Shown piece after piece: positions 1-53,432 of a DNA stretch of 53,432 bases (position 1 is the stretch's first letter; each line of letters begins with the position of its first letter). The notes beneath the pieces are model-generated. The model made no database searches and was not told the DNA's origin. It was given only the letters and a program-made list of their open reading frames with translations. The translations under genes were made by a program, and so were the position numbers. Source of the DNA: Nitrososphaerota archaeon (lineage in GTDB: Archaea > Thermoproteota > Nitrososphaeria > Nitrososphaerales > Gagatemarchaeaceae); the NCBI GenBank assembly GCA_016200045.1, contig JACQFN010000014.1, positions 1 to 53,432 on the forward strand, read 5' to 3'.

Positions 1-1
1 A

Positions 2-580
2 GTAGAGGAGGAATGGGCGAAATTGGCTGGTGCAAAGAAACTTGGCTTGTACCAATGGATTGATTTTAGAAGGAAATTATCCAGCCAGGACCCTGAAGGA
101 GGCTACAAGGTCCTCTATACCGGTTCTGCGACATACCTAACCGCATCGGTTGTCGACCTCTCTCAAGAGTTCGCAGTTTCTGTGGCCGGCGCCCGATTCA
201 AACTGAATAACTTCATTGCAGAATCTAAGACTTACAGATTCGAGACGAAGAAAGGTGAAGAGGCCTTCTACCTTGCGTCGGTGTTGAACTCGACAGTTCT
301 TGACCAAGCGATCAAACCTATCCAAACTCGTGGCCTCTTTGGTGCCAGAGATATTCACAAACGACCTCTGTTATTTCCTATCCCAAAGTATGACGATGAT
401 ATTCCCAACCACCAGAGGTTAGCCGAACTTGGGCGCGAAGCCCAGCGGAAAGTCTCTCAGCAAATCACTGAGTTTAGCGAGCATGGTATCGCTCGTGCAC
501 GCCAACTCGCAAGAGACTTGGTAAGAGACGAAATCGGACAGATTGATAGATTAGTGGGCTTATTGCTCGGATCGGGCTAA
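2..580 (+). CDS. C-terminal part of a DNA adenine methyltransferase (5' end outside window)
   Basis: The reading frame is open to the left edge, so this is only the last 190 or so residues of a longer protein. The visible part matches, from memory, the C-terminal target-recognition region of N6-adenine methyltransferases of type IIG/BREX-like systems: a YTGSATYLTA-like strand segment, then an EAFYLASVLNS motif, then QTRGLFGARDIHKRPL and a PIPKYD element, ending in a basic helical tail. The catalytic NPPY and AdoMet motifs would lie upstream and are not seen. Restriction partners could also lie upstream. The following genes suggest a defence island. The family call is firm for the motif pattern; the system type is inference. 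Confidence 0.7.
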   Translation, partial: VEEEWAKLAGAKKLGLYQWIDFRRKLSSQDPEGGYKVLYTGSATYLTASVVDLSQEFAVSVAGARFKLNNFIAESKTYRFETKKGEEAFYLASVLNSTVLDQAIKPIQTRGLFGARDIHKRPLLFPIPKYDDDIPNHQRLAELGREAQRKVSQQITEFSEHGIARARQLARDLVRDEIGQIDRLVGLLLGSG

Positions 581-720
581 TTACATTCTGAATTGAAGCA
601 CGGAAAGCTGGACGAAGAGCATCACATCCTTGAAGGTCCAATGAAAACAGTTGTGTCAGCAGACTGACAAGATTGGCGTTCCCTAGAGGCTAAATATCCC
701 GAAATCCGCTTTTCGGATAC

Positions 721-1308
721 ATGGGCTTCGAAATAGTCAGCGCCGAGTCTCACCAACTGTCAACGTTTCCAATGCTCTCCTTTGATGTACGCGTGGAAAA
801 CACTTGGGGCAGGAACATTCAAGGTGGTTTCGGGACCTTCGACCTCCTTCATTCCCAGCCTAACGCCCCTCGGCTCGTCAGCACAGGATGGTTCTATCTG
901 GGAGGCCTTGGACCCAATTCGACACAGAGGATAAGACTCAAGGCGCAATTGGACCTCGAGACCATTCGCCAGATGGACAAGCTAAGGCCCGTTCAGGACG
1001 ATATTCACCTCGTCTTCTCCTTCAGTGGGATGCACTTTTCTCTAGAAGGTAACCCCAATGCTCCGCCGAGTCTGGCCCTCTTCCAGTTTTCTGACAACGC
1101 AACCTATCGGATTAGCCTCAGTGATTGGACCAAATTTGTCTCTCCCTGGATTGGCAAGGAAGTACTGGTAACTATCTCTCCAGAAACCATGAGGAAAGTC
1201 GAAGACTTCATAAAAGCGGGAATCGGCCTGAGAAACCTTGACGACATAATAGACGAGTTCTACAACAGAGAACTCGTTGGAAAGAAGCGAGAGGTAGCCG
1301 GAACTTAG
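721..1308 (+). CDS. Hypothetical protein, probably beta-rich
   Basis: A 195-residue protein starting at ATG, with no signal peptide or membrane segment. The first 120 residues alternate hydrophobic and polar residues as in a beta-sandwich (VENTWGRNIQGGF, LGGLGPNSTQRIRLKA), and the last 50 are helical and charged. The middle stretch (LGGLGPNSTQ) recalls domains in which an unstructured loop precedes a strand, but I recognise no family. It follows the methyltransferase fragment by 140 bases on the same strand and precedes a membrane-anchored protein. The function is unknown. Confidence 0.6.
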   Translation: MGFEIVSAESHQLSTFPMLSFDVRVENTWGRNIQGGFGTFDLLHSQPNAPRLVSTGWFYLGGLGPNSTQRIRLKAQLDLETIRQMDKLRPVQDDIHLVFSFSGMHFSLEGNPNAPPSLALFQFSDNATYRISLSDWTKFVSPWIGKEVLVTISPETMRKVEDFIKAGIGLRNLDDIIDEFYNRELVGKKREVAGT

Positions 1309-1327
1309 TTCTTCAGGTAATCCCCCT

Positions 1328-1921
1328 TTGTCTATAGGGAGCAGAGGTGCAGGCTATGACCGTGGGGGAACTCAACGACAGAAGGAGAAGCACCCGCTTC
1401 GTGACAAGATTATCGTAGCCGTGATTAGTGCTCTCCTGACAGCAGGAACAATCGGAGTCTACTTCGAAACGGTGGCCAATAACTCCAGCTCTAATGGGAC
1501 GAATGTGGTGACGATACCTAACGGCTCGACTGAAACAATTACCACGTTCGTCACCGTAACGGACACGGCCGAAATCAACAGTTTGAGGCAGGAAGTTTCC
1601 TCATTACAGAACAAGATAGACCGCCTCAATCAAACGGTCACCTCTCTCAGGCCTGTCACCGTTTTTGGTACGGTCGCTGTCACTGGAATCTTCAATGCCC
1701 CGCAGTCAATCAGTTTCACATCGCAGGGAATCACTTACACGGTGACAGTCGCAAACGGCGGTTACCAAATCTATCTGCCAAAGGGGAATCTTTACCAAGT
1801 CTCAGTTCATGGCTCAGGTTGGTTCTGGCTTGGATGGGATCAAGCTCCATTACAGAACACACTCGACCTCACGAGTAATCCGCCGCAGTTAGTCAGATTG
1901 GACTGTGCAATACATCGTTGA
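1328..1921 (+). CDS. Membrane-anchored protein with coiled coil and beta-domain
   Basis: A 197-residue protein with a TTG start, 20 bases after the previous gene. A short basic cytoplasmic N-terminus is followed by one membrane helix (about residues 26-46). A Thr/Ser/Asn-rich linker comes next, then a heptad-type coiled coil (about 77-103, INSLRQEVSSLQNKIDRLNQ), and a C-terminal beta-domain of about 85 residues that resembles a carboxypeptidase-regulatory or Ig-like fold. The layout suggests an outward-facing, self-associating anchor. No catalytic motif is visible and no function can be given. Confidence 0.6.
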   Translation: MSIGSRGAGYDRGGTQRQKEKHPLRDKIIVAVISALLTAGTIGVYFETVANNSSSNGTNVVTIPNGSTETITTFVTVTDTAEINSLRQEVSSLQNKIDRLNQTVTSLRPVTVFGTVAVTGIFNAPQSISFTSQGITYTVTVANGGYQIYLPKGNLYQVSVHGSGWFWLGWDQAPLQNTLDLTSNPPQLVRLDCAIHR

Positions 1922-2030
1922 GTTTAGTTCATAAGAGTCATAGTTTCGTTACCAATTGGAACTTGGCTAGTGCCAATTCCAGGTACAACTTGCACAAGTA
2001 ATTCATGTGTTAGTGAGCTGTTACTTCCGC

Positions 2031-2219
2031 TGTTACACCCTTCCTCGAAGAGTCTCGGAGTAGCAGTGTGTCAGTGTAGCAGCTAGAAGAAGAGTCGATA
2101 GAATAAGTAGCTTAGATGGGTTAGAGTACTTTACGAAGTTAGACAGAATATGGAATAACGATAGAGACCAGAGAATCGAGTAGCTAGTAGACGTAACGAA
2201 GTGAACGAAGGGTGTAACA
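2031..2219. repeat. 13-bp inverted repeats bounding a 189-bp non-coding segment
   Basis: TGTTACACCCTTC (2031-2043) and its exact reverse complement (2207-2219) enclose about 163 bases with no usable reading frame in the 326-base gap between genes (1922-2247). The interior is rich in TAG/CTAG and short repeats (AACGAAGTGAACGAAG near the right arm). The arrangement resembles a MITE or a long-range RNA stem. No target-site duplication is evident. The rest of the gap shows nothing else that I can call. Confidence 0.45.
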
Positions 2220-2247
2220 AATCGAATACGACACGCCCCTGAGGTTC

Positions 2248-2820
2248 CTAGCCAAGCATTGCCTTGAACTTCTCAAAGGCCGGGGCCACCCACTGTTTGG
2301 TCTTGCGAAGGTTCTGAATGGTCTGTCTGACGGCTTGGGTTCCGGTAAGGGACATGAAGACCACGTGGTCTGAGAACAGCTGGTCCATGAAAGACTCCAT
2401 TGGACTTGGCCACTTCAGTGCGTAGATCATGAGCAGGTAGTCGAAGGTCGAACTGTCGGCGTTCCACAATTGCAGTAGGACCTCCAATCTGTGCTTCCTC
2501 CTGGTTATCAGATGTCGATTGTTCTCAAGGACGGCCGGAAGGAACGGGGGCCTGACCGCGGTCGCCAGAGCAGCCATGAGACCCAGCTTTGTCAGCCTGA
2601 CCGTCTTTCCCCGTTGCTCCTCATTGTGGTGTATAAGCAGGTACTCGACGTACTTCTTCGTCTTTAGCCTCCCAATGGCTCGTGAGACGGTCTGATATCG
2701 GTTGAATCCGAAGGTCTTCCGGATTTCGAAGGCGTGGGACGGACCGTTTTCAAGGAGTGCGTTCAGGACAGCGATTTCGCCGGCCGGAAGACGCGCTGGC
2801 TTCAGCATGACGTCCGACAT
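2248..2820 (-). CDS. Winged-helix transcriptional regulator
   Basis: A 190-residue protein. Residues 10-75 form a winged helix (LPAGEIAVLNALLENGPSHAFEI, then SRAIGRLKTKKYVEYLLI), followed by a wing and a helical C-terminal half that may mediate dimer formation or effector binding. There is no membrane segment. It is transcribed away from the AbrB-type gene at 2870 with a 49-base gap, so it may control the divergent cassette 2870-4788. The fold call rests on pattern; the ligand and target are unknown. Confidence 0.6.
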   Translation of the reverse strand: MSDVMLKPARLPAGEIAVLNALLENGPSHAFEIRKTFGFNRYQTVSRAIGRLKTKKYVEYLLIHHNEEQRGKTVRLTKLGLMAALATAVRPPFLPAVLENNRHLITRRKHRLEVLLQLWNADSSTFDYLLMIYALKWPSPMESFMDQLFSDHVVFMSLTGTQAVRQTIQNLRKTKQWVAPAFEKFKAMLG

Positions 2821-2869
2821 TCTGGACGTGTGGACGCTCCCGAGGCTTATGAGCGTCTACGGTCCGTAA

Positions 2870-3115
2870 ATGCTGCGCACGACAGACACGTCCTCGAAAG
2901 TGTTGCAAATCAGAAAGTTGTACTCTTTGGGCAGCGGAAAGACGTCTGTCTGTTGCATCATCCCGAGAGAGGTCCTTCAAGCCACGGGGCTTTCGGCGGG
3001 CGACTACGTGAAGATCAAGGCGGCAGGAAAGTTCGTTGTAATCGAGCCTGTCGCCGAGGTATCCGGGGAAGAAGCTTCAGAGCGTGTTGAGGTGAGCACG
3101 AGTGGCCAGTCTTGA
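2870..3115 (+). CDS. AbrB/SpoVT-like DNA-binding protein
   Basis: An 81-residue protein. Its core (about residues 22-60) fits the swapped-hairpin AbrB fold: SVCCIIPREVLQATGLSAGDYVKI, then a strand ending in VVIEPV. Such proteins are antitoxins or autoregulators in archaea. The C-terminal 20 residues are acidic and Ser-rich. It heads a set of four closely packed genes. The next start (GTG at 3102) lies inside its 3' end, which implies translational coupling. No toxin of a known family follows directly. Confidence 0.65.
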   Translation: MLRTTDTSSKVLQIRKLYSLGSGKTSVCCIIPREVLQATGLSAGDYVKIKAAGKFVVIEPVAEVSGEEASERVEVSTSGQS

Positions 3116-3299
3116 ACATCCCCAACGGTTGGTCTCGTTGAGGCCTCTGAAAGAGCTGGTCCTCTCAGACCTGCCTCAAAGAGACGTGCTCAGGGACGTT
3201 ATCCTGTCCGAAAGGGATGAACTGACGCCACAAGAGTTCCTCGCCAAGCTCGAGGTCTGGCTCGCGATTCGCAGAAGCAAAAAGGAGAGGAGCGCATGA
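3102..3299 (+). CDS. Small hypothetical protein
   Basis: A 65-residue, mostly helical, charged protein with a GTG start that overlaps the previous gene by 14 bases. Its stop TGA overlaps the next ATG (ATGA). It has no recognised motif. The tight overlaps on both sides support its being translated as part of the cassette 2870-4788. It could be a toxin-like or structural partner of the AbrB-type protein, but the sequence does not show this. Confidence 0.5.
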   Translation: MASLEHPQRLVSLRPLKELVLSDLPQRDVLRDVILSERDELTPQEFLAKLEVWLAIRRSKKERSA

Positions 3300-3445
3300 T
3301 GGACAGGCTGGAGAGAATCGACCTCTGCCTCCGTATTCTGAAAGGCGTCTCCGAAGTCGCCATCTCTCAAGGGGAGCTCGAGGCTATCAGAAAAGTTACT
3401 CGAGCATACCTTGACGCCGAGTTGGGCTTGTCCGAAGGTGAGTAG
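3296..3445 (+). CDS. Small helical protein, 49 residues
   Basis: The ORF starts at ATG 3296, overlapping the preceding stop as ATGA, and ends at TAG 3443-3445. The protein begins MMDRLERIDLCLRILKGV and is predicted to be all-helical (amphipathic, Leu/Ile/Glu-rich). The gene is short, but the ATGA coupling and position between two coding genes support it. No family is recognised. Confidence 0.5.
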   Translation: MMDRLERIDLCLRILKGVSEVAISQGELEAIRKVTRAYLDAELGLSEGE

Positions 3446-3468
3446 AGCGTCTGGAACCATCAGCAACC

Positions 3469-4788
3469 GTGGAGGCGTCGAAGTGTCCCAGATGCGCCAA
3501 GGACCTCGTGGAGGTGGGAGACGAAGGGCGATTTTTCGAATGCATTTGTGGGTACAAGTTCGACACCTTCCTCACACGTGAGGCCGCCCCAGCTGAGCCG
3601 GAGCCGGTTTCTTGGAAGGATGTCGACATCGCCCTGAGTTCGACCATCAAACGAGACAGCCCCACAAAGCTAATCGTCTTTGCAGCCATGATTCTCACAC
3701 AGACGGAAGACGACCAGATCAACGTAGGGTTGCAGGCGGAGAGCGCGACTGGGAAGACCTACATCCCCCTCGAGGTGGCGGCTTACTTCCCGCAGGAGGA
3801 GGTCGTCATCATCGCGGGCGCAAGTCCCACGGCGTTCTTTCACGAATACGGGAGCTGGGACGACGAGAGAAGGGTGAACGTCGTGAACCTTGAAGGTAAG
3901 ATCCTCATCTTCCTGGACTTCCCCGACTACAGGCTAGTCGAGAAGCTGAGGCCTCTCCTCTCTCATGACAGGAAGGTACTCACTTTCAAGATAACGGACA
4001 AGAGCGAGAAGCATGGTCTGAGGACGAAGACGGTGGAGCTCGTCGGGTTCCCTACGGTGATATTCTGCTCGACCAAGCTCAACCCTGACGACCAAGAGAA
4101 GACGAGGCTTCTGCTTGTTTCACCGAGCGTCGACATGGTGAAACTTAGCGAGTCACTGAAACTAATCGCGTGGAAGCAGAGCGACAGAGCGGAATTTGAG
4201 GCTAGAATTGAGGCAGACCCAAAGAGGGCTTGGCTGAGAGGCCTGGTCAGAAAGGTCAGGAATTCGGGGGTCACCAAGGTGAAGATAGACGGCGACATTT
4301 ACGAGGAGTTCGTGAAGCACGAGCCGAGCCACAAACCGAGGCACCAGAGGGACCTTCCCCGTGTCGCGTCCCTGATCAAGGTCCACGCCCTTCTGAATTG
4401 CGACCAGAGGGAGAAGGATGAAGATGGGACTCTGATAGCGGTATCCGAAGACCTGGAGGCGGGGTTCGAGCTCTACGGACGGGTTTCCCTGGCCAACGAA
4501 TTAGGGGTCAGCCCGTATGTGATGCGGATCTACGAAGACGTGATTCTCCCACAGCTCTCGGAACTAGGGACCACGAGGAGACAGGTCTACCAGGCTCACT
4601 ACTCCCGATTCGGCCGGACGGCGAACAAGCAATGGTACGAGAAGGAGATTTTCCCGGCTCTCACGACTGCGGGCTTGCTAATCGAGGAGCTCGACCCGAA
4701 TGACAGGCGGAGGAAGCTCCTTTACCCCCCTGACCAAACTATTGTTAATTCGGGCTTCGCCGACTTCTGGAACCACCTTCAGCATTAG
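3469..4788 (+). CDS. Zn-ribbon P-loop ATPase, probably a replication helicase-like protein of a mobile element
   Basis: A 439-residue protein with a GTG start. A Zn-ribbon-like N-terminus (C6, C9, C25, C27) is followed by a P-loop (residues 90-97, AESATGKT; the usual first Gly is Ala), a Walker B-like strand ending in D150 (LIFLDFPD) and a sensor-like strand (VIFCSTK, about 200). The C-terminal 150 residues look like one or two winged helices (LANELGVSPYVMRIYEDV). This layout is typical of plasmid or virus replication ATPases in archaea, but no exact family is recognised. Three small overlapping genes precede it, so 2870-4788 may be a replication/regulation module. Confidence 0.6.
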   Translation: MEASKCPRCAKDLVEVGDEGRFFECICGYKFDTFLTREAAPAEPEPVSWKDVDIALSSTIKRDSPTKLIVFAAMILTQTEDDQINVGLQAESATGKTYIPLEVAAYFPQEEVVIIAGASPTAFFHEYGSWDDERRVNVVNLEGKILIFLDFPDYRLVEKLRPLLSHDRKVLTFKITDKSEKHGLRTKTVELVGFPTVIFCSTKLNPDDQEKTRLLLVSPSVDMVKLSESLKLIAWKQSDRAEFEARIEADPKRAWLRGLVRKVRNSGVTKVKIDGDIYEEFVKHEPSHKPRHQRDLPRVASLIKVHALLNCDQREKDEDGTLIAVSEDLEAGFELYGRVSLANELGVSPYVMRIYEDVILPQLSELGTTRRQVYQAHYSRFGRTANKQWYEKEIFPALTTAGLLIEELDPNDRRRKLLYPPDQTIVNSGFADFWNHLQH

Positions 4789-4845
4789 AATAACAATAGT
4801 ACAGTGCGGGGGAGAGGCTCAAGATGCTACCTGACAATTCAGGGA

Positions 4846-5748
4846 CTACCTAGCAGACTGCTGACTCTTGTTGAATATAGATAGGTCAGCCGACACGCCA
4901 AAAATTACGTCGTTAACGTCTTGTAGGACCTTATCCTTATTCTGCCCTACGAGAAAGTACTCAAGGCAGACTTTGAGTACACTTCTTGCAATAACCTCGG
5001 CGAACACTACTTGACCGACTTCGTCCCCCAACTTCTCGCCGTGGATTGCCTTGCTTCGGATGCCATAGATTCGCCGAAACTGGTCGTATTTCTCCCTGCG
5101 TTTGGTTGGAAGTCTTTCTGTAAGTATTGCAACTGTTTGTGACAGACGATGTATCAGTTCCGTCTGGCTTGTACCAAGTAGAGCCTCAATGGAACCTACA
5201 AAATCGACTATCGCCATGGGCATGTCGTTGCGTTGCATGTCATCAATCCCTCTGTTGAAGAACCTGAACGCAGGATTTCCTAGACTCCGGAATTCTTCAG
5301 AGGAAAGGACTGGGAGGACATTCTTTGCGAACTCGGCGAGAGGGCCGATTTCATCTTGACCCAAGCCATAGACCACACCTCCTTGTGGGCCCAACATGCT
5401 TATGCCGAACTCGTAACTGTATAGGAACTCCCCGAGATTTTCATCCCAAACCTCGGCGACTACAGGGTATGCGGCAATGTAACCTTGTTTGAATAACCTA
5501 AAGCAAGTAATTAGGGAATCAACTTTCTCGTAAACTGCGGGCGGATTAACCAGGTTTCCCTCATTTAGTTCTAACATTGTTGTTGCCACATGTTCAGCTC
5601 GAGTCTTCGTGAAATGTGCCTGTGTGTCCTTCCGCCTTGGCTCAATTGAGAAACCATCGAGTTCAAATTTCGGAAGTAGCTCTCTGTTTTGAGCTTCCCT
5701 AGGATCCCGAATCAGGCCATCAAGGTGAATAGTGAGTCGGATTTTCAC
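4846..5748 (-). CDS. Apea-like HEPN domain protein
   Basis: A 300-residue protein. The C-terminal half (about 175-270) matches Apea-type HEPN domains: a helix AIVDFVGSIEALLG, a second helix, and YGIRSKAIHG, which carries the R(x4)H motif of HEPN ribonucleases (R231, H236). The N-terminal 150 residues are unrecognised alpha/beta. HEPN proteins of this type are found in abortive-infection systems and cut RNA when triggered. It sits convergent to the P-loop gene and next to nuclease-like genes, which fits a defence role. The fold call is fairly firm; the trigger is unknown. Confidence 0.7.
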   Translation of the reverse strand: MKIRLTIHLDGLIRDPREAQNRELLPKFELDGFSIEPRRKDTQAHFTKTRAEHVATTMLELNEGNLVNPPAVYEKVDSLITCFRLFKQGYIAAYPVVAEVWDENLGEFLYSYEFGISMLGPQGGVVYGLGQDEIGPLAEFAKNVLPVLSSEEFRSLGNPAFRFFNRGIDDMQRNDMPMAIVDFVGSIEALLGTSQTELIHRLSQTVAILTERLPTKRREKYDQFRRIYGIRSKAIHGEKLGDEVGQVVFAEVIARSVLKVCLEYFLVGQNKDKVLQDVNDVIFGVSADLSIFNKSQQSAR

Positions 5749-5917
5749 TCGAAGAGTGGCAAGATTGGGTCGTAAAGAGGTTTGCCAGGAGGTGTAATGG
5801 CCGATGCCCGCCTCACGGTGAGACGGGGCGGCTAGTCTGTTGAACTATGACTGAGAGAACCTCAATTCGACATATATGCTTAAGTTTATCAATCATCTCA
5901 TGGGGCAGTGAAGTAAG

Positions 5918-7033
5918 GTGCCGGAGCCCCCACAGACCCCTCTTGTCAAGAATAGACGTGAACTGCGAGATATCCTAGAAAACAGGCTACTAGCTGCCGA
6001 ACCTGAAGAAGAGTCGTTCGAAGAGGTGGAAGAAGGCGAAGGCAAGTCGATCAAGCCAAAGACGTACCTGATTGAGTCGAACAACGCGCCTCTAGAAAAT
6101 ATCGCTAAAGAGGGCAACGAGCTGAAGGGAACAGAAGATAAGACACTTTGGAACATTGTTTCCAGAGACCCTCAAAACCGCTTCAGCGTGTATCTGGACA
6201 TTCTTGAGCCGCGGTACTGGAAAATACATTCGGTGTACTACGCCAGAGAATCAAATGCGTTTGTGAGGAGTCTGGTAAGGGGAGACGGGAGTCGCTTGGA
6301 CAACTTTTGGCTGTCTTCTGACTCTCTTGATTTGCTTGTAGGAGGCCGGGGAACGGCATTTGGGCTGAAATATCGAAATGTCTTCGAAGCTGACGAAGAA
6401 AGCCCGAAAGTGAGCATGAACTATTGGGGGAGGGGGACGAACGAGGTCCTGCGAGCACTCAAAGGAATCCCAGAAATACAGAACAAAGTATCTCTAAGCA
6501 AAGTGGGCGTTGATTTCCTAACTGACGCAGGCCATGTCAAGACTGACATCTTCAAAGACGGGAGGCTGAGAGCGAGGAGTGGAAATTCGATTGAGAGTTA
6601 TCTCTCTCTAGTTGAACTTGTTACCGGTTACTATTCGCAAATACTCGCTAACATCGAGCAAAACTATGTAATGAAGTACGAATACACAGAGAAGTATTGT
6701 ACCGTCCAGGGAAGTTACTCCGCCATCCTCTTTAGCTCCCCACTTCCTTCGGTGACCTCGTTCGCTGAGACTCTGACGTCCGGAAACGAACCGTTCAGAA
6801 TTTGGGGATTATGGCGGTCAGTGGACAACAAATTCGTCAGAATCAAGGGGGTTGATCTGCACACGAATACTCCCGTTGAACTGGAATTGATGCCCGACGA
6901 ACTCAGGATAGTCTTGGGGGAAGGTGCTTGTGGGAATGTCGTGACTCGTCTGTTTACCAATATTCAAGCCCATTTCGATTCGAATTGTAGTTTGAAGGGT
7001 TTGAATGATGTCAACCTTATCAGAACACACTAG
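5918..7033 (+). CDS. Hypothetical protein of a defence-like gene set
   Basis: A 371-residue soluble protein with a GTG start. An ATG at 5900 runs into a stop after three codons. An AT-rich stretch (ACATATATGC, about 5870) is a plausible TATA box. The N-terminal 60 residues are very acidic (EPEEESFEEVEEGEGK); the rest is mixed alpha/beta with no recognised motif. Its 3' end overlaps the next gene by 29 bases, so the two are probably co-expressed. The partner is a nuclease-like protein. I do not recognise a family. Confidence 0.6.
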   Translation: MPEPPQTPLVKNRRELRDILENRLLAAEPEEESFEEVEEGEGKSIKPKTYLIESNNAPLENIAKEGNELKGTEDKTLWNIVSRDPQNRFSVYLDILEPRYWKIHSVYYARESNAFVRSLVRGDGSRLDNFWLSSDSLDLLVGGRGTAFGLKYRNVFEADEESPKVSMNYWGRGTNEVLRALKGIPEIQNKVSLSKVGVDFLTDAGHVKTDIFKDGRLRARSGNSIESYLSLVELVTGYYSQILANIEQNYVMKYEYTEKYCTVQGSYSAILFSSPLPSVTSFAETLTSGNEPFRIWGLWRSVDNKFVRIKGVDLHTNTPVELELMPDELRIVLGEGACGNVVTRLFTNIQAHFDSNCSLKGLNDVNLIRTH

Positions 7034-7898
7034 GCTCGTCAATATTCTAATAACCCTTGGGCTCCGCACGCCCGACTTCGGTCATCCCCTTGAAGATGTA
7101 GGCTACACACTTGACCGGATTGGTCCGACAGTCGTGCTGCCTGATTCTACTTCGGTTCAACCAGACTTGACCTTCAAGTCTCATGAGAGGAACCGTCTTC
7201 TTGTAGCGGAAGCGAAGAGTGGAGGCGTCGACAACGCCCAAGCCGCTAGTTTCAAGCAACTGACACCCGACATTCTTTCGAGCCAAGGAATAACGACACT
7301 TCCAGCCACTAATCTCTCCTTTGAGACGTGCTATGCATGCTCTTCCACAAATCGAGATGTGGTATTCCAGAATGAGGCACAGAACCATCACGGTTTCCCT
7401 ATCCTTGTTTACGAGGATGAAACGCTGAAGAAAGGGAATGGAAGTTCGGCATTCCAGGACGGATTGCTGGAGAATCTATTCTCTAGAGGAGTAACTTTCT
7501 CCAGACCGCCTTCTTTCAGCAACTATCCCTTTGGCGAGGGCGACGGCAAGGGATGGATTGCCTTTCAAGTCTTAGCAGCGATTTCCGAACTCGAAGCTCT
7601 CGGCAAAGGAACGTTTACCGAGAAGGATCTAATGGTAAAGACCCATCCGTTGCTTGGTTATATGGACCCAAAGGCCCGCCAATACATTCACCGGGTCATC
7701 TCTGATGTCTTGAATACTCTCAACTTAAGGGAAGAAGACGAAAGATTTGTGATCAAGAAATTGCATAATCAAGAATGGCAAGTCGTGAAGTTCAGACGCA
7801 CGAAACAAGTCGCGCAGATGTTAATGCAAATCGCTGACGAATTTGATCAGAAGCCCGATTATGAAGACCTCACTTCGTACAGCCAATCAGGGAGTTGA
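7005..7898 (+). CDS. PD-(D/E)XK-type nuclease-like protein
   Basis: A 297-residue protein. Residues 53-71 read PDLTF...LLVAEAKSG, which fits the PD-(D/E)XK core: P53 D54 on one strand, E69 and K71 on the next. The C-terminal 100 residues look like a winged helix (YIHRVISDVLNTLNLREED). Fusions of this kind act as restriction-like or defence nucleases, but the substrate is unknown. It overlaps the preceding unknown gene by 29 bases and is followed by two further short proteins with nuclease-type motifs. Confidence 0.55.
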   Translation: MMSTLSEHTRLVNILITLGLRTPDFGHPLEDVGYTLDRIGPTVVLPDSTSVQPDLTFKSHERNRLLVAEAKSGGVDNAQAASFKQLTPDILSSQGITTLPATNLSFETCYACSSTNRDVVFQNEAQNHHGFPILVYEDETLKKGNGSSAFQDGLLENLFSRGVTFSRPPSFSNYPFGEGDGKGWIAFQVLAAISELEALGKGTFTEKDLMVKTHPLLGYMDPKARQYIHRVISDVLNTLNLREEDERFVIKKLHNQEWQVVKFRRTKQVAQMLMQIADEFDQKPDYEDLTSYSQSGS

Positions 7899-7928
7899 GT
7901 CGCCTTTGCCTCCTAGGCTGACCCAGAT

Positions 7929-8420
7929 ATGACTGAGCTCGAGATACTTCTTGGATCCGCACTAGCCGTTCTCGTTGTGCTAACCGTTATTGGCTTCTAC
8001 CTTGCCAGTACATACTACCGAAGGTGGCAAGCTAGACAGTCCAAAGCATTCGAGATGGGCGGAAGACAGGTCAGAGGGGACATGTATCAATTGCTGGGGA
8101 CCTTTGCCATGCTAAACGACTACGAACAGATAATGACGTTGTCGACCACTCCTAGGCAAGGGTCACTCGACCTAATCGGCGTTAAGGTGGATGCGGTGGA
8201 TTTTATCGAGTTCAAGAAGAAGGGAGGGGCGCTACAGGGCCCGGAACGGAAAATTCAGAAGTTGATTGAGCAGAAGAAAGTCAATTATGTTATCAAAGAC
8301 GTGGACCTGCCAGAGGGATTCGCAATTACTGACAGGGATGAAGCAAGATTCGACCCCACGAAATTTGAGCCAGTTCCATTTGACCCCAAGGACAAGACCC
8401 AGGAGAAGGCAGAGAAATAG
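7929..8420 (+). CDS. Membrane-anchored Holliday-junction-resolvase-related endonuclease
   Basis: A 163-residue protein. One N-terminal membrane helix (about residues 5-27) leads to a basic stretch and a domain like the archaeal Holliday-junction-resolvase-related family: GGRQVRGDMYQLLGTF, then SLDLIGVKVDAVDFIEFKKKG, giving D81, E94 and K96 as the likely metal-binding/catalytic set. Members with an N-terminal helix are known, but their role is not clear. The next start (8428) is 8 bases downstream. Confidence is good for the fold and low for a junction-cleaving role. Confidence 0.65.
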   Translation: MTELEILLGSALAVLVVLTVIGFYLASTYYRRWQARQSKAFEMGGRQVRGDMYQLLGTFAMLNDYEQIMTLSTTPRQGSLDLIGVKVDAVDFIEFKKKGGALQGPERKIQKLIEQKKVNYVIKDVDLPEGFAITDRDEARFDPTKFEPVPFDPKDKTQEKAEK

Positions 8421-8427
8421 GAAATTC

Positions 8428-8862
8428 ATGCTGTACGAAGACGATGTCAAGCACGCCGTCGCCAAGTTCCTAAGAGAGAACCACTGCCGTAAGGTTCGGA
8501 CGATAGGTCTTCATGAACATGGCCTCGACCTTAGTGCAGAATTCCCTGACGGCCGGGCCTTATGGGTTGAAGCAAAGGGCGAGACCAGTTCAACCCAAGG
8601 ATCTCCCTACTACGGTAATCCTTTCAATTCTAGCCAACGCTCAGACCACTTTGGCAAAGCGTTGCTGAAATGCTTACAGTTCGTTTCCGAAGGGAAGGGG
8701 AGAGTGGTGGCTGGTCTTGCCCTTCCTTCAGAGGGCAACACAAGCCTTGTTGACTCAGTAAAACCAGTATTGCGAAGGCTTCGCATCGCTGTGTTTCTGG
8801 TAAATCACGACCTCCAAGTGGTCACTCCTTTAGGAATACCATGGGAGAAGGGTAAACCCTAG
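8428..8862 (+). CDS. Small PD-(D/E)XK-like protein
   Basis: A 144-residue protein with its ATG 8 bases after the previous stop. The core GLDLSAEFPDGRALWVEAKG gives D34, E48 and K50, a compact nuclease-type motif, followed by a helix and a strand as in restriction-endonuclease-like folds. A frame open further upstream (to 8266) lies inside the previous gene, so I chose the ATG at 8428. It overlaps the convergent gene at 8859 by 4 bases. The function is inferred only from the motif. Confidence 0.55.
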   Translation: MLYEDDVKHAVAKFLRENHCRKVRTIGLHEHGLDLSAEFPDGRALWVEAKGETSSTQGSPYYGNPFNSSQRSDHFGKALLKCLQFVSEGKGRVVAGLALPSEGNTSLVDSVKPVLRRLRIAVFLVNHDLQVVTPLGIPWEKGKP

Positions 8863-9515
8863 CCTCGCCCTAATTGTCGCAACTTCGAACTAAGCCTCTC
8901 AAAGTCAGTTTCGTATTTGTGAACCTTCGCTGTCGTGAAACTGCCCCTGTTGAAAGTAGCATAGTGCCAAACGTATTCGACTGCGCATGATGGTGGGAGC
9001 TCGAGCAAATGCTCATGAAGTACACGTAGGAAATACGACCTCGGTCTGTCCATTCCCATTACGGCAATCATCCTCGGTTTCACGATGTTGATTTCCGTCT
9101 GTAGGACAGGAGCAAAAGCGCGAACTATCTCGAATCGCTCTTCCTCTGTCTTGGAATTCCACCGTGAGGGTTGCTCAGCCATTTTGACAAAGTTGGTAAT
9201 ATAACAATGCCACCCGCCCCGTTCATCTGGTCGTCCGTCTTTGAATCCGGCTTTGGCCAGGGCGCTTCTGAACACCTTATCTCCGCGGCTAACCCACCAC
9301 TGCAGCTCAGGATCTTGTAGGGCTTCGTTCTTGGAGACTTTCCTGAGCCCCTGAAGACTCGGGTTCTCTGCCAGGAAAATCAGCCCTGAAGTCATATCTC
9401 CCAAGTATCCTGGACACCAAGGATACTTCTTCCTGTGGTCGAACAATTGGGGGTTCGTAGCGAACACCTTGTCGACTTCGGCCCGTACTTTCGCTTCGTT
9501 CGAAGACACGAACAA
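8859..9515 (-). CDS. Uracil-DNA glycosylase superfamily-like protein
   Basis: A 218-residue protein. The N-terminal part has YLGDMTSGLIFLAENPS, like motif 1 of the UDG superfamily (a GD...LVGEAPG-type strand and loop). The middle has CYITNFVKMAEQ, and a helix-strand VLQTEINIVKPRMIAVMG resembles the strand before motif 2. The C-terminal part has WHYATFNRG, where the family carries an H-P-S/T/A-type motif. The motifs are loose, so catalytic activity is uncertain. It could be a base-excision enzyme or a defence protein with the same fold. Confidence 0.5.
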   Translation of the reverse strand: MFVSSNEAKVRAEVDKVFATNPQLFDHRKKYPWCPGYLGDMTSGLIFLAENPSLQGLRKVSKNEALQDPELQWWVSRGDKVFRSALAKAGFKDGRPDERGGWHCYITNFVKMAEQPSRWNSKTEEERFEIVRAFAPVLQTEINIVKPRMIAVMGMDRPRSYFLRVLHEHLLELPPSCAVEYVWHYATFNRGSFTTAKVHKYETDFERLSSKLRQLGRG

Positions 9516-9611
9516 GATTCCGTCTCTACCTCAAGAATAAATCCATTCCAATACTTCTTGCGTGATTCTCGGCTGCGAGTATCGCTATCCCTTCTTCCAC
9601 TGGTTTTGACA

Positions 9612-9651
9612 GGATTTGAACCCATTTAGCGTTCAAATCCCACCGGGCCCG
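9612..9651. repeat. Palindrome of a tRNA T-arm plus acceptor 3' strand (left copy)
   Basis: GGATTTGAAC (9612-9621) and GTTCAAATCC (9631-9640) form a perfect 10-bp stem with a 9-base loop. The right arm runs on into CACCGGGCCCG, so 9631-9651 reads like the T-arm and acceptor end of a tRNA with a GGGCCCG acceptor. No tRNA body is found on either side. A near-identical 21-base sequence lies at 11549-11569 in the same orientation. It may be an old attachment-site remnant. Confidence 0.5.
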
Positions 9652-9662
9652 GTTTCCTTGTG

Positions 9663-10655
9663 CTAGCGAGCTAGTTCTGGATTTCCTCTTTGAATTGGGC
9701 TCGCCTCGGCATTCCCTTTTGCTGCCTGCCCCCCAAGTTGGCGCCCCAAGTCCTCCAATCGGTCGAAACGCTCGTGGAGGAGTTCTATTCTGGCCTTGCT
9801 AACCCCGGGAATCTTCCCTACCTTCTCGACAAGACTTCTTACGATGGAGGGATTGGGAAGGATGAGGCTGTAGAATCCTCCCTCTTCCCATGCTCCTTCA
9901 TAGAATGTGTGGTCACTGACAACCTCTTGGATTCTGTGCATTGCTTCTCCCCTCCGCTGAGGGGTCTGGAAGCTAACCATCAAGTTGGCAGGGACCGCTT
10001 CCAACGCGCCGAACCTGAGACTCAGCTGTGAGAATACAGCACCGGCATCCAGCAACCTTGACAACCTCCGCTTGAAAGAACGAACTGACACGCCGGCTTC
10101 CTTGGCAAAATCTCGGTAGGTTCTCGATTCGTCATTAGCAAGGGTGGCGATTATCCTTCGGTCTGACTGTGACAGGACGACCGAGCAGGGTGGGAATAGT
10201 ATCCTGGTGAAATCTCCTGACTCTGCTCCAGCTGCCGCGTTAAGCAGAGCGAGCTTTTCTTGCCGGGACCGCTCAGTTGCATAGACGAAGACGATCCCAA
10301 CATAGTTGCTGAGATAGTCCGCCACAACCACCACGTCCTCTATACGTTTGAGCCTGTCGACCACTTCCCTCTTTGATGCTGAAGACGATGCATCAATCCC
10401 ATAACCTGCCATGGTGAGACCAAGCAGGTTCGGGTTCGGGAAGACCTTGTACCCCTTCAGGAAGCCAGAGGCGCTCATCGCTCCTAGTCGGTTCCTTACA
10501 GTCCCCTCAGAAATGCCGAGCCTTTTCCCGACGGCTCTATAGGAAAACTTTGCTCCGGGCCTCGAAGGGTAGAAAGGCTCACCTTGGGCAAGTTCCTTCA
10601 GAATCCGGATGTCGAGCCTGTCCAAGTGAGCAGGATCGATGCGCAAGAGTGCCAT
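9663..10655 (-). CDS. Lrp/AsnC-like regulator with two helix-turn-helix domains
   Basis: A 330-residue protein counted from the ATG at 10655; the frame runs further upstream, but without homologous sequence. It has two helix-turn-helix units: residues about 9-65 (LDRLDIRILKEL, YRAVGKRLGISEGTVRNRLGAM) and about 160-215 (LSQSDRRIIATL, YRDFAKEAGVSVRSFKRRLSRL). Each is followed by an alpha/beta stretch like an Lrp effector domain. Tandem Lrp-type proteins of this layout are found in archaea as global or local regulators. It is divergent from 10698, with 42 bases between the starts, and may control that gene. Confidence 0.65.
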   Translation of the reverse strand: MALLRIDPAHLDRLDIRILKELAQGEPFYPSRPGAKFSYRAVGKRLGISEGTVRNRLGAMSASGFLKGYKVFPNPNLLGLTMAGYGIDASSSASKREVVDRLKRIEDVVVVADYLSNYVGIVFVYATERSRQEKLALLNAAAGAESGDFTRILFPPCSVVLSQSDRRIIATLANDESRTYRDFAKEAGVSVRSFKRRLSRLLDAGAVFSQLSLRFGALEAVPANLMVSFQTPQRRGEAMHRIQEVVSDHTFYEGAWEEGGFYSLILPNPSIVRSLVEKVGKIPGVSKARIELLHERFDRLEDLGRQLGGQAAKGNAEASPIQRGNPELAR

Positions 10656-10697
10656 TGGTAGATAAAGCTGACACTTTTGCGTAACGAGTGTGAAGGA

Positions 10698-11102
10698 ATG
10701 ATGATAAACCGACAGGCCGGAAATACAACCATGAATTCCAATGAAAGCTACGTAATCCGAAGCCAGATGGTAGCGGAGTCCGCCATTGCAGTCAGCCCGG
10801 AGAAAAAGACCCCTTCCAACTTTGCAGCGCAATTGAATGAACCGCAGAAGGAGCTGCTCGACGTCTTGGTAGCAAGGGAGTCAGTCCCTATCGACGAACT
10901 CAGAGAGCAGATCGAATCAGTGCGCGAGCTCATCCGTCTGGGGTGCGCGATCCTAGAAGTGAAATTATACCCCTGGGACGTGGAGTTCGAAGTTCGGCCT
11001 ACGACCGTTGGAATGGAAACCCTGACGTCTCTCGTTGTGAATTCCACGGGCTCTACTTCTCCGAGTGAAAGTAGGACAGCCCTTCTGACAAATGCTTATT
11101 AG
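10698..11102 (+). CDS. Hypothetical protein with a possible winged-helix core
   Basis: 134 residues if it starts at ATG 10698; ATG 10731 is an alternative. The middle (LNEPQKELLDVLVARESVPIDELREQI, then LIRLGCAILEV) resembles a short winged helix. The N-terminus is Ser/Asn-rich. It is divergent from the Lrp-like gene with a TATA-like stretch (about 10658) in between and overlaps nothing downstream. No family is recognised. Confidence 0.45.
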   Translation: MMINRQAGNTTMNSNESYVIRSQMVAESAIAVSPEKKTPSNFAAQLNEPQKELLDVLVARESVPIDELREQIESVRELIRLGCAILEVKLYPWDVEFEVRPTTVGMETLTSLVVNSTGSTSPSESRTALLTNAY

Positions 11103-11127
11103 AGAAACCGAGGTGAATCAAATCAAG

Positions 11128-11418
11128 ATGACATCAGATGTGGTAAAGGTTGCGCCAAAAATAGTCAAAGTAGTCCTCGAGAACGACAGAGTACGTGTGC
11201 TGGAGATGAACTTCAACAAAGGAGACAAACTCGCGATGCATACCCATCCCGCAAACTTCGTGTACGCTGTGACGCCGCAAAAATACAAGTCGACCACGCC
11301 AGACGGCAGGGAAAGGATTGTGGAGTTGAAGAAGGGAGAGGTCTACTCTTCGGGGGCCGTCACTCATTCAGTGGAGTTTCAGATACCAGGCGTCCTGTTG
11401 CAGACAGAATTCAAGTGA
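11128..11418 (+). CDS. Small cupin-domain protein
   Basis: A 96-residue protein that fits a single-domain cupin: LEMNFNKGDKLAMHTHPANFVYAV holds the two His of motif 1, and GEVYSSGAVTHSVEF holds the His of motif 2. The start is taken at ATG 11128 because the 12 upstream in-frame residues overlap the previous gene and are not cupin-like. Cupins of this size bind metals or small molecules; the substrate is unknown. Confidence 0.65.
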   Translation: MTSDVVKVAPKIVKVVLENDRVRVLEMNFNKGDKLAMHTHPANFVYAVTPQKYKSTTPDGRERIVELKKGEVYSSGAVTHSVEFQIPGVLLQTEFK

Positions 11419-11533
11419 GCACCTAGCGAAATCACGGTGGGCGAAGACTGACAGTCAAGGGCCCGCCCGGGGGTCATGCGCTTTGCTGTCGTCGATGGGA
11501 TGTCACCCCGTGTGCCCTCCTTCTGGAAGGGGC

Positions 11534-11569
11534 TTGAACCCTAATAGGGTTCAAATCCCTCCGGGCCCG
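11534..11569. repeat. Palindrome of a tRNA T-arm plus acceptor 3' strand (right copy)
   Basis: TTGAACCC (11534-11541) pairs with GGGTTCAA (11547-11554). The right arm continues into ATCCCTCCGGGCCCG, so 11549-11569 matches 9631-9651 at 20 of 21 positions. A GGGCCCG at 11459-11465 could pair with the end, but no cloverleaf forms between them. The two copies bound the segment with the Lrp-like regulator, 10698 and the cupin. The rest of the 290-base gap (11419-11708) holds only a weak TATA-like stretch (about 11674) before the next gene. Confidence 0.5.
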
Positions 11570-11708
11570 CTAACCTCGAGCGAAGGTCAATGCCGAGGTT
11601 AATCTAACATTGGGATTAGACAGGAGGATCCTCCACGGAGTCACGTAGTCTCTAGTCAAATACTACGAAAAAGAGATTTACTCGTGGAACGTCTCCCTTC
11701 GATCTGAA

Positions 11709-12662
11709 GTGTCGGTCACCGTAGTCGTCCCGACCCATAACAGGTATCAGAAGCTCAGGAATCTTCTCGCAAGCATTAAGGAGAACTGGAGCGAAGAGAT
11801 TGCCTCGGTAATAGTCGTCGACGACTCTGACATCAAATCAACTTTCGATGGCTTCGAGGGGATTAGGCTGCTTCACATTAAGCTAGGTTCGAGGGTTTTC
11901 ATCTCGAAGGCGAAGAACATGGGGTGGAAGACTTCACGCAGCGAGTATGTGTACTTCATAGACGACGACAATGTCATAAACGAGAGAACGCTGCCTGCAA
12001 CCATCGAGGCGATCAAGGGCGCCGACGTGATAGGTGCCATAATGCCTGCCGTGTTCTACAAATCGAGACCCGGTCTTGTCTGGGTGTACGCCACGCCCTT
12101 TCTCAACAGGCGCTTGGGGCTCAACTTGGTGGGCCGAAACCTGCCGCGCGACCCCTCTCTTGAGAACAGGCTGCTGAGGACTGACGCGCTCCCAAACGCC
12201 TCGTTGGTGCGGAGAAAGGCGCTCGAAGATGTCAATGGGTTCGACGAAAGGCTTGTGGTAAACAGCTCCCTCGACCTGACCCAGAGGCTCAAGGCCAAGG
12301 GATGGCGGGTGTTAGCCTACACAGGAGCCCAAACATTCCACGATGTAGAGGCGCCCGGGAGAGTCGGATGGTGGGCCGCCCATGGTTCGGTTGACCCAGA
12401 GCGGGTGCGGTTCGAACTGCGAGACTGGTTCTTCATCATGAAGGGACTGCACCGTGGCGAGGGCCTGCTGAACATTCGCCTCGTAATCCAATCACTCCGG
12501 TTCGTTCTGCCGAACCTGCTTGCTTACCTGATAAGGGGGAAATTCAGAAAGCGCTCGCTGAACAGCGTCCTGGTCGGGTACCTCGAGGGAATCAGGAATA
12601 GTCAAGGACCCGGCCTTGGTCGACATCGATTGTCAGAGGAAGCTGTCACACCGCTGGACTAA
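11709..12662 (+). CDS. Family 2 glycosyltransferase
   Basis: A 317-residue protein with a GTG start. The GT-A fold is clear: VTVVVPTHNRYQKLRNLL at the N-terminus, VIVVDDSD for nucleotide binding, and YVYFIDDDN, the DXD-type metal site, near residue 90. NASLVRRKALEDVNGFDERL follows, the usual acceptor-side region. The C-terminal 70 residues carry one or two amphipathic or membrane-associated helices. It transfers a sugar from an NDP-sugar, probably to a cell-surface polymer or lipid. It stands alone, convergent to the DMT transporter. Confidence 0.8.
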   Translation: MSVTVVVPTHNRYQKLRNLLASIKENWSEEIASVIVVDDSDIKSTFDGFEGIRLLHIKLGSRVFISKAKNMGWKTSRSEYVYFIDDDNVINERTLPATIEAIKGADVIGAIMPAVFYKSRPGLVWVYATPFLNRRLGLNLVGRNLPRDPSLENRLLRTDALPNASLVRRKALEDVNGFDERLVVNSSLDLTQRLKAKGWRVLAYTGAQTFHDVEAPGRVGWWAAHGSVDPERVRFELRDWFFIMKGLHRGEGLLNIRLVIQSLRFVLPNLLAYLIRGKFRKRSLNSVLVGYLEGIRNSQGPGLGRHRLSEEAVTPLD

Positions 12663-12774
12663 TACCGCCACCACAGAACCCGCTTCTCGGGGCCATTCAG
12701 GGCGAGTTCCACTGGCTCCGCTCTTCCCTAGTAAAGGATCTATTTCGTCGCGGGCCCGTCGGCGGATGCTTCTG

Positions 12775-13647
12775 CTATTTCGAAATGGCCCCGACGTAGA
12801 CCCCGGCCAGGACGATTAGGCTCCCGGCGAGAAACGGAAGGGTGATCGACTCCCCGGCTAGGCTGCTGGCGACCGCGAACGTGACGAGAGGGGAAAGGAC
12901 CGACGAATAGGAGGCGGCCGACGCGGTCCATTTGGTAATTACCCAGACAAGAAGGACGAAGGCCACCACTGAACTCGCCACCAGCCAGCCCAGTGCCGCC
13001 CACGTGGGGGCAAGGGATGGAAGCCTCGGCGTCTCCCTGACAAGCAGAGAAACCACGATGAGGATCCCTGAACCGACGGCCATCGCCACTGCGTTCACCC
13101 CGACCGGGTGGCTCCTTGGGAACCATTTGATCACTATCCCGCTCGCAGCCGCAGTCACTGCAGCGATGAGGACGACCAGAAGCGGGACGGGAGGCACTTC
13201 GGCCGCCAACTGTTCGCTGAATATCAGGGAGATGCCGACGAGGGTCACGAGCGCGCCCAGCGCCCCTCGCCACCGGAATCGCTCCAGGCCCACCAGAATC
13301 GCGAGGACAAGCGTTGTCACCGGGATTGTCGCGAACGCTATCGAGCCCATGGCCGCGGGAACCCGGACAAGGCCCCAGTAGACGAGCGCGAACCCCGCAC
13401 CGAACGCCAAGACTCCGTACAGCACTGCGCCCTGAAGCCCTCGACCGGATGGCAGCTTGAGCTTGAATGCGAACGACACAGTGAAGAGTATCGCGGAAGC
13501 AATCATGAAACGAAGCGCTGCGCCCCAGAAGGGTGCAAGCTCTCGGTTGCTGAACCTGACGGCGACGAAGTTGACGCCCAGAAAGACGACGAGTGCTGCG
13601 AAAGCGACGAGTACCCTCCAGTCGAGTCTCTGCGGGCTCCCTTGCAT
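12775..13647 (-). CDS. EamA/DMT-family membrane transporter
   Basis: 290 residues from ATG 13647; 13665 and 13710 are other in-frame starts. The TATA-like CTATAAG (about 13673-13679, read on either strand) lies about 25 bases before 13647, so that start is preferred. Ten hydrophobic helices are visible as two five-helix repeats, with the EamA-type FLGVNFVAVRFSNRELAPFWGAALRF in the first. These proteins export metabolites or amino acids; the substrate is unknown. It is divergent from the ankyrin-methyltransferase gene. Confidence 0.75.
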   Translation of the reverse strand: MQGSPQRLDWRVLVAFAALVVFLGVNFVAVRFSNRELAPFWGAALRFMIASAILFTVSFAFKLKLPSGRGLQGAVLYGVLAFGAGFALVYWGLVRVPAAMGSIAFATIPVTTLVLAILVGLERFRWRGALGALVTLVGISLIFSEQLAAEVPPVPLLVVLIAAVTAAASGIVIKWFPRSHPVGVNAVAMAVGSGILIVVSLLVRETPRLPSLAPTWAALGWLVASSVVAFVLLVWVITKWTASAASYSSVLSPLVTFAVASSLAGESITLPFLAGSLIVLAGVYVGAISK

Positions 13648-13686
13648 CTGGAGCCTGGGGCCCATTTCCCATCTATAAGTTGAGGG

Positions 13687-15090
13687 ATGCGGGACATGGC
13701 AGCTTCCCAAGTGTCACCATCTGAAACTCTTAATCCCGGGTCGACGACCGTCGTCTTCGGTTCAGCATTGGGGGCGCAGGACGAGGGAGTCCGGGAGTTC
13801 GTGATTGCAGGCCACAGAGACTTGGAAAAGGTAAGGAGGATGCTCGGGGAATCGCCGTCCCTGCTGAACGCGGCTTACCAGTGGAGCCAGAGTGACAGCG
13901 AGACCGCGATTCAGGGAGCGGCCCAGGTGGGGAACGCGAAGATCGCGGAATTCCTGCTTGAGAGGGGAGCGCCATTGGACATCTGCACCGCTGCGATGCT
14001 GGGCTGGGGAGGCGACGTAAGACGCATCATTTCCGAGGATGCTGGACAGGTCATGGCGAAGGGGGCGCACGGCATCCCTCTGTTGACCCACGCCGCCTAC
14101 AGCGGGGACGTCGACCTTGTCCGCTTCCTTTACGAGAAGGGAGCGAAGACGGGGACCGCCGCGGCCCTGCACAACGCGGTTAGCAGGGGGCACGTCCAGG
14201 TCGCAGAATGGCTGCTTGAGAATGCGAACCCGGAACTCGGCTGGAAGGACTTCCAGGGCAAGACGGCGCTCGAGGCGGCGGTGGCTCAGAGGCGCGATGA
14301 CATGATCGCGCTGCTCGAAACATATTCGGGATCGAAAGGAGAGCATGTCAGGAGGTTCGAGGGTAGGGCAGATGCCTATTCGAAATACAGGCCGAAGTAT
14401 CCTCGCGGGGTGGTCGATTCTCTTGCCGAAGTGCTCGGCTTCGATCCCGGTTGGGTCGTCGCAGACGTCGGGTCTGGGACAGGGATACTTTCGGAAGTGC
14501 TTCTCGGGAACGGAAACAAGGTCTACTGCGTGGAACCGAACAAGGACATGAGGAGGGCCGCCGAGGAGAGCCTGAAGGGCTACATTCCAATGTTCGTCAG
14601 CGTGGCTGGAAGGGCGGAGGCGACAGGACTGGATGCAGGAAGCGTTGACCTAGTGACGGTGGGTCAGGCTTTGCACTGGTTCGACCCGAAAGGCGCCAGA
14701 AGGGAATTCAAGCGAATCCTGAGAAGTCAGGGATCAGTAGCGGTCGTTTACAATCACAGGAGGAGCGAGAGCCAGGCCGAGAAGGCGTACTCCGACGTGA
14801 TAGAGAAGTTCGAGAGGGGAAGGGCGGAGATCCCCGACGTGGACGACGAATATGTCGCGGACTTTCTGAAGAACAAGGGGTTCAAGAAGTTCGTGATAGC
14901 GAATTCCCAGAGTCTCGATGCCGATGGGGTGCTTGGACGCTTGGCATCGGCGTCGTACATGCCCTCGCCTGGCAGCCCGGAATGGGTAGGAGTGGGGGAA
15001 GCGGTAAGGAACATGTTCGGCGAACACGGGAAGGACGGGGTTGTGACGCTACGATACGACACGCTGGTCTACGTCGGAAAGATTTCCTGA
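13687..15090 (+). CDS. Ankyrin-repeat and SAM-dependent methyltransferase fusion
   Basis: A 467-residue protein. Residues about 35-215 contain ankyrin-type repeats (AIQGAAQVGNAKIAEFLLERGAPLD; LTHAAYSGDVDLVRFLYEKGAK; LHNAVSRGHVQVAEWLLENA). Residues about 220-467 form a class I methyltransferase: FEGRADAYSKYRPKYP, then the AdoMet loop VVADVGSGTGILSE, an acidic strand end (VYCVEPN), and VDLVTVGQALHWFD. The start is uncertain: ATG 13687 or 13696. The methyltransferase half resembles small-molecule or ubiquinone-type enzymes. The ankyrin half would bind a protein partner. The gene is not broken. Confidence 0.75.
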   Translation: MRDMAASQVSPSETLNPGSTTVVFGSALGAQDEGVREFVIAGHRDLEKVRRMLGESPSLLNAAYQWSQSDSETAIQGAAQVGNAKIAEFLLERGAPLDICTAAMLGWGGDVRRIISEDAGQVMAKGAHGIPLLTHAAYSGDVDLVRFLYEKGAKTGTAAALHNAVSRGHVQVAEWLLENANPELGWKDFQGKTALEAAVAQRRDDMIALLETYSGSKGEHVRRFEGRADAYSKYRPKYPRGVVDSLAEVLGFDPGWVVADVGSGTGILSEVLLGNGNKVYCVEPNKDMRRAAEESLKGYIPMFVSVAGRAEATGLDAGSVDLVTVGQALHWFDPKGARREFKRILRSQGSVAVVYNHRRSESQAEKAYSDVIEKFERGRAEIPDVDDEYVADFLKNKGFKKFVIANSQSLDADGVLGRLASASYMPSPGSPEWVGVGEAVRNMFGEHGKDGVVTLRYDTLVYVGKIS

Positions 15091-15194
15091 CTGTTTTCTC
15101 GAGGAGAACGCCGTCGTGCGGAAGATGATATGATTAGGGAGTCGGGGCCGGGCTAACTGCTCGCTTCGATGACCTTGATCTACCAGTGCGAGGG

Positions 15195-15623
15195 CTAGAG
15201 GACTATCAGTTCGCCGCTCTGCATGAGGGGGTGGATGGTGCAGAAGATCGAGCAGTAGATTCGGAAGGAGCCTGCCGTGTCTGCGACGAAGGTTATCGTG
15301 ACTGACTTGCCCGGAGCCACTGTCTCCCTGGTGCTGTCAGAGTAGTGTGCGACCTGAAAGCCGTGCGCCTGCACGTCGGCATTGTACACAGTGATGGTCA
15401 CGGTCGTCCCCTTCTGGACTGTGATAACCGGCCAGCTTTGGTCGCCCTGTGAAGCGCTGTCATTGTAGCCGTTGGCGGAGGCGACTATCAGGAAGGTTCC
15501 TGGTGGCTTCATAGGAGGACTTCTCGCCTGATATACATAGTAGGCTGCCACGATAACCGAGCTGACGACAGCCACGGTCACCAATATGGCAAGGAGGCGT
15601 TTGCGAGTTGAGGTAGCGGGCAA
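15195..15623 (-). CDS. Membrane-anchored cupredoxin with CxxxCxxHxxM metal site
   Basis: 142 residues from the TTG at 15623, six bases after the stop of the upstream ZIP-like gene, so the two are an operon. One N-terminal membrane helix (about 9-31) is followed by a cupredoxin fold. Likely copper ligands are H87 (AHGF), C128, H131 and M134 (C-x2-H-x2-M, as in amicyanin). An additional C124 gives CxxxC as in CuA proteins. It probably carries electrons outside the membrane or binds copper. A longer upstream frame overlaps the ZIP gene and is not used. Confidence 0.75.
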   Translation of the reverse strand: MPATSTRKRLLAILVTVAVVSSVIVAAYYVYQARSPPMKPPGTFLIVASANGYNDSASQGDQSWPVITVQKGTTVTITVYNADVQAHGFQVAHYSDSTRETVAPGKSVTITFVADTAGSFRIYCSIFCTIHPLMQSGELIVL

Positions 15624-15628
15624 TCTGC

Positions 15629-16423
15629 CTACGAGTGGAATAGCGCCGCGAGATAAATGCACGTGAATCCGAGTGCGAACCACACTCCCACCTTCAACGA
15701 ACCGTATGGGGCTGGAGGGTCTGAACCGCCGTAAAGGGGACGGACGAGCCGCAATGCCGCGTAGATTGAGGTCCCGGTCCCGAGGGCAAAGAAGTACGTC
15801 GCGTTGTAGCTGATGAAGTACCCGGTCGCCGCTCCGATAAGGGAAGGGATCGTAAAAAGCAGTGCCAGCACTGTGATGTCTTTCAACCAAAAGGCATTCT
15901 TGGTCCCCTTGGTCTGACGATAGGCGACGTAACACGCTCCTATCATCGTGGGTTCGAGCAATTTGTGCAACACGTAGGCTACTCCCGCGTCGGTTCCCCC
16001 AAAGGCATCCAGCAGGGAGGCGCTCGAGGTTTTGGCTGCGGTGCTTCCGAATGCCGTCCCTTCTCCGAACCCGTGGACGCTGACCGCAATCGCTACCAGC
16101 AGCGGGACTCTAAGACCCAGGGACTGTGCAGTCTCGCTTGCGAACATCTCGTTGTCAGCCGCGAAGAGGAGTACAAACCCGATCACGAAGAGAGTGAAGA
16201 CGGCCAGTTGGTCTGCCCCCCCGGTTAATCCGAGGTCAACGTACAAGTTGGCCGAGCCTCCTATTGTGTCGACGAAGAACCACAGGAAGATCCCAAACGC
16301 GAATGCCGTGAGATACCTCGGTCTAACGAACCTGCCTGCCCAGGCTATCGCCGTTAGTCCGATGAACGCGGGAGCTGCTGTTGAGGCGAGCCATGCAACA
16401 AAGCTCTCGGTGAACCCAAGCAT
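15629..16423 (-). CDS. ZIP-family-like metal transporter
   Basis: A 264-residue protein with seven to eight hydrophobic helices. Two helices carry the ZIP-type metal motifs: SVHGFGEG (H117, E121) and LHKLLEP (H153, E157), matching the H-x3-E-G and H-x3-E patterns of transport helices 4 and 5. The usual His-rich cytoplasmic loop is absent. It is the first gene of a two-gene unit with the cupredoxin at 15195-15623, which suggests copper or zinc handling. The family call comes from the motif pairs and not from a full alignment. Confidence 0.6.
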   Translation of the reverse strand: MLGFTESFVAWLASTAAPAFIGLTAIAWAGRFVRPRYLTAFAFGIFLWFFVDTIGGSANLYVDLGLTGGADQLAVFTLFVIGFVLLFAADNEMFASETAQSLGLRVPLLVAIAVSVHGFGEGTAFGSTAAKTSSASLLDAFGGTDAGVAYVLHKLLEPTMIGACYVAYRQTKGTKNAFWLKDITVLALLFTIPSLIGAATGYFISYNATYFFALGTGTSIYAALRLVRPLYGGSDPPAPYGSLKVGVWFALGFTCIYLAALFHS

Positions 16424-16592
16424 TCGGCTCTGGCGGTGGTCAGATTCGCTTTATGGGTTGTGGCTCGATTCGTGAACTCCCTCTCTTGTCGTCGGAAGTT
16501 CCCTCTCGCTCTGACTTATGCAGAAGGAGGACCGCCAGGAAAGCCAGACAGGCTTGAAAGGATAAAGTCGCCTGCCTGAATCCCATGCGAGT

Positions 16593-17771
16593 GTGAGGCA
16601 ACCGGATCGGCTGGACTCAAGGACTCTAGAGGCTCTTAACGCGCGGCTCCTGAATTCGCAATTTCTTTCTAGGAAAGCATCCGGGGCGCGTTCCGTCGTC
16701 AAGGTCTCGGAGGCGTGCTGCGGCATCAATTCGCAGGACTTCCTAGAGAGCTTCTCATCTTTTTGGGCCCGCGTGAACAAGTTCCAGGACTCGGACCTGT
16801 TCTCCGAGCTCAGACCCAGAGGTGGACTGGTGAGGACGTGGACAGTCAGAAGCACGATGCACATCATCTCGACCAAGGACTACTACGTACACGTGTTCGG
16901 TGGTCCTGGAAGGCGGTTCCGCCCCTGGTTCGACAAGGCAGCAAGGAAACGTGGAATACCGGACCGTGACTTCAGAATACGGTCTCTCTACGAACCGCTG
17001 CTCCACAGCATCAAAGGGCGTGCGGTGACCTCGAATGAGGTCAAACAGTTTATGGTCGAAAGGTTGGGCCGGCTGGGCCTGCCGAGCAGAATGAAGCTCA
17101 GTCGCGGATGGTCGAGCCAGCTATCGTACGGGCTGTCGTGGTCGGGCTTATCGGAGATGTCGAACCTCGGCCTTCTTGTCAACGCAGGAAGGAGGGGTTC
17201 CCAGAGCCTTTGGATGAGGGCGGCCGACTGGCTCAGCCCCGGACGAAGCGCACCAGACCCGGACCGGTGTTTCGTCGAATTGGTGCGGAAGTACCTTGAG
17301 TGTTACGGGCCTGCAAGTCGGGCCGACATTGTCTACTGGACCTTCCTCACAAAGGCAGACGTGGACACGGCCCTTGATGCCTTGAAGAAAGACCTGGTGA
17401 GAGAGGATTACAATTCCAGCGTAGATTACTACTCCTTCGGCGAATCCTCCGGTGGCCTTTCTGGGCCTCCCGGTCTTATCATACTTCCCGAGTTTGACAG
17501 CCTGATGATGGGCTACAAGGACAAGTCGCGGTTTCTGTCCCATCACAAGATCAAGAAGGTATTCTGGGGCCTGGGAGGGATAAACCGGACGATCCTCCTC
17601 GACGGGTCTGTTGCCGCGATTTGGAGAAAGAAGAAGGAACTAACAGGGATGATGGTGACCGTTGAAGCACTGAAGACTCTAACAACCCGTGAAAGAAGTT
17701 CAATCAGAGAAGGGTTTGCAGCCTACGGTGAGTACCTGAAGACCGCGGTCTCCGTCGAATTCAAGAATTAG
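16593..17771 (+). CDS. AlkZ/YcaQ-like winged-helix DNA-binding protein
   Basis: A 392-residue protein with a GTG start, preceded by a TATA-like GGATAAAG about 30 bases upstream. The pattern matches the HTH_42 family: NARLLNSQFLSRK, then GINSQDFLES in the position of the catalytic Q-x-Q/Q-x-D loop, RTWTVRSTMHII, and a C-terminal RTILLDGSVAAIWR strand pair. Related bacterial AlkZ and AlkX enzymes remove interstrand-crosslinked or alkylated bases. The residues around SQDF support a glycosylase role, but it is not proven. Confidence 0.7.
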   Translation: MRQPDRLDSRTLEALNARLLNSQFLSRKASGARSVVKVSEACCGINSQDFLESFSSFWARVNKFQDSDLFSELRPRGGLVRTWTVRSTMHIISTKDYYVHVFGGPGRRFRPWFDKAARKRGIPDRDFRIRSLYEPLLHSIKGRAVTSNEVKQFMVERLGRLGLPSRMKLSRGWSSQLSYGLSWSGLSEMSNLGLLVNAGRRGSQSLWMRAADWLSPGRSAPDPDRCFVELVRKYLECYGPASRADIVYWTFLTKADVDTALDALKKDLVREDYNSSVDYYSFGESSGGLSGPPGLIILPEFDSLMMGYKDKSRFLSHHKIKKVFWGLGGINRTILLDGSVAAIWRKKKELTGMMVTVEALKTLTTRERSSIREGFAAYGEYLKTAVSVEFKN

Positions 17772-17908
17772 GTCTCCGGGCCTAGCACCTCCACCTAGTA
17801 AGCTGGGTTCAAAGCATGTGCATCCGGGGTTTCAGACTCCAAAAACGGGAACCGTTAACTTGCCGGGGATTCGCGAAGTCGGGTTCCCGTCCCCGCATAA
17901 GTTACCAG

Positions 17909-17931
17909 TTCCGAAAATCGATCGGAAATTC
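17909..17931. repeat. Degenerate copy of the TTCCGA...TCGGAAATTC palindrome
   Basis: TTCCGA (17909-17914) and TCGGAAATTC (17922-17931) repeat the hairpin part of the elements at 19431, 19930, 20472 and 21252. The GCGGTCGCCGGGA part is missing here. It lies 28 bases beyond the 3' end of the FAD oxidase pseudogene. The 187-base gap (17772-17958) also has GC-rich inverted sequences near 17860-17895. Confidence 0.35.
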
Positions 17932-17958
17932 CCTTGGGACGGAGGAACGATCGGGCGG

Positions 17959-19400
17959 TCACGTCGTCTTCGCCGCAGGTTCGATGTTCTGGTTCAGACG
18001 GAAGAGATTGTTAGGGTCGTACCTGCTTTTCAGTTCCGCCAATCGATCGTAGTTCGGACCGTAAGCATCTTTGACGCGATCTTGGCCCTCCTCGCCAAGG
18101 TTATTGACGTAGACCCCGCGCTCGACGAACGGCTGCATCGCCTGCCAAAGCCCGCGTGTCCAGTTCACATTCTTGTCAGTATCAGCCGGATCATTCCAGA
18201 CAGAAAGAATGACCATGTCGTGTTGCTCGTACCGATGGGGAAACGCGGTCTCAGCGGGGCCGACACGGCTGGCCTCTCCGTGCATCTGTTGGAGCGCAAT
18301 TGCGGTCAGTGGGGAGGGCCTTTTTGTCGCGTACTCCGCGAGGGTTTCGATGGCCTCATCGCTCAAGGCACGACGCAAGAAGTTCGACTTCCAGTAATTC
18401 AACATCCCAGGCTGGAAGCCGGCGTCGAAGAGCGTCTGCACTTCCGTGTACTTGACGGGTTTGACCACGTCTGCGATGGGCGAGCCGAAATTTCGCAGAG
18501 GTGCGAGAACCCTTTCTCCCTCTTTAAGATCGCCAGAGTAGCAAACAACTATCGCCACCACCGGGTTGCCGTCAGGCGCCGTCAAGAGTCCGGCCACCAG
18601 GGCCAATTCGTCCGGGCATTCGCGGCTGAAGTCATCGTAGAAACGGAGAACTTCTCTGGCCTCTCCCATTTCGTGCAACACCATTCCGCCGAGGACCTTG
18701 CTCACGGGATGCAGCCTGTATTCGAAGGATGTCACGATGCCGAGGTTTCCGCCACCGCCTCTCAGGCCCCAAAGAAGGTCGGGGTTCTCGTCGGCGCTGG
18801 CCCTCAGGAAGCCGCCGTCCGCTGTCACGACGTCGGCCGAGATCAGGTTGTCGCATGCAAGCCCGAACCTTCCGTTCAACCAGCCTATGCCTCCCCCAGG
18901 GTCAGACCCGCAATGCCGGTCTTGGAGACTATCCCCAGGGTCGTGGCCAAGCCGAAAGCCTGAGTTTCACGGTCCAACTCTCCCAGAATGACGCCAGGGT
19001 CTGCCCTGGCCGTCCTGGCGGCGACGTCCACCCGTATGCTTTTCATCCCGGAAAGGTCGATCATCAGCCCGCCGTCGCAGACCGCCTTGCCCGCTACGTT
19101 GTGCCCGCCGCCCTTGACCGATACCAGTAGTCCGTTCTCGCGGGCAAAATCCACGGAGGCAACCACGTCGGCAGCTCCGGCGCACTTCGCAACGAGGCCC
19201 GGGTGCTTGTCGATCATGGCGTTCCACACCTTGCGCGACAGATCGTAGCCTTCGTCCCCTGGACGCAAGAGCCTCCCTCGCAGGTTTGATTCGAAAGCCG
19301 TTATCCTTGATTCGTCCACAGGTTTCCGTTCGAGGTCAAGAACTGGGTCTCGCGACACGACTTGCTTCGTCTGGGAAAGAGATTTCTTATTTAAAGTCAA
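17959..19400 (-). pseudogene. FAD-linked oxidase (BBE type), broken by a one-base deletion
   Basis: Two frames together make one protein of about 480 residues. The upstream part (19400 to about 18885) holds the FAD-binding PCMH domain: VVASVDFARENGLLVSVKGGGHNVAGKAVCDGGLMIDLSGM and GIAGLTLG. The downstream part (18879-17959) resumes with RFGLACDNLISADVVTADG and ends with the BBE motif YGPNYDRLAELKSRYDPNNLFRLNQNI. The family would have GGGxGW where the frame breaks. A run of five C on the plus strand (18893-18897) needs a sixth to restore it. This could be a real null allele or a sequence error. The covalent-FAD His is in GGGHN. Confidence 0.8.
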
Positions 19401-19430
19401 ATTTCGGTTGAGCCATGCCAGAATCCGGGA

Positions 19431-19470
19431 GGTCGCCGGGATTCCCGACCAGAAAAGTGGTCGGAAATGC
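19431..19470. repeat. tRNA-Gly-derived repeat, copy A
   Basis: GGTCGCCGGGATTCCCGACC...GTGGTCGGAAATGC. It starts like the tRNA-Gly 3' end seen on the minus strand at 23057 (GGTCGCCGGGATT) and continues into a palindrome, CCCGACCA...TGGTCGGAA. It lies between the FAD oxidase start and the 3' end of the small gene 19482-19826. The leading TGC of the other copies is not conserved. Confidence 0.55.
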
Positions 19471-19481
19471 CCCGGTTTCCA

Positions 19482-19826
19482 TCAGGAGTCGTATGCCATT
19501 ACTTGTTCAGGAAGCGGTCCGGATTGCGGCTGGCTGAAGTCGACGCCCGTTGCATCTTTCAAGCCGTTCTTGATCCAGATGTCGAACGGGTCCATCGACG
19601 CACCGAATTCGCTGAAGGTCTTGTTGAAATCGTCGGACTCTAGGTAGAAGATCAGCATGTCACCCATGGGGCTGGGCTGAATGAAGTCCCTCTCCATCGT
19701 GACTCCTGCTCTCTTCTGGGACTGGACGTACTCCTGCCACTTCTCTTCCTTCGCAGCCTTGAACATTTTCCTGATGGCATCGCTCTTGCCCGGCAGTATC
19801 GGAAGTGCCATAGCTAGTGAAGCCAT
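19482..19826 (-). CDS. Small alpha+beta protein, DUF6176-like
   Basis: 114 residues from ATG 19826; the frame continues upstream through copy B but without plausible protein sequence. The pattern (MALPILPGKSDAIRKMFKAAKEEKWQEYVQSQKRAGV, then DMLIFYLESDDFNKTFSEFG, then DPFDIWIKNGLKDATGVDF) matches small ferredoxin-like dimeric barrels such as DUF6176. The function is unknown. It is a stand-alone gene between two repeat copies. Confidence 0.55.
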   Translation of the reverse strand: MASLAMALPILPGKSDAIRKMFKAAKEEKWQEYVQSQKRAGVTMERDFIQPSPMGDMLIFYLESDDFNKTFSEFGASMDPFDIWIKNGLKDATGVDFSQPQSGPLPEQVMAYDS

Positions 19827-19929
19827 GGTGAACTCGATTGGACTTTGGGTAGATAAGCTCGATGGGGGGTCGAAATGTGAATTGGCATCGCCCCGACGAG
19901 CTGCATACAAATGAAAGAGAGCGCATGCT

Positions 19930-19974
19930 GTGCGGTCGCCGGTGCTTCCGACCAAGAAGTTGGTCGGAAATTCA
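19930..19974. repeat. tRNA-Gly-derived repeat, copy B
   Basis: GTGCGGTCGCCGGTGCTTCCGACCA, then a 5-base loop, then TGGTCGGAAATTCAT. The stem TTCCGACCA/TGGTCGGAA is perfect (9 bp). The first part is the tRNA-Gly acceptor end. It is 16 bases from the 3' end of the membrane protein gene at 19990. Confidence 0.6.
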
Positions 19975-19989
19975 TGAGAGAATATGAAC

Positions 19990-20352
19990 CTAGGCAGCTG
20001 GGTTGTTTGGGAAGAACCTTCTGTATGACATAAGTTGCCCCAAAACAAAAACCAATGCAAACACTAGGGGTGGAGTGGATCCACTACCGGCAAAGTTGAC
20101 GATTTCGACTACGGGCAAGTACCACAACGTATACCAAGCCCACACCTCGCCACTGCGGTAACTTTCCACAGTGATGGCCAATCCCAACAGATAGAGTCCG
20201 ACAACTGTAGCCGTCTGGCCCTCAAGTCCACCACTAGGCACCAGACCCGCTGCCCGAAGTCCTAAGCTCGCAAGGATGTGGAAACCACAGACGCCTGCAA
20301 TAAGAAGCCAGGCATACTTTTCGTATTGTCTTTCCACCTCGGACGAACCCAA
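19990..20352 (-). CDS. Small multi-pass membrane protein
   Basis: A 120-residue protein with three or four hydrophobic helices (YAWLLIAGVCGFHILASLGL; TATVVGLYLLGLAITV; VWAWYTLWYLPVVEIVNF; VFALVFVLGQLM). No recognised family or catalytic residue. It is a single gene between repeat copies B and C and reads in the same direction as its neighbours 19482 and 17959. Confidence 0.55.
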   Translation of the reverse strand: MGSSEVERQYEKYAWLLIAGVCGFHILASLGLRAAGLVPSGGLEGQTATVVGLYLLGLAITVESYRSGEVWAWYTLWYLPVVEIVNFAGSGSTPPLVFALVFVLGQLMSYRRFFPNNPAA

Positions 20353-20471
20353 CTTTCATCCTCCAAAGGCCCTAGTATTTATTTCAGGATTGTGGCCCGA
20401 CCTTGTAACAGTGATAATGGAACAAGATTTCCCCTATGTTTGGGCAAGATTGTTTCGCGGAACAAGGTTTC

Positions 20472-20516
20472 TGTGCGGTCGCCGGGACTTCCGACTACAA
20501 ATGTGGTCTGAAATTC
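20472..20516. repeat. tRNA-Gly-derived repeat, copy C
   Basis: TGTGCGGTCGCCGGGACTTCCGACTACAAATGTGGTCTGAAATTC. The stem is less perfect than in copy B. An in-frame TGA for the following hydrolase (20509-20511) falls inside it, so the repeat marks where that gene loses its 5' end. Confidence 0.6.
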
Positions 20517-20535
20517 ATTAAAAGGCTTTGAACAT

Positions 20536-21129
20536 GTGGCATACACTCTAACGGGAATGGGAGAAAGAGTCCACCTTGCGTCGAAGGACGTCGGCATTGA
20601 AACCGCAATTCAAGACGTCCTGAACGTGATAAAGTACAACGACCTCGACGATTTCATCTTGGTAGGACACAGCTTTGCCGGCAAGGTCGTGGCAGCCGTG
20701 GCGGACTGCGTACCGAAAAAGATGAGGGTTCTCCTCTACTTGGACGCTTTTCGGCCTAGGAAGGTCAGAACACCGCAGGGAAGTTTCATCGATGCGATTG
20801 GTGCCGGTTTGACGATTCTTCTTACCGGGGAGATTCTTGACAGCACAGGAAAAGATGTTCGCGGCGCAGACCGCGAGTGGATGCTATCCAAGGCCACGCC
20901 TTGGCCCACGAAGTACGCTGGCGACCCGGTGACGCTCTCCGAGAACTTTGATTCTGTAAAGAAAGCGTACATATTCTGCACCGGAGGCGGCGACAATGTT
21001 GAGGAAATCCTGAAGGAGAAGCTCGACGGTCCTTTCAGAGTCATCGAATCAGGTCACTGGCCGATGATAACGAAACCCGATGAGCTCGTCGAACAGATGC
21101 TCTCTCTGGCCGGCGGCTCTGTGCCGTAG
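20536..21129 (+). CDS. Alpha/beta-hydrolase lacking its N-terminus
   Basis: 197 residues from a GTG start. The body fits alpha/beta-hydrolases of the type with TLTGMGERVHLA, DLDDFILVGHSFAGKVV (nucleophile Ser in GHSFAG) and a C-terminal GHWPM His. Family members have about 35 further residues at the N-terminus, with the LVHGAWHGGW strand and oxyanion loop. Here these are absent and repeat copy C stands in their place. It is likely non-functional or a truncated protein. The start codon is a guess: homology begins just upstream, without an ATG. Confidence 0.65.
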   Translation: MAYTLTGMGERVHLASKDVGIETAIQDVLNVIKYNDLDDFILVGHSFAGKVVAAVADCVPKKMRVLLYLDAFRPRKVRTPQGSFIDAIGAGLTILLTGEILDSTGKDVRGADREWMLSKATPWPTKYAGDPVTLSENFDSVKKAYIFCTGGGDNVEEILKEKLDGPFRVIESGHWPMITKPDELVEQMLSLAGGSVP

Positions 21130-21251
21130 CCATCCAACTCCCGCATCTCAGGAAATGTGAAGGTGATTCGAGGGCTGAGTTGGCGCTTCTTGGGTGCAAT
21201 TCCAAACGATCATCTCGTTCGGTCAAAAGGGACGCTGGTAGCAGGGTTAGT

Positions 21252-21302
21252 TGAAAGTAATGTGCGGTCGCCGGGACGACCGAACTACATGCAGGTCGGA
21301 AA
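21252..21302. repeat. tRNA-Gly-derived repeat, copy D, with tRNA 3' flank
   Basis: The first 25 bases (21252-21276) match 23046-23070 at 24 of 25 positions, that is, the 3' end of the tRNA-Gly gene plus 11 bases of its flank. The hairpin-type part follows (CGACCGAACTACATGCAGGTCGGAAAT). The two 25-base copies are direct repeats that bound the MFS transporter gene. Confidence 0.65.
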
Positions 21303-21465
21303 TCCTCGCGTGTATTTTTCTGCCTATTTCACGACATAGATGGCAATGTAGCCGGACTCTGGCAGGATGCTGCGAGATAACACGGGTTCGAGCTTCTGAG
21401 CCCGGACCCTCCTTATTTCCATGATCTCAAGGTGGAGGTTAGGGCTCGGCCCGTTAGGACTCGAC

Positions 21466-22635
21466 TCATTTGAGGTGCAAGAAGGCAGCTAATGCGACCG
21501 TGGCAAGAACTGCCGTGGCCAGACTATAGCCGAAGGCAGCCCCTGACGAAACAGAGTCCCACAAGAACCCAAAAACCACGTTCGCCACCAAGGTGCAAAT
21601 TGCGACGAGGATGTAGTACACCCCATATGCCGTACCCTTCAACTCGCTGGGAGTAAGCGAAGGGATTATCGCCCGCTGCAGGGTATCAGACGCACCAAGG
21701 TACAGACCATAGGTAAATGCAATTGCGAACGCGAATAGAATCCCGACTGTCAGGAAGAAGCTCATAGCGGTAGACAAAAGAAACAACCCAAACGGAACTA
21801 TCAGGAGCCTGGCCCTTCCAAACTTATCCGCAAGAACACCCACAGGTAAGCCGATTAGAACTGTCGCAAGATTGAGGGCAGCGTAAACAAGCGGACTAGT
21901 TCCTTCGCCAACGCCCAGAGCGCCGGCCTTAACTAGTACGAACGAGAAATTGTACGCTCCGATAGCGAAGATGCCCACGACAATCAAGTAGAATGTGAAT
22001 TTTCGGTTGAGGACCGCAGTTGCGTTCCTAAGGAAACTCGTGGAGCTCCTGGTTCCCCTACTATCGCGGACCAGCAGAACCAGCACGAAGACGCCTATAA
22101 CTCCTGGAACGAAAGAAAAGAGGAAGAGGCCTCTCACGCCCAAAAGCGGAATGAGCAGAAAAGCCAGTATCGGTCCGATGACCGCGCCAACTTGATCGAG
22201 AGAACGGTGCAAACCAAAAGCCTTACCACTATGGAGCTCATCTATCGAGTCACTGATCAGAGCATCACGGGGCGATGTCCTGACGCCTTTCCCCGCTCTG
22301 TCCGTCAACCTGACGATTACAGCGTCAGACCAACTGCTCGCTAGAGCGAAGAACGGCTTTGAGACGCTCGATAAGAAATAGCCTATCAGAACGAGCGGCT
22401 TCCGCCTTGCAAACCGGTCAGAAACGAACCCGGACACAACACGAAAAGCGTAGTTCAGCGAATCAGATGCCCCCTCCATCAGGCCTAGAAGTGCCTTGGT
22501 CGCATGAAGGTCGTTTATGACGAACAATGGAAGGACTCCCAGGATCATTTCCGTAGAAACATCCGTGAAGAGGCTGACTATCCCGAGGTTCACGACGTTT
22601 CGAAATCCCAGCTTGCGCCCCTCTTCGTTCTTCAA
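21466..22635 (-). CDS. MFS-family efflux transporter
   Basis: A 389-residue protein with 11-12 hydrophobic helices in two halves. The first half carries DRFARRKPLVLIGYF (MFS loop 2-3 motif) and RLTDRAGKGVRTSPRDALI, a motif common in fosmidomycin-resistance-like and related drug or metabolite exporters. The second half has GVLADKFGRARLLIVPFG. It is intact. It lies alone between repeat copy D and the tRNA-Gly gene. The substrate is unknown. Confidence 0.75.
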   Translation of the reverse strand: MKNEEGRKLGFRNVVNLGIVSLFTDVSTEMILGVLPLFVINDLHATKALLGLMEGASDSLNYAFRVVSGFVSDRFARRKPLVLIGYFLSSVSKPFFALASSWSDAVIVRLTDRAGKGVRTSPRDALISDSIDELHSGKAFGLHRSLDQVGAVIGPILAFLLIPLLGVRGLFLFSFVPGVIGVFVLVLLVRDSRGTRSSTSFLRNATAVLNRKFTFYLIVVGIFAIGAYNFSFVLVKAGALGVGEGTSPLVYAALNLATVLIGLPVGVLADKFGRARLLIVPFGLFLLSTAMSFFLTVGILFAFAIAFTYGLYLGASDTLQRAIIPSLTPSELKGTAYGVYYILVAICTLVANVVFGFLWDSVSSGAAFGYSLATAVLATVALAAFLHLK

Positions 22636-22878
22636 CTCAGTTTCCCACCAGACTCGCTTTCACGTCTGTTTTCTCCTCCGAGCTAAGGGACTGCTATCAA
22701 AGATATGCTTTCTGAAGAGCAAGCCCAGGGCCGTGTGCCTTGTTAGTCTTCGCGCCACAAGAATAATCTGACCGCGAGCCCGACTATTATGGCTGATAGG
22801 ACCCTACCACAGTTTCGGTCGGCCTTGGCGTCCATGGTGGCAGGTGACCTAATAGCTACACTACCCACAGTCGAGCCC

Positions 22879-22914
22879 AGCGGGAGAGTGATCAAGCCCC
22901 TTTACTCTCCCGCT
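22879..22914. repeat. 11-bp inverted repeat in a 420-base non-coding gap
   Basis: AGCGGGAGAGT (22879-22889) and ACTCTCCCGCT (22904-22914) form a perfect stem with a 14-base loop. The gap 22636-23056 lies between the MFS start and the tRNA gene. A TATA-like GCATATCTTTG on the minus strand (about 22704) may serve the MFS gene. A 64-codon frame at 22789 shows no protein character. The stem could be a terminator or an operator. Confidence 0.45.
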
Positions 22915-23056
22915 CCAGATTTACTTTACCATGAACCGTCCGCGCTCGCCGGGATTCCAGCACTGCATGGTGTTCAAAGGTAACAGAAAAGCAATTCTGG
23001 CAGCCGCCTCAATTTGATGCAATGGATAAATCAGTAAGGGTAGGGTGAAAGTAATT

Positions 23057-23149
23057 TGCGGTCGCCGGGATTTGAACCCGGGTTACAAGCTTGGAGGGCT
23101 TATGTCCTAGACCAGACTGTCCTCTCGGTGAGAACTGGACGACGACCGC
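23057..23149 (-). tRNA. tRNA-Gly(TCC) with an 18-base insertion in the D-loop
   Basis: On the minus strand the acceptor is GCGGTCG (23149-23143) with CGACCGC and discriminator A at the 3' end (to 23057). The D-stem is GTCC/GGAC, the anticodon stem TAAGC/GCTTG with loop CCTCCAA (anticodon TCC), and the T-arm CCGGG-TTCAAAT-CCCGG. T8, A14, G15, G18, G19 and A21 all fall in place once 18 bases (about 23117-23134; exact edges ambiguous) are removed, giving a 75-base tRNA. The insertion forms a TTCTC/GAGAG hairpin and looks like a non-canonical archaeal intron. Position 33 is C and not the usual T. CCA is not encoded. Confidence 0.85.
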
Positions 23150-23188
23150 ACGAGCGTCGAATTTCGCAGACTCTTTTTAATCGTTGGC

Positions 23189-23854
23189 TCAGTTTAGCGC
23201 CCTCTCAACCTCGTAGATCACACGGGCCGCCACGACGTGGGCTTCAAGAGGGGCGGGGTTCACTCTGACTAGGTCGTCGAGAACGCCCAGGACATCAGGG
23301 GAGAAGTGTCCGTGTGGGAACCCCCCAATGATCACGCAGGGAGTCTTGTGGGACGCCAGCCTCTTGCCGAGGTCGCTCAACTCGACAGGTTTTCCCTGAA
23401 CCGAGAGCCCGATGGCGACGTCGGGCCTGATGGTCTTTCTGATGAGTTCCTTCATTCCCGAAGGCTTCGCCCTGACCAGTCCCTGATCCTTCTCCCCCGA
23501 CAGGAGTCCTTCGACAAGGCTCTGGAAACGGAAGTAGCTCTTCGGAATCCTCGTCCTCTCGGCAATTTCCAGGACGATGTCGGGGTAGGTGTGGACGAAC
23601 AGCCTGACCCTTCCGTCAAGGTAAAGAGGGGTCCCGGTCACGCTGAGGATGGTCGTGTGCACGAGGTCTGGCCTCCCCCTCTTCTCCGGGTCTTTGATTC
23701 GCAGCATCGCAGAATGGTGGAGGCTTCGGTCGAGTAGAATGCGAGATGCGTCGACCCCCCGCCTTCGTGCGTCGTTTCTCACCGAAGGGTGGCCCCGGAC
23801 TTGCTCAGGGACGACTTCGAGCGCGGATTCGACCAGTACGAAGCTCAGAAACAC
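23189..23854 (-). CDS. nep1: Nep1/Emg1 rRNA pseudouridine N1-methyltransferase
   Basis: 221 residues from a GTG at 23854. It matches Nep1, the SPOUT-class enzyme that methylates a pseudouridine in helix 35 of small-subunit rRNA. Diagnostic stretches are FVLVESALEVVP at the N-terminus, ILLDRSLHHSAML, KRGRPDLVHTTIL, VRLFVHTYPDIV, RIPKSYFRFQSLVEGLL and the AdoMet knot CVIIGGFPHGHF. Its length is normal. It is divergent from the RNase P subunit gene, with only about 50 bases between the starts. Confidence 0.9.
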   Translation of the reverse strand: MFLSFVLVESALEVVPEQVRGHPSVRNDARRRGVDASRILLDRSLHHSAMLRIKDPEKRGRPDLVHTTILSVTGTPLYLDGRVRLFVHTYPDIVLEIAERTRIPKSYFRFQSLVEGLLSGEKDQGLVRAKPSGMKELIRKTIRPDVAIGLSVQGKPVELSDLGKRLASHKTPCVIIGGFPHGHFSPDVLGVLDDLVRVNPAPLEAHVVAARVIYEVERALN

Positions 23855-23905
23855 GGAGACCTCGGAGAGGCATGGTTATTTCGCTTTGTTGCTCAGGGTT
23901 CCCTC

Positions 23906-24217
23906 GTGAAGAACCGCAGGGCTGCGAAGAAGGAGGCCGCCGAGCTCGCAGCGAAGCTGACAGAATCTGCGGTGAAGCTGGCGGGGAAGGACCTCAATCT
24001 CGCGAAGGAGCAAGCTGCCATCGCCAGGCGGGTGAGGCTAAGGCACAACGTCCGGGCCGAGCCGTCGCTTAGGCGGTTCACTTGCAAGAGCTGCAAATCG
24101 CTGATAGTCCCCGGGGTCAACGCGAGGGTGAGGCTCGGCCATGGAAAGCCCCCGACTCTTCGAATTACATGTCTGGAATGTGGTCACGTAAATCGAAAAA
24201 TTCTGGGAACGCCTTAA
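23906..24217 (+). CDS. rnp4: RNase P protein subunit Rpp21 (Rnp4)
   Basis: 103 residues from the GTG at 23906. A helical N-terminus (AAKKEAAELAAKLTESAVKLA) precedes a four-Cys zinc ribbon, CKSCKSLIVPG and CLECGHVNRK, typical of Rpp21/Rpr2. It binds RNase P RNA with Rpp29 and helps process pre-tRNA 5' ends. The frame is open to 23789, but the extra residues overlap nep1 and do not fit the family, so the shorter start was chosen. It stands at the head of the ribosomal gene run. Confidence 0.85.
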   Translation: MKNRRAAKKEAAELAAKLTESAVKLAGKDLNLAKEQAAIARRVRLRHNVRAEPSLRRFTCKSCKSLIVPGVNARVRLGHGKPPTLRITCLECGHVNRKILGTP

Positions 24218-24221
24218 ATAC
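24213..24221 (+). promoter_or_regulatory. TATA box before the S19e operon
   Basis: CTTAAATAC at the 3' end of rnp4 is a good archaeal TATA box. It predicts transcription start near 24240, about 20 bases before the rps19e ATG. Confidence 0.5.
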
Positions 24222-24260
24222 GGTAGAGTGAGGCTGAGAAAATCCGTTTCGTGAGAGAGA

Positions 24261-24713
24261 ATGGTGAGTGTCCGAGATGTGCCTTCGCAAGTCCTGATCG
24301 GTGTCCTAGCGGAGCAGATGAAGGCCCTCCCCGGGATGCAGGAGCCGGAGTGGGCGAAGTTCGTCAAGACTGGCTCTCACGCTGAAAGGACTCCTCACGA
24401 GTCAGACTGGTGGTTCACAAGGGCCGCGTCGCTGATGCGGAAGCTGTACCTGCACGGGCCGGTCGGCCAGGGGGACCTTCGGCGGGCGTACGGCGGGAGC
24501 AAGGCGCTCGCCTACTTCCCCAAGCACCACAGGGACGCAGGCGGGTCCAACATCAGGAAGATACTCAAACAGCTCGAGCAGGCGGAGCTCGTAGGCAAGA
24601 CCCCGAAGGGCCGAATCCTGACATCGAAGGGAGTGGCGATGCTCGACAAGCTCAGCAAGGAGGTCTTCGCGAAGGTGGCGGAAGCGGACAAGTCGATGTC
24701 GAGGTACGGATAG
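24261..24713 (+). CDS. rps19e: Ribosomal protein S19e
   Basis: A 150-residue protein with the S19e pattern: SVRDVPSQVLIGVLAEQM, PEWAKFVKTGSHAERTPHESDWWFTRAASLMRKLYLHGPVG (the signature region, in the first half), a basic RRAYGGSK loop and a C-terminal winged helix (IRKILKQLEQAELV). It is a small-subunit protein found only in archaea and eukaryotes. First gene of the run with pdcd5, L39e, L31e, aIF6, prefoldin and FtsY, an order conserved in archaea. Confidence 0.95.
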   Translation: MVSVRDVPSQVLIGVLAEQMKALPGMQEPEWAKFVKTGSHAERTPHESDWWFTRAASLMRKLYLHGPVGQGDLRRAYGGSKALAYFPKHHRDAGGSNIRKILKQLEQAELVGKTPKGRILTSKGVAMLDKLSKEVFAKVAEADKSMSRYG

Positions 24714-24715
24714 TG

Positions 24716-24991
24716 ATGTCACAGCCTTCGCAGAAAACCCCTGACAAGGAGTCCGCGGACAGGAAGATCGTCAGGGAGGGCATCCTGCGCATGGCACTGA
24801 CCTCGGAGGCGAGAGAGCGCATCGCAAACGTCAAGATGGTAAAGCCCGAGCTCGCGGCGTCGATAGAAGAATACATCATCCAGCTGGCGCAGTCGGGGAA
24901 GCTGAGCAAGGCTGTCGACGACGAGCAGGTGAAGCAGATGCTGCTGTCGCTGCAGGACAGGAAACGGGATATCAGGATAAGGCGTGTCTAG
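24716..24991 (+). CDS. PDCD5-family DNA-binding protein
   Basis: 91 residues from ATG 24716, two bases after the S19e stop. The frame is open far upstream, but that is the S19e region read in another frame. The protein is helical: a charged N-terminus, then RKIVREGILRMALTSEARERIANVKMVKPELAASIEEYIIQLAQSGKL and a basic C-terminus, the archaeal PDCD5/TFAR19 (MTH1615-like) pattern. It is thought to bind nucleic acid near the ribosomal genes. The stop overlaps the start of L39e by position (TAG/ATG, no gap). Confidence 0.9.
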   Translation: MSQPSQKTPDKESADRKIVREGILRMALTSEARERIANVKMVKPELAASIEEYIIQLAQSGKLSKAVDDEQVKQMLLSLQDRKRDIRIRRV

Positions 24992-25150
24992 ATGGCGAGA
25001 GTCAAGGACACCTCCAAGAAGAACAGGCTGATCAAAGCGGGGAAGAGGACGAGGTCTGTCCCAACCTGGGTGATAGCCAAGACCAACAGGAAGGTAAGGA
25101 CCAACCCGAAGAACAGGAACTGGAAGCAGCGAAAGCTGAGGCTGAAATGA
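24992..25150 (+). CDS. rpl39e: Ribosomal protein L39e
   Basis: 52 residues, directly adjacent to the PDCD5 stop. [19 protein letters not shown], then [13 protein letters not shown] and [11 protein letters not shown] are the L39e signature: a small, very basic protein that lines the peptide exit tunnel. It is too short for many gene callers, but its length and sequence are typical. Confidence 0.93.
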
Positions 25151-25156
25151 TAAGAG

Positions 25157-25441
25157 ATGTCTGAAGAGAAGGTCGAGCCGCTCACAAGGACGTACACCGT
25201 CCCGCTGGGGATCGCTTTCGAGGCGCCTGCATACAGGAGGGCCAAGGTGGCCATCAGGATCATCAAGGAGTTCACGACGCGCCACATGAAGGCGACTGAC
25301 GTCAGCATCGGGAAAGATGTGAATGAGAAGATCTGGGCCCGGGGGATCAGGCACCCGCCCAGGCGCATCACGGTCGAGATGGAAAGGGACGAGGACGGGA
25401 CAGTCTCCATCACGCTACCAAAAGAACCAGAACCAGTGTAG
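25157..25441 (+). CDS. rpl31e: Ribosomal protein L31e
   Basis: A 94-residue protein. TYTVPLGIAFEAPAYRRAKVAIRIIKEFTTRHMK and KIWARGIRHPPRRITVEM are the L31e pattern. It is a large-subunit protein at the tunnel exit of archaea and eukaryotes. Follows L39e by 6 bases; aIF6 starts 3 bases later, so the three are co-translated. Confidence 0.93.
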   Translation: MSEEKVEPLTRTYTVPLGIAFEAPAYRRAKVAIRIIKEFTTRHMKATDVSIGKDVNEKIWARGIRHPPRRITVEMERDEDGTVSITLPKEPEPV

Positions 25442-25444
25442 CCT

Positions 25445-26110
25445 TTGGGCCTGCACCTGATCGACATCTACCGCAGCCCCAACATAGGGGTCTTCCTCAG
25501 GGCGAACGACCGCGTCCTGCTGGTCCCGAAGGGGTTGGCCGAAACGAAGTCCGACAGGCTTTCGCAGTCCCTCGAGGTCACGGCGGTCCCGACTTCGATA
25601 GGAGAGTCAAGGCTCCTTGGCCCCCTCGTGAGTATGAACAACAGTGGGGTCCTCGTCTCGAGGCTGGCGGAGAAAAACGAGGTCGAAGAAATCCAGGCGG
25701 CGACCGGGTTGAATGTCGAGAGGCTCGAATCCAGGTACACCGCGGTCGGAAACCTCGTGGCTGCCAACGACAAGTTCGCGCTAGCCTCGCCGCTCCTCGA
25801 CCCAAGAGCGCTCACTCAGGTGAGAGACGTCCTCGGGACCGAAGTCGAGAGAATCCCGGTGAAGGAGTACAGCCAGGTCGGGTCGCTCGTGGTGGCCACA
25901 AACAGCGGAGCCGCAGTGTACCCAGGCTTGGACGATGGTGAGTCGCGGCGGATCGGAACCCTCCTGGGGGTCGATGCCGTTCCCACGTCCGTCAACCGCG
26001 GCGTTCCGTACGTCGCTTCGGGGATAGTCGCGAACTCCAAGAACGCGGTGGTGGGGACTCAGACTACAGGACCCGAACTTGTCTTTATAACGCGGGCACT
26101 GAACGTTTGA
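25445..26110 (+). CDS. eif6: Translation initiation factor aIF6
   Basis: 221 residues from a TTG start. The protein has the five-fold pseudo-repeat of IF6: recurring PTSIGESRLLG, NSGVLVSRLAEKNEVEEI, VGNLVAANDKFALASPLL, VGSLVVATNSGAAVYPGL and SGIVANSKNAVVGTQTTGPE. It binds L14e/L24e regions of the large subunit and prevents joining of subunits. It belongs to the same operon as L31e and prefoldin alpha. Confidence 0.93.
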   Translation: MGLHLIDIYRSPNIGVFLRANDRVLLVPKGLAETKSDRLSQSLEVTAVPTSIGESRLLGPLVSMNNSGVLVSRLAEKNEVEEIQAATGLNVERLESRYTAVGNLVAANDKFALASPLLDPRALTQVRDVLGTEVERIPVKEYSQVGSLVVATNSGAAVYPGLDDGESRRIGTLLGVDAVPTSVNRGVPYVASGIVANSKNAVVGTQTTGPELVFITRALNV

Positions 26111-26131
26111 AATTCCACAGGGGATTTTCAG

Positions 26132-26563
26132 ATGAGCCAACCCACCGACGAGGACAAGCTGAACGCTCTGGTCGTTGAGATCAGGGTGCTGGAAAGCACC
26201 TACAACGAACTGACCTCCCGCCAGAGCCTGCTCGAACGGGCGCTGATCGAGAACAGGGCCGCCCTGGACGCGCTCAAGGGCCTGGCTGAGAACACCTCGG
26301 ACGAGGTCCTCTCCCAGATAGGGGGAGGGGCGATGCTCAGGTCGAAGCCCCCCTCGACCGACAAGGTGCTCGTCAGCATAGGGTCCAACGTTGTGCTGGA
26401 AAAGACGAGGGAGGAGGCGGTGGCTCTGATGGAAGGGAGAGCCAGGGAGGTCGAGAAGAGCCTCGTCTCCGTCATCGGGCAGAGGAACGAGATCGCGGAG
26501 AGGCTCGACGCAGACCGGCAGGTGCTGAACTCTGTGCTCAGCCGGCAGAACCAGCAGGAGTAA
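26132..26563 (+). CDS. pfdA: Prefoldin alpha subunit
   Basis: A 143-residue protein with two coiled-coil helices (about 8-50 and 95-140) around a beta-hairpin region (ISQIGGGAMLR-like and VLVSIGSNVVLEKTREEAVALM), the prefoldin alpha layout. With the beta subunit it makes the hexameric chaperone that hands chains to the thermosome. The ribosomal protein L18a/LX gene often found between aIF6 and prefoldin in archaea is not present here. Confidence 0.9.
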   Translation: MSQPTDEDKLNALVVEIRVLESTYNELTSRQSLLERALIENRAALDALKGLAENTSDEVLSQIGGGAMLRSKPPSTDKVLVSIGSNVVLEKTREEAVALMEGRAREVEKSLVSVIGQRNEIAERLDADRQVLNSVLSRQNQQE

Positions 26564-26565
26564 CC

Positions 26566-27471
26566 TTGTTCGAAAAGCTGAGGCAGGCCTTCTCCGGGGT
26601 AGCGAGCGCAGTCCGCGAAAAGAGGCTCAGCCCTGAAGAGCTGGACAAAGTCGCCTCGGACTTCGAGATTTCGCTGATCGAAAGCGACGTCGCCCAGACC
26701 GTAGCGGAGAAGCTCACGCAGACGGTGCAGAAGAGCCTCGAAGGGACGAGGGTCGACCGGTCTGCAGACCCCTCCGAGGTGGTCGGGGAGAGGCTCGCGG
26801 TGACGCTCGAGTCCGCGTTCGACAAGGCCGGGACCGTGGATCTCCTCCAGAACATCTCGGAGAAGAAGAGGTCCGGGGAGCCGTATTCGATCCTGTTCCT
26901 CGGGATAAACGGGACCGGAAAGACGACGACGGTCGCGAAGTTCGCGAGCTACCTGAAGAAGAACAGAGTCTCCGTCGTCTGCGCGGCCGGGGACACCCAT
27001 CGCCCGGGCGCCATCGAGCAGCTCACCGAGCACGCCGACAGGCTGGCAGTCAAGATAGTCTCACAGCGTTACGGGGCGGACCCGGCCGCGGTGGGAAGGG
27101 ACGGGATTCTGTACGCGAAGGCGCACCACGTCGACTGTCTGCTGATAGATTCTGCAGGGAGGATGCAGACCAACCAGAACCTGATGGAGGAGATGGCGAA
27201 GATAGTCAGAGTCGTCAAGCCGGACTTTCGGATCTTCGTCGCCGACGCGCTGACCGGGAACGACGCGGTCTCGCAGGCGGAGCTCTTCAACAGGCACGTC
27301 GGGTTCGACGGGGTCATCCTGACGAAGGCAGACGCGGATGTAAGGGGGGGCGCAGCCCTTTCCATAGTGTATTCTACCGGAAAGCCGGTCCTCTTCCTCG
27401 GGGTGGGGCAGGGGTACGACGACCTCGCCCCCTTCGACACCAAGAAGTTTCTGGACTCGCTCTTGAAATAG
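26566..27471 (+). CDS. ftsY: Signal recognition particle receptor FtsY
   Basis: 301 residues, TTG start two bases after the prefoldin stop. An N-domain helical bundle (1-100) precedes the G-domain: GINGTGKTTTVAKFA (G1, about 113-127), DTHRPGAIEQL, IDSAGRMQTN, VADALTGNDAV and TKADADVRGGAALS. The protein ends with LGVGQGYDDLAPFD. It docks SRP-bound ribosomes at the membrane. The acidic A-domain is short, as is usual in archaea. Confidence 0.95.
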   Translation: MFEKLRQAFSGVASAVREKRLSPEELDKVASDFEISLIESDVAQTVAEKLTQTVQKSLEGTRVDRSADPSEVVGERLAVTLESAFDKAGTVDLLQNISEKKRSGEPYSILFLGINGTGKTTTVAKFASYLKKNRVSVVCAAGDTHRPGAIEQLTEHADRLAVKIVSQRYGADPAAVGRDGILYAKAHHVDCLLIDSAGRMQTNQNLMEEMAKIVRVVKPDFRIFVADALTGNDAVSQAELFNRHVGFDGVILTKADADVRGGAALSIVYSTGKPVLFLGVGQGYDDLAPFDTKKFLDSLLK

Positions 27472-27504
27472 AGACTTAAACGCCGGCAGGGGCCGACAGT
27501 CGCA

Positions 27505-28470
27505 ATGAAGGGAAAAGACTTCCTGACGCTCGCCGAGTTCACTCCGTCCGACCTGTCCCTCGTCCTGCGCCTCTCGGGCAGGCTCAAGGAGAAGAGGCTG
27601 AAGGGCCTCGGGGGGTCTTCGCTGAAGGGAAAGTCGGTCGCGCTCGTCTTCGAAAAGCCGAGCACGCGGACGAGGGTCAGCTTCCAGGTCGCGGTGACCG
27701 AGCTCGGAGGTTCTCCCGTGAGCCTGAGCGCAAACGAGCTTCAGCTTGGCCGGGGAGAGACAGTGGAGGACACGGCCAGGGTCCTTTCGAGGTACGTGCA
27801 CGCAGTAATGGCCAGGGTGAACAGGCACACGGACCTGGAGAGGCTGGCGAAGGCGTCTTCCGTCCCGGTGATCAACGGTCTCAGTGACTCCCATCATCCG
27901 GTGCAAATCCTCGCCGACCTTCTTACCATGCAGGAACGGAAGGGGAAGTTGAAGGGGCTGAAGGTCGGATGGGTGGGGGACGGGGACAATGTGTGCAACT
28001 CCTGGGCCTACGGAGCGGCACTGGCAGGAATCAAGTTCACCGCTGCCACCCCGATCGGGTATGAGCCTTCTCGGGAGGTCTTCGAGCACGCGTCGCGAAT
28101 GGCACGGGCCACGGGCGGGAGGGTCGAAGCGGTCGCCGACCCGAAGGAGGCGGTCAGGGGCGCAGACTGCGTGGTCACGGACACCTTCGTCTCGATGGGT
28201 GTCGAACAGGAGAAGGAGAGGAGGGCGAAGGCGTTCCTTCCCCGCTACCAGGTGGGCAAAGAGCTCATGGCGATGGCCAAGAAAGACGCCGTCTTTCTCC
28301 ACTGCCTCCCCGCCCACAGGGAAGAAGAGGTCACCCCTGAAGTCATCGACGGCCCGCAATCAGCGGTCTTCGACGAAGCGGAGAACAGGCTCCACACAGA
28401 AAAGGCCCTCCTCTGTTTCCTGATGCTCGGGTCGAGGAAGGCCTCAGCTATGGCGCGCGGCCTAAATTAG
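27505..28470 (+). CDS. argF: Ornithine carbamoyltransferase
   Basis: A 321-residue protein. The carbamoyl-phosphate site KPSTRTRVSFQ, the SANELQLGRGETVEDTARVLSRY loop, DSHHPVQILADLLTM and the ornithine-side HCLPAHREEEV are all present, which favours ornithine over aspartate carbamoyltransferase. It makes citrulline in arginine synthesis. It follows ftsY by 33 bases with a TTAAACG AT-rich patch between, so it may have its own promoter. The length is normal. Confidence 0.93.
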   Translation: MKGKDFLTLAEFTPSDLSLVLRLSGRLKEKRLKGLGGSSLKGKSVALVFEKPSTRTRVSFQVAVTELGGSPVSLSANELQLGRGETVEDTARVLSRYVHAVMARVNRHTDLERLAKASSVPVINGLSDSHHPVQILADLLTMQERKGKLKGLKVGWVGDGDNVCNSWAYGAALAGIKFTAATPIGYEPSREVFEHASRMARATGGRVEAVADPKEAVRGADCVVTDTFVSMGVEQEKERRAKAFLPRYQVGKELMAMAKKDAVFLHCLPAHREEEVTPEVIDGPQSAVFDEAENRLHTEKALLCFLMLGSRKASAMARGLN

Positions 28471-28664
28471 ACGTGTCTGATTCGATTCCCTTGTGAATCA
28501 AACATTAATCTGAACGGCATTGCAATGGGTTTTGTGTCCCTCTTCCTCAGAGAACCATGGCCTGAAGCGCCCCAGCAAGGCGGTCGTCCCATCCTCTTTC
28601 AGCTCAGGGACCTATAGGACGCTGAATTCATGTGACAGATGGACGCCATCCAAATAGGCATAAA

Positions 28665-28680
28665 TATAACATATGTTATA
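28665..28680. promoter_or_regulatory. 16-bp perfect palindrome overlapping a TATA box
   Basis: TATAACATATGTTATA is a perfect palindrome. The AT-rich TAAATATA at 28661-28668 is a good TATA box, centred about 29 bases before the start of 28694, so the mRNA would have almost no leader. A dimeric regulator bound here would block TBP/TFB or RNA polymerase. The rest of the gap 28471-28693 shows no other feature. Confidence 0.55.
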
Positions 28681-28693
28681 GCCATCAAACGAA

Positions 28694-29038
28694 TTGGCGC
28701 CATATTCTGCACCTGAGCTGCCGCCTTCGGCCGTAACTATTCAGCTTGTTAGGGACGAACTGCTGAGATGCTTCGAAAGTGCCAACCGCGAATTTGCCGA
28801 AGTCCTCAAGCAACCTGTGACTGACGAGGCGCTCAGGCAACAGGTCCGTCAGTTCGTAACGACAGTCTTCGTGAATTGCGGGGTCAGTTTCGAGAACCCG
28901 AGCAAGGAAGGAATTGTCACAGCGGTCGCCCAGTGCAAGAGCAATGCTGAGGCGATGATGGGTCCGAGCGGCGCTGAGATCATAAATCACCACTATTCAG
29001 AAATGATGAAGCTCGTCAGCAAGCTCCCGGGTGACTGA
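28694..29038 (+). CDS. Small helical protein, partner of the PLP enzyme
   Basis: 114 residues from a TTG start placed about 29 bases after the TATA box. It is helical (TIQLVRDELLRCFESANREFAEVL; EALRQQVRQFVTTVFVNCGV; EIINHHYSEMMKLVSKL) with two Cys and paired His near the C-terminus. No family is recognised. It lies 5 bases before the start of the PLP-enzyme gene, so the two are an operon. A role as a sulfur carrier or enzyme partner is only a guess. Confidence 0.55.
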   Translation: MAPYSAPELPPSAVTIQLVRDELLRCFESANREFAEVLKQPVTDEALRQQVRQFVTTVFVNCGVSFENPSKEGIVTAVAQCKSNAEAMMGPSGAEIINHHYSEMMKLVSKLPGD

Positions 29039-29043
29039 CGGAA

Positions 29044-30588
29044 GTGGTGCCGGGCAACGATCAAGTCGATTCGATTCTACTCCGGTCCTTCAGGAATCAG
29101 GTGGCTGGCAGGGTTCCCCGTAGGCAGGCCGACGGCACCATTTCCAATCCCACCCCTCTGAGGGAGATCACGGACATCTTCCTGGACTGCGCAAAGGACG
29201 AGTATGGAATAGACTTGTCGGCGAGAGGAATCAGAGTTTTCGGCAAGTTCGATTCCGAGATCTTTGGGGGATCGGTCAAAGTCAGGCCTGCAGTCCAGAT
29301 ACTTGACGACGCCATTGCAGCGGGGAGGGTCAAGAGGGGTCAGACCGTGTTCGAGGCGACATCAGGCAACTTCGGAATAGCACTAGGTCTGCTGGGAAAG
29401 ACGGGAGTCCAAGCGGTCGCGTTGGTTTCGAGGAAGCTCCAGGAGGGGGTCGTCGAGGAATTGAAGGACAGCGGGGTCAAGACGGTAGATCTGGACGTCG
29501 AGGTCTGCCCCACTCCAGGTGCCCTCCTTGACGTTAACATCATTGCGGCTAAAGCGGCTGCCTCGAACCTGAGGTCCCGCTTGGCTGACCTGGGTTTCGA
29601 CGTTGGGACTTTCGATGGGAACATTATTGAGATAGAAGCCCTTCTTGCCCGCCAGGACGTCATCAATCTCGCGAAGCTGCTCGCCCAGGCTTACGGCGGG
29701 TTCTGCACGGAGCAGTACGACAACGAGAAGAACCTAATCGCCCACGAGACGGTAACGGGTCCTGAAATGGAACAGCAGCTCCGCGGGATGGGTCAGTCCA
29801 TGGGAGACTTCACGGTAGTATGCTCACTCGGGACTGGAGGGACGTCGACTGGCCTCAGCAGATACATCCAGCAAAAATACAACAAGAGAACGGTCCATGT
29901 TATCTTTCCCCTATCGGGTCAGGACGTGGCGGGAATAAGGACCCGTGCCAACGCCTCGGGCCTGAGGTTCTATGACCCGACTGCCTACGCGGGAGAACAC
30001 GAAGTCGACTTCGAGGAGGCGCGGAAACTTCTTGCCTACTTTGTCGGGAGAGGCATCAGCCTGGGCGAGAGCTCGGCCCTCGCGCTCTACGCTACGGTCC
30101 AGCTCGCGAACTTTGGGTCCTCAAATAATTTCCTTGTCCTGATTCCGGACGGGGCCAAGAAGTATGCGAAGAGCACGGCCCCCGTAGCGGAGGCGAGGGT
30201 GAGGTCAATATCGCTCCAGCAGGCGAAGACCGGGAGGTCAGACTACGGGAGAGTGATCTGGACACATTCGATGTTCGTCCCGAAGGACGAGGGGGTCAAG
30301 CTGATAGCTTCAGCTCTTGGATGCGCCGAGGATGTGATCATGGTGGTCGGCGTCCAAGACGTTCAGCGGATAGTCTCGACCAACGACGTCCCGTCTGAAC
30401 TATTGGAATCGGTGAGGCAAGCAGGCAGCAAGCACCTCTTCCTGTGCATGGCAGGAATGACATCGCTCAAGGTCGCGCAAGCCTTCGCTGCCAAGGGCCT
30501 GAACTCAGATAACCTCGCAGGAGGGATAATGGGGCTGGCCACTTTGAACAGGAAGCAGGCTTCAGAGCTCGTAAGACAGTCATCTTAG
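29044..30588 (+). CDS. Cysteine-synthase-like PLP enzyme fused to a rhodanese-like domain
   Basis: 514 residues from a GTG start. The N-terminal 380 residues fit fold-type II PLP enzymes: the Lys in GGSVKVRPA, the substrate loop EATSGNFGIALG and the phosphate cup CSLGTGGTSTG. The C-terminal 110 residues resemble a rhodanese domain: EDVIMVVGVQDVQRI, then HLFLCMAGMTSLKVAQAFAAKGL with the active-loop Cys, and NLAGGIMGL. This joins a likely amino-acid/sulfur-handling enzyme with a sulfur-transfer domain. The usual NPTGSxKDR signature is diverged, so the exact reaction is open. Confidence 0.75.
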   Translation: MVPGNDQVDSILLRSFRNQVAGRVPRRQADGTISNPTPLREITDIFLDCAKDEYGIDLSARGIRVFGKFDSEIFGGSVKVRPAVQILDDAIAAGRVKRGQTVFEATSGNFGIALGLLGKTGVQAVALVSRKLQEGVVEELKDSGVKTVDLDVEVCPTPGALLDVNIIAAKAAASNLRSRLADLGFDVGTFDGNIIEIEALLARQDVINLAKLLAQAYGGFCTEQYDNEKNLIAHETVTGPEMEQQLRGMGQSMGDFTVVCSLGTGGTSTGLSRYIQQKYNKRTVHVIFPLSGQDVAGIRTRANASGLRFYDPTAYAGEHEVDFEEARKLLAYFVGRGISLGESSALALYATVQLANFGSSNNFLVLIPDGAKKYAKSTAPVAEARVRSISLQQAKTGRSDYGRVIWTHSMFVPKDEGVKLIASALGCAEDVIMVVGVQDVQRIVSTNDVPSELLESVRQAGSKHLFLCMAGMTSLKVAQAFAAKGLNSDNLAGGIMGLATLNRKQASELVRQSS

Positions 30589-30664
30589 GAAGGCGCGAAA
30601 CTGCGTGGTCAGGTCTAGTTGCCCAGATCGTTACTATCGGGGAGGCTCACGTCTTAGCCTCTGA

Positions 30665-31492
30665 CTAGACCCGGATCGCTTCGAGCCCGAACTGCGATGC
30701 GAAACCCAGTACCTTCGCCTTCTCCGTCCCCAGCCCCTTCCAGTCCAGGAGAACGTAACGAACGGGGGCGTTCGTCTTCTGCAGCATCTGCCCGAACATC
30801 TTCTCGTCGACGTCGGGGAGCGAGTGCTTCGGGGCGATGAAGGAGAGGGCAAACTCCCCTTCTATCTCGAGCTTGGTGAACTTGCCGGGGTAGTGGTTCC
30901 CGCCGAGCCCTATGGCGACCTTGTCCCAGAGCCGTCTCTCGGTCAGGCTCTCCACGAGCGCCTCGGCTATCACGTTTGCCGCCCCCTTGTCCCCCCAGTA
31001 CTTCTCAGAAGACCCGAGCTCGACGAACAGAGTGGGCCTCGCCAGCGAGGTGGGCCCGTGGTGAGTCGCTTCGAGGGTGATCTCGTAGTTCGCGATCTTC
31101 CCCTTCCGCTTTGCCAGGGCTATCAGGTAGTTCTTCAGGAGGGTCGGGTCGCACTTCCCGAGTTCCTTCCCGTTCCCCCCGAACTTGGATTCGGCCGAGA
31201 AGTTCCCCGTGGTATGCGCGGTCAGAGAGGCGATCCCCGATTCTGCGTAGTGCCTCGACAGGAAGATGTAGGCCTGGGGGTTGAAGTACGAGTCCAGGTC
31301 GGGGGGCTCCACGATCCTCTGCTTGAAGAACGCGAGGAGGAGCGACCCCCTCTGGTAGACCGGCTCGCCCTCCAGTCTGACCCCGGTGGACTCGAAGCCC
31401 TGGCTTTCGATCATCGCGTTCCCGAGGGTCCTCGAAGCAAGGTCAGACGACGAAGCGACCAAGACGGTGGCGGGCTCACCCTGGGGGTTCAT
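30665..31492 (-). CDS. dtdA: D-aminoacyl-tRNA deacylase, archaeal type
   Basis: 275 residues from ATG 31492; 45 further in-frame residues upstream do not fit the family. Diagnostic stretches are VLVASSSDLASRTLGNAM, FLSRHYAESGIASLTAHTTGNF, EATHHGPTSL and IGLGGNHYPGKFT (DtdA/GEK1). It removes D-amino acids from mischarged tRNA. Convergent to the PLP enzyme and divergent from secE, with 81 bases between the starts. Confidence 0.93.
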   Translation of the reverse strand: MNPQGEPATVLVASSSDLASRTLGNAMIESQGFESTGVRLEGEPVYQRGSLLLAFFKQRIVEPPDLDSYFNPQAYIFLSRHYAESGIASLTAHTTGNFSAESKFGGNGKELGKCDPTLLKNYLIALAKRKGKIANYEITLEATHHGPTSLARPTLFVELGSSEKYWGDKGAANVIAEALVESLTERRLWDKVAIGLGGNHYPGKFTKLEIEGEFALSFIAPKHSLPDVDEKMFGQMLQKTNAPVRYVLLDWKGLGTEKAKVLGFASQFGLEAIRV

Positions 31493-31573
31493 CGGAACCC
31501 TCTCATCCGGGAGTCGATATAACCGTCTCAAGACATATAAACTGCAGAACGCGTTTGGGCCGAAGATTCGAGG

Positions 31574-31741
31574 TTGGGTTTCTCCGAATTCCTCAGGAGC
31601 GCAAAGGCAATCTTCAGGATCACGCACAAGAGCGACCGCGAGGAGTTCGGGCTCTACCTCAAGCTGGTCCTTCTAGGGATCGCGGTAGTCGGGACAATAG
31701 GCTTCTTCATCAAGCTGGTCGGAAACCTGTTTTTCGGCTGA
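31574..31741 (+). CDS. secE: Preprotein translocase subunit SecE (Sec61 gamma)
   Basis: 55 residues from a TTG start. FSEFLRSAKAIFRITHKSDREEFGLYLKLV is followed by a single membrane helix (about 30-50) and a short tail, the archaeal SecE/Sss1 layout. The position upstream of spt5 is the usual one in archaea. Short genes of this kind are often missed. It is separated from spt5 by a convergent two-helix membrane protein gene. Confidence 0.85.
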   Translation: MGFSEFLRSAKAIFRITHKSDREEFGLYLKLVLLGIAVVGTIGFFIKLVGNLFFG

Positions 31742-31770
31742 ATTCGTCCGCACGGAAGAAAGAAGGGTCG

Positions 31771-32007
31771 CTAACCCGGCGGTTTCGCAGGCTTCGCCGC
31801 ACCGAACACGAAGAGTCCTATCCCTACCGTGGTCACTACGCTCGCGATCACGATGAGTACCAGGAAGACGGCCGGATTCCAGTCGGTTCCGTAAACGGTC
31901 TGGACAATCAATGCCGAGATGCCAAAGAAGAAACCCCCGAAGGCGATCAGCGCAGCGCCGACCCCGAGGATGACCGGCCTGTCCAACGTCAGTTTGACGG
32001 TGCGCAT
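31771..32007 (-). CDS. Small two-helix membrane protein
   Basis: 78 residues from ATG 32007. Two hydrophobic helices (about 12-35 and 47-69: VILGVGAALIAFGGFFFGI, VFLVLIVIASVVTTVGIGLF) are followed by a short Lys/Pro tail. The frame is open far upstream to 33345, but that part is antisense to spt5 and rpl11. Its place between secE and spt5, on the opposite strand, is unusual. The function is unknown. Confidence 0.55.
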   Translation of the reverse strand: MRTVKLTLDRPVILGVGAALIAFGGFFFGISALIVQTVYGTDWNPAVFLVLIVIASVVTTVGIGLFVFGAAKPAKPPG

Positions 32008-32121
32008 GAGAGTTAAGCCTTTGCGCAATAGAGGAACCCCACCGGGTCCGAAACGGCTTGCGAAATCCCTTCCAAGCGGCCAAATCGTTATAAGAACCAT
32101 CAGGGTCGGGCTGAATTCAAC

Positions 32122-32610
32122 GTGGCCGTTTTGAGCGATCAAGAGAGAGTAGGTTCCATATTCCCGGTCAAGACCACCGGAGGTCAGGAAAGGACAGTGG
32201 CGACATTCGTGGCGAACAGGGCCCTTCAGAAGAAGAAGCCGATTTATTCCGTTCTGGCCCTGGACACCTGGAAGGGGTACGTCCTCTTCGAGGCCCCGAA
32301 CTCGCAGGTCGTGGACGAGAGCATCCAGGGGTTCAAGCACGTCAGGAGCAAGATACCCGGAATGATGCAGTACCAGGACATCGAAAAGTTCCTGGTCACG
32401 AAGTCGATGGTCGCCGAGCTGAACGAAGGGGACACAGTGGAGATCGTCGCCGGGCCGTTCAAGAGCATGAGGGCGAAGATATCGAGGGTCGAACAAGCCA
32501 AGCAGGAGATCACGGTGGTGTTGATCGACACGGCGTTCGCGCTCCCCATCACAATCGACGCTGCCTACGTGAAGCTCGTCGAGAAGGCGAAGCCAGAGGC
32601 ACCGAAGTGA
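32122..32610 (+). CDS. spt5: Transcription elongation factor Spt5/NusG
   Basis: 162 residues from a GTG start. An NGN domain (about 10-100: IFPVKTTGGQERTVATFVANR, YSVLALDTWKGYVLFEAPN) is followed by a KOW domain (about 105-160: LNEGDTVEIVAGPFKSMRAKISRVEQAKQEITVVL). It keeps RNA polymerase processive together with Spt4. It precedes rpl11 by 6 bases, as in most archaea. TATAAG (about 32089) in the upstream gap may be its TATA box. Confidence 0.93.
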   Translation: MAVLSDQERVGSIFPVKTTGGQERTVATFVANRALQKKKPIYSVLALDTWKGYVLFEAPNSQVVDESIQGFKHVRSKIPGMMQYQDIEKFLVTKSMVAELNEGDTVEIVAGPFKSMRAKISRVEQAKQEITVVLIDTAFALPITIDAAYVKLVEKAKPEAPK

Positions 32611-32616
32611 TTCTGA

Positions 32617-33096
32617 ATGGGAAAGAAGATTGTTAACGCCCTGGTGACAGGTGGGGAGGCAAACGCAGGCCCGCCGCTCGGACCAGCCCTGGGACCGCTC
32701 GGGGTCAACGTACTCGGCATAGTGAACGAGATCAACAAGCAGACCGGGGATTTCAAGGGGATGAGGGTCCCGGTGAAGGTCGAAGTGGACGAAGAGACGA
32801 AAGCGTTCACAATAACGGTAGGCACCCCCACGACCTCGGCGCTCATTGCAAAGGAGGCGGCAATCCCCAAGGGGTCGGCCAAGCCCAACCTCGAATTCGT
32901 CGGGGACCTTTCGATCGACAAGGTGATCGGGATAGCGAAGAGCAAGATATCGAATTCGTACGCGACGACCACCCGCTCGGCAGTCAGGGAAGTGGTCGGG
33001 AGCTGCGTGAGCATGGGGGTAAAGGTCGAGGGGAAGGACCCGAGGGAGTTCATGGCCGAAATCGACTCCGGCAAGTGGGATTCGAAGTTCGCCTAA
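32617..33096 (+). CDS. rpl11: Ribosomal protein L11
   Basis: A 159-residue protein. VTGGEANAGPPLGPALGPLGVNVLGIVNEINKQTGDFKGMRVPVKVEV is the N-terminal L11 signature, and a C-terminal RNA-binding domain of normal length follows. It makes the base of the stalk and the GTPase centre of the large subunit. It lies directly downstream of spt5. Confidence 0.95.
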   Translation: MGKKIVNALVTGGEANAGPPLGPALGPLGVNVLGIVNEINKQTGDFKGMRVPVKVEVDEETKAFTITVGTPTTSALIAKEAAIPKGSAKPNLEFVGDLSIDKVIGIAKSKISNSYATTTRSAVREVVGSCVSMGVKVEGKDPREFMAEIDSGKWDSKFA

Positions 33097-33208
33097 CCCG
33101 AGGAGTCGCCCAGACCGGGGGCGTGAGACAGTCTGATGAAACCAAGAAAAACGACACAAGCCTTTTATGCGCTCCGCCAAGGCTCGATGAGGAATTCGTG
33201 AGAGGAGG

Positions 33209-33859
33209 ATGCTTTCCAGCCAGCAGTTATCCGAGCTTGTCAAGAAGGGCAAGGAACAGTCGAAGGAAAGGAAGTTCCCGCAGTCCGTAGAGCTGGTCCT
33301 GAAGCTCAAGGACCTGGACCCGAAGAAGACCGACCTCAACATCAACGAGATAGTCTACCTCCCCCATCCGACCTCTAAGCAGGCCAGGGTCTGCTACATC
33401 GGGACCGGTGACCTCGCGGTCAGGGCGAAGAACGCGAATGCCGACCTGGTGATCGACCCATCCCAGCTGGAAAACTACGGCGGGAGCAAGCGCGATGCGA
33501 AGAAGCTCGCGCGTTCGTACGACTTTTTCCTCGCCGAGACTGCGCTGATGCCGAGGATAGGCAAGGTCCTGGGCCAGGCGTTAGGACCCAAGGGGAAGAT
33601 CCCGACCCCGGTCCCCCCGAATGCTCCGATTGAGTCGCTGATTCAGAGGATGAGGACCGCCATCAGGGTCAGGAGCAGGAGCTCGCTCGGCGTGATGGCG
33701 AAGGTCGGAGACGCCCAGCTGACCGAGGCGCATTTGGCCGAGAACATACTGGTGGTCGTGCAATCGGTGACGAAGAAGCTGCCGAACGGGGACAAGAACG
33801 TGAAGACGATAATGGTGAAGACGACGATGGGGAAGCCGGCCAAGCAGGCGGTCGAGTAG
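33209..33859 (+). CDS. rpl1: Ribosomal protein L1
   Basis: A 216-residue protein. RKFPQSVELVLKLKDLDPKKTDLNINEIVYLPHP and the second-domain MPRIGKVLGQALGPKGKIPTPVP are the L1 pattern. L1 forms the mobile side stalk and in many archaea represses its own mRNA. The 112-base gap to rpl11 contains CCTTTTATG (about 33161), a likely TATA box. A strong GAGGAGG abuts the ATG. Confidence 0.95.
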   Translation: MLSSQQLSELVKKGKEQSKERKFPQSVELVLKLKDLDPKKTDLNINEIVYLPHPTSKQARVCYIGTGDLAVRAKNANADLVIDPSQLENYGGSKRDAKKLARSYDFFLAETALMPRIGKVLGQALGPKGKIPTPVPPNAPIESLIQRMRTAIRVRSRSSLGVMAKVGDAQLTEAHLAENILVVVQSVTKKLPNGDKNVKTIMVKTTMGKPAKQAVE

Positions 33860-33860
33860 G

Positions 33861-34733
33861 ATGAGCGAGACAGTCCAGGTCCACAAGCCCAACCCGAAGA
33901 AGGCGGAGACGGTCGACCACGTCTCGGAGCTGGCGAAGAAGTACCCGGTGCTCGCGGTGACGTCGCTTTCCAAGGTCAGGGCAACGCAGCTGATGGCGGT
34001 CCGGAAGGCCCTCAGGGGGCACGCAGAAGTCTTCGTGGTCAAGAACAAGCTCGCGACGCTGGGCCTCCAGAAGGCAGGGATCAAGAACTCCGAGCAGCTG
34101 CTTTCTCATCTAACAGGACAGAACGCCCTGATATTCTCCACATATGACCCGTTCAAGCTCTTCCTGACCCTTGACAAGAACAAGGTCTTCCTCCCGGCGA
34201 GGGCCGGGGACACGGCCCCCGAGGACATCGTGGTCCCGGCCGGGAACACAGGGCTCCCCGCCGGTCCGGTCCTGAGCGAGTTCAGAGAGGCCGGGATACC
34301 CACCAAGATCGAGTCTGGGAGCATCTGGGTCAACAAGGACTCGGTCGCCGCAAAGAAGGGGGCGACGATATCGCCGAAGCTCGCCAGCCTCTTCTCGAAG
34401 CTGAACATCAAGCCGATCAGGGCAGGACTGACGATCGCACTCGCCTACGAGAGCGGGCTCATTTACGCTGGGGACGTCGTGGCGATAGACCTCGAGAAGT
34501 ACAGGCAGAGCCTCCTGGACGCCTACTATTCATCCCGCGGCCTCGCCGTAGTGATAGGGTATGTGACGAAGGAGACTGCCCCGGAGCTAATCGGGAAGGC
34601 CTACCGGGAGGCAATCGCGCTTGCGATCGAGGCCGGCTTCATCACGCCGGAAAGCGCGCCAAGGATCCTGGCCCTCGCGGAGGCGGAAGCGGCCGCCCTG
34701 GAAGCGAAGGCGAGGGAAAAGGGACTCCAGTAA
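33861..34733 (+). CDS. rpl10: Ribosomal protein L10 (P0)
   Basis: A 290-residue protein starting one base after rpl1. KYPVLAVTSLSKVRATQLMAVRKALRGHAEVFVVKNKLATLGLQ is the N-terminal rRNA-binding region, with an archaeal insertion domain (AGDTAPEDIVVPAGNTGLPAGPVL) in the middle. The C-terminal helices that bind L12 dimers are present, but the acidic tail with the conserved GLxxLFG-type end is not visible; the protein ends AKAREKGLQ. Confidence 0.92.
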   Translation: MSETVQVHKPNPKKAETVDHVSELAKKYPVLAVTSLSKVRATQLMAVRKALRGHAEVFVVKNKLATLGLQKAGIKNSEQLLSHLTGQNALIFSTYDPFKLFLTLDKNKVFLPARAGDTAPEDIVVPAGNTGLPAGPVLSEFREAGIPTKIESGSIWVNKDSVAAKKGATISPKLASLFSKLNIKPIRAGLTIALAYESGLIYAGDVVAIDLEKYRQSLLDAYYSSRGLAVVIGYVTKETAPELIGKAYREAIALAIEAGFITPESAPRILALAEAEAAALEAKAREKGLQ

Positions 34734-34790
34734 ACCCCGACCAAGAGACTCCCAAAACCTATTATCGTTTCCGAAGCTAAGGACAGGTTC

Positions 34791-35414
34791 ATGGACGAGG
34801 ATGTCGCCCTCCGGCTGATCTCGGAGCACTTCGTGCAGGTGGGGCTGATTCTCGAGTCTGACCCGAAGCTCCCGAGCTTCGTCTCCGCGGTCGCCGGGGG
34901 CCCCGTCAAGGGTTCTTGGTGGGGGCACGCAGAGGGAGGGAGCATCTACAGGGTAATGGGCAGGTTCATGAAGCGGGAGGACGTCCTTGAAACGAAACTG
35001 GTCTCGGGAAAGGTGACTTTCCTCCACAGATACCTCTGGCCCCAGTTCTTGGCGGTCTCCCTTTCTGATGAGCCCTGGCAGACCGCCGGGCTTTCAAAGG
35101 ATGCCAAGGCGCTCCTTCTTGCATTGCGCCGAGAGGGGGCGTTGGAGACGATGGAGGCCCAGGAGAGCCTTGGGATTTCTGCGGGGAGTGCGGCTCGAGA
35201 ACTGGAGGGGAGGTTGTTGGCGCATTCGGAGCAGTATCATTCGGCAAAGGGGTTTCATACGAAGCGGCTTCAGACCTGGGACCGCTGGGCCAAGGAGAAA
35301 CGGATGATGGAGGAACTCCCGGATGCCGGTCAGGCGAAGTCGAAGTTCGAGGCCATAGTTCATCACCTTAACACGAAGCACGGCGGCTCGGGAAGGCTGC
35401 CTTGGGAGAGCTGA
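34791..35414 (+). CDS. Conserved hypothetical protein
   Basis: A 207-residue protein with an ATG start. PSFVSAVAGGPVKGSWWGHAEGGSIYRVM, LVSGKVTFLHRYLWPQFLAV and EPWQTAGLSKDAKALL match a family of conserved hypothetical proteins that I know mainly from bacteria. No activity has been assigned to my knowledge. It sits between rpl10 and the inverted rpl12, where archaea usually have no extra gene. Confidence 0.65.
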   Translation: MDEDVALRLISEHFVQVGLILESDPKLPSFVSAVAGGPVKGSWWGHAEGGSIYRVMGRFMKREDVLETKLVSGKVTFLHRYLWPQFLAVSLSDEPWQTAGLSKDAKALLLALRREGALETMEAQESLGISAGSAARELEGRLLAHSEQYHSAKGFHTKRLQTWDRWAKEKRMMEELPDAGQAKSKFEAIVHHLNTKHGGSGRLPWES

Positions 35415-35431
35415 GTTTGAAAGGATCGGGC

Positions 35432-35737
35432 CTAGCCGAAGAGCGAAGCGAGACCCTGTAGAGCCTCTTCTTCCTTCTTCTCATCTTCCTTTGGCTTCTC
35501 TTCCGCCTTCGGTGCCGCGCCTCCCGCAGGAGCAGAGGGTGCAGCCGGTGCCATCGCCATGGTGGCGGCGTTCTTCAGCGCCTCGTCGATGTTGACCTCG
35601 CTGAGAGCCGAGGCGAGGGCCTTGACCTTCACTTCGTCAGGTGAGACGCCCGTAGCCTTTACCACGCTGGTCAGGTTCTCTTCGTTGACTGGCTTCCCCA
35701 TCTTGTGGAGGAGGAGAGCCGCGTAGATGTACTCCAT
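35432..35737 (-). CDS. rpl12: Ribosomal protein L12 (P1)
   Basis: A 101-residue protein. [31 protein letters not shown] is the helical N-terminal dimer domain, followed by an Ala/Pro-rich hinge, an acidic [13 protein letters not shown] stretch and the C-terminal GLASLFG that binds elongation factors. It reads opposite to rpl10 and is separated from it by a hypothetical gene. A shared AT-rich element upstream may serve both it and alaS. Confidence 0.95.
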
Positions 35738-35768
35738 CTGAATTCGCAGATTCCCGCGGGCCGTTCGG

Positions 35769-35777
35769 TATTTAAGA
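35769..35777. promoter_or_regulatory. TATA element between rpl12 and alaS, possibly used in both directions
   Basis: TATTTAAGA on the plus strand reads TCTTAAATA on the minus strand, so it can serve as a TATA box for rpl12 (about 36 bases to its ATG) and for alaS (about 67 bases to the TTG start). It is the only clear AT-rich site in the 102-base gap. Confidence 0.5.
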
Positions 35778-35839
35778 ATTCGACTGAGAAAGCTCGTCCC
35801 AAGTTTATCTACCGTGGAGGACGGACTTCACTCTCTCAA

Positions 35840-38563
35840 TTGAACGAAAAGAAGGAGGCGCTGAGGTCGAAGTTCTCCGCCGACTACAGAAGCTATTACC
35901 TAGTGGACCTGTTCAAGAGGGAAGGGTTCGTCAGGAAGAAGTGTTCAAACTGCGGCAGATTCTTCTGGACGCTTATCGAGGACAGGAAGGTCTGCGACGA
36001 CCAGACGTGTTCGTCGTACACTTTCATCGGCGACCCCCCCACCAGCAGGAAGTTCGACAAGATTCAGGCCTGGAAGGCGATAGAGAAGTTCTTCGTCAAG
36101 AACGGGCACTCCAGCGTCAAGAGGTATCCGGTCGTCAGCAGGTGGAGGCCAGACCTGTTCTTCACCGTCGCGTCTATCATCGACTTTCAGCGCGTGGAGG
36201 GCGGGAAGGTCGTGTTTCAGCTCCCGGCCAACCCCCTGGTCGTCCCGCAGATGTGCCTCAGGTTCAACGACATCCCAAACGTCGGCGTGAGCGGGAAGCA
36301 CAACACCTCCTACGTCATGGTGGGTCAGCACAGCATCGCGGACAGGAAGGGGTACTGGAAGGACAGATGCATCGACCTGGACTTCCAACTGATGACCAGG
36401 GATTTCGGGATCAAGAAGGAGGAGGTCACCTTCAACGAGGACGTCTGGGTCGGCTACGGGGCCTTCGGCTACTGCCTGGAGTTCTTCGTCAGAGGGGTGG
36501 AACTCGGCAACGCTGTGTTCACCGCCTTCGAGGGGGAGGTCGGGGACTACCGTGAAATGAAGGAGAAGGTGGTCGATATGGGGTCAGGGCTGAACAGGTG
36601 GTCCTGGCTTTCCCAGGGCACCCCGACATGCTACGACACCGAATGGGCGACGGTTCTCCGGAAGATGAATGAGACATGCAAGGTCGAGGTAGACAGGAAG
36701 CTGTTCCTGGGGTATTCGAAGCTGGCCGGGTCGATGAACGCGGATGAGTTCGGGTCACTCTCCAAACAGCGCGAGGTTATCGCGAAGAAGCTGAACGTCA
36801 GTGCGGGAGAACTGGAAAGGAAGTTGGCCCCCCAGGAGGCGCTTTACTCGATCGCCGACCACGCCCAGACTCTCCTGTTCGGGATAGCGGACGGGATGCT
36901 CCCCAGCAACTCGGGAGGCGGGTACAACCTGAGGATACTTTTCAGGAGGGCGATGAACTTTGTCAACCACTTCAAGTTCCCGCTGGAGATGGACGACGTC
37001 GTCGACTGGCACATCGACTACCTGAAGGCGATGTATCCCGAGCTCGCCGAGCACCGGGACGACGTGGCGAAGGTCCTCGGAATCGAAGCGGAGAGATACT
37101 CTTCTTCGTCCGAGAGGGTTTCAAAGATCGTATCCTCGATCTCCTCTGCCGTGAAGACCGTTTCGACCGATGATCTGATCCGCCTTTACGATTCGGACGG
37201 GGTCACCCCTGAGCAGCTGCAAGAGGCCGGAGCCGAAGTGACAATGCCCGAGGACTTCTACGCGAAGGTGCAGGCGAGGCACATCACGAAGAAGCTCGAC
37301 GAACCGAAGCCGAAGTTCGACGTGGGGAAGATTCCGGGAACCAAGCTGCTCTACTACGAGGACGACTCCGACTTCGAGTTCACGGCCAGGGTCCTGAAGG
37401 TCCTCCCGGGGAGTCTTGTGGTCCTGAACCGTACAGTATTCTACCCGCGGGGTGGGGGACAGGAGCCCGACCGGGGGACCATCGCGGGGGCCAAGGTCGT
37501 GGACGTCGAGAAGTATGGAGATGTGGTCATCCACAGGCTGGAGGGAAAGGCGCCGAAGGCTGGGACGACGGTCGGGTGCAGCGTCGATGCGCGCCGAAGG
37601 AGGAGGGTCACCCAGATTCACACCGCCACTCACATACTCAACGGGTCCTCTAGAGAAACGCTCGGACCCTGGGTCTGGCAGCACTCAGCGTTCAAGGAGG
37701 AAGACTACGGACGCATCGACATCACCCACTTCTCACACCTGACGGAGAAGGAGGTACAGCAGATCGAGGACAAGGCGAACGAGGTCGTCAGGAAGAACCT
37801 CCGGATCAAGAACACGTTCATGGCCAGGCAGGCTGCCGAGGAGAAGTACGGGTTCAGGTTGTATCAGGGCGGGGTCGTCCCGACGAGGCTGGTGAGAGTC
37901 GTAGACATCGGCGGATGGGACATCGAAGCCTGCGGAGGGACTCATACGGGGACGACCGGGGAAGTGGGACTGATCAAGATAACGAAGTCCGAGCGCATCC
38001 AGGACGGGGTCGAGAGGCTCACCTTCGTCGCCGGGGAGGCCGCCATTGAATACCTGCATTCGATGGAAGCGAGCCTTTCGGAGCTTTCCATGATCATGGG
38101 GACTCAGAGAGATAACCTCCCCAAGGTTGCCAGGACGACCCTCCAGGAGCTGGCGGACTCCAGGGCCCGCGAGAAGGCCTTGGGGCAGGCGATGGTCGAA
38201 AGCTCCGCGTCTGAGGTGGTTTCGAAGGCGAAGGTCAGAGGCCCGGCAAAACTATATGTTGCCACCCGTCCACCCTTCGGCGAGGATCAGATTATTGCTC
38301 AGGGCGAGAAGTCCGTCTCTGCAGAACCGTCTCTGATCTACGTCGCCCTGTTTTCAAGCGGGAAGTCCGCCCGTGTGGTCTGCTTCGTCGGCGAGTCAGC
38401 CAGGAAGGCCGGCCATTCGGCAGGGGAGATCGTGAAGAAGCTGGCGCCTCTGTTGGGCGGGTCAGGAGGAGGGTCTCCCTCGTTCGCTCAGGGCGGGGGC
38501 CCTCTTGTCGACAAGATCGGAGATGCTGCGGCGGTAGCTGACAGGATGGGCACCGAGAGCTGA
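35840..38563 (+). CDS. alaS: Alanyl-tRNA synthetase, archaeal type
   Basis: 907 residues from TTG 35840; the frame runs back to 35705 but would then overlap the rpl12 start and lie before the promoter. An N-terminal CSNCGRFFWT...CSSYTF zinc module typical of archaeal AlaRS precedes class II motifs (KRYPVVSRWRPDLFFTVASI; VFTAFEGEV). The editing domain has THTATHILNG-type HxxxH (QIHTATHILN) and CGGTHTG. It ends with a C-Ala domain. It charges tRNA-Ala and clears mischarged Ser/Gly. Confidence 0.95.
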   Translation: MNEKKEALRSKFSADYRSYYLVDLFKREGFVRKKCSNCGRFFWTLIEDRKVCDDQTCSSYTFIGDPPTSRKFDKIQAWKAIEKFFVKNGHSSVKRYPVVSRWRPDLFFTVASIIDFQRVEGGKVVFQLPANPLVVPQMCLRFNDIPNVGVSGKHNTSYVMVGQHSIADRKGYWKDRCIDLDFQLMTRDFGIKKEEVTFNEDVWVGYGAFGYCLEFFVRGVELGNAVFTAFEGEVGDYREMKEKVVDMGSGLNRWSWLSQGTPTCYDTEWATVLRKMNETCKVEVDRKLFLGYSKLAGSMNADEFGSLSKQREVIAKKLNVSAGELERKLAPQEALYSIADHAQTLLFGIADGMLPSNSGGGYNLRILFRRAMNFVNHFKFPLEMDDVVDWHIDYLKAMYPELAEHRDDVAKVLGIEAERYSSSSERVSKIVSSISSAVKTVSTDDLIRLYDSDGVTPEQLQEAGAEVTMPEDFYAKVQARHITKKLDEPKPKFDVGKIPGTKLLYYEDDSDFEFTARVLKVLPGSLVVLNRTVFYPRGGGQEPDRGTIAGAKVVDVEKYGDVVIHRLEGKAPKAGTTVGCSVDARRRRRVTQIHTATHILNGSSRETLGPWVWQHSAFKEEDYGRIDITHFSHLTEKEVQQIEDKANEVVRKNLRIKNTFMARQAAEEKYGFRLYQGGVVPTRLVRVVDIGGWDIEACGGTHTGTTGEVGLIKITKSERIQDGVERLTFVAGEAAIEYLHSMEASLSELSMIMGTQRDNLPKVARTTLQELADSRAREKALGQAMVESSASEVVSKAKVRGPAKLYVATRPPFGEDQIIAQGEKSVSAEPSLIYVALFSSGKSARVVCFVGESARKAGHSAGEIVKKLAPLLGGSGGGSPSFAQGGGPLVDKIGDAAAVADRMGTES

Positions 38564-38568
38564 GTCCG

Positions 38569-41394
38569 TTGCCTGACAGAGAGAAGTACTGGACGAAGGT
38601 CTGGGATGAGAAGCATGTGTTCGAGCCCGACCCCCTAACCGGGAAGAAGAAGATGTTCGTGACCGTACCGTATCCGTACATGAACGCACCGGTCCACGTA
38701 GGGACGGCTTTCACGGCCTCCCGGGTCGAATTCTACGCGCGGTTCCGGAGGATGCAGGGGTACAACGTCCTGTTCCCATGGGCGTGGCACTGGACCGGGC
38801 AGACGATCGTGGGGATGAGCCTGAGGCTCAAGAAAGGGGACGCGTCAGTCAGGCGCGCCTTCGTGGAGCTGGACGGGGTCCCGGAGAAGGAGGTCGCGAA
38901 ATTCGTCGACCCGGAGTACCTAGCGTCCTACTACACCAAGGTGAGCAGGCAGGTGCTGAAGGACACTGGGTTCTCAATCGACTGGAGGAGGGAGTTCAGG
39001 ACCATCGACCCGACCTACAAGAAGTTCGTCGAGTGGCAGTACCTGCGTCTGCGGGAGCTGGGGTACGTCGTCCAGGGGACGCACCCGGTGGTGTGGTGCC
39101 CGTACGACAGGAGCCCGACAGGGGACGCCGACCGGATGGAGGGGGTCGGGGTCTCTCCCGGGGAGTTCAACCTGATCAAGTTCCATCTGGGAGAATTCGC
39201 GTTGGTGGCCGCGACGCTCAGGCCCGAAACGATCTACGGCGCCACCAACCTCTGGGTGAACCCGGAGTCGGAATACGTGGAGGCTAGGGTCGACGGGGAG
39301 CTCTGGGTCGTCAGCGCCTCCGCCCTGACCAGGCTGACGGAGCAGAAGCACGAGGTGACCCCGGTCCGCTCGTTGAAGGGGTCGGAGCTTCTGGGAAGGT
39401 TCGCGATGGCGCCCCTGACAGGGAAGTCACTGCCGATACTCCCGGGGAGGTTCGTCGATGCCGAGCTGGCGACAGGGGTGGTTTACAGCGTTCCGGCGCA
39501 CGCGCCCTTCGACCTGATGGCCCTAAAGGATATCCAGGAAGGGAGGACACAGGCGGGGAGGCAGGTCAAGGAGCTGGCGGACGCGATCAGGCCGGTTCCC
39601 ATCCTGAGCCTGAAGGGTTACTCCGCAGTCCCGGCGGAGGACAGTCTGAGGAAGCACGGGGCCAAGGACTCCCTCGACTCAAGTTTGGAACGGGCTTCGG
39701 CCGAGCTGTACAGCGACGAGTTCCACAGGGGAGTCCTGACCGCTGCCTCCGGCCCTCTTGCTGGGCTGACCGTCGGCGAGGCCAAACAGAAGTCTGCGGA
39801 GCTGCTGGCGAAGACCGGGCGGCTGGCGAAGATGTGGGAGCTCACGGAGAAGGTCGTCTGCAGGTGCGGGACCAGGTGCTACGTCAAGATCCTGGAGAAC
39901 CAGTGGTTCCTCAACTACTCGAGCCCGCAGTGGAAGGCGAAGGCGAAGGAGGTCATCGAGAAGGCGGACGTCTTCCCTCCCGAGGCGAGGGAGTGGTTCT
40001 ACTCCACCATCGAGTGGCTCAAGGAATGGCCCTGCGCCAGGCGGTCAGGGATGGGGACCAAGGTCCCGTGGGACAAAGAGTGGATAGTTGAGACCCTCAG
40101 CGACTCGACCATCTACATGGCCTACTACACCCTGAGCAAGTTCGTCAACCAGGAGAAGGTGACCCCGGAGCAGCTGACCCCGGATGCGCTCGACTACGTC
40201 TTCTTCGGCAAGGGGAACCCGGCGAACATCTCGAAGGCGGTCAGGATGACGGAGAAGAGGCTGAGGGAGCTGAGGACTGAGTTCACCTACTGGTACCCGG
40301 TCGACATGCGGAACTCGGCGAAGGAGCTGATCCCCAACCACCTGACCTTCTTCGCGTTCCACCACGCCGCGCTATTCCCGGAGAAGCAGTGGCCGAGGGG
40401 GTTCGGGATCAACGGGATGATCCAGATTGAAGGGAAGAAGATGAGCAAGACCACGGGGAACTTCGTCACCTGGAAAGGGGCCCTCGAGAAGTACGGGGCC
40501 GACCCGTTCAGGCTGGCGCTGGCCCTGACGGCTGACGGGATGGACGACGCGGACTGGAGGGACCGGAACGCGGAGGACGCCAAGGTGAAGGTCGACTCGG
40601 TTATCCCGTTCGTGAAGAAGAGCCTGCGTTCGTCGGTGAAGAGGGAGAAGGATGTGCTGGATGACTGGCTCCTTTCCACGATGAACAGGAGGATCGCGCA
40701 GGTCACCCAGGCGATGCAGGAGATGAAGATACGGAGGGCCTCCGCGGCCGCCTTCTTGGACACGTGGAACGACATACGCTGGTACATCCACAGGAGCGGG
40801 AAGCCCAGGAGGCAGACCCTGGAGGCAGTCTTCGACGCGTGGGTCCGCATGGTTGCGCCGTTCACCCCGTTCATGGCAGAGGGCCTGAACCACGAGCTGA
40901 GAGGGAAGGGGCTGGTCTGTCAGGCGGACTGGCCTTCGCTGAGGGACTTCCCGCTGGACGAGGAGGCTGAGATGGCCGAGACCGCGGTGAACAGGGTGGT
41001 GGAGGACGCGCGGAACGTCCTGAAGGTGGTCAAGGGGTCGAAGAAGCGGCTAAACGTCTACGTCTGCTCGGACGGCTCCAGGGGATTTTTCGTCGACCTG
41101 GCCTCGGCGGACAGGCTCAAGATTGGCTCAGTCACCAAGAAACATGAAGCAAGCAAGGACAAGACGAATCGGACCTTCAAACTGATCTATGAGCTTGGCG
41201 ATGAGCTGGTGAAGAAATACATCACTGCGAGAAAGTTCGACGAGTACGGGACGCTCTCCGATGCGGCAAAGTTCATGGGGAAGGAGCTAGGGGTCGATGT
41301 GGTCGTCCAGAAGGACGGAGAGAAGGGGCTCCGCGACCCGTCGGGGAGGGCGAAGGGGGCCCTTCCGATGAAGCCTGCGCTTTACCTAGAGTGA
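38569..41394 (+). CDS. leuS: Leucyl-tRNA synthetase, archaeal/eukaryotic type
   Basis: 941 residues from a TTG start 5 bases after the alaS stop. Class I signatures are HVGTAFT (HIGH motif, about residue 42) and KMSKTTGNF (KMSKS, about 620). The CP1 editing domain (about 170-450) carries LRPETIYGATNLWVNP and YSVPAHAPFD. The C-terminal domain is of the archaeal type. It forms an operon with alaS. Confidence 0.95.
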   Translation: MPDREKYWTKVWDEKHVFEPDPLTGKKKMFVTVPYPYMNAPVHVGTAFTASRVEFYARFRRMQGYNVLFPWAWHWTGQTIVGMSLRLKKGDASVRRAFVELDGVPEKEVAKFVDPEYLASYYTKVSRQVLKDTGFSIDWRREFRTIDPTYKKFVEWQYLRLRELGYVVQGTHPVVWCPYDRSPTGDADRMEGVGVSPGEFNLIKFHLGEFALVAATLRPETIYGATNLWVNPESEYVEARVDGELWVVSASALTRLTEQKHEVTPVRSLKGSELLGRFAMAPLTGKSLPILPGRFVDAELATGVVYSVPAHAPFDLMALKDIQEGRTQAGRQVKELADAIRPVPILSLKGYSAVPAEDSLRKHGAKDSLDSSLERASAELYSDEFHRGVLTAASGPLAGLTVGEAKQKSAELLAKTGRLAKMWELTEKVVCRCGTRCYVKILENQWFLNYSSPQWKAKAKEVIEKADVFPPEAREWFYSTIEWLKEWPCARRSGMGTKVPWDKEWIVETLSDSTIYMAYYTLSKFVNQEKVTPEQLTPDALDYVFFGKGNPANISKAVRMTEKRLRELRTEFTYWYPVDMRNSAKELIPNHLTFFAFHHAALFPEKQWPRGFGINGMIQIEGKKMSKTTGNFVTWKGALEKYGADPFRLALALTADGMDDADWRDRNAEDAKVKVDSVIPFVKKSLRSSVKREKDVLDDWLLSTMNRRIAQVTQAMQEMKIRRASAAAFLDTWNDIRWYIHRSGKPRRQTLEAVFDAWVRMVAPFTPFMAEGLNHELRGKGLVCQADWPSLRDFPLDEEAEMAETAVNRVVEDARNVLKVVKGSKKRLNVYVCSDGSRGFFVDLASADRLKIGSVTKKHEASKDKTNRTFKLIYELGDELVKKYITARKFDEYGTLSDAAKFMGKELGVDVVVQKDGEKGLRDPSGRAKGALPMKPALYLE

Positions 41395-41444
41395 GAGACC
41401 AGCCCTGAGCGTTCAAATACGCCAGCCGAAAACGGCAAGAAGAG

Positions 41445-42344
41445 TTGGGTTCTACGGACAATGACCTTGCCGGGGTGGCGAGGGCCAGGATGTCTCACGA
41501 GTACACAGACTCTGTCCTTTACGAAAGGCTCGCCGCCACCGTCGACCAGGCCAGCCCGTTCGCCGAAGTCCTGAGGCACCTCTCTGAGACGGAACGCGGG
41601 CACTACGAGTTCTGGAAGAAGTACGTCCCGGACGAGCAGCCGAAGATGAACGGGACCAAGCTCTTCTGGGTGATGTTCCTCAGGCGGGTCCTCGGGCTCA
41701 CTTTCGCTTCGAGATACCTCGACAGGCACGAGGCCGACGTCGTGAAAGACTACAGGGCGATCCAGGGGGTCGTCCCGCGCGGAGATGTACCGAAGTTCGA
41801 GGAGATGGTCGCCGACGAGGAGCAGCACGAGAAGGAGTTCGCCAGCAAGATCGAAAGTTCAGCGATAACATACATCTCGTTCGTCGTGCTTGGACTGGCC
41901 GACGCGCTGGTGGAAATCACGGGAATACACGCAGGCTCCCTGGGGATCTACAACCGGACGGAATATGCAGGGCTTGCGGGGGTGATCGCCGGGGCCGCGG
42001 CGTCGCTGGCGATGGCATCGGCAGCATTTGCCCAGGCGAAGCAGGGTTTCAAGGGTTCGGCCCGGTTGTCTGCGCTGTACACCGGGGTTTCGTACTTCAT
42101 CACCGCGATAATCCTCGCGGCGCCGTACTTCCTTACTTCCAGCATGATCTATGCGCTCACAGCCTCGATGGTCCTCGCGTTCGTCATCCTCGCGGTTACG
42201 ACCTACTACAGCACGGTGATCTCGGCGAAGCCTTTCTTCAGAGACTTTGCGGAGATCCTGGCGATAATGCTGGCGGTGACCTTGGTCCTCTACGTGTTCG
42301 GGTACTTCGCCGGGGTCACGACCGGGATCAGATCAATAGGCTAG
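41445..42344 (+). CDS. Ferritin-like/VIT1 membrane iron or manganese transporter (MbfA-like)
   Basis: 299 residues from a TTG start. The N-terminal 140 residues are a rubrerythrin-type four-helix domain (YERLAATVDQAS, HLSETERGHYEFWKKY, VADEEQHEKEF) with the usual Glu and ExxH iron ligands. The C-terminal half holds five helices of the CCC1/VIT1 type (GLADALVEITGIHAGSLG, AAASLAMASAAF). Such fusions export iron or manganese sensed by the ferritin part. Confidence 0.85.
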   Translation: MGSTDNDLAGVARARMSHEYTDSVLYERLAATVDQASPFAEVLRHLSETERGHYEFWKKYVPDEQPKMNGTKLFWVMFLRRVLGLTFASRYLDRHEADVVKDYRAIQGVVPRGDVPKFEEMVADEEQHEKEFASKIESSAITYISFVVLGLADALVEITGIHAGSLGIYNRTEYAGLAGVIAGAAASLAMASAAFAQAKQGFKGSARLSALYTGVSYFITAIILAAPYFLTSSMIYALTASMVLAFVILAVTTYYSTVISAKPFFRDFAEILAIMLAVTLVLYVFGYFAGVTTGIRSIG

Positions 42345-42423
42345 CAGACGAGAACGAGCTCCTGGAAGGGTCAACCTTTCCGCGGGATAAGAAATAGGGG
42401 CGGAGGCCACGCGGCCTCCGATA

Positions 42424-42720
42424 TCAGTGAAGCGGGGTCGGAAACCCGTTGTCGGGGCACGAGCTGATCGGAGGGATGCCCTGCTTGTGGGCGAGGATCT
42501 CGTTGTCGAAACCGCCCGACGACAGGCCGCTGGCGATGGCGCCAACGAACCCGGGCGAGACTTTCGTGAACGAGCTGATGTCCTGTCCGAGGCAGTTGGG
42601 CGTCACCGGGGCTGATGCGAGCGAGACGTGCGGGACGCTCAGCACGAACAGCGAAGCGGATAGGGCGAGCAGCAGGAGTTTCCCTGCGTTCAGGCTCAGG
42701 ATTGTCTTCATACCTGACAT
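42424..42720 (-). CDS. Small secreted protein
   Basis: A 98-residue protein. A typical signal peptide (about residues 1-36: KTILSLNAGKLLLLALSASLFVLSVPHVSLASA) is followed by about 60 residues with two Cys that may form a disulfide bond (C43, about C88). The mature part has GFVGAIASGLSSGGFDNEILAHKQG. No family is recognised. It lies downstream of the cyclase gene on the same strand. Confidence 0.6.
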   Translation of the reverse strand: MSGMKTILSLNAGKLLLLALSASLFVLSVPHVSLASAPVTPNCLGQDISSFTKVSPGFVGAIASGLSSGGFDNEILAHKQGIPPISSCPDNGFPTPLH

Positions 42721-42775
42721 GACGGGTCTGACGGATAATAGAGGGACGGGAATTCGCCGCCCGCAAACTACATTT

Positions 42776-44683
42776 TCAGGGAGGGATGCCGACTTTCAGG
42801 CAGAAGTCTCTGAACCGGGGGTCCTTGCGAAGACCTTCGAAGACCTGGAGGCTCTTGATCAGGAAAGGCCATGAATGGGCTTCCGCCTGCTTGCCCAGCG
42901 CTCTGAAGGCTTCATCGTAGTTCCCGAGGGCAGAGTTGATGAAGAGTCCCCCGAACAGCTGAACCGAATCGCTCGCGCTCCTCTTGAGCACGCCGAGTTC
43001 CCGCTCCGCGGCTTCCCTCCTTCCCGTGAACGCGTAGAGCAGCCCCTGGTCCATGATTGCAAGAGGCTCATCTGGATTTATTTTGAACACCGCGTCTATG
43101 AACTCCTGCGCCTTTGCGAAATCGCCCTTCAGCATGTACGCCTCTGCCAGGCCAGCGAGGATTCTGGGGTGCCTCGGGTTGTACTCCAGCGCGCGTTGAA
43201 GGACTTTTATCGATTCGTCGAACCTGCCCATAACCCTGAGGATCAGGGCGAGGAAGTTCGAGGCGCCGAACGAGAGCGGGTCGAGGTCGTAGGCCTTCTG
43301 GAAGGTCGCCAGGGCCTTGTCCAGGTTCCCGGCGCCGCCGTACTGGATTCCAAGGAATACGTACGCGTCCTCGAGGTTCGGGTTAATCCTGATGGCCTTC
43401 TCTGCCTCGGCCGTGGCTTCCGCATATCTGTCGATGGAACTGTGAATCCCGGCCATCGCCGCGTGCGACTCTGCACGGTCGGGTCCTAGCTCAAGTGCCT
43501 TGCGCGCCGCAGGCTCTCCCTTCGTGAAGACCACCTCAAACGGCTCGTACCCGCCGGCCGCGATTTTCATCCAACCCTGCGCCATGGCGCTGTAGGCCCG
43601 CGAGAACGAGGGGTCCCTCGCGACCGCGCTCTCCAGCAGCGGGATTGCCTCCCGGAGGCTGGGCTCGGTGGATTGGTGGATCAGCTGCTTCGCCCTCATG
43701 TAGAGCGTGTACGCCTCGATGTCGTCGGTGTCCTTTTCCGGGCCCTTGGCGAAGACCCCGGTGGAAATGGACCCAGCCACCTTCGACGCCACGTCGCTCT
43801 GGATGGCGAAGATGTCGTCCAGCTCCTTGTCGTAGTTCGAGGCCCAGAGGTGCTCCTCGGTCCTGGCGTCTATCAGCTGGACGGTAACCCTGATCTTGTT
43901 CCCGGCCTTCCTGACGCTACCATCTATGATGGAGCCGACCGCCAGCTCCCTCCCGATGTCGGAGATCTTCTTCTCCTTCTTCTTGTAGTTCATCACGGAC
44001 GTCCTCGCGATGACCTTCAGCTGCCCTACCTCGGAGAGCTTGCTGATGAGCTCCTCGGTGAGGCCGTCGGCGAAGTACTCGTCGTTCGGGTCGGGGCTGA
44101 TGTTCACGAACGGCAGGACGGCCAGCCTTTCGCGCGGCGCCTCGTTCTGAGCGGAGAATGTTCCAGGCAATTCGACCCTGTACACCCCTAGAGGGAGTTC
44201 GACGTTCTTTAGCTCTATCTCGCCAACCTTGGTTATGGTGAGGTCGGTCTTGTTCCTCACGTGGTCGTACACCTGCTGGGAGATGCGGATCCCGCCCGGC
44301 TCGGCCAAGGGCTCTATCCTGGACGAGACGTTCACGGCGTCGCCGTAGATGTCCCCCGAGCCGTGCACCACGTCCCCGAGATGCACACCCACGCGGAGCT
44401 CGACCTTCCTTGAGGATTGGACGCTCAGATTCCTGTCGCGGAGCTTCTCCTGGACCTCGACCGCACAGAGGACCGCGTCCAACGCGCTCCTGAACTCGAT
44501 GAGGAAGGCGTCTCCGATGGTCTTTACCTCCTTCCCTCCGTGCGATGAGAAAACCGGCCGTATCAGGGACCTGTGCTCCTCCAGAAGCTGGAGCGCGAGC
44601 GCCTCATTGGCCTGCGCGAGCCGGGTATAGCCGGCTATGTCTGTGAACATAATTGCTGCAAGGCGGCGATGACTCTCAGCCAA
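42776..44683 (-). CDS. Class III nucleotidyl cyclase with TPR repeats
   Basis: A 635-residue protein. The cyclase domain (1-180) has LAAIMFTDIAGYTRLAQ with metal-binding D15, VKTIGDAFLIEF with D58, and RVGVHLGDVVHGSGDIYGDAVNVSSRIE. Residues about 190-315 form a TolB-N-like domain (RLAVLPFVNISPDPNDEYFADGLTEELISKLS, IDGSVRKAGNKIRVTVQLIDART). Residues about 325-625 are TPR repeats. This layout is common in bacteria, rare in archaea. A TATA box (44708-44717) gives a nearly leaderless mRNA. The first 13 codons lie beside the left end of the integrated element and appear to have been supplied by it. Confidence 0.85.
   Translation of the reverse strand: MAESHRRLAAIMFTDIAGYTRLAQANEALALQLLEEHRSLIRPVFSSHGGKEVKTIGDAFLIEFRSALDAVLCAVEVQEKLRDRNLSVQSSRKVELRVGVHLGDVVHGSGDIYGDAVNVSSRIEPLAEPGGIRISQQVYDHVRNKTDLTITKVGEIELKNVELPLGVYRVELPGTFSAQNEAPRERLAVLPFVNISPDPNDEYFADGLTEELISKLSEVGQLKVIARTSVMNYKKKEKKISDIGRELAVGSIIDGSVRKAGNKIRVTVQLIDARTEEHLWASNYDKELDDIFAIQSDVASKVAGSISTGVFAKGPEKDTDDIEAYTLYMRAKQLIHQSTEPSLREAIPLLESAVARDPSFSRAYSAMAQGWMKIAAGGYEPFEVVFTKGEPAARKALELGPDRAESHAAMAGIHSSIDRYAEATAEAEKAIRINPNLEDAYVFLGIQYGGAGNLDKALATFQKAYDLDPLSFGASNFLALILRVMGRFDESIKVLQRALEYNPRHPRILAGLAEAYMLKGDFAKAQEFIDAVFKINPDEPLAIMDQGLLYAFTGRREAAERELGVLKRSASDSVQLFGGLFINSALGNYDEAFRALGKQAEAHSWPFLIKSLQVFEGLRKDPRFRDFCLKVGIPP
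44645..44664 (+). repeat. Left attachment-like repeat of the integrated element
   Basis: GAACATAATTGCTGCAAGGC lies in the cyclase codons for LAAIMF. It matches 51993-52012 (GAACATGATCGCGGCAAGGC) at 17 of 20 positions in the same orientation. All three differences are silent third-codon positions. The integrase gene starts 5 bases inside it. Confidence 0.7.
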
Positions 44684-45797
44684 TCAACCGAGGAAGGTTC
44701 TCCGACCCCATATAAACAGACGAGACGAAGAGGAGGGGGAAACCGCTTCAAAGAAGAAACCAGACTTCACGGAATCATCCTTGAGGATCCCTCCATCAAG
44801 CGATACCTGGCGGTCGTCGCCAACCGAAGACGAAACAACGGATTCGTTTCACCATCAACAATGCTCAAGACACTTTCCAGCACCAAACACTTTCTCCGAT
44901 TCCTCGACCTCCCAATAACTGACCACGCACTTTCAGACCTAATTACAAAAACCCGAGAGCAGCACAGAAGGGAGAACTACATGACCGACGACCGACTCCT
45001 CGAATTCGTCGGACAGAGACCGATAACATCTCATGCTTCTTGGGGAGCATCCATCAAAGGAATCTTCAAGGCCAACAGATGCCCTCTTCAAGCGTCATTC
45101 AATACCACTTTCACTCATTCCACGAAGAAAATCGGCCCCGGAATGCTGAAGGCCATCTACGAGACCGTCACGGTCGAAGAACAGAAGCTGATGGATTTGC
45201 AGGCCTATGCAGGAGAGATTAGCGGCCGTTTCGCTGACAGCGATTTCGCAATGGGAAGACTTCGGCAATAGATACATCCTCATCCACATCAAGGCCCTAG
45301 ACACCAAGGCAAGAAACGAACATGTGTGCATCATTCCCAAAGCCTTGGCAGACTGGCTGAGAGATTACTGTAAACAAACGAAGAGGGACAGGCCGTTCCC
45401 CAACTGCAGAACCCTTTGGCATGAGATAACTCGGCTAGTTCTCGCGAAATTCGGAATCCAGATATCGTCACATTACCTACGAAAGCGATTCCACACAATC
45501 GCCGGAAAAACAGCTATGCCTGTCAACTCGTGGGATTACCTGATGGGTGACAAGCAGTCTCATGGACACAACGCAAGCACATACACGTTAGAAGACTTCT
45601 CGGACCTTGTGCAAGAATACGACAGGTATCTTATGCCCTTCCTCTCAATATCAGACCCAAGAGAACCCGACGAACCAACGAAACCGTTCACGACCACATC
45701 CGAACTTGATCAAGTTGGCAAGGAAAACGCGGAACTGAAGGAGCAGATTCTCAAACTGACAAGGATACTAACAGAGGCCCTCGCAAAGCAAAACTAG
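44669..45797 (+). pseudogene. Tyrosine recombinase/integrase with a frameshift
   Basis: Two frames overlap at 45207-45271. The first (from ATG 44669) holds the N-terminal arm/core-binding region (SPSTMLKTLSSTKHFLRFLDLP) and runs to LMDLQAYAGE. The second carries RLAAVSLTAI, the catalytic box HYLRKRFHTIAG (HxxR), GHNASTYT with the likely nucleophile Tyr, and a C-terminal coiled coil. Catalytic Arg I (in AGERLAAV) lies exactly at the junction, around 45211-45218 in a GAGAGA run. Two bases lost, or a +1 slip, would explain it. The element may therefore be immobile, or the frame may be shifted by the ribosome. Confidence 0.8.
44708..44717. promoter_or_regulatory. TATA box of the cyclase gene, inside the element
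   Basis: CCATATAAAC, read on the minus strand as GTTTATATGG, is centred about 29 bases before the cyclase start at 44683. It lies inside the element, so the cyclase now uses an element-borne promoter. It could also serve plus-strand transcription. Confidence 0.5.
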
Positions 45798-46035
45798 GCC
45801 ACTAATTTACTCCTTCTCCAAGGTTCTGACTATGACCAGAGTGCATCCCGGCTCCATGAAACGGGCAGTTCCGAGATTTCAATGGTACATAATAGAGTTC
45901 ATGGCGGCGGCCTCAGCAGCTCCTTTGTTGATACCGAGACAAATGACTAATATTGGAGGCGCCATGGAATATATTATGGTCAAATGGATTCTCTACTCGG
46001 GGAAGAGTTTATCTGCCTCCAGTGCTGTCACTCTC

Positions 46036-46464
46036 ATGATGACTGAACGGGAGTACAAGGTAAGGTTGCGATTGGGTGATGCAGAGATGGAAATAGTGGG
46101 AGATCAGGAATTCGTTTCAAAAATGTCCAAGGAATTCGAATTTGTCCTAAAAGAGACACCCAGGGCTCCAATCGAGCCCTCTCACACCTCTCGCGCAGTC
46201 CCCTCATCAGCGAAGAAGCCAACGTCTGCTATTCCCGCAGGGCAAGTACCAGCAACTGTCCCCGGCAAGCTGGAGGCGCTAAAAGACGAAGGGTATTACT
46301 CCGAACCGAAGGAACCTTCGGCTATTACGGAGGAATTCCGAAACAGGGGTTGGGGAGTCTACAAGACCAAGGACATCAGCTCTACCATCAAAAGAATCGC
46401 TGGCAGAATCGGTCTACGGAGAGTTCCACTAGGAGAAGGAAAGTACGGATACACATTCCCCTAG
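46036..46464 (+). CDS. Hypothetical protein of the integrated element
   Basis: 142 residues from ATG 46036 (or 46039). The frame is open to 45832, but an AATATATTA TATA-like site at about 45968 favours the later start. The N-terminal 45 residues (YKVRLRLGDAEMEIVGDQEFVSKMSKEFEFVL) look like a small beta-alpha unit, then a Pro/Ser-rich linker, then a C-terminal winged-helix-like part (GKLEALKDEGYYSEPKEPSAITEEFRNRGWGVYKTKDISSTIKRI). The gap 45798-46035 holds only this promoter. Confidence 0.5.
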   Translation: MMTEREYKVRLRLGDAEMEIVGDQEFVSKMSKEFEFVLKETPRAPIEPSHTSRAVPSSAKKPTSAIPAGQVPATVPGKLEALKDEGYYSEPKEPSAITEEFRNRGWGVYKTKDISSTIKRIAGRIGLRRVPLGEGKYGYTFP

Positions 46465-46480
46465 TAGGAGCATCTAGTCC

Positions 46481-46906
46481 TTGCCTGTCGACGCGAATAC
46501 CGAAGAGAAAATCAATGAAATTCTTGAGATTCTAAAAAGACTGGAAGCCAGAATAGCTACCCAAGAAACCAGGAGCATTGCACCAGCTGCGGTCAAGCAG
46601 AAACCATATTCAATAAAGGAATTTGTGATTGCAAGAAACCCAAACAACGATACCAAAAAGACACTTGCGATTGGTTACTTCCTCGAAAAATACGAGAATC
46701 TTCCCTCATTCAACATAAGGGACTTGGAAACTGGTTTCAGGAACGCTAAGGAAAAGGTGCCTTTGAACATGAACGACAAAGTCAACGGAAATATTCGTAA
46801 CGGCCACGTAATGGAAGCCGAGGAACTAAAGGATGGACTAACCGCTTGGACTCTGACCAGCACCGGGGAGAGATTTGTCGAGAACAACTTTGAGACATCG
46901 AAGTAG
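46481..46906 (+). CDS. Coiled coil plus winged-helix protein of the element
   Basis: 141 residues from a TTG start, 16 bases after the previous stop. A short coiled coil (about 6-30: EEKINEILEILKRLEARIATQ) precedes a domain I know from other archaeal mobile-element and defence-linked proteins, with KKTLAIGYFLEKYENLPSFNIRDLETGFRNAKEKVPLNMNDKVNGNIRNGHVMEA and a final WTLTSTGERFV. The domain looks like a winged helix. It is probably co-transcribed with 46036 and 46935. Confidence 0.55.
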   Translation: MPVDANTEEKINEILEILKRLEARIATQETRSIAPAAVKQKPYSIKEFVIARNPNNDTKKTLAIGYFLEKYENLPSFNIRDLETGFRNAKEKVPLNMNDKVNGNIRNGHVMEAEELKDGLTAWTLTSTGERFVENNFETSK

Positions 46907-46934
46907 TACCTCTCAGCTTGCGATAGCGTCCTAG

Positions 46935-47909
46935 TTGCCAAGCATAGAAATCGAGCTTATTGGTAAGGAAAGAGAACACTACAATACACTCGAAGAGCTT
47001 TACTCCTTTAGCAACGGAAGCAAGGTTGACTCTTACTCTCTGGCTGCAAAGCTTCGAACGACGGTGGATGATTGGGACAGGCTTCAAGGAGGAACAGGCC
47101 AACTCACCTTACTAGCTGCTTACTCCCTTGAATCAATCAGTAAAAGCGATCTTGAGGGTGCAAGGGCATCTTACCTTCTACTTAGTCCCCTTTTCCTCTT
47201 CATCAGAGCGTTAAACAAAATGTCGCGAAAGGACTGGAGAGAAACCGTAACAGCGTGCGGAATCCTGTGCGAACGGCTTGTAAGGAACCTGTTCTTCGAA
47301 CTAGACAGAACTTCGGGAACCAAGGTGTGGGAAACGATCAAAGACGCAAAATTCGAAGATCGAAACGGTCGGCTGCTTAAGGAACTCCAAGAAAGGGGGT
47401 TTCAAGCAGCTGGCTTTCATGGATCGCTTGGTAGAATTTACTTCGTCAGGAATCGCCAGGGACCTCATGACGTTCCACCTCCAGAGCCTATACAGGCCAA
47501 AATCAGTGTCAACGAATGCCTGCCTGTCTATGTTGACTACCTTGCGGCACTAACGCACTTGGGCATCAATTTTCCCAATCTTGAAGGGTTCATCGAGGTC
47601 TTCAGCAACACGACTCAAGTTCGACCTGCTTTGGTTTTCGGCGAAGAAACAACTGGGCCTATTCCCATTAGAGAATTTATCACCAACGTTTTGTTTAGGG
47701 AGGGGTTCTTCAGAGACGGTAAGACCTCAGGAGAAGTGATTTCCAAACTTAACATCCTCCGCAGAAACTACGACGATGCGACCGTAAAGAACGCACTCCG
47801 AAACCTGAGCACACGCAGAGACGCAATCCTTTCTAGGAAAGAAAAAGGGAAGGTATTCATCTACTTTGAACGCTTGCCACCAGACGAGTATTTCAAGCAG
47901 CTAGATTAA
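46935..47909 (+). CDS. HEPN-like protein with C-terminal winged helix
   Basis: A 324-residue protein. Helices around residues 90-125 (CGILCERLVRNLFFELD) and FVRNRQGPHDVPP around 175 give an R(x5)H pair as in HEPN ribonucleases or their relatives. The C-terminal 70 residues (GEVISKLNILRRNYDDATVKNALRNLSTRRDAI) form a winged helix. This layout occurs in abortive-infection-type proteins. As cargo of the element it could protect the element or the host against viruses. The motif is weaker than in the protein at 4846. Confidence 0.45.
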   Translation: MPSIEIELIGKEREHYNTLEELYSFSNGSKVDSYSLAAKLRTTVDDWDRLQGGTGQLTLLAAYSLESISKSDLEGARASYLLLSPLFLFIRALNKMSRKDWRETVTACGILCERLVRNLFFELDRTSGTKVWETIKDAKFEDRNGRLLKELQERGFQAAGFHGSLGRIYFVRNRQGPHDVPPPEPIQAKISVNECLPVYVDYLAALTHLGINFPNLEGFIEVFSNTTQVRPALVFGEETTGPIPIREFITNVLFREGFFRDGKTSGEVISKLNILRRNYDDATVKNALRNLSTRRDAILSRKEKGKVFIYFERLPPDEYFKQLD

Positions 47910-47911
47910 TT

Positions 47912-48046
47912 CTACCAGACATGCACAAGACCATCCTCTTCCTCAGAGAACTTGCCTTTCGTGCGAGTAGTCGCGCGTGGCTTCGCCCCGCGCTCCGTGC
48001 AGCGAGACAAACCCTCGTTTCTCGGCTTTTCTCGTCCTCTTTTCAT
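47912..48046 (-). CDS. Small basic protein coupled to Rep
   Basis: 44 residues. Its ATG overlaps the stop of the rep gene (ATGA at 48043-48046), which implies translational coupling. It begins MKRGREKPRNEG, is rich in Arg and Lys and ends with an acidic patch and HVW. It stops 2 bases from the convergent HEPN-like gene. It is too short for most gene callers. A DNA-binding or copy-control role is possible but not shown. Confidence 0.5.
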   Translation of the reverse strand: MKRGREKPRNEGLSRCTERGAKPRATTRTKGKFSEEEDGLVHVW

Positions 48047-49236
48047 CGCCGATACTTCAGGACTAGACGTCGCTTGAACGCCCTCGTCGAGGGACGAATC
48101 ACGATGAGCGAACCCTTCTCAGCAGCATCTTCGATGGGAGCCACCGTCCGCATATCGATACCCAAAGGTTCCAAGTCGTCAGGACAGCGCGACCTGCGAA
48201 CCTCACGCTCAAATCTAGCACGAGTAGGGAGTTCTAGACCGAGAAACCTCAACCAAGGAGAAGCCATAGTCCAGTGGTAAGATGAATACAGCCCATAGCC
48301 AGAGTAACGCTTGAAGTTCCTCGTCATCAGCAATGAGCGGAGGTAGGACTTTCGCTCAGTATGAAGACCTGACGGAAGAATCTCCTTTTCGGCAAGAACA
48401 TTGTGGATATCCCAGATAGGCGCGCGCCCTGAATACCAGTTCCTGTGCTCCGTCCTCGACTCGTTGGGGCTGTACTTGATATTGAAATCAACGTCCGAAG
48501 CCGAATGAGGACCATACATGCCCCTCAAGGCTTGGTCCCAAGTCGAGCGTAACGTCTTGAACTGATAGTCGCCGACGCCTTCATAGCGCGACTCAATCCA
48601 CATTTCAGAGTCAGGTTTGTCAACTGTATACAGGCGTCTGGTCTGTTTGTCCCAACCGAATCCCGAAACGAAAGCATGCGTGTGGAAATGATAGGCGCTG
48701 CCAAATCTCTTGGCCTCTGCACCTATGCCTAGCGGGTCGGAAGAACGCCAGTTCTGGCCGTAAACATACACTGGCAACAGCAAGCCAGAGAACTGAGGCT
48801 TTTGCTTGACAAGATATTCACGAAAGAAGTCGAAGCTCAAGCGCTTCCAAAAACCCATTCCCTTACGGGCGATGCGGTACTGGAACGATCCGCTAGGAGC
48901 AGTCCCTTCAAACTGCCAAAATGGGCCGGCGTAATCCTTTCCCGTCTTTCGTCTGATGGCGTGGATTACCTCGTAAATCTTGAAGACAGTCCAATCGGTA
49001 TTGCTCCCAGTCCTTCGGTCAGAACATCGCCAGCATGCCCAACTCCCACACGACAAGGGCTGCTTGTAGACCTTGCCACACCTCGGACAAGACCTGTCTA
49101 CTGTCTCCATCCTGCAAGTCTGAATATCGTGGGCCGCTTTCCTGTCAAACCTAGAAATCAGCTCGACCTCGGCTGGAGAGGGTGGCTTAACAGGAGTAAC
49201 TGTTCGAACTAGAGATGGATTCCACTTTTCTCGCAT
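48043..49236 (-). CDS. HUH-type replication initiator (Rep) protein
   Basis: 397 residues from ATG 49236; the frame upstream of this overlaps the divergent gene at 49313 and is not protein-like. A Zn-binding part (SCPRCGKVY, CGSWACWRCSDRR) precedes FHTHAFVSGFGW in a HxHxH setting, the metal-binding HUH motif of rolling-circle Rep proteins. Downstream helices (RSTWDQALRGMYG, WYSGRAPIWDIHNVL) may hold the nicking Tyr. Rep proteins of this type are known from archaeal plasmids. It implies that the element can or could replicate as a circle. Confidence 0.7.
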   Translation of the reverse strand: MREKWNPSLVRTVTPVKPPSPAEVELISRFDRKAAHDIQTCRMETVDRSCPRCGKVYKQPLSCGSWACWRCSDRRTGSNTDWTVFKIYEVIHAIRRKTGKDYAGPFWQFEGTAPSGSFQYRIARKGMGFWKRLSFDFFREYLVKQKPQFSGLLLPVYVYGQNWRSSDPLGIGAEAKRFGSAYHFHTHAFVSGFGWDKQTRRLYTVDKPDSEMWIESRYEGVGDYQFKTLRSTWDQALRGMYGPHSASDVDFNIKYSPNESRTEHRNWYSGRAPIWDIHNVLAEKEILPSGLHTERKSYLRSLLMTRNFKRYSGYGLYSSYHWTMASPWLRFLGLELPTRARFEREVRRSRCPDDLEPLGIDMRTVAPIEDAAEKGSLIVIRPSTRAFKRRLVLKYRR

Positions 49237-49280
49237 TACAAGGAAATCCTGTAACGGCACCTGAGGAAACGAAGGTGTTG

Positions 49281-49290
49281 AATTAATATC
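49281..49290. promoter_or_regulatory. Divergent promoter between rep and 49313
   Basis: AATTAATATC is a TATA-like site about 28 bases before the ATG at 49313. On the minus strand it lies about 45 bases before the rep start. It may drive both genes and be a site for the winged-helix proteins. Confidence 0.4.
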
Positions 49291-49312
49291 ACGAGACGGG
49301 GAAGTTCCCCCT

Positions 49313-49714
49313 ATGCCAAGAAGACGAGCAATCTCAAATGAGACAAGAGCCAGAGTCTTGCTCGAACTCAACAAGAGCAGTAATGGCCTTGTTTTGACTA
49401 AACTCACCCAGAAACTCGGATGGAAAAGGACCGATGCAAAGCGCGTGCTCGACGACCTTGAATTCTCAGGAATGACGTTTGTTGACGACATGTCTCATTG
49501 GGCATTCGCCCGCCAAAAAGGGAGAGGGCTAGTAGACCATAGCTATCTCTTCGAAATCTCGCCGAAGGGCTTGACATTCCTCAAGCATTGGGAAGCCATC
49601 AATAAGCTGAGGTCCACCGAAGGCAGCTACTCGAAATACGGTCTTGTCATCGAGGGGCCATTGAAGAGATACTATGAAGAACCGAAACTCGATTTCAATG
49701 AATACAAGGAGTAG
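49313..49714 (+). CDS. Winged-helix protein, first of a related pair
   Basis: A 133-residue protein. RAISNETRARVLLELNKSSNGLVLTKLTQKLGWKRTDAKRVLDDLEFSGM is a winged helix, followed by a wing and FEISPKGLTFLKHWEAINKL. It is clearly related to the next gene (shared positions in LTKLTQKLGW/LTRLNQRLGW, SGM, S-x-x-G-x-x-FLKHWE). It is divergent from rep, with a leaderless start. It is probably a regulator of rep or of itself. Confidence 0.6.
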   Translation: MPRRRAISNETRARVLLELNKSSNGLVLTKLTQKLGWKRTDAKRVLDDLEFSGMTFVDDMSHWAFARQKGRGLVDHSYLFEISPKGLTFLKHWEAINKLRSTEGSYSKYGLVIEGPLKRYYEEPKLDFNEYKE

Positions 49715-49717
49715 GGG

Positions 49718-50107
49718 ATGCCAAAGAGGCCCACAATCTCACATGAAGCGAGAGTAACAGTCATACTGGCTCTGAGAGCCTACCAGCATGAGCACCCTGA
49801 TGGCTGCACACTGACGAGGCTCAACCAACGGCTAGGCTGGCGAACCAAAGAGACCACGAAAACAATCAACGACCTCGTCCAATCAGGAATGGTTTACGGT
49901 GACTATCTCACGCCTTGGGTTCTCACCCATCCAAACCCCAAACACAGGCTCTTCAAGAGTGGAGGTTACCTCTTGAAAGTTTCACCTTGGGGAGACGAGT
50001 TTCTGAAACATTGGGAGGAACTCAACAAGCTCGGCACAGCGAGAGACCACCACTACTCAGAGTTAGAATATGACCTAGAACAGGAGGAAAAACGAAGTGC
50101 CTCTTGA
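49718..50107 (+). CDS. Winged-helix protein, second of a related pair
   Basis: A 129-residue protein that starts 3 bases after 49313-49714 ends. TISHEARVTVILALRAYQ, LTRLNQRLGWRTKETTKTINDLVQSGM and VSPWGDEFLKHWEELNKL follow the first copy through most of its length. The pair arose by tandem duplication and may form heterodimers. The C-terminal tail is acidic then basic. Confidence 0.6.
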   Translation: MPKRPTISHEARVTVILALRAYQHEHPDGCTLTRLNQRLGWRTKETTKTINDLVQSGMVYGDYLTPWVLTHPNPKHRLFKSGGYLLKVSPWGDEFLKHWEELNKLGTARDHHYSELEYDLEQEEKRSAS

Positions 50108-50246
50108 CCTGGCGCCAACCACAGAAACGCGCTACCAAAGGCTCCACAGTTCTAAAGCGGTTCGCCCGAATAGATGAACTCGATTCCACAAAGGGATACC
50201 ATGTAAATATCATTATTTGTCACGCTCTAAACGAGTGAACCTACCG

Positions 50247-50705
50247 ATGGAACAATGGTCTCCCTGTCAATGGAAACCTTCAGGAATTCGTCTCCGTAGT
50301 CCGAAGAAGTGCATGGCGGAGCGACTTGTCTTCGTCTCCATCATTGTCATTTTGGGGCTATCGTATTTTGACTTCTGGTTGTTGGTATTGATTGTCCCCG
50401 CCCTGCTTTGGTATCCAATCACCCAGATTGTACTCATCCGCTACGGGAAACGTTTCGCCAATGAATACTTCCTTAGGGATTGGAAGGGAATGCCACAGAT
50501 AGGCGAATACTCGATTACCCGTGGGCATCTCTTCCTTCGGGTTCCGAATATTACCGAGGCTTATGTGAAACCGACCTCTGTCTCGAGAATCGGAGACTCG
50601 ACCTTCACCGTTCGAGGTAAGTGGCTGAAAAGGTTTCAAATCAACTTCGGGAACAAAGCGGACGGTGATATCTTCTTCAAACAGGTAACGTCGTTAATTC
50701 AGTAG
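50247..50705 (+). CDS. Small membrane protein with PH-like C-terminal part
   Basis: 152 residues from ATG 50247; 50217 (with TTG) and ATG 50313 are alternatives. A TATA-like GTAAATATCATTA (about 50204-50216) supports the middle start. Two adjacent hydrophobic helices (LVFVSIIVILGLSYFDFWLLVLIVPALLWYPI) precede a soluble beta-rich part (GEYSITRGHLFLRVPNITEAYVKPTSVSRI, FTVRGKWLKRFQINFGNKAD), which resembles bacterial PH-like domains. It resembles the gene at 51384 in layout. Confidence 0.55.
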   Translation: MEQWSPCQWKPSGIRLRSPKKCMAERLVFVSIIVILGLSYFDFWLLVLIVPALLWYPITQIVLIRYGKRFANEYFLRDWKGMPQIGEYSITRGHLFLRVPNITEAYVKPTSVSRIGDSTFTVRGKWLKRFQINFGNKADGDIFFKQVTSLIQ

Positions 50706-50784
50706 CCTTCCTTTAGCGGACTACGGGCATAAGCGTTCGCCACACGAGAAGACACGAAATAATTTCAAGGCATACCAAAGACCA

Positions 50785-50962
50785 ATGCCACGAAAATAGC
50801 AAGACATTAACCGACTTACCGCAAGGCAGGGTCTTCTACTGTGTCACTTGCGATTCTTTCATTAAAGGAGTGGCATCTGCAATGGAAATCAGAAGGTATT
50901 GGGAGAACCACATAGAGGACGGACTCCCATCTAAGAACAGGACCGAGAAAGCCTTGGAGTAA
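50785..50962 (+). pseudogene. Small zinc-finger-like protein gene with a one-base frameshift
   Basis: ATG at 50785 reads MPRK and meets a TAG at 50797. One further A in the run at 50793-50796 would continue as NSKTLTDLPQGRVFYCVTCDSF...MEIRRYWENHIEDGLPSKN and end at the TAA at 50960-50962, about 59 residues with a CxxC motif. The TATA-like AAATAATTT (about 50757-50765) sits the right distance before the ATG. The protein part of the second frame is convincing, but the start of the frame is only restored by adding a base. It could be a sequence error in the A run. Confidence 0.4.
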
Positions 50963-50994
50963 GTGAGAATCTCGAACGCAATGAAGAATGATCG

Positions 50995-51291
50995 TCAAAT
51001 TTGACCTAATAACCTTAGGCCGAATACAACAAACTCAATCAGCAAGAGAAAGAGGAGCCAATATTCAAGAGATTCAACGACATTCTTCCCGCTGTACCCA
51101 TGGGAAGTAAGTATCTTCCACTTGGAAACCGTTGACGAAAGCCTATAGCGCCTAAAGAGACCAAAGGTCATGAGACTGGCGGCCAGGGAGACAAGCAAGG
51201 TTCCTATTGCACCCTCCAGAAACCGCTGGAATTGGAACGAAAGGAGCCAGACAACCGCGAGTGTAGCGAGATATCCACGCGCCCAACCCAT
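50995..51291 (-). CDS. Small membrane protein of the element
   Basis: A 98-residue protein with three hydrophobic helices (YLATLAVVWLLSFQF; GAIGTLLVSLAASLMTFGLF; LEYWLLFLLLIEFVVFGLRLLG). No family is recognised. It is divergent from 51384 with 92 bases between the starts and lies convergent to the broken zinc-finger gene. Confidence 0.5.
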   Translation of the reverse strand: MGWARGYLATLAVVWLLSFQFQRFLEGAIGTLLVSLAASLMTFGLFRRYRLSSTVSKWKILTSHGYSGKNVVESLEYWLLFLLLIEFVVFGLRLLGQI

Positions 51292-51383
51292 GCTTCACCC
51301 GCTCGCAACAAGCGCGTTAACCATTACGGCAACTATCTCGCCCTCTAGTAATACAAAAATCACCCTAGTCAACTGCCACATCC

Positions 51384-51860
51384 GTGCAGAAGACTCTCCC
51401 GGGACGACCATTTCACGTCTATTCCTTGATGCGCGGACTGTATGTCTCCATCGCCATCGGCATCCTAGGTCTCATCGGAGCAATCTACTTGGCACTCAAC
51501 CAGTACGGCGCCTCAGCTATTCTAACAACTCCGGGTTTACTCTTCTTGGCCATGATCTATGGAATCTATGACTACTGGCGAAGGCCAATCAGGAAAGCCG
51601 CACTTTACAACGACCATCTCGAAATCTCGGGGCGCGAAGGTGGTTTTCGAATCCCTTACTCCGAAGTTGAAAATCTCAGGGAAGTCAAGAATCTCACTGG
51701 CAGGAGCAAGCAGTCAGTCACATTCTCAATCAAAGGAAAATCTTTCGAGTTCAGGATTCCGTATAGGAAAAACAATCGGAAGCCGGACTTGTTTCCATGG
51801 ATTCAGGAGAGAATTACTTCCTCTACTCACCAAAACACTCAATCAGCCAACGTGTCATAG
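51384..51860 (+). CDS. Small membrane protein with PH-like part, related to 50247
   Basis: 158 residues from a GTG start; ATG 51429 is an alternative. Two helices (LYVSIAIGILGLIGAIYLAL, ILTTPGLLFLAMIYGIYDYW) are followed by a beta-rich part (ALYNDHLEISGREGGFRIPYSEVENLREVKN, VTFSIKGKSFEFRIPY), like the second half of a PH-type domain. Together with 50247 and 50995 it forms a set of small membrane genes at the right end of the element. Confidence 0.55.
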   Translation: MQKTLPGRPFHVYSLMRGLYVSIAIGILGLIGAIYLALNQYGASAILTTPGLLFLAMIYGIYDYWRRPIRKAALYNDHLEISGREGGFRIPYSEVENLREVKNLTGRSKQSVTFSIKGKSFEFRIPYRKNNRKPDLFPWIQERITSSTHQNTQSANVS

Positions 51861-51974
51861 GGCCTGACAATCCTTTCCCGCAGTACCGAATCAATATGAC
51901 GAAATGCTTCCAAGCTGCCTAAGAGCGTTCCCCGCATGAAACGACGTGAACTCGCCTCTACCGTAAAGACTGTA

Positions 51975-52031
51975 TTACAATACATTAATTATGAACATGA
52001 TCGCGGCAAGGCTCCTCTCGCTCACTGACAT
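51975..52031 (-). pseudogene. 5' remnant of a nucleotidyl cyclase gene
   Basis: On the minus strand ATG 52031 reads MSVSERSLAAIMF, then IINVL and stops at 51975. The first 13 codons align with MAESHRRLAAIMF of the intact cyclase (44683); the expected TDIAGYT is missing. The break is at the edge of the repeat 51993-52012. Its own TATA box (52051-52066) is still in place. This is best read as the original start of the cyclase, cut off by the element. Confidence 0.7.
51993..52012 (+). repeat. Right attachment-like repeat of the integrated element
   Basis: GAACATGATCGCGGCAAGGC, direct repeat of 44645-44664 (17 of 20). It covers the codons LAAIMF of the cyclase remnant on the minus strand. Confidence 0.7.
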
Positions 52032-52050
52032 CTGGCAGAACGCGGCCTGC

Positions 52051-52066
52051 GAATTAGATAAAGTAG
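52051..52066 (-). promoter_or_regulatory. Promoter of the cyclase remnant
   Basis: Read on the minus strand, CTACTTTATCTAATTC is a TATA-type site centred about 28 bases before ATG 52031, giving a leaderless start. It probably was the original cyclase promoter before insertion. Confidence 0.5.
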
Positions 52067-52087
52067 AGGTGGTTCCTGCCCGCCCTG

Positions 52088-52675
52088 ATGGCTTACACGA
52101 CGAAGGAACTCGGGGCCGAGACCTTCCCCGACTTCGAAGAGCTCGCTGTCAAGCAGGGCGATTGCTGGTGCATCTACTATCAGAGGCCGAAGCCCGTGAC
52201 GCGCGGGATGTCGCCTCAGGAGAGATCAGACAGGAACAGGAGGGACAAGCGGCGGCTGGTGGGCGAAGGTCGCTCGCATGCGATCCTCGTCTACGACGGC
52301 CAGCGGCCTGTCGGGTGGTGCCAGTACGGCGCCTATGACGAGCTGCCGAGAATCGACGCGGGGAGGTTCTACAAGAAGATCGGGCGGCCTGAAGGAGAGC
52401 GGAATTTGTGGAGGATTACCTGCTTCTTCGTCGACAGACAGTACAGGGGCAAGGGGGTCTCGAAGGCCGGCCTCAAGGCGGCGCTCCAGTCGATAGCCAA
52501 ACGTGGAGGGGGGGTCGTCGAGGCGTATCCGGTCGTCTCGACGAAGATGGCGGCGGTCCCTGAGTGGCGGTGGTTCGGGGTGCCGAGCATGTTCGAGCGG
52601 GAAGGTTTCAGCAAAGTTTCGAACCTCGGCACGAGCCTGACGCTGATGAGAAAGACAGTGAACCCGAAGAAGTGA
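52088..52675 (+). CDS. GNAT-family acetyltransferase
   Basis: A 195-residue protein. WRITCFFVDRQYRGKGVSKAGLKAALQSI is the acetyl-CoA binding segment (motif A, RGKG), preceded by HAILVYDGQRPVGWCQYG and followed by VVEAYPVVSTKMAAVPEWRWFGVPSMFEREGF. The substrate is not clear. The N-terminal DCWCIYYQRPKP and basic helix fit a common GNAT subgroup in bacteria and archaea. It lies outside the integrated element and is divergent from the cyclase remnant. Confidence 0.8.
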   Translation: MAYTTKELGAETFPDFEELAVKQGDCWCIYYQRPKPVTRGMSPQERSDRNRRDKRRLVGEGRSHAILVYDGQRPVGWCQYGAYDELPRIDAGRFYKKIGRPEGERNLWRITCFFVDRQYRGKGVSKAGLKAALQSIAKRGGGVVEAYPVVSTKMAAVPEWRWFGVPSMFEREGFSKVSNLGTSLTLMRKTVNPKK

Positions 52676-52719
52676 CAAATGGGTCGCGATGAGAAGCTGG
52701 CGGTCGCGCGCCGGGCTCC

Positions 52720-52815
52720 TCACCGGACTCTGATGCTCTGAACTACCAGGCTCTGTCCGATGCTGTACCGGACTACGTGAGCCTGGAACTGGTCCTTCTG
52801 TGTTTCCTTTGTCAT
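52720..52815 (-). CDS. Possible 31-residue protein
   Basis: On the minus strand ATG 52815 reads MTKETQKDQFQAHVVRYS and ends IRVR. A TATA-like AGTATAAAC (plus strand about 52840-52849) is about 28 bases before the ATG, as expected for a leaderless archaeal gene. This is the only support. The rest of the 239-base gap (52676-52914) shows nothing else except the promoter of the next gene. Confidence 0.35.
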   Translation of the reverse strand: MTKETQKDQFQAHVVRYSIGQSLVVQSIRVR

Positions 52816-52883
52816 GGAACCTCTGAGCGTTCGGTCTCCGTTTATACTCAGGGCACGTTTCGTAATCACTTGAAGTGAGTCGG

Positions 52884-52892
52884 CTATATATC
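52884..52892 (+). promoter_or_regulatory. TATA box of the bactofilin-like gene
   Basis: CTATATATC, centred about 27 bases before ATG 52915, fits a leaderless transcript. Confidence 0.55.
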
Positions 52893-52914
52893 GAGAACCG
52901 GGGCAAGAGACTGC

Positions 52915-53432
52915 ATGAGCGAGTTCAAGGCAAGGGTGGAGCGCGGCCAGTCGGTCGAACTGTCGGTCGTCGACGGCGACCTTCTCCTTGACGGGGGGAG
53001 GGCAGTCGCTGCGGGCGGGACGATAGAAGTGCGCGGGACGGTCTACGTCAGGCACAGCGCCTCGGTGAAGGGGAGCCTGAAGGCCCAGATGATCAAGGGG
53101 GACGGGGGGCTCTCGGTCGAAGGGGACCTCGATGCAGAGGAGGTCAGGCTTGAGAACGGGGCCAGCCTGGAGGTCGACGGGAACCTCGATTGCGACTCGG
53201 TGGACGTCCCCAGGTCCCTGAAGGTGGGAGGGACGACCAAGATTGAAGACCTGAGGGTCGGCGGGGAGGCCGAGTTCGAAGGCGAAGCCACGGTCGAGGA
53301 CGCGAAGGTCGGCGGGATGCTCAGAGCCTCCGGCGTCTTCTCCGGCGAGGACATCAAGGTCGGGGGTACGATCGAGGCGAAGACGCTGAAATGCGAAGAC
53401 GTGAAGGTGGGAGGGACGCTAACGGCGGAGCG
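52915..53432 (+). CDS. Bactofilin-like polymer-forming repeat protein (3' end outside window)
   Basis: The first 172 codons are visible, and the frame is open to the right edge. The protein is a chain of short beta-type repeats: recurring V-x-V-x-G-x-L, ending in the regular unit KVGGT...EDLRVGG...EDAKVGG...EDIKVGG...EDVKVGG at about 18-20 residue spacing. This fits a right-handed beta-solenoid like the bactofilins and other polymer-forming cytoskeletal proteins. No signal peptide or membrane helix is seen. The role may be a cytoskeletal or scaffold filament. Confidence 0.65.
   Translation, partial: MSEFKARVERGQSVELSVVDGDLLLDGGRAVAAGGTIEVRGTVYVRHSASVKGSLKAQMIKGDGGLSVEGDLDAEEVRLENGASLEVDGNLDCDSVDVPRSLKVGGTTKIEDLRVGGEAEFEGEATVEDAKVGGMLRASGVFSGEDIKVGGTIEAKTLKCEDVKVGGTLTAE

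Follow-up and report, generated by a model that had tools for sequence, protein, structure and literature searches.

A second start next to a cyclase gene

The window, a 53,432-nt stretch of DNA from a Nitrososphaerota archaeon (contig C21 in an archaeal genome of 1.54 Mb, here G000), carries a class III nucleotidyl cyclase gene with tetratricopeptide repeats (TPRs) and, some 7 kb away, a second copy of a cyclase start that leads nowhere. This arrangement raises the question of whether a mobile element has entered the 5' end of the gene and supplied it with a new beginning. The original prediction drew on a direct repeat of 17 in 20 positions (44645-44664 and 51993-52012) that encodes LAAIMF of class III cyclases. 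This repeat is real and is better described as 18/21, with 44644-44664 reading TGAACATAATTGCTGCAAGGC and 51992-52012 reading TGAACATGATCGCGGCAAGGC; its three differences are all synonymous (GCA/GCC, GCA/GCG, and ATT/ATC), as had been claimed. Across both strands of the window, nothing other than the right copy matches the left copy at 17 or more of the 21 positions, and an 18/21 repeat was reached in none of 60 simulated 9.4-kb sequences. GC content steps from 0.62 to 0.49 and back to 0.62 where the repeats lie, and the integrated element between them spans approximately 44651-51998, or 7.35 kb. As in other elements moved by tyrosine recombinases, these att sites form direct repeats at the element edges, and one of them adjoins an integrase gene (Table 1).

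Table 1. Features of the integrated element and of the interrupted cyclase gene (window positions).
Feature	Position	Strand	Remarks
Complete class III nucleotidyl cyclase with TPRs, rebuilt	42776..44683	-	TTG start, MAESHRRLAAIMFTDIAGYT; Pfam Guanylate_cyc 4e-25 plus TPRs; five uninterrupted orthologues
attL	44644..44664		Core TGAACAT at 44644-44650; 18/21 repeat with 51992-52012; identical core at L051 924-930
Element-supplied first cyclase codons (TTG MAESHRRLAAI)	44651..44683	-	Homologous to the equivalent L051 stretch
Integrase, int(C)	44651..45797	+	N-terminal frame to 45271, catalytic frame 45207-45797; break near 45207-45215
TATA-like box TTTATA, element supplied	44711..44716	-	33 nt upstream of the TTG start
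Element ORF	45832..46464	+	No family match
Element ORF	46481..46906	+	No family match
Element ORF, 324 aa	46935..47909	+	Weak Penicillinase_R-like C-terminal match only, E 0.05, below cutoff
Probable HUH replication protein (Rep), zinc-binding N-terminal part	48043..49491	-	Start uncertain; first ~100 residues unconserved
Small winged-helix-like protein	49313..49714	+	Weak HTH match; overlaps the uncertain Rep 5' end
Small winged-helix-like protein	49718..50107	+	Homologue in the L051 element, 60% identity to L051 2090-2338
Small membrane protein near the right end	51384..51860	+	
Putative int(N), ATG plus 20 codons, MKRRELASTVKTVLQYINYEH	51936..51998	+	In frame with int(C) on rejoining; codon-aligned homologue VRRHALAS in L051
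attR	51992..52012		Core TGAACAT at 51992-51998; from the repeat and the attL/attR comparison
Stranded native first cyclase codons (MSVSERSLAAI)	51999..52031	-	ATG at 52031; resembles MSVGERSLAAIMF of G002
TATA-like box TTTATC, native cyclase promoter	52057..52062	-	31 nt upstream of the ATG

The insertion site and the restored reading frame

The uninterrupted stretch common to attL, attR, attP, and attB is TGAACAT, both in the window and in a second element (L051) that is described below; on the cyclase strand, it reads ATGTTCA and encodes M-F-T. From the ATG at 52031, the right copy reads MSVSERSLAAIMF and then departs from cyclase sequence, its similarity ending exactly at this core. The right copy had been said to keep the ATG and 13 matching codons: the ATG is there, and the codons are in register, with 9 of the 13 residues identical. 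A clean cut after codon 13 was not borne out, since the cut falls within codons 12 to 14. When the flanks are joined at TGAACAT, the cyclase reads through as a single frame (MSVSERSLAAIMFTDIAGYT... / MSVSERSLAAIMFTDIAGYTRLAQANEALAL...), which is the one joined gene that had been anticipated. An insertion that hits the 5' end of a protein gene and restores its frame is what characterizes the 5'-replacing elements of the SXT/prfC and dusA type. In both elements, attP is ATTATGAACATAA, and in the window, it contains the dyad AATTAT-GAAC-ATAATT.

The original prediction had also called for relatives in which the cyclase lacks the insertion. Cyclase-TPR paralogues are numerous in the genus, some of them adjoining one another, and there are 11 matches in the window genome. 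In a tree of 33 cyclases, the window cyclase groups with those of G002, G005, G010, G015, and G026 with support of 100/100. All five orthologues are uninterrupted, and their starts (e.g., MSVGERSLAAIMFTD in G002, and MSGERRLAAIMFTD) resemble the stranded right-hand copy. An empty site with identical neighboring genes was not found in the genus genomes because gene order around the cyclases is loose. The window locus has a GNAT/bactofilin pair as neighbors; GNAT homologues in the genus, in the stretches examined, never adjoin a divergent cyclase, and in G005 the GNAT gene lies 3' of the cyclase.

An independent insertion in another cyclase

The search for other inserted forms found one, in a different cyclase of another species. 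This locus, L051 (contig C83 of genome G007, MAG record JASHUK010000148.1), has a window-like layout within 2.6 kb: a reverse-strand cyclase with a TTG start (MAERSRRLAAVMFTDIVGYT), an adjoining forward-strand integrase, and, at the far end, a stranded native start (MSHGERRLAAVMF). Its empty-site join likewise restores one frame. The L051 cyclase falls in a different clade of the same tree and has different neighbors, so this insertion was a separate, independent event. The two elements have homologous integrases, and their left ~700 bp, including the replacement codons, are homologous. Among 400 genomes of the order, the exact attL sequence occurs in G000 and G007 only; sequences that differ from it at three positions include the starts of ordinary cyclases.

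The target of these elements is a motif shared by many cyclases. The pattern VTNATGTTCACNGAC occurs 6 times in the window genome, 9 times in G007, 8 times in G005, and 10 times in G010, and the reversed control gave 0 matches. These sites are the starts of identified cyclases in 31 of 33 cases, the other two being in G010.

A replaced start and a candidate promoter

The rebuilt cyclase has an unbroken frame of 635 aa, and its whole length matches its relatives. That the element would give the gene its own start was correct for the first codons, which begin with TTG; the promoter claimed with them is, by its sequence, a TATA-like box. The window and L051 elements each supply a TTG start, 12 further codons, and a TATA-like box 33 to 38 nt upstream (CTTATAT at -38 in L051). 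The stranded native starts are preceded by TTTATC at -31 in the window and at -33 in L051. Such positions fit archaeal promoters of leaderless or short-leader transcripts. Since TATA-like boxes stand before both the rebuilt and the stranded starts, the cyclase appears to swap one promoter for another. We infer that the element-supplied promoter is probably functional and, on good grounds, that the insertion would alter cyclase expression. The idea that the promoter changes on each insertion refers here to two insertions, the only ones known.

It is also possible, if rather unlikely, that the insertion has no effect: the promoter-like sequence that it brought could be inactive and the cyclase silent, or expression could equal the former level, and the change would then carry no regulatory meaning. 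TATA-like matches are indeed weak evidence, which favors this reading. However, the cyclase frame has stayed open throughout, and two diverged elements have kept the TTG start as well as the TATA-like box. In a bacterial parallel, moreover, the replacement promoter brought to dusA by IMEVchUSA3 is active, at a lower level (PMC8409611).

The integrase and its probable division by the insertion

The integrase matches known families weakly (phrog_216, E 7e-5; Pfam PF00589 Phage_integrase, below cutoff). Its alignment nevertheless displays the motifs GER, SHYLRKRF, GH, and Y, which correspond to the R, HxxR, H, and Y of tyrosine recombinases. For an intact relative, L049, the predicted structure (mean pLDDT of 77) has XerA, lambda Int, and Cre as its best solved structures, and this model indicates that the family has a tyrosine-recombinase fold. 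Pfam scans gave no match to the SSV-type domain Phage_integr_3 (PF16795), and the likeness to the SSV1 catalytic domain is by fold only. The named relatives that carry this integrase family are MAGs whose records give them as Nitrososphaerota, Nitrososphaerales, or Thaumarchaeota. No convincing att repeats were seen for the relatives L047, L048, L115, and L116, and tRNA genes, considered as targets of the integrase relatives, were absent from their vicinity. The integrase frame is broken once in the window copy and several times in the L051 copy; with both cyclase-targeting integrases in this state, present activity is doubtful.

Rejoining the element ends, 51998 to 44651, into a circle leaves the integrase frame open across attP in the window (MKRRELASTVKTVLQYINYEH|NCCKAAMTLSQ...) and in L049 (MTDGERPTDPQ...TAYTYYER|KRGVEPRTG...), with matching Y..YE(H/R) residues; by chance, an open frame would be expected in 6-12% per case. 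In L051, the frame across attP is broken and degenerate. The left part of L049 has no start codon before the conserved region, and L048 has none inside the element. The open frames, together with the missing start codon in L049, point to an integrase that is split as in SSV-type elements. It is thus likely, rather than proven, that the integrase gene crosses attP and is divided by insertion, in the "suicidal" manner of SSV integrases. Alternatively, the integrase could be unsplit, starting at the ATG at 44669 just inside the left end, with integration only removing the TATA box TTAATTAT. This box lies at -32 of that ATG in the circle, and the integrated form has no such upstream box. The right end may also be an arm-site region for the integrase instead of int(N). 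The lack of a comparable start codon in L049 and L048 and the matching residues across attP speak against an unsplit gene, which we consider the less probable arrangement by a clear measure.

If the integrase is split, its gene contains on the opposite strand the replacement codons and promoter of the cyclase and is itself silenced by insertion. With its two strands, attP seems to combine three functions: recombination core, integrase codons, and cyclase codons. The TATA-like box of both cyclase-targeting elements coincides with antisense integrase codons for Y-K; L048 and L049, whose related integrases have other targets, lack that TAT codon. This difference is no more than suggestive.

Other genes of the element

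The candidate Rep has invariant residues C126, C135, C153, C156, H270, H272, and Y353 in five relatives, including the HxH and Y residues. A Zn_Tnp_IS91 match (5e-5) lies just below the cutoff, and a fold search gave no significant match. Profile matches of Rep to eL43 were rejected as due to the zinc ribbon. The element also carries small membrane proteins. No capsid, packaging, or other virion genes, which a provirus would be expected to have, were recognized among the ORFs scanned. The plasmid collection gave no DNA match to the element, and IMG/VR held no relative of Rep or of the integrase and no attL pattern. The element is probably a cryptic, plasmid-like integrated element of its Nitrososphaerota host.

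Proposed mechanism and alternative explanations

The best explanation, in which we have high confidence, is that a tyrosine recombinase element inserted into the cyclase start, stranding the native start and supplying a replacement. The recombinase would join TGAACAT of attP to TGAACAT in the I-M-F-T-D codons at class III cyclase starts. This cut would leave the host's own promoter stranded at the right edge together with the initial codons, and the gene would continue from the replacement stretch antisense within the integrase gene. With the integrase gene probably crossing attP, insertion would separate its start and first 21 codons from the catalytic part, and the insertion would be nearly irreversible. 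The insertion, its cut site, the restored frame, the independent repeat in another cyclase, and the recombinase family can be read from the sequences themselves.

Could the two starts instead be independent, with a complete left cyclase, an unrelated short or decayed right start, and a chance AT-rich island between them? Cyclase paralogues are abundant and sometimes adjacent in this genus, and an empty site with the same neighbors was not found, both of which would suit this account. The right piece, however, stops being a cyclase precisely at the core, joining the flanks restores the frame, the structure recurs in L051, and the repeats are where both the GC steps and the integrase are found; we therefore hold this account to be extremely improbable. 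Only slightly better placed is the possibility that the element captured a piece of a cyclase gene and entered by homologous recombination, with the integrase as a bystander. In its favor, the codons supplied by the element do resemble a cyclase start, and neither integrase is still intact. Against it, a match of only 18/21 positions, with 7 bp shared at the cut, does not offer the length that ordinary homologous recombination needs. In addition, attP contains a dyad, both elements have the site at the 5' end of the integrase, and the related L049 integrase has a similar core, TGAACG, at its ends, although this core was found by analogy only.

Beyond insertion by a tyrosine recombinase, a broader reading can be formulated, on which our judgment is evenly divided: this element lineage may have specialized on the codon motif of a cyclase family (6 to 10 sites per genome), with an integrase gene that doubles, antisense, as promoter and start, so that insertion breaks the integrase, fixes the promoter, and brings about a one-way rewiring of second-messenger signaling.

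Comparison with known systems

Replacement of a gene's 5' end is already known in bacteria, from SXT at prfC and from dusA islands. The SXT/R391 integrative and conjugative elements and dusA islands such as IMEVchUSA3 likewise use a tyrosine recombinase to enter a conserved protein gene at its 5' end. They are bacterial, however, have a single target gene, and have an unsplit integrase. The element described here is archaeal, measures 7 kb, aims at a codon motif of a paralogue family, and has its replacement stretch antisense within the integrase gene. In contrast to prfC or dusA, this motif recurs throughout a large paralogous family of signaling enzymes, and elements of one kind could therefore give new promoters to different cyclases from one lineage to the next.

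Cryptic integrated elements of Thaumarchaeota, as surveyed by Krupovic et al. (2019), are similarly small, belong to the same phylum, and carry an integrase, a replication protein, and short att sites. Sites were defined for 68 of the surveyed elements: tRNA genes in 39 cases, intergenic positions in 15, and protein genes in 14, all 14 of them 3'-distal (PMC6563490). NitEve-E2 replaces a stop codon at a gene 3' end, and NitEve-E3 has a split SSV1-like integrase (PMC6563490). Here, in contrast, the 5' end is hit, and a new start and a promoter-like box are supplied. In the open-access literature, we found no report of an archaeal protein gene whose 5' end had been replaced; the present case brings this bacterial strategy into archaea, where the thaumarchaeal survey gave protein-gene insertions at 3' ends only.

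The "suicidal" integrases of the SSV and pTN3 types have attP inside the integrase gene, which is split on insertion, as is likely here. They target tRNA genes, have att sites of 40 to 50 bp, and contain Phage_integr_3, whereas the present element targets a protein gene, has a 7-bp core, and lacks that Pfam match. For pTN3-like integrases, insertion is in the 5' half of a tRNA gene, and the integrase promoter then drives expression of that tRNA gene (PMC8371274). The same review of archaeal recombinases raises the question of whether protein-gene targets have the dyad symmetry that recombinases need (PMC8371274), and the clear dyad of attP makes this question directly testable.

Element edges, neighboring genes, and related loci

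The right edge of the element in the window, attR, carries a TTAATTAT box of the element that, since insertion, faces a GNAT acetyltransferase gene, reading on the + strand. Because the box is directed at this gene, the insertion could affect it as well. The frame of the window integrase is broken within a short GA repeat; the break may be a genuine mutation, or it may come from an error in the assembly.

Loci with related integrases showed further repeats. In L048, two copies of a repeat match at 20 of 21 positions, one within the C-terminal integrase codons and the other close to the right edge of the element; this may be what is left of a second element that lay in tandem. Near the right edge of the L049 element, a right-end-like sequence (TATTA..GAA..CCGTCCCAGTCA) is present in four diverged copies, a pattern that resembles the outcome of successive integrations at one site by several elements. 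The same four-copy arrangement is found in L050, a locus of genome G011.

The related element in L047 apparently carries two predicted proteins, as judged by sequence, that may represent defense cargo. The related integrases of L047 and L116 each begin right at the 3' end of a host protein gene, suggesting that other members of the window integrase's family use 3' gene ends.

Coordinates of the features described
Location	Coordinates	Feature
Window	45207-45215	Integrase frame break
Window	51980-52090	Box at attR and GNAT gene (at 52088)
L047 (G004:C24)	1-300	Integrase start, TGS-domain protein gene end
L047 (G004:C24)	1750-4692 and 7882-8997	Putative large DNA methylase/restriction-type protein and TIR-like nucleotide-binding protein
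L048 (G016:C1)	5741-5761 and 9942-9962	Repeat copies
L049 (G020:C7)	9296-10394	Four right-end-like copies
L116	4180-4510	Integrase start, aminotransferase gene end
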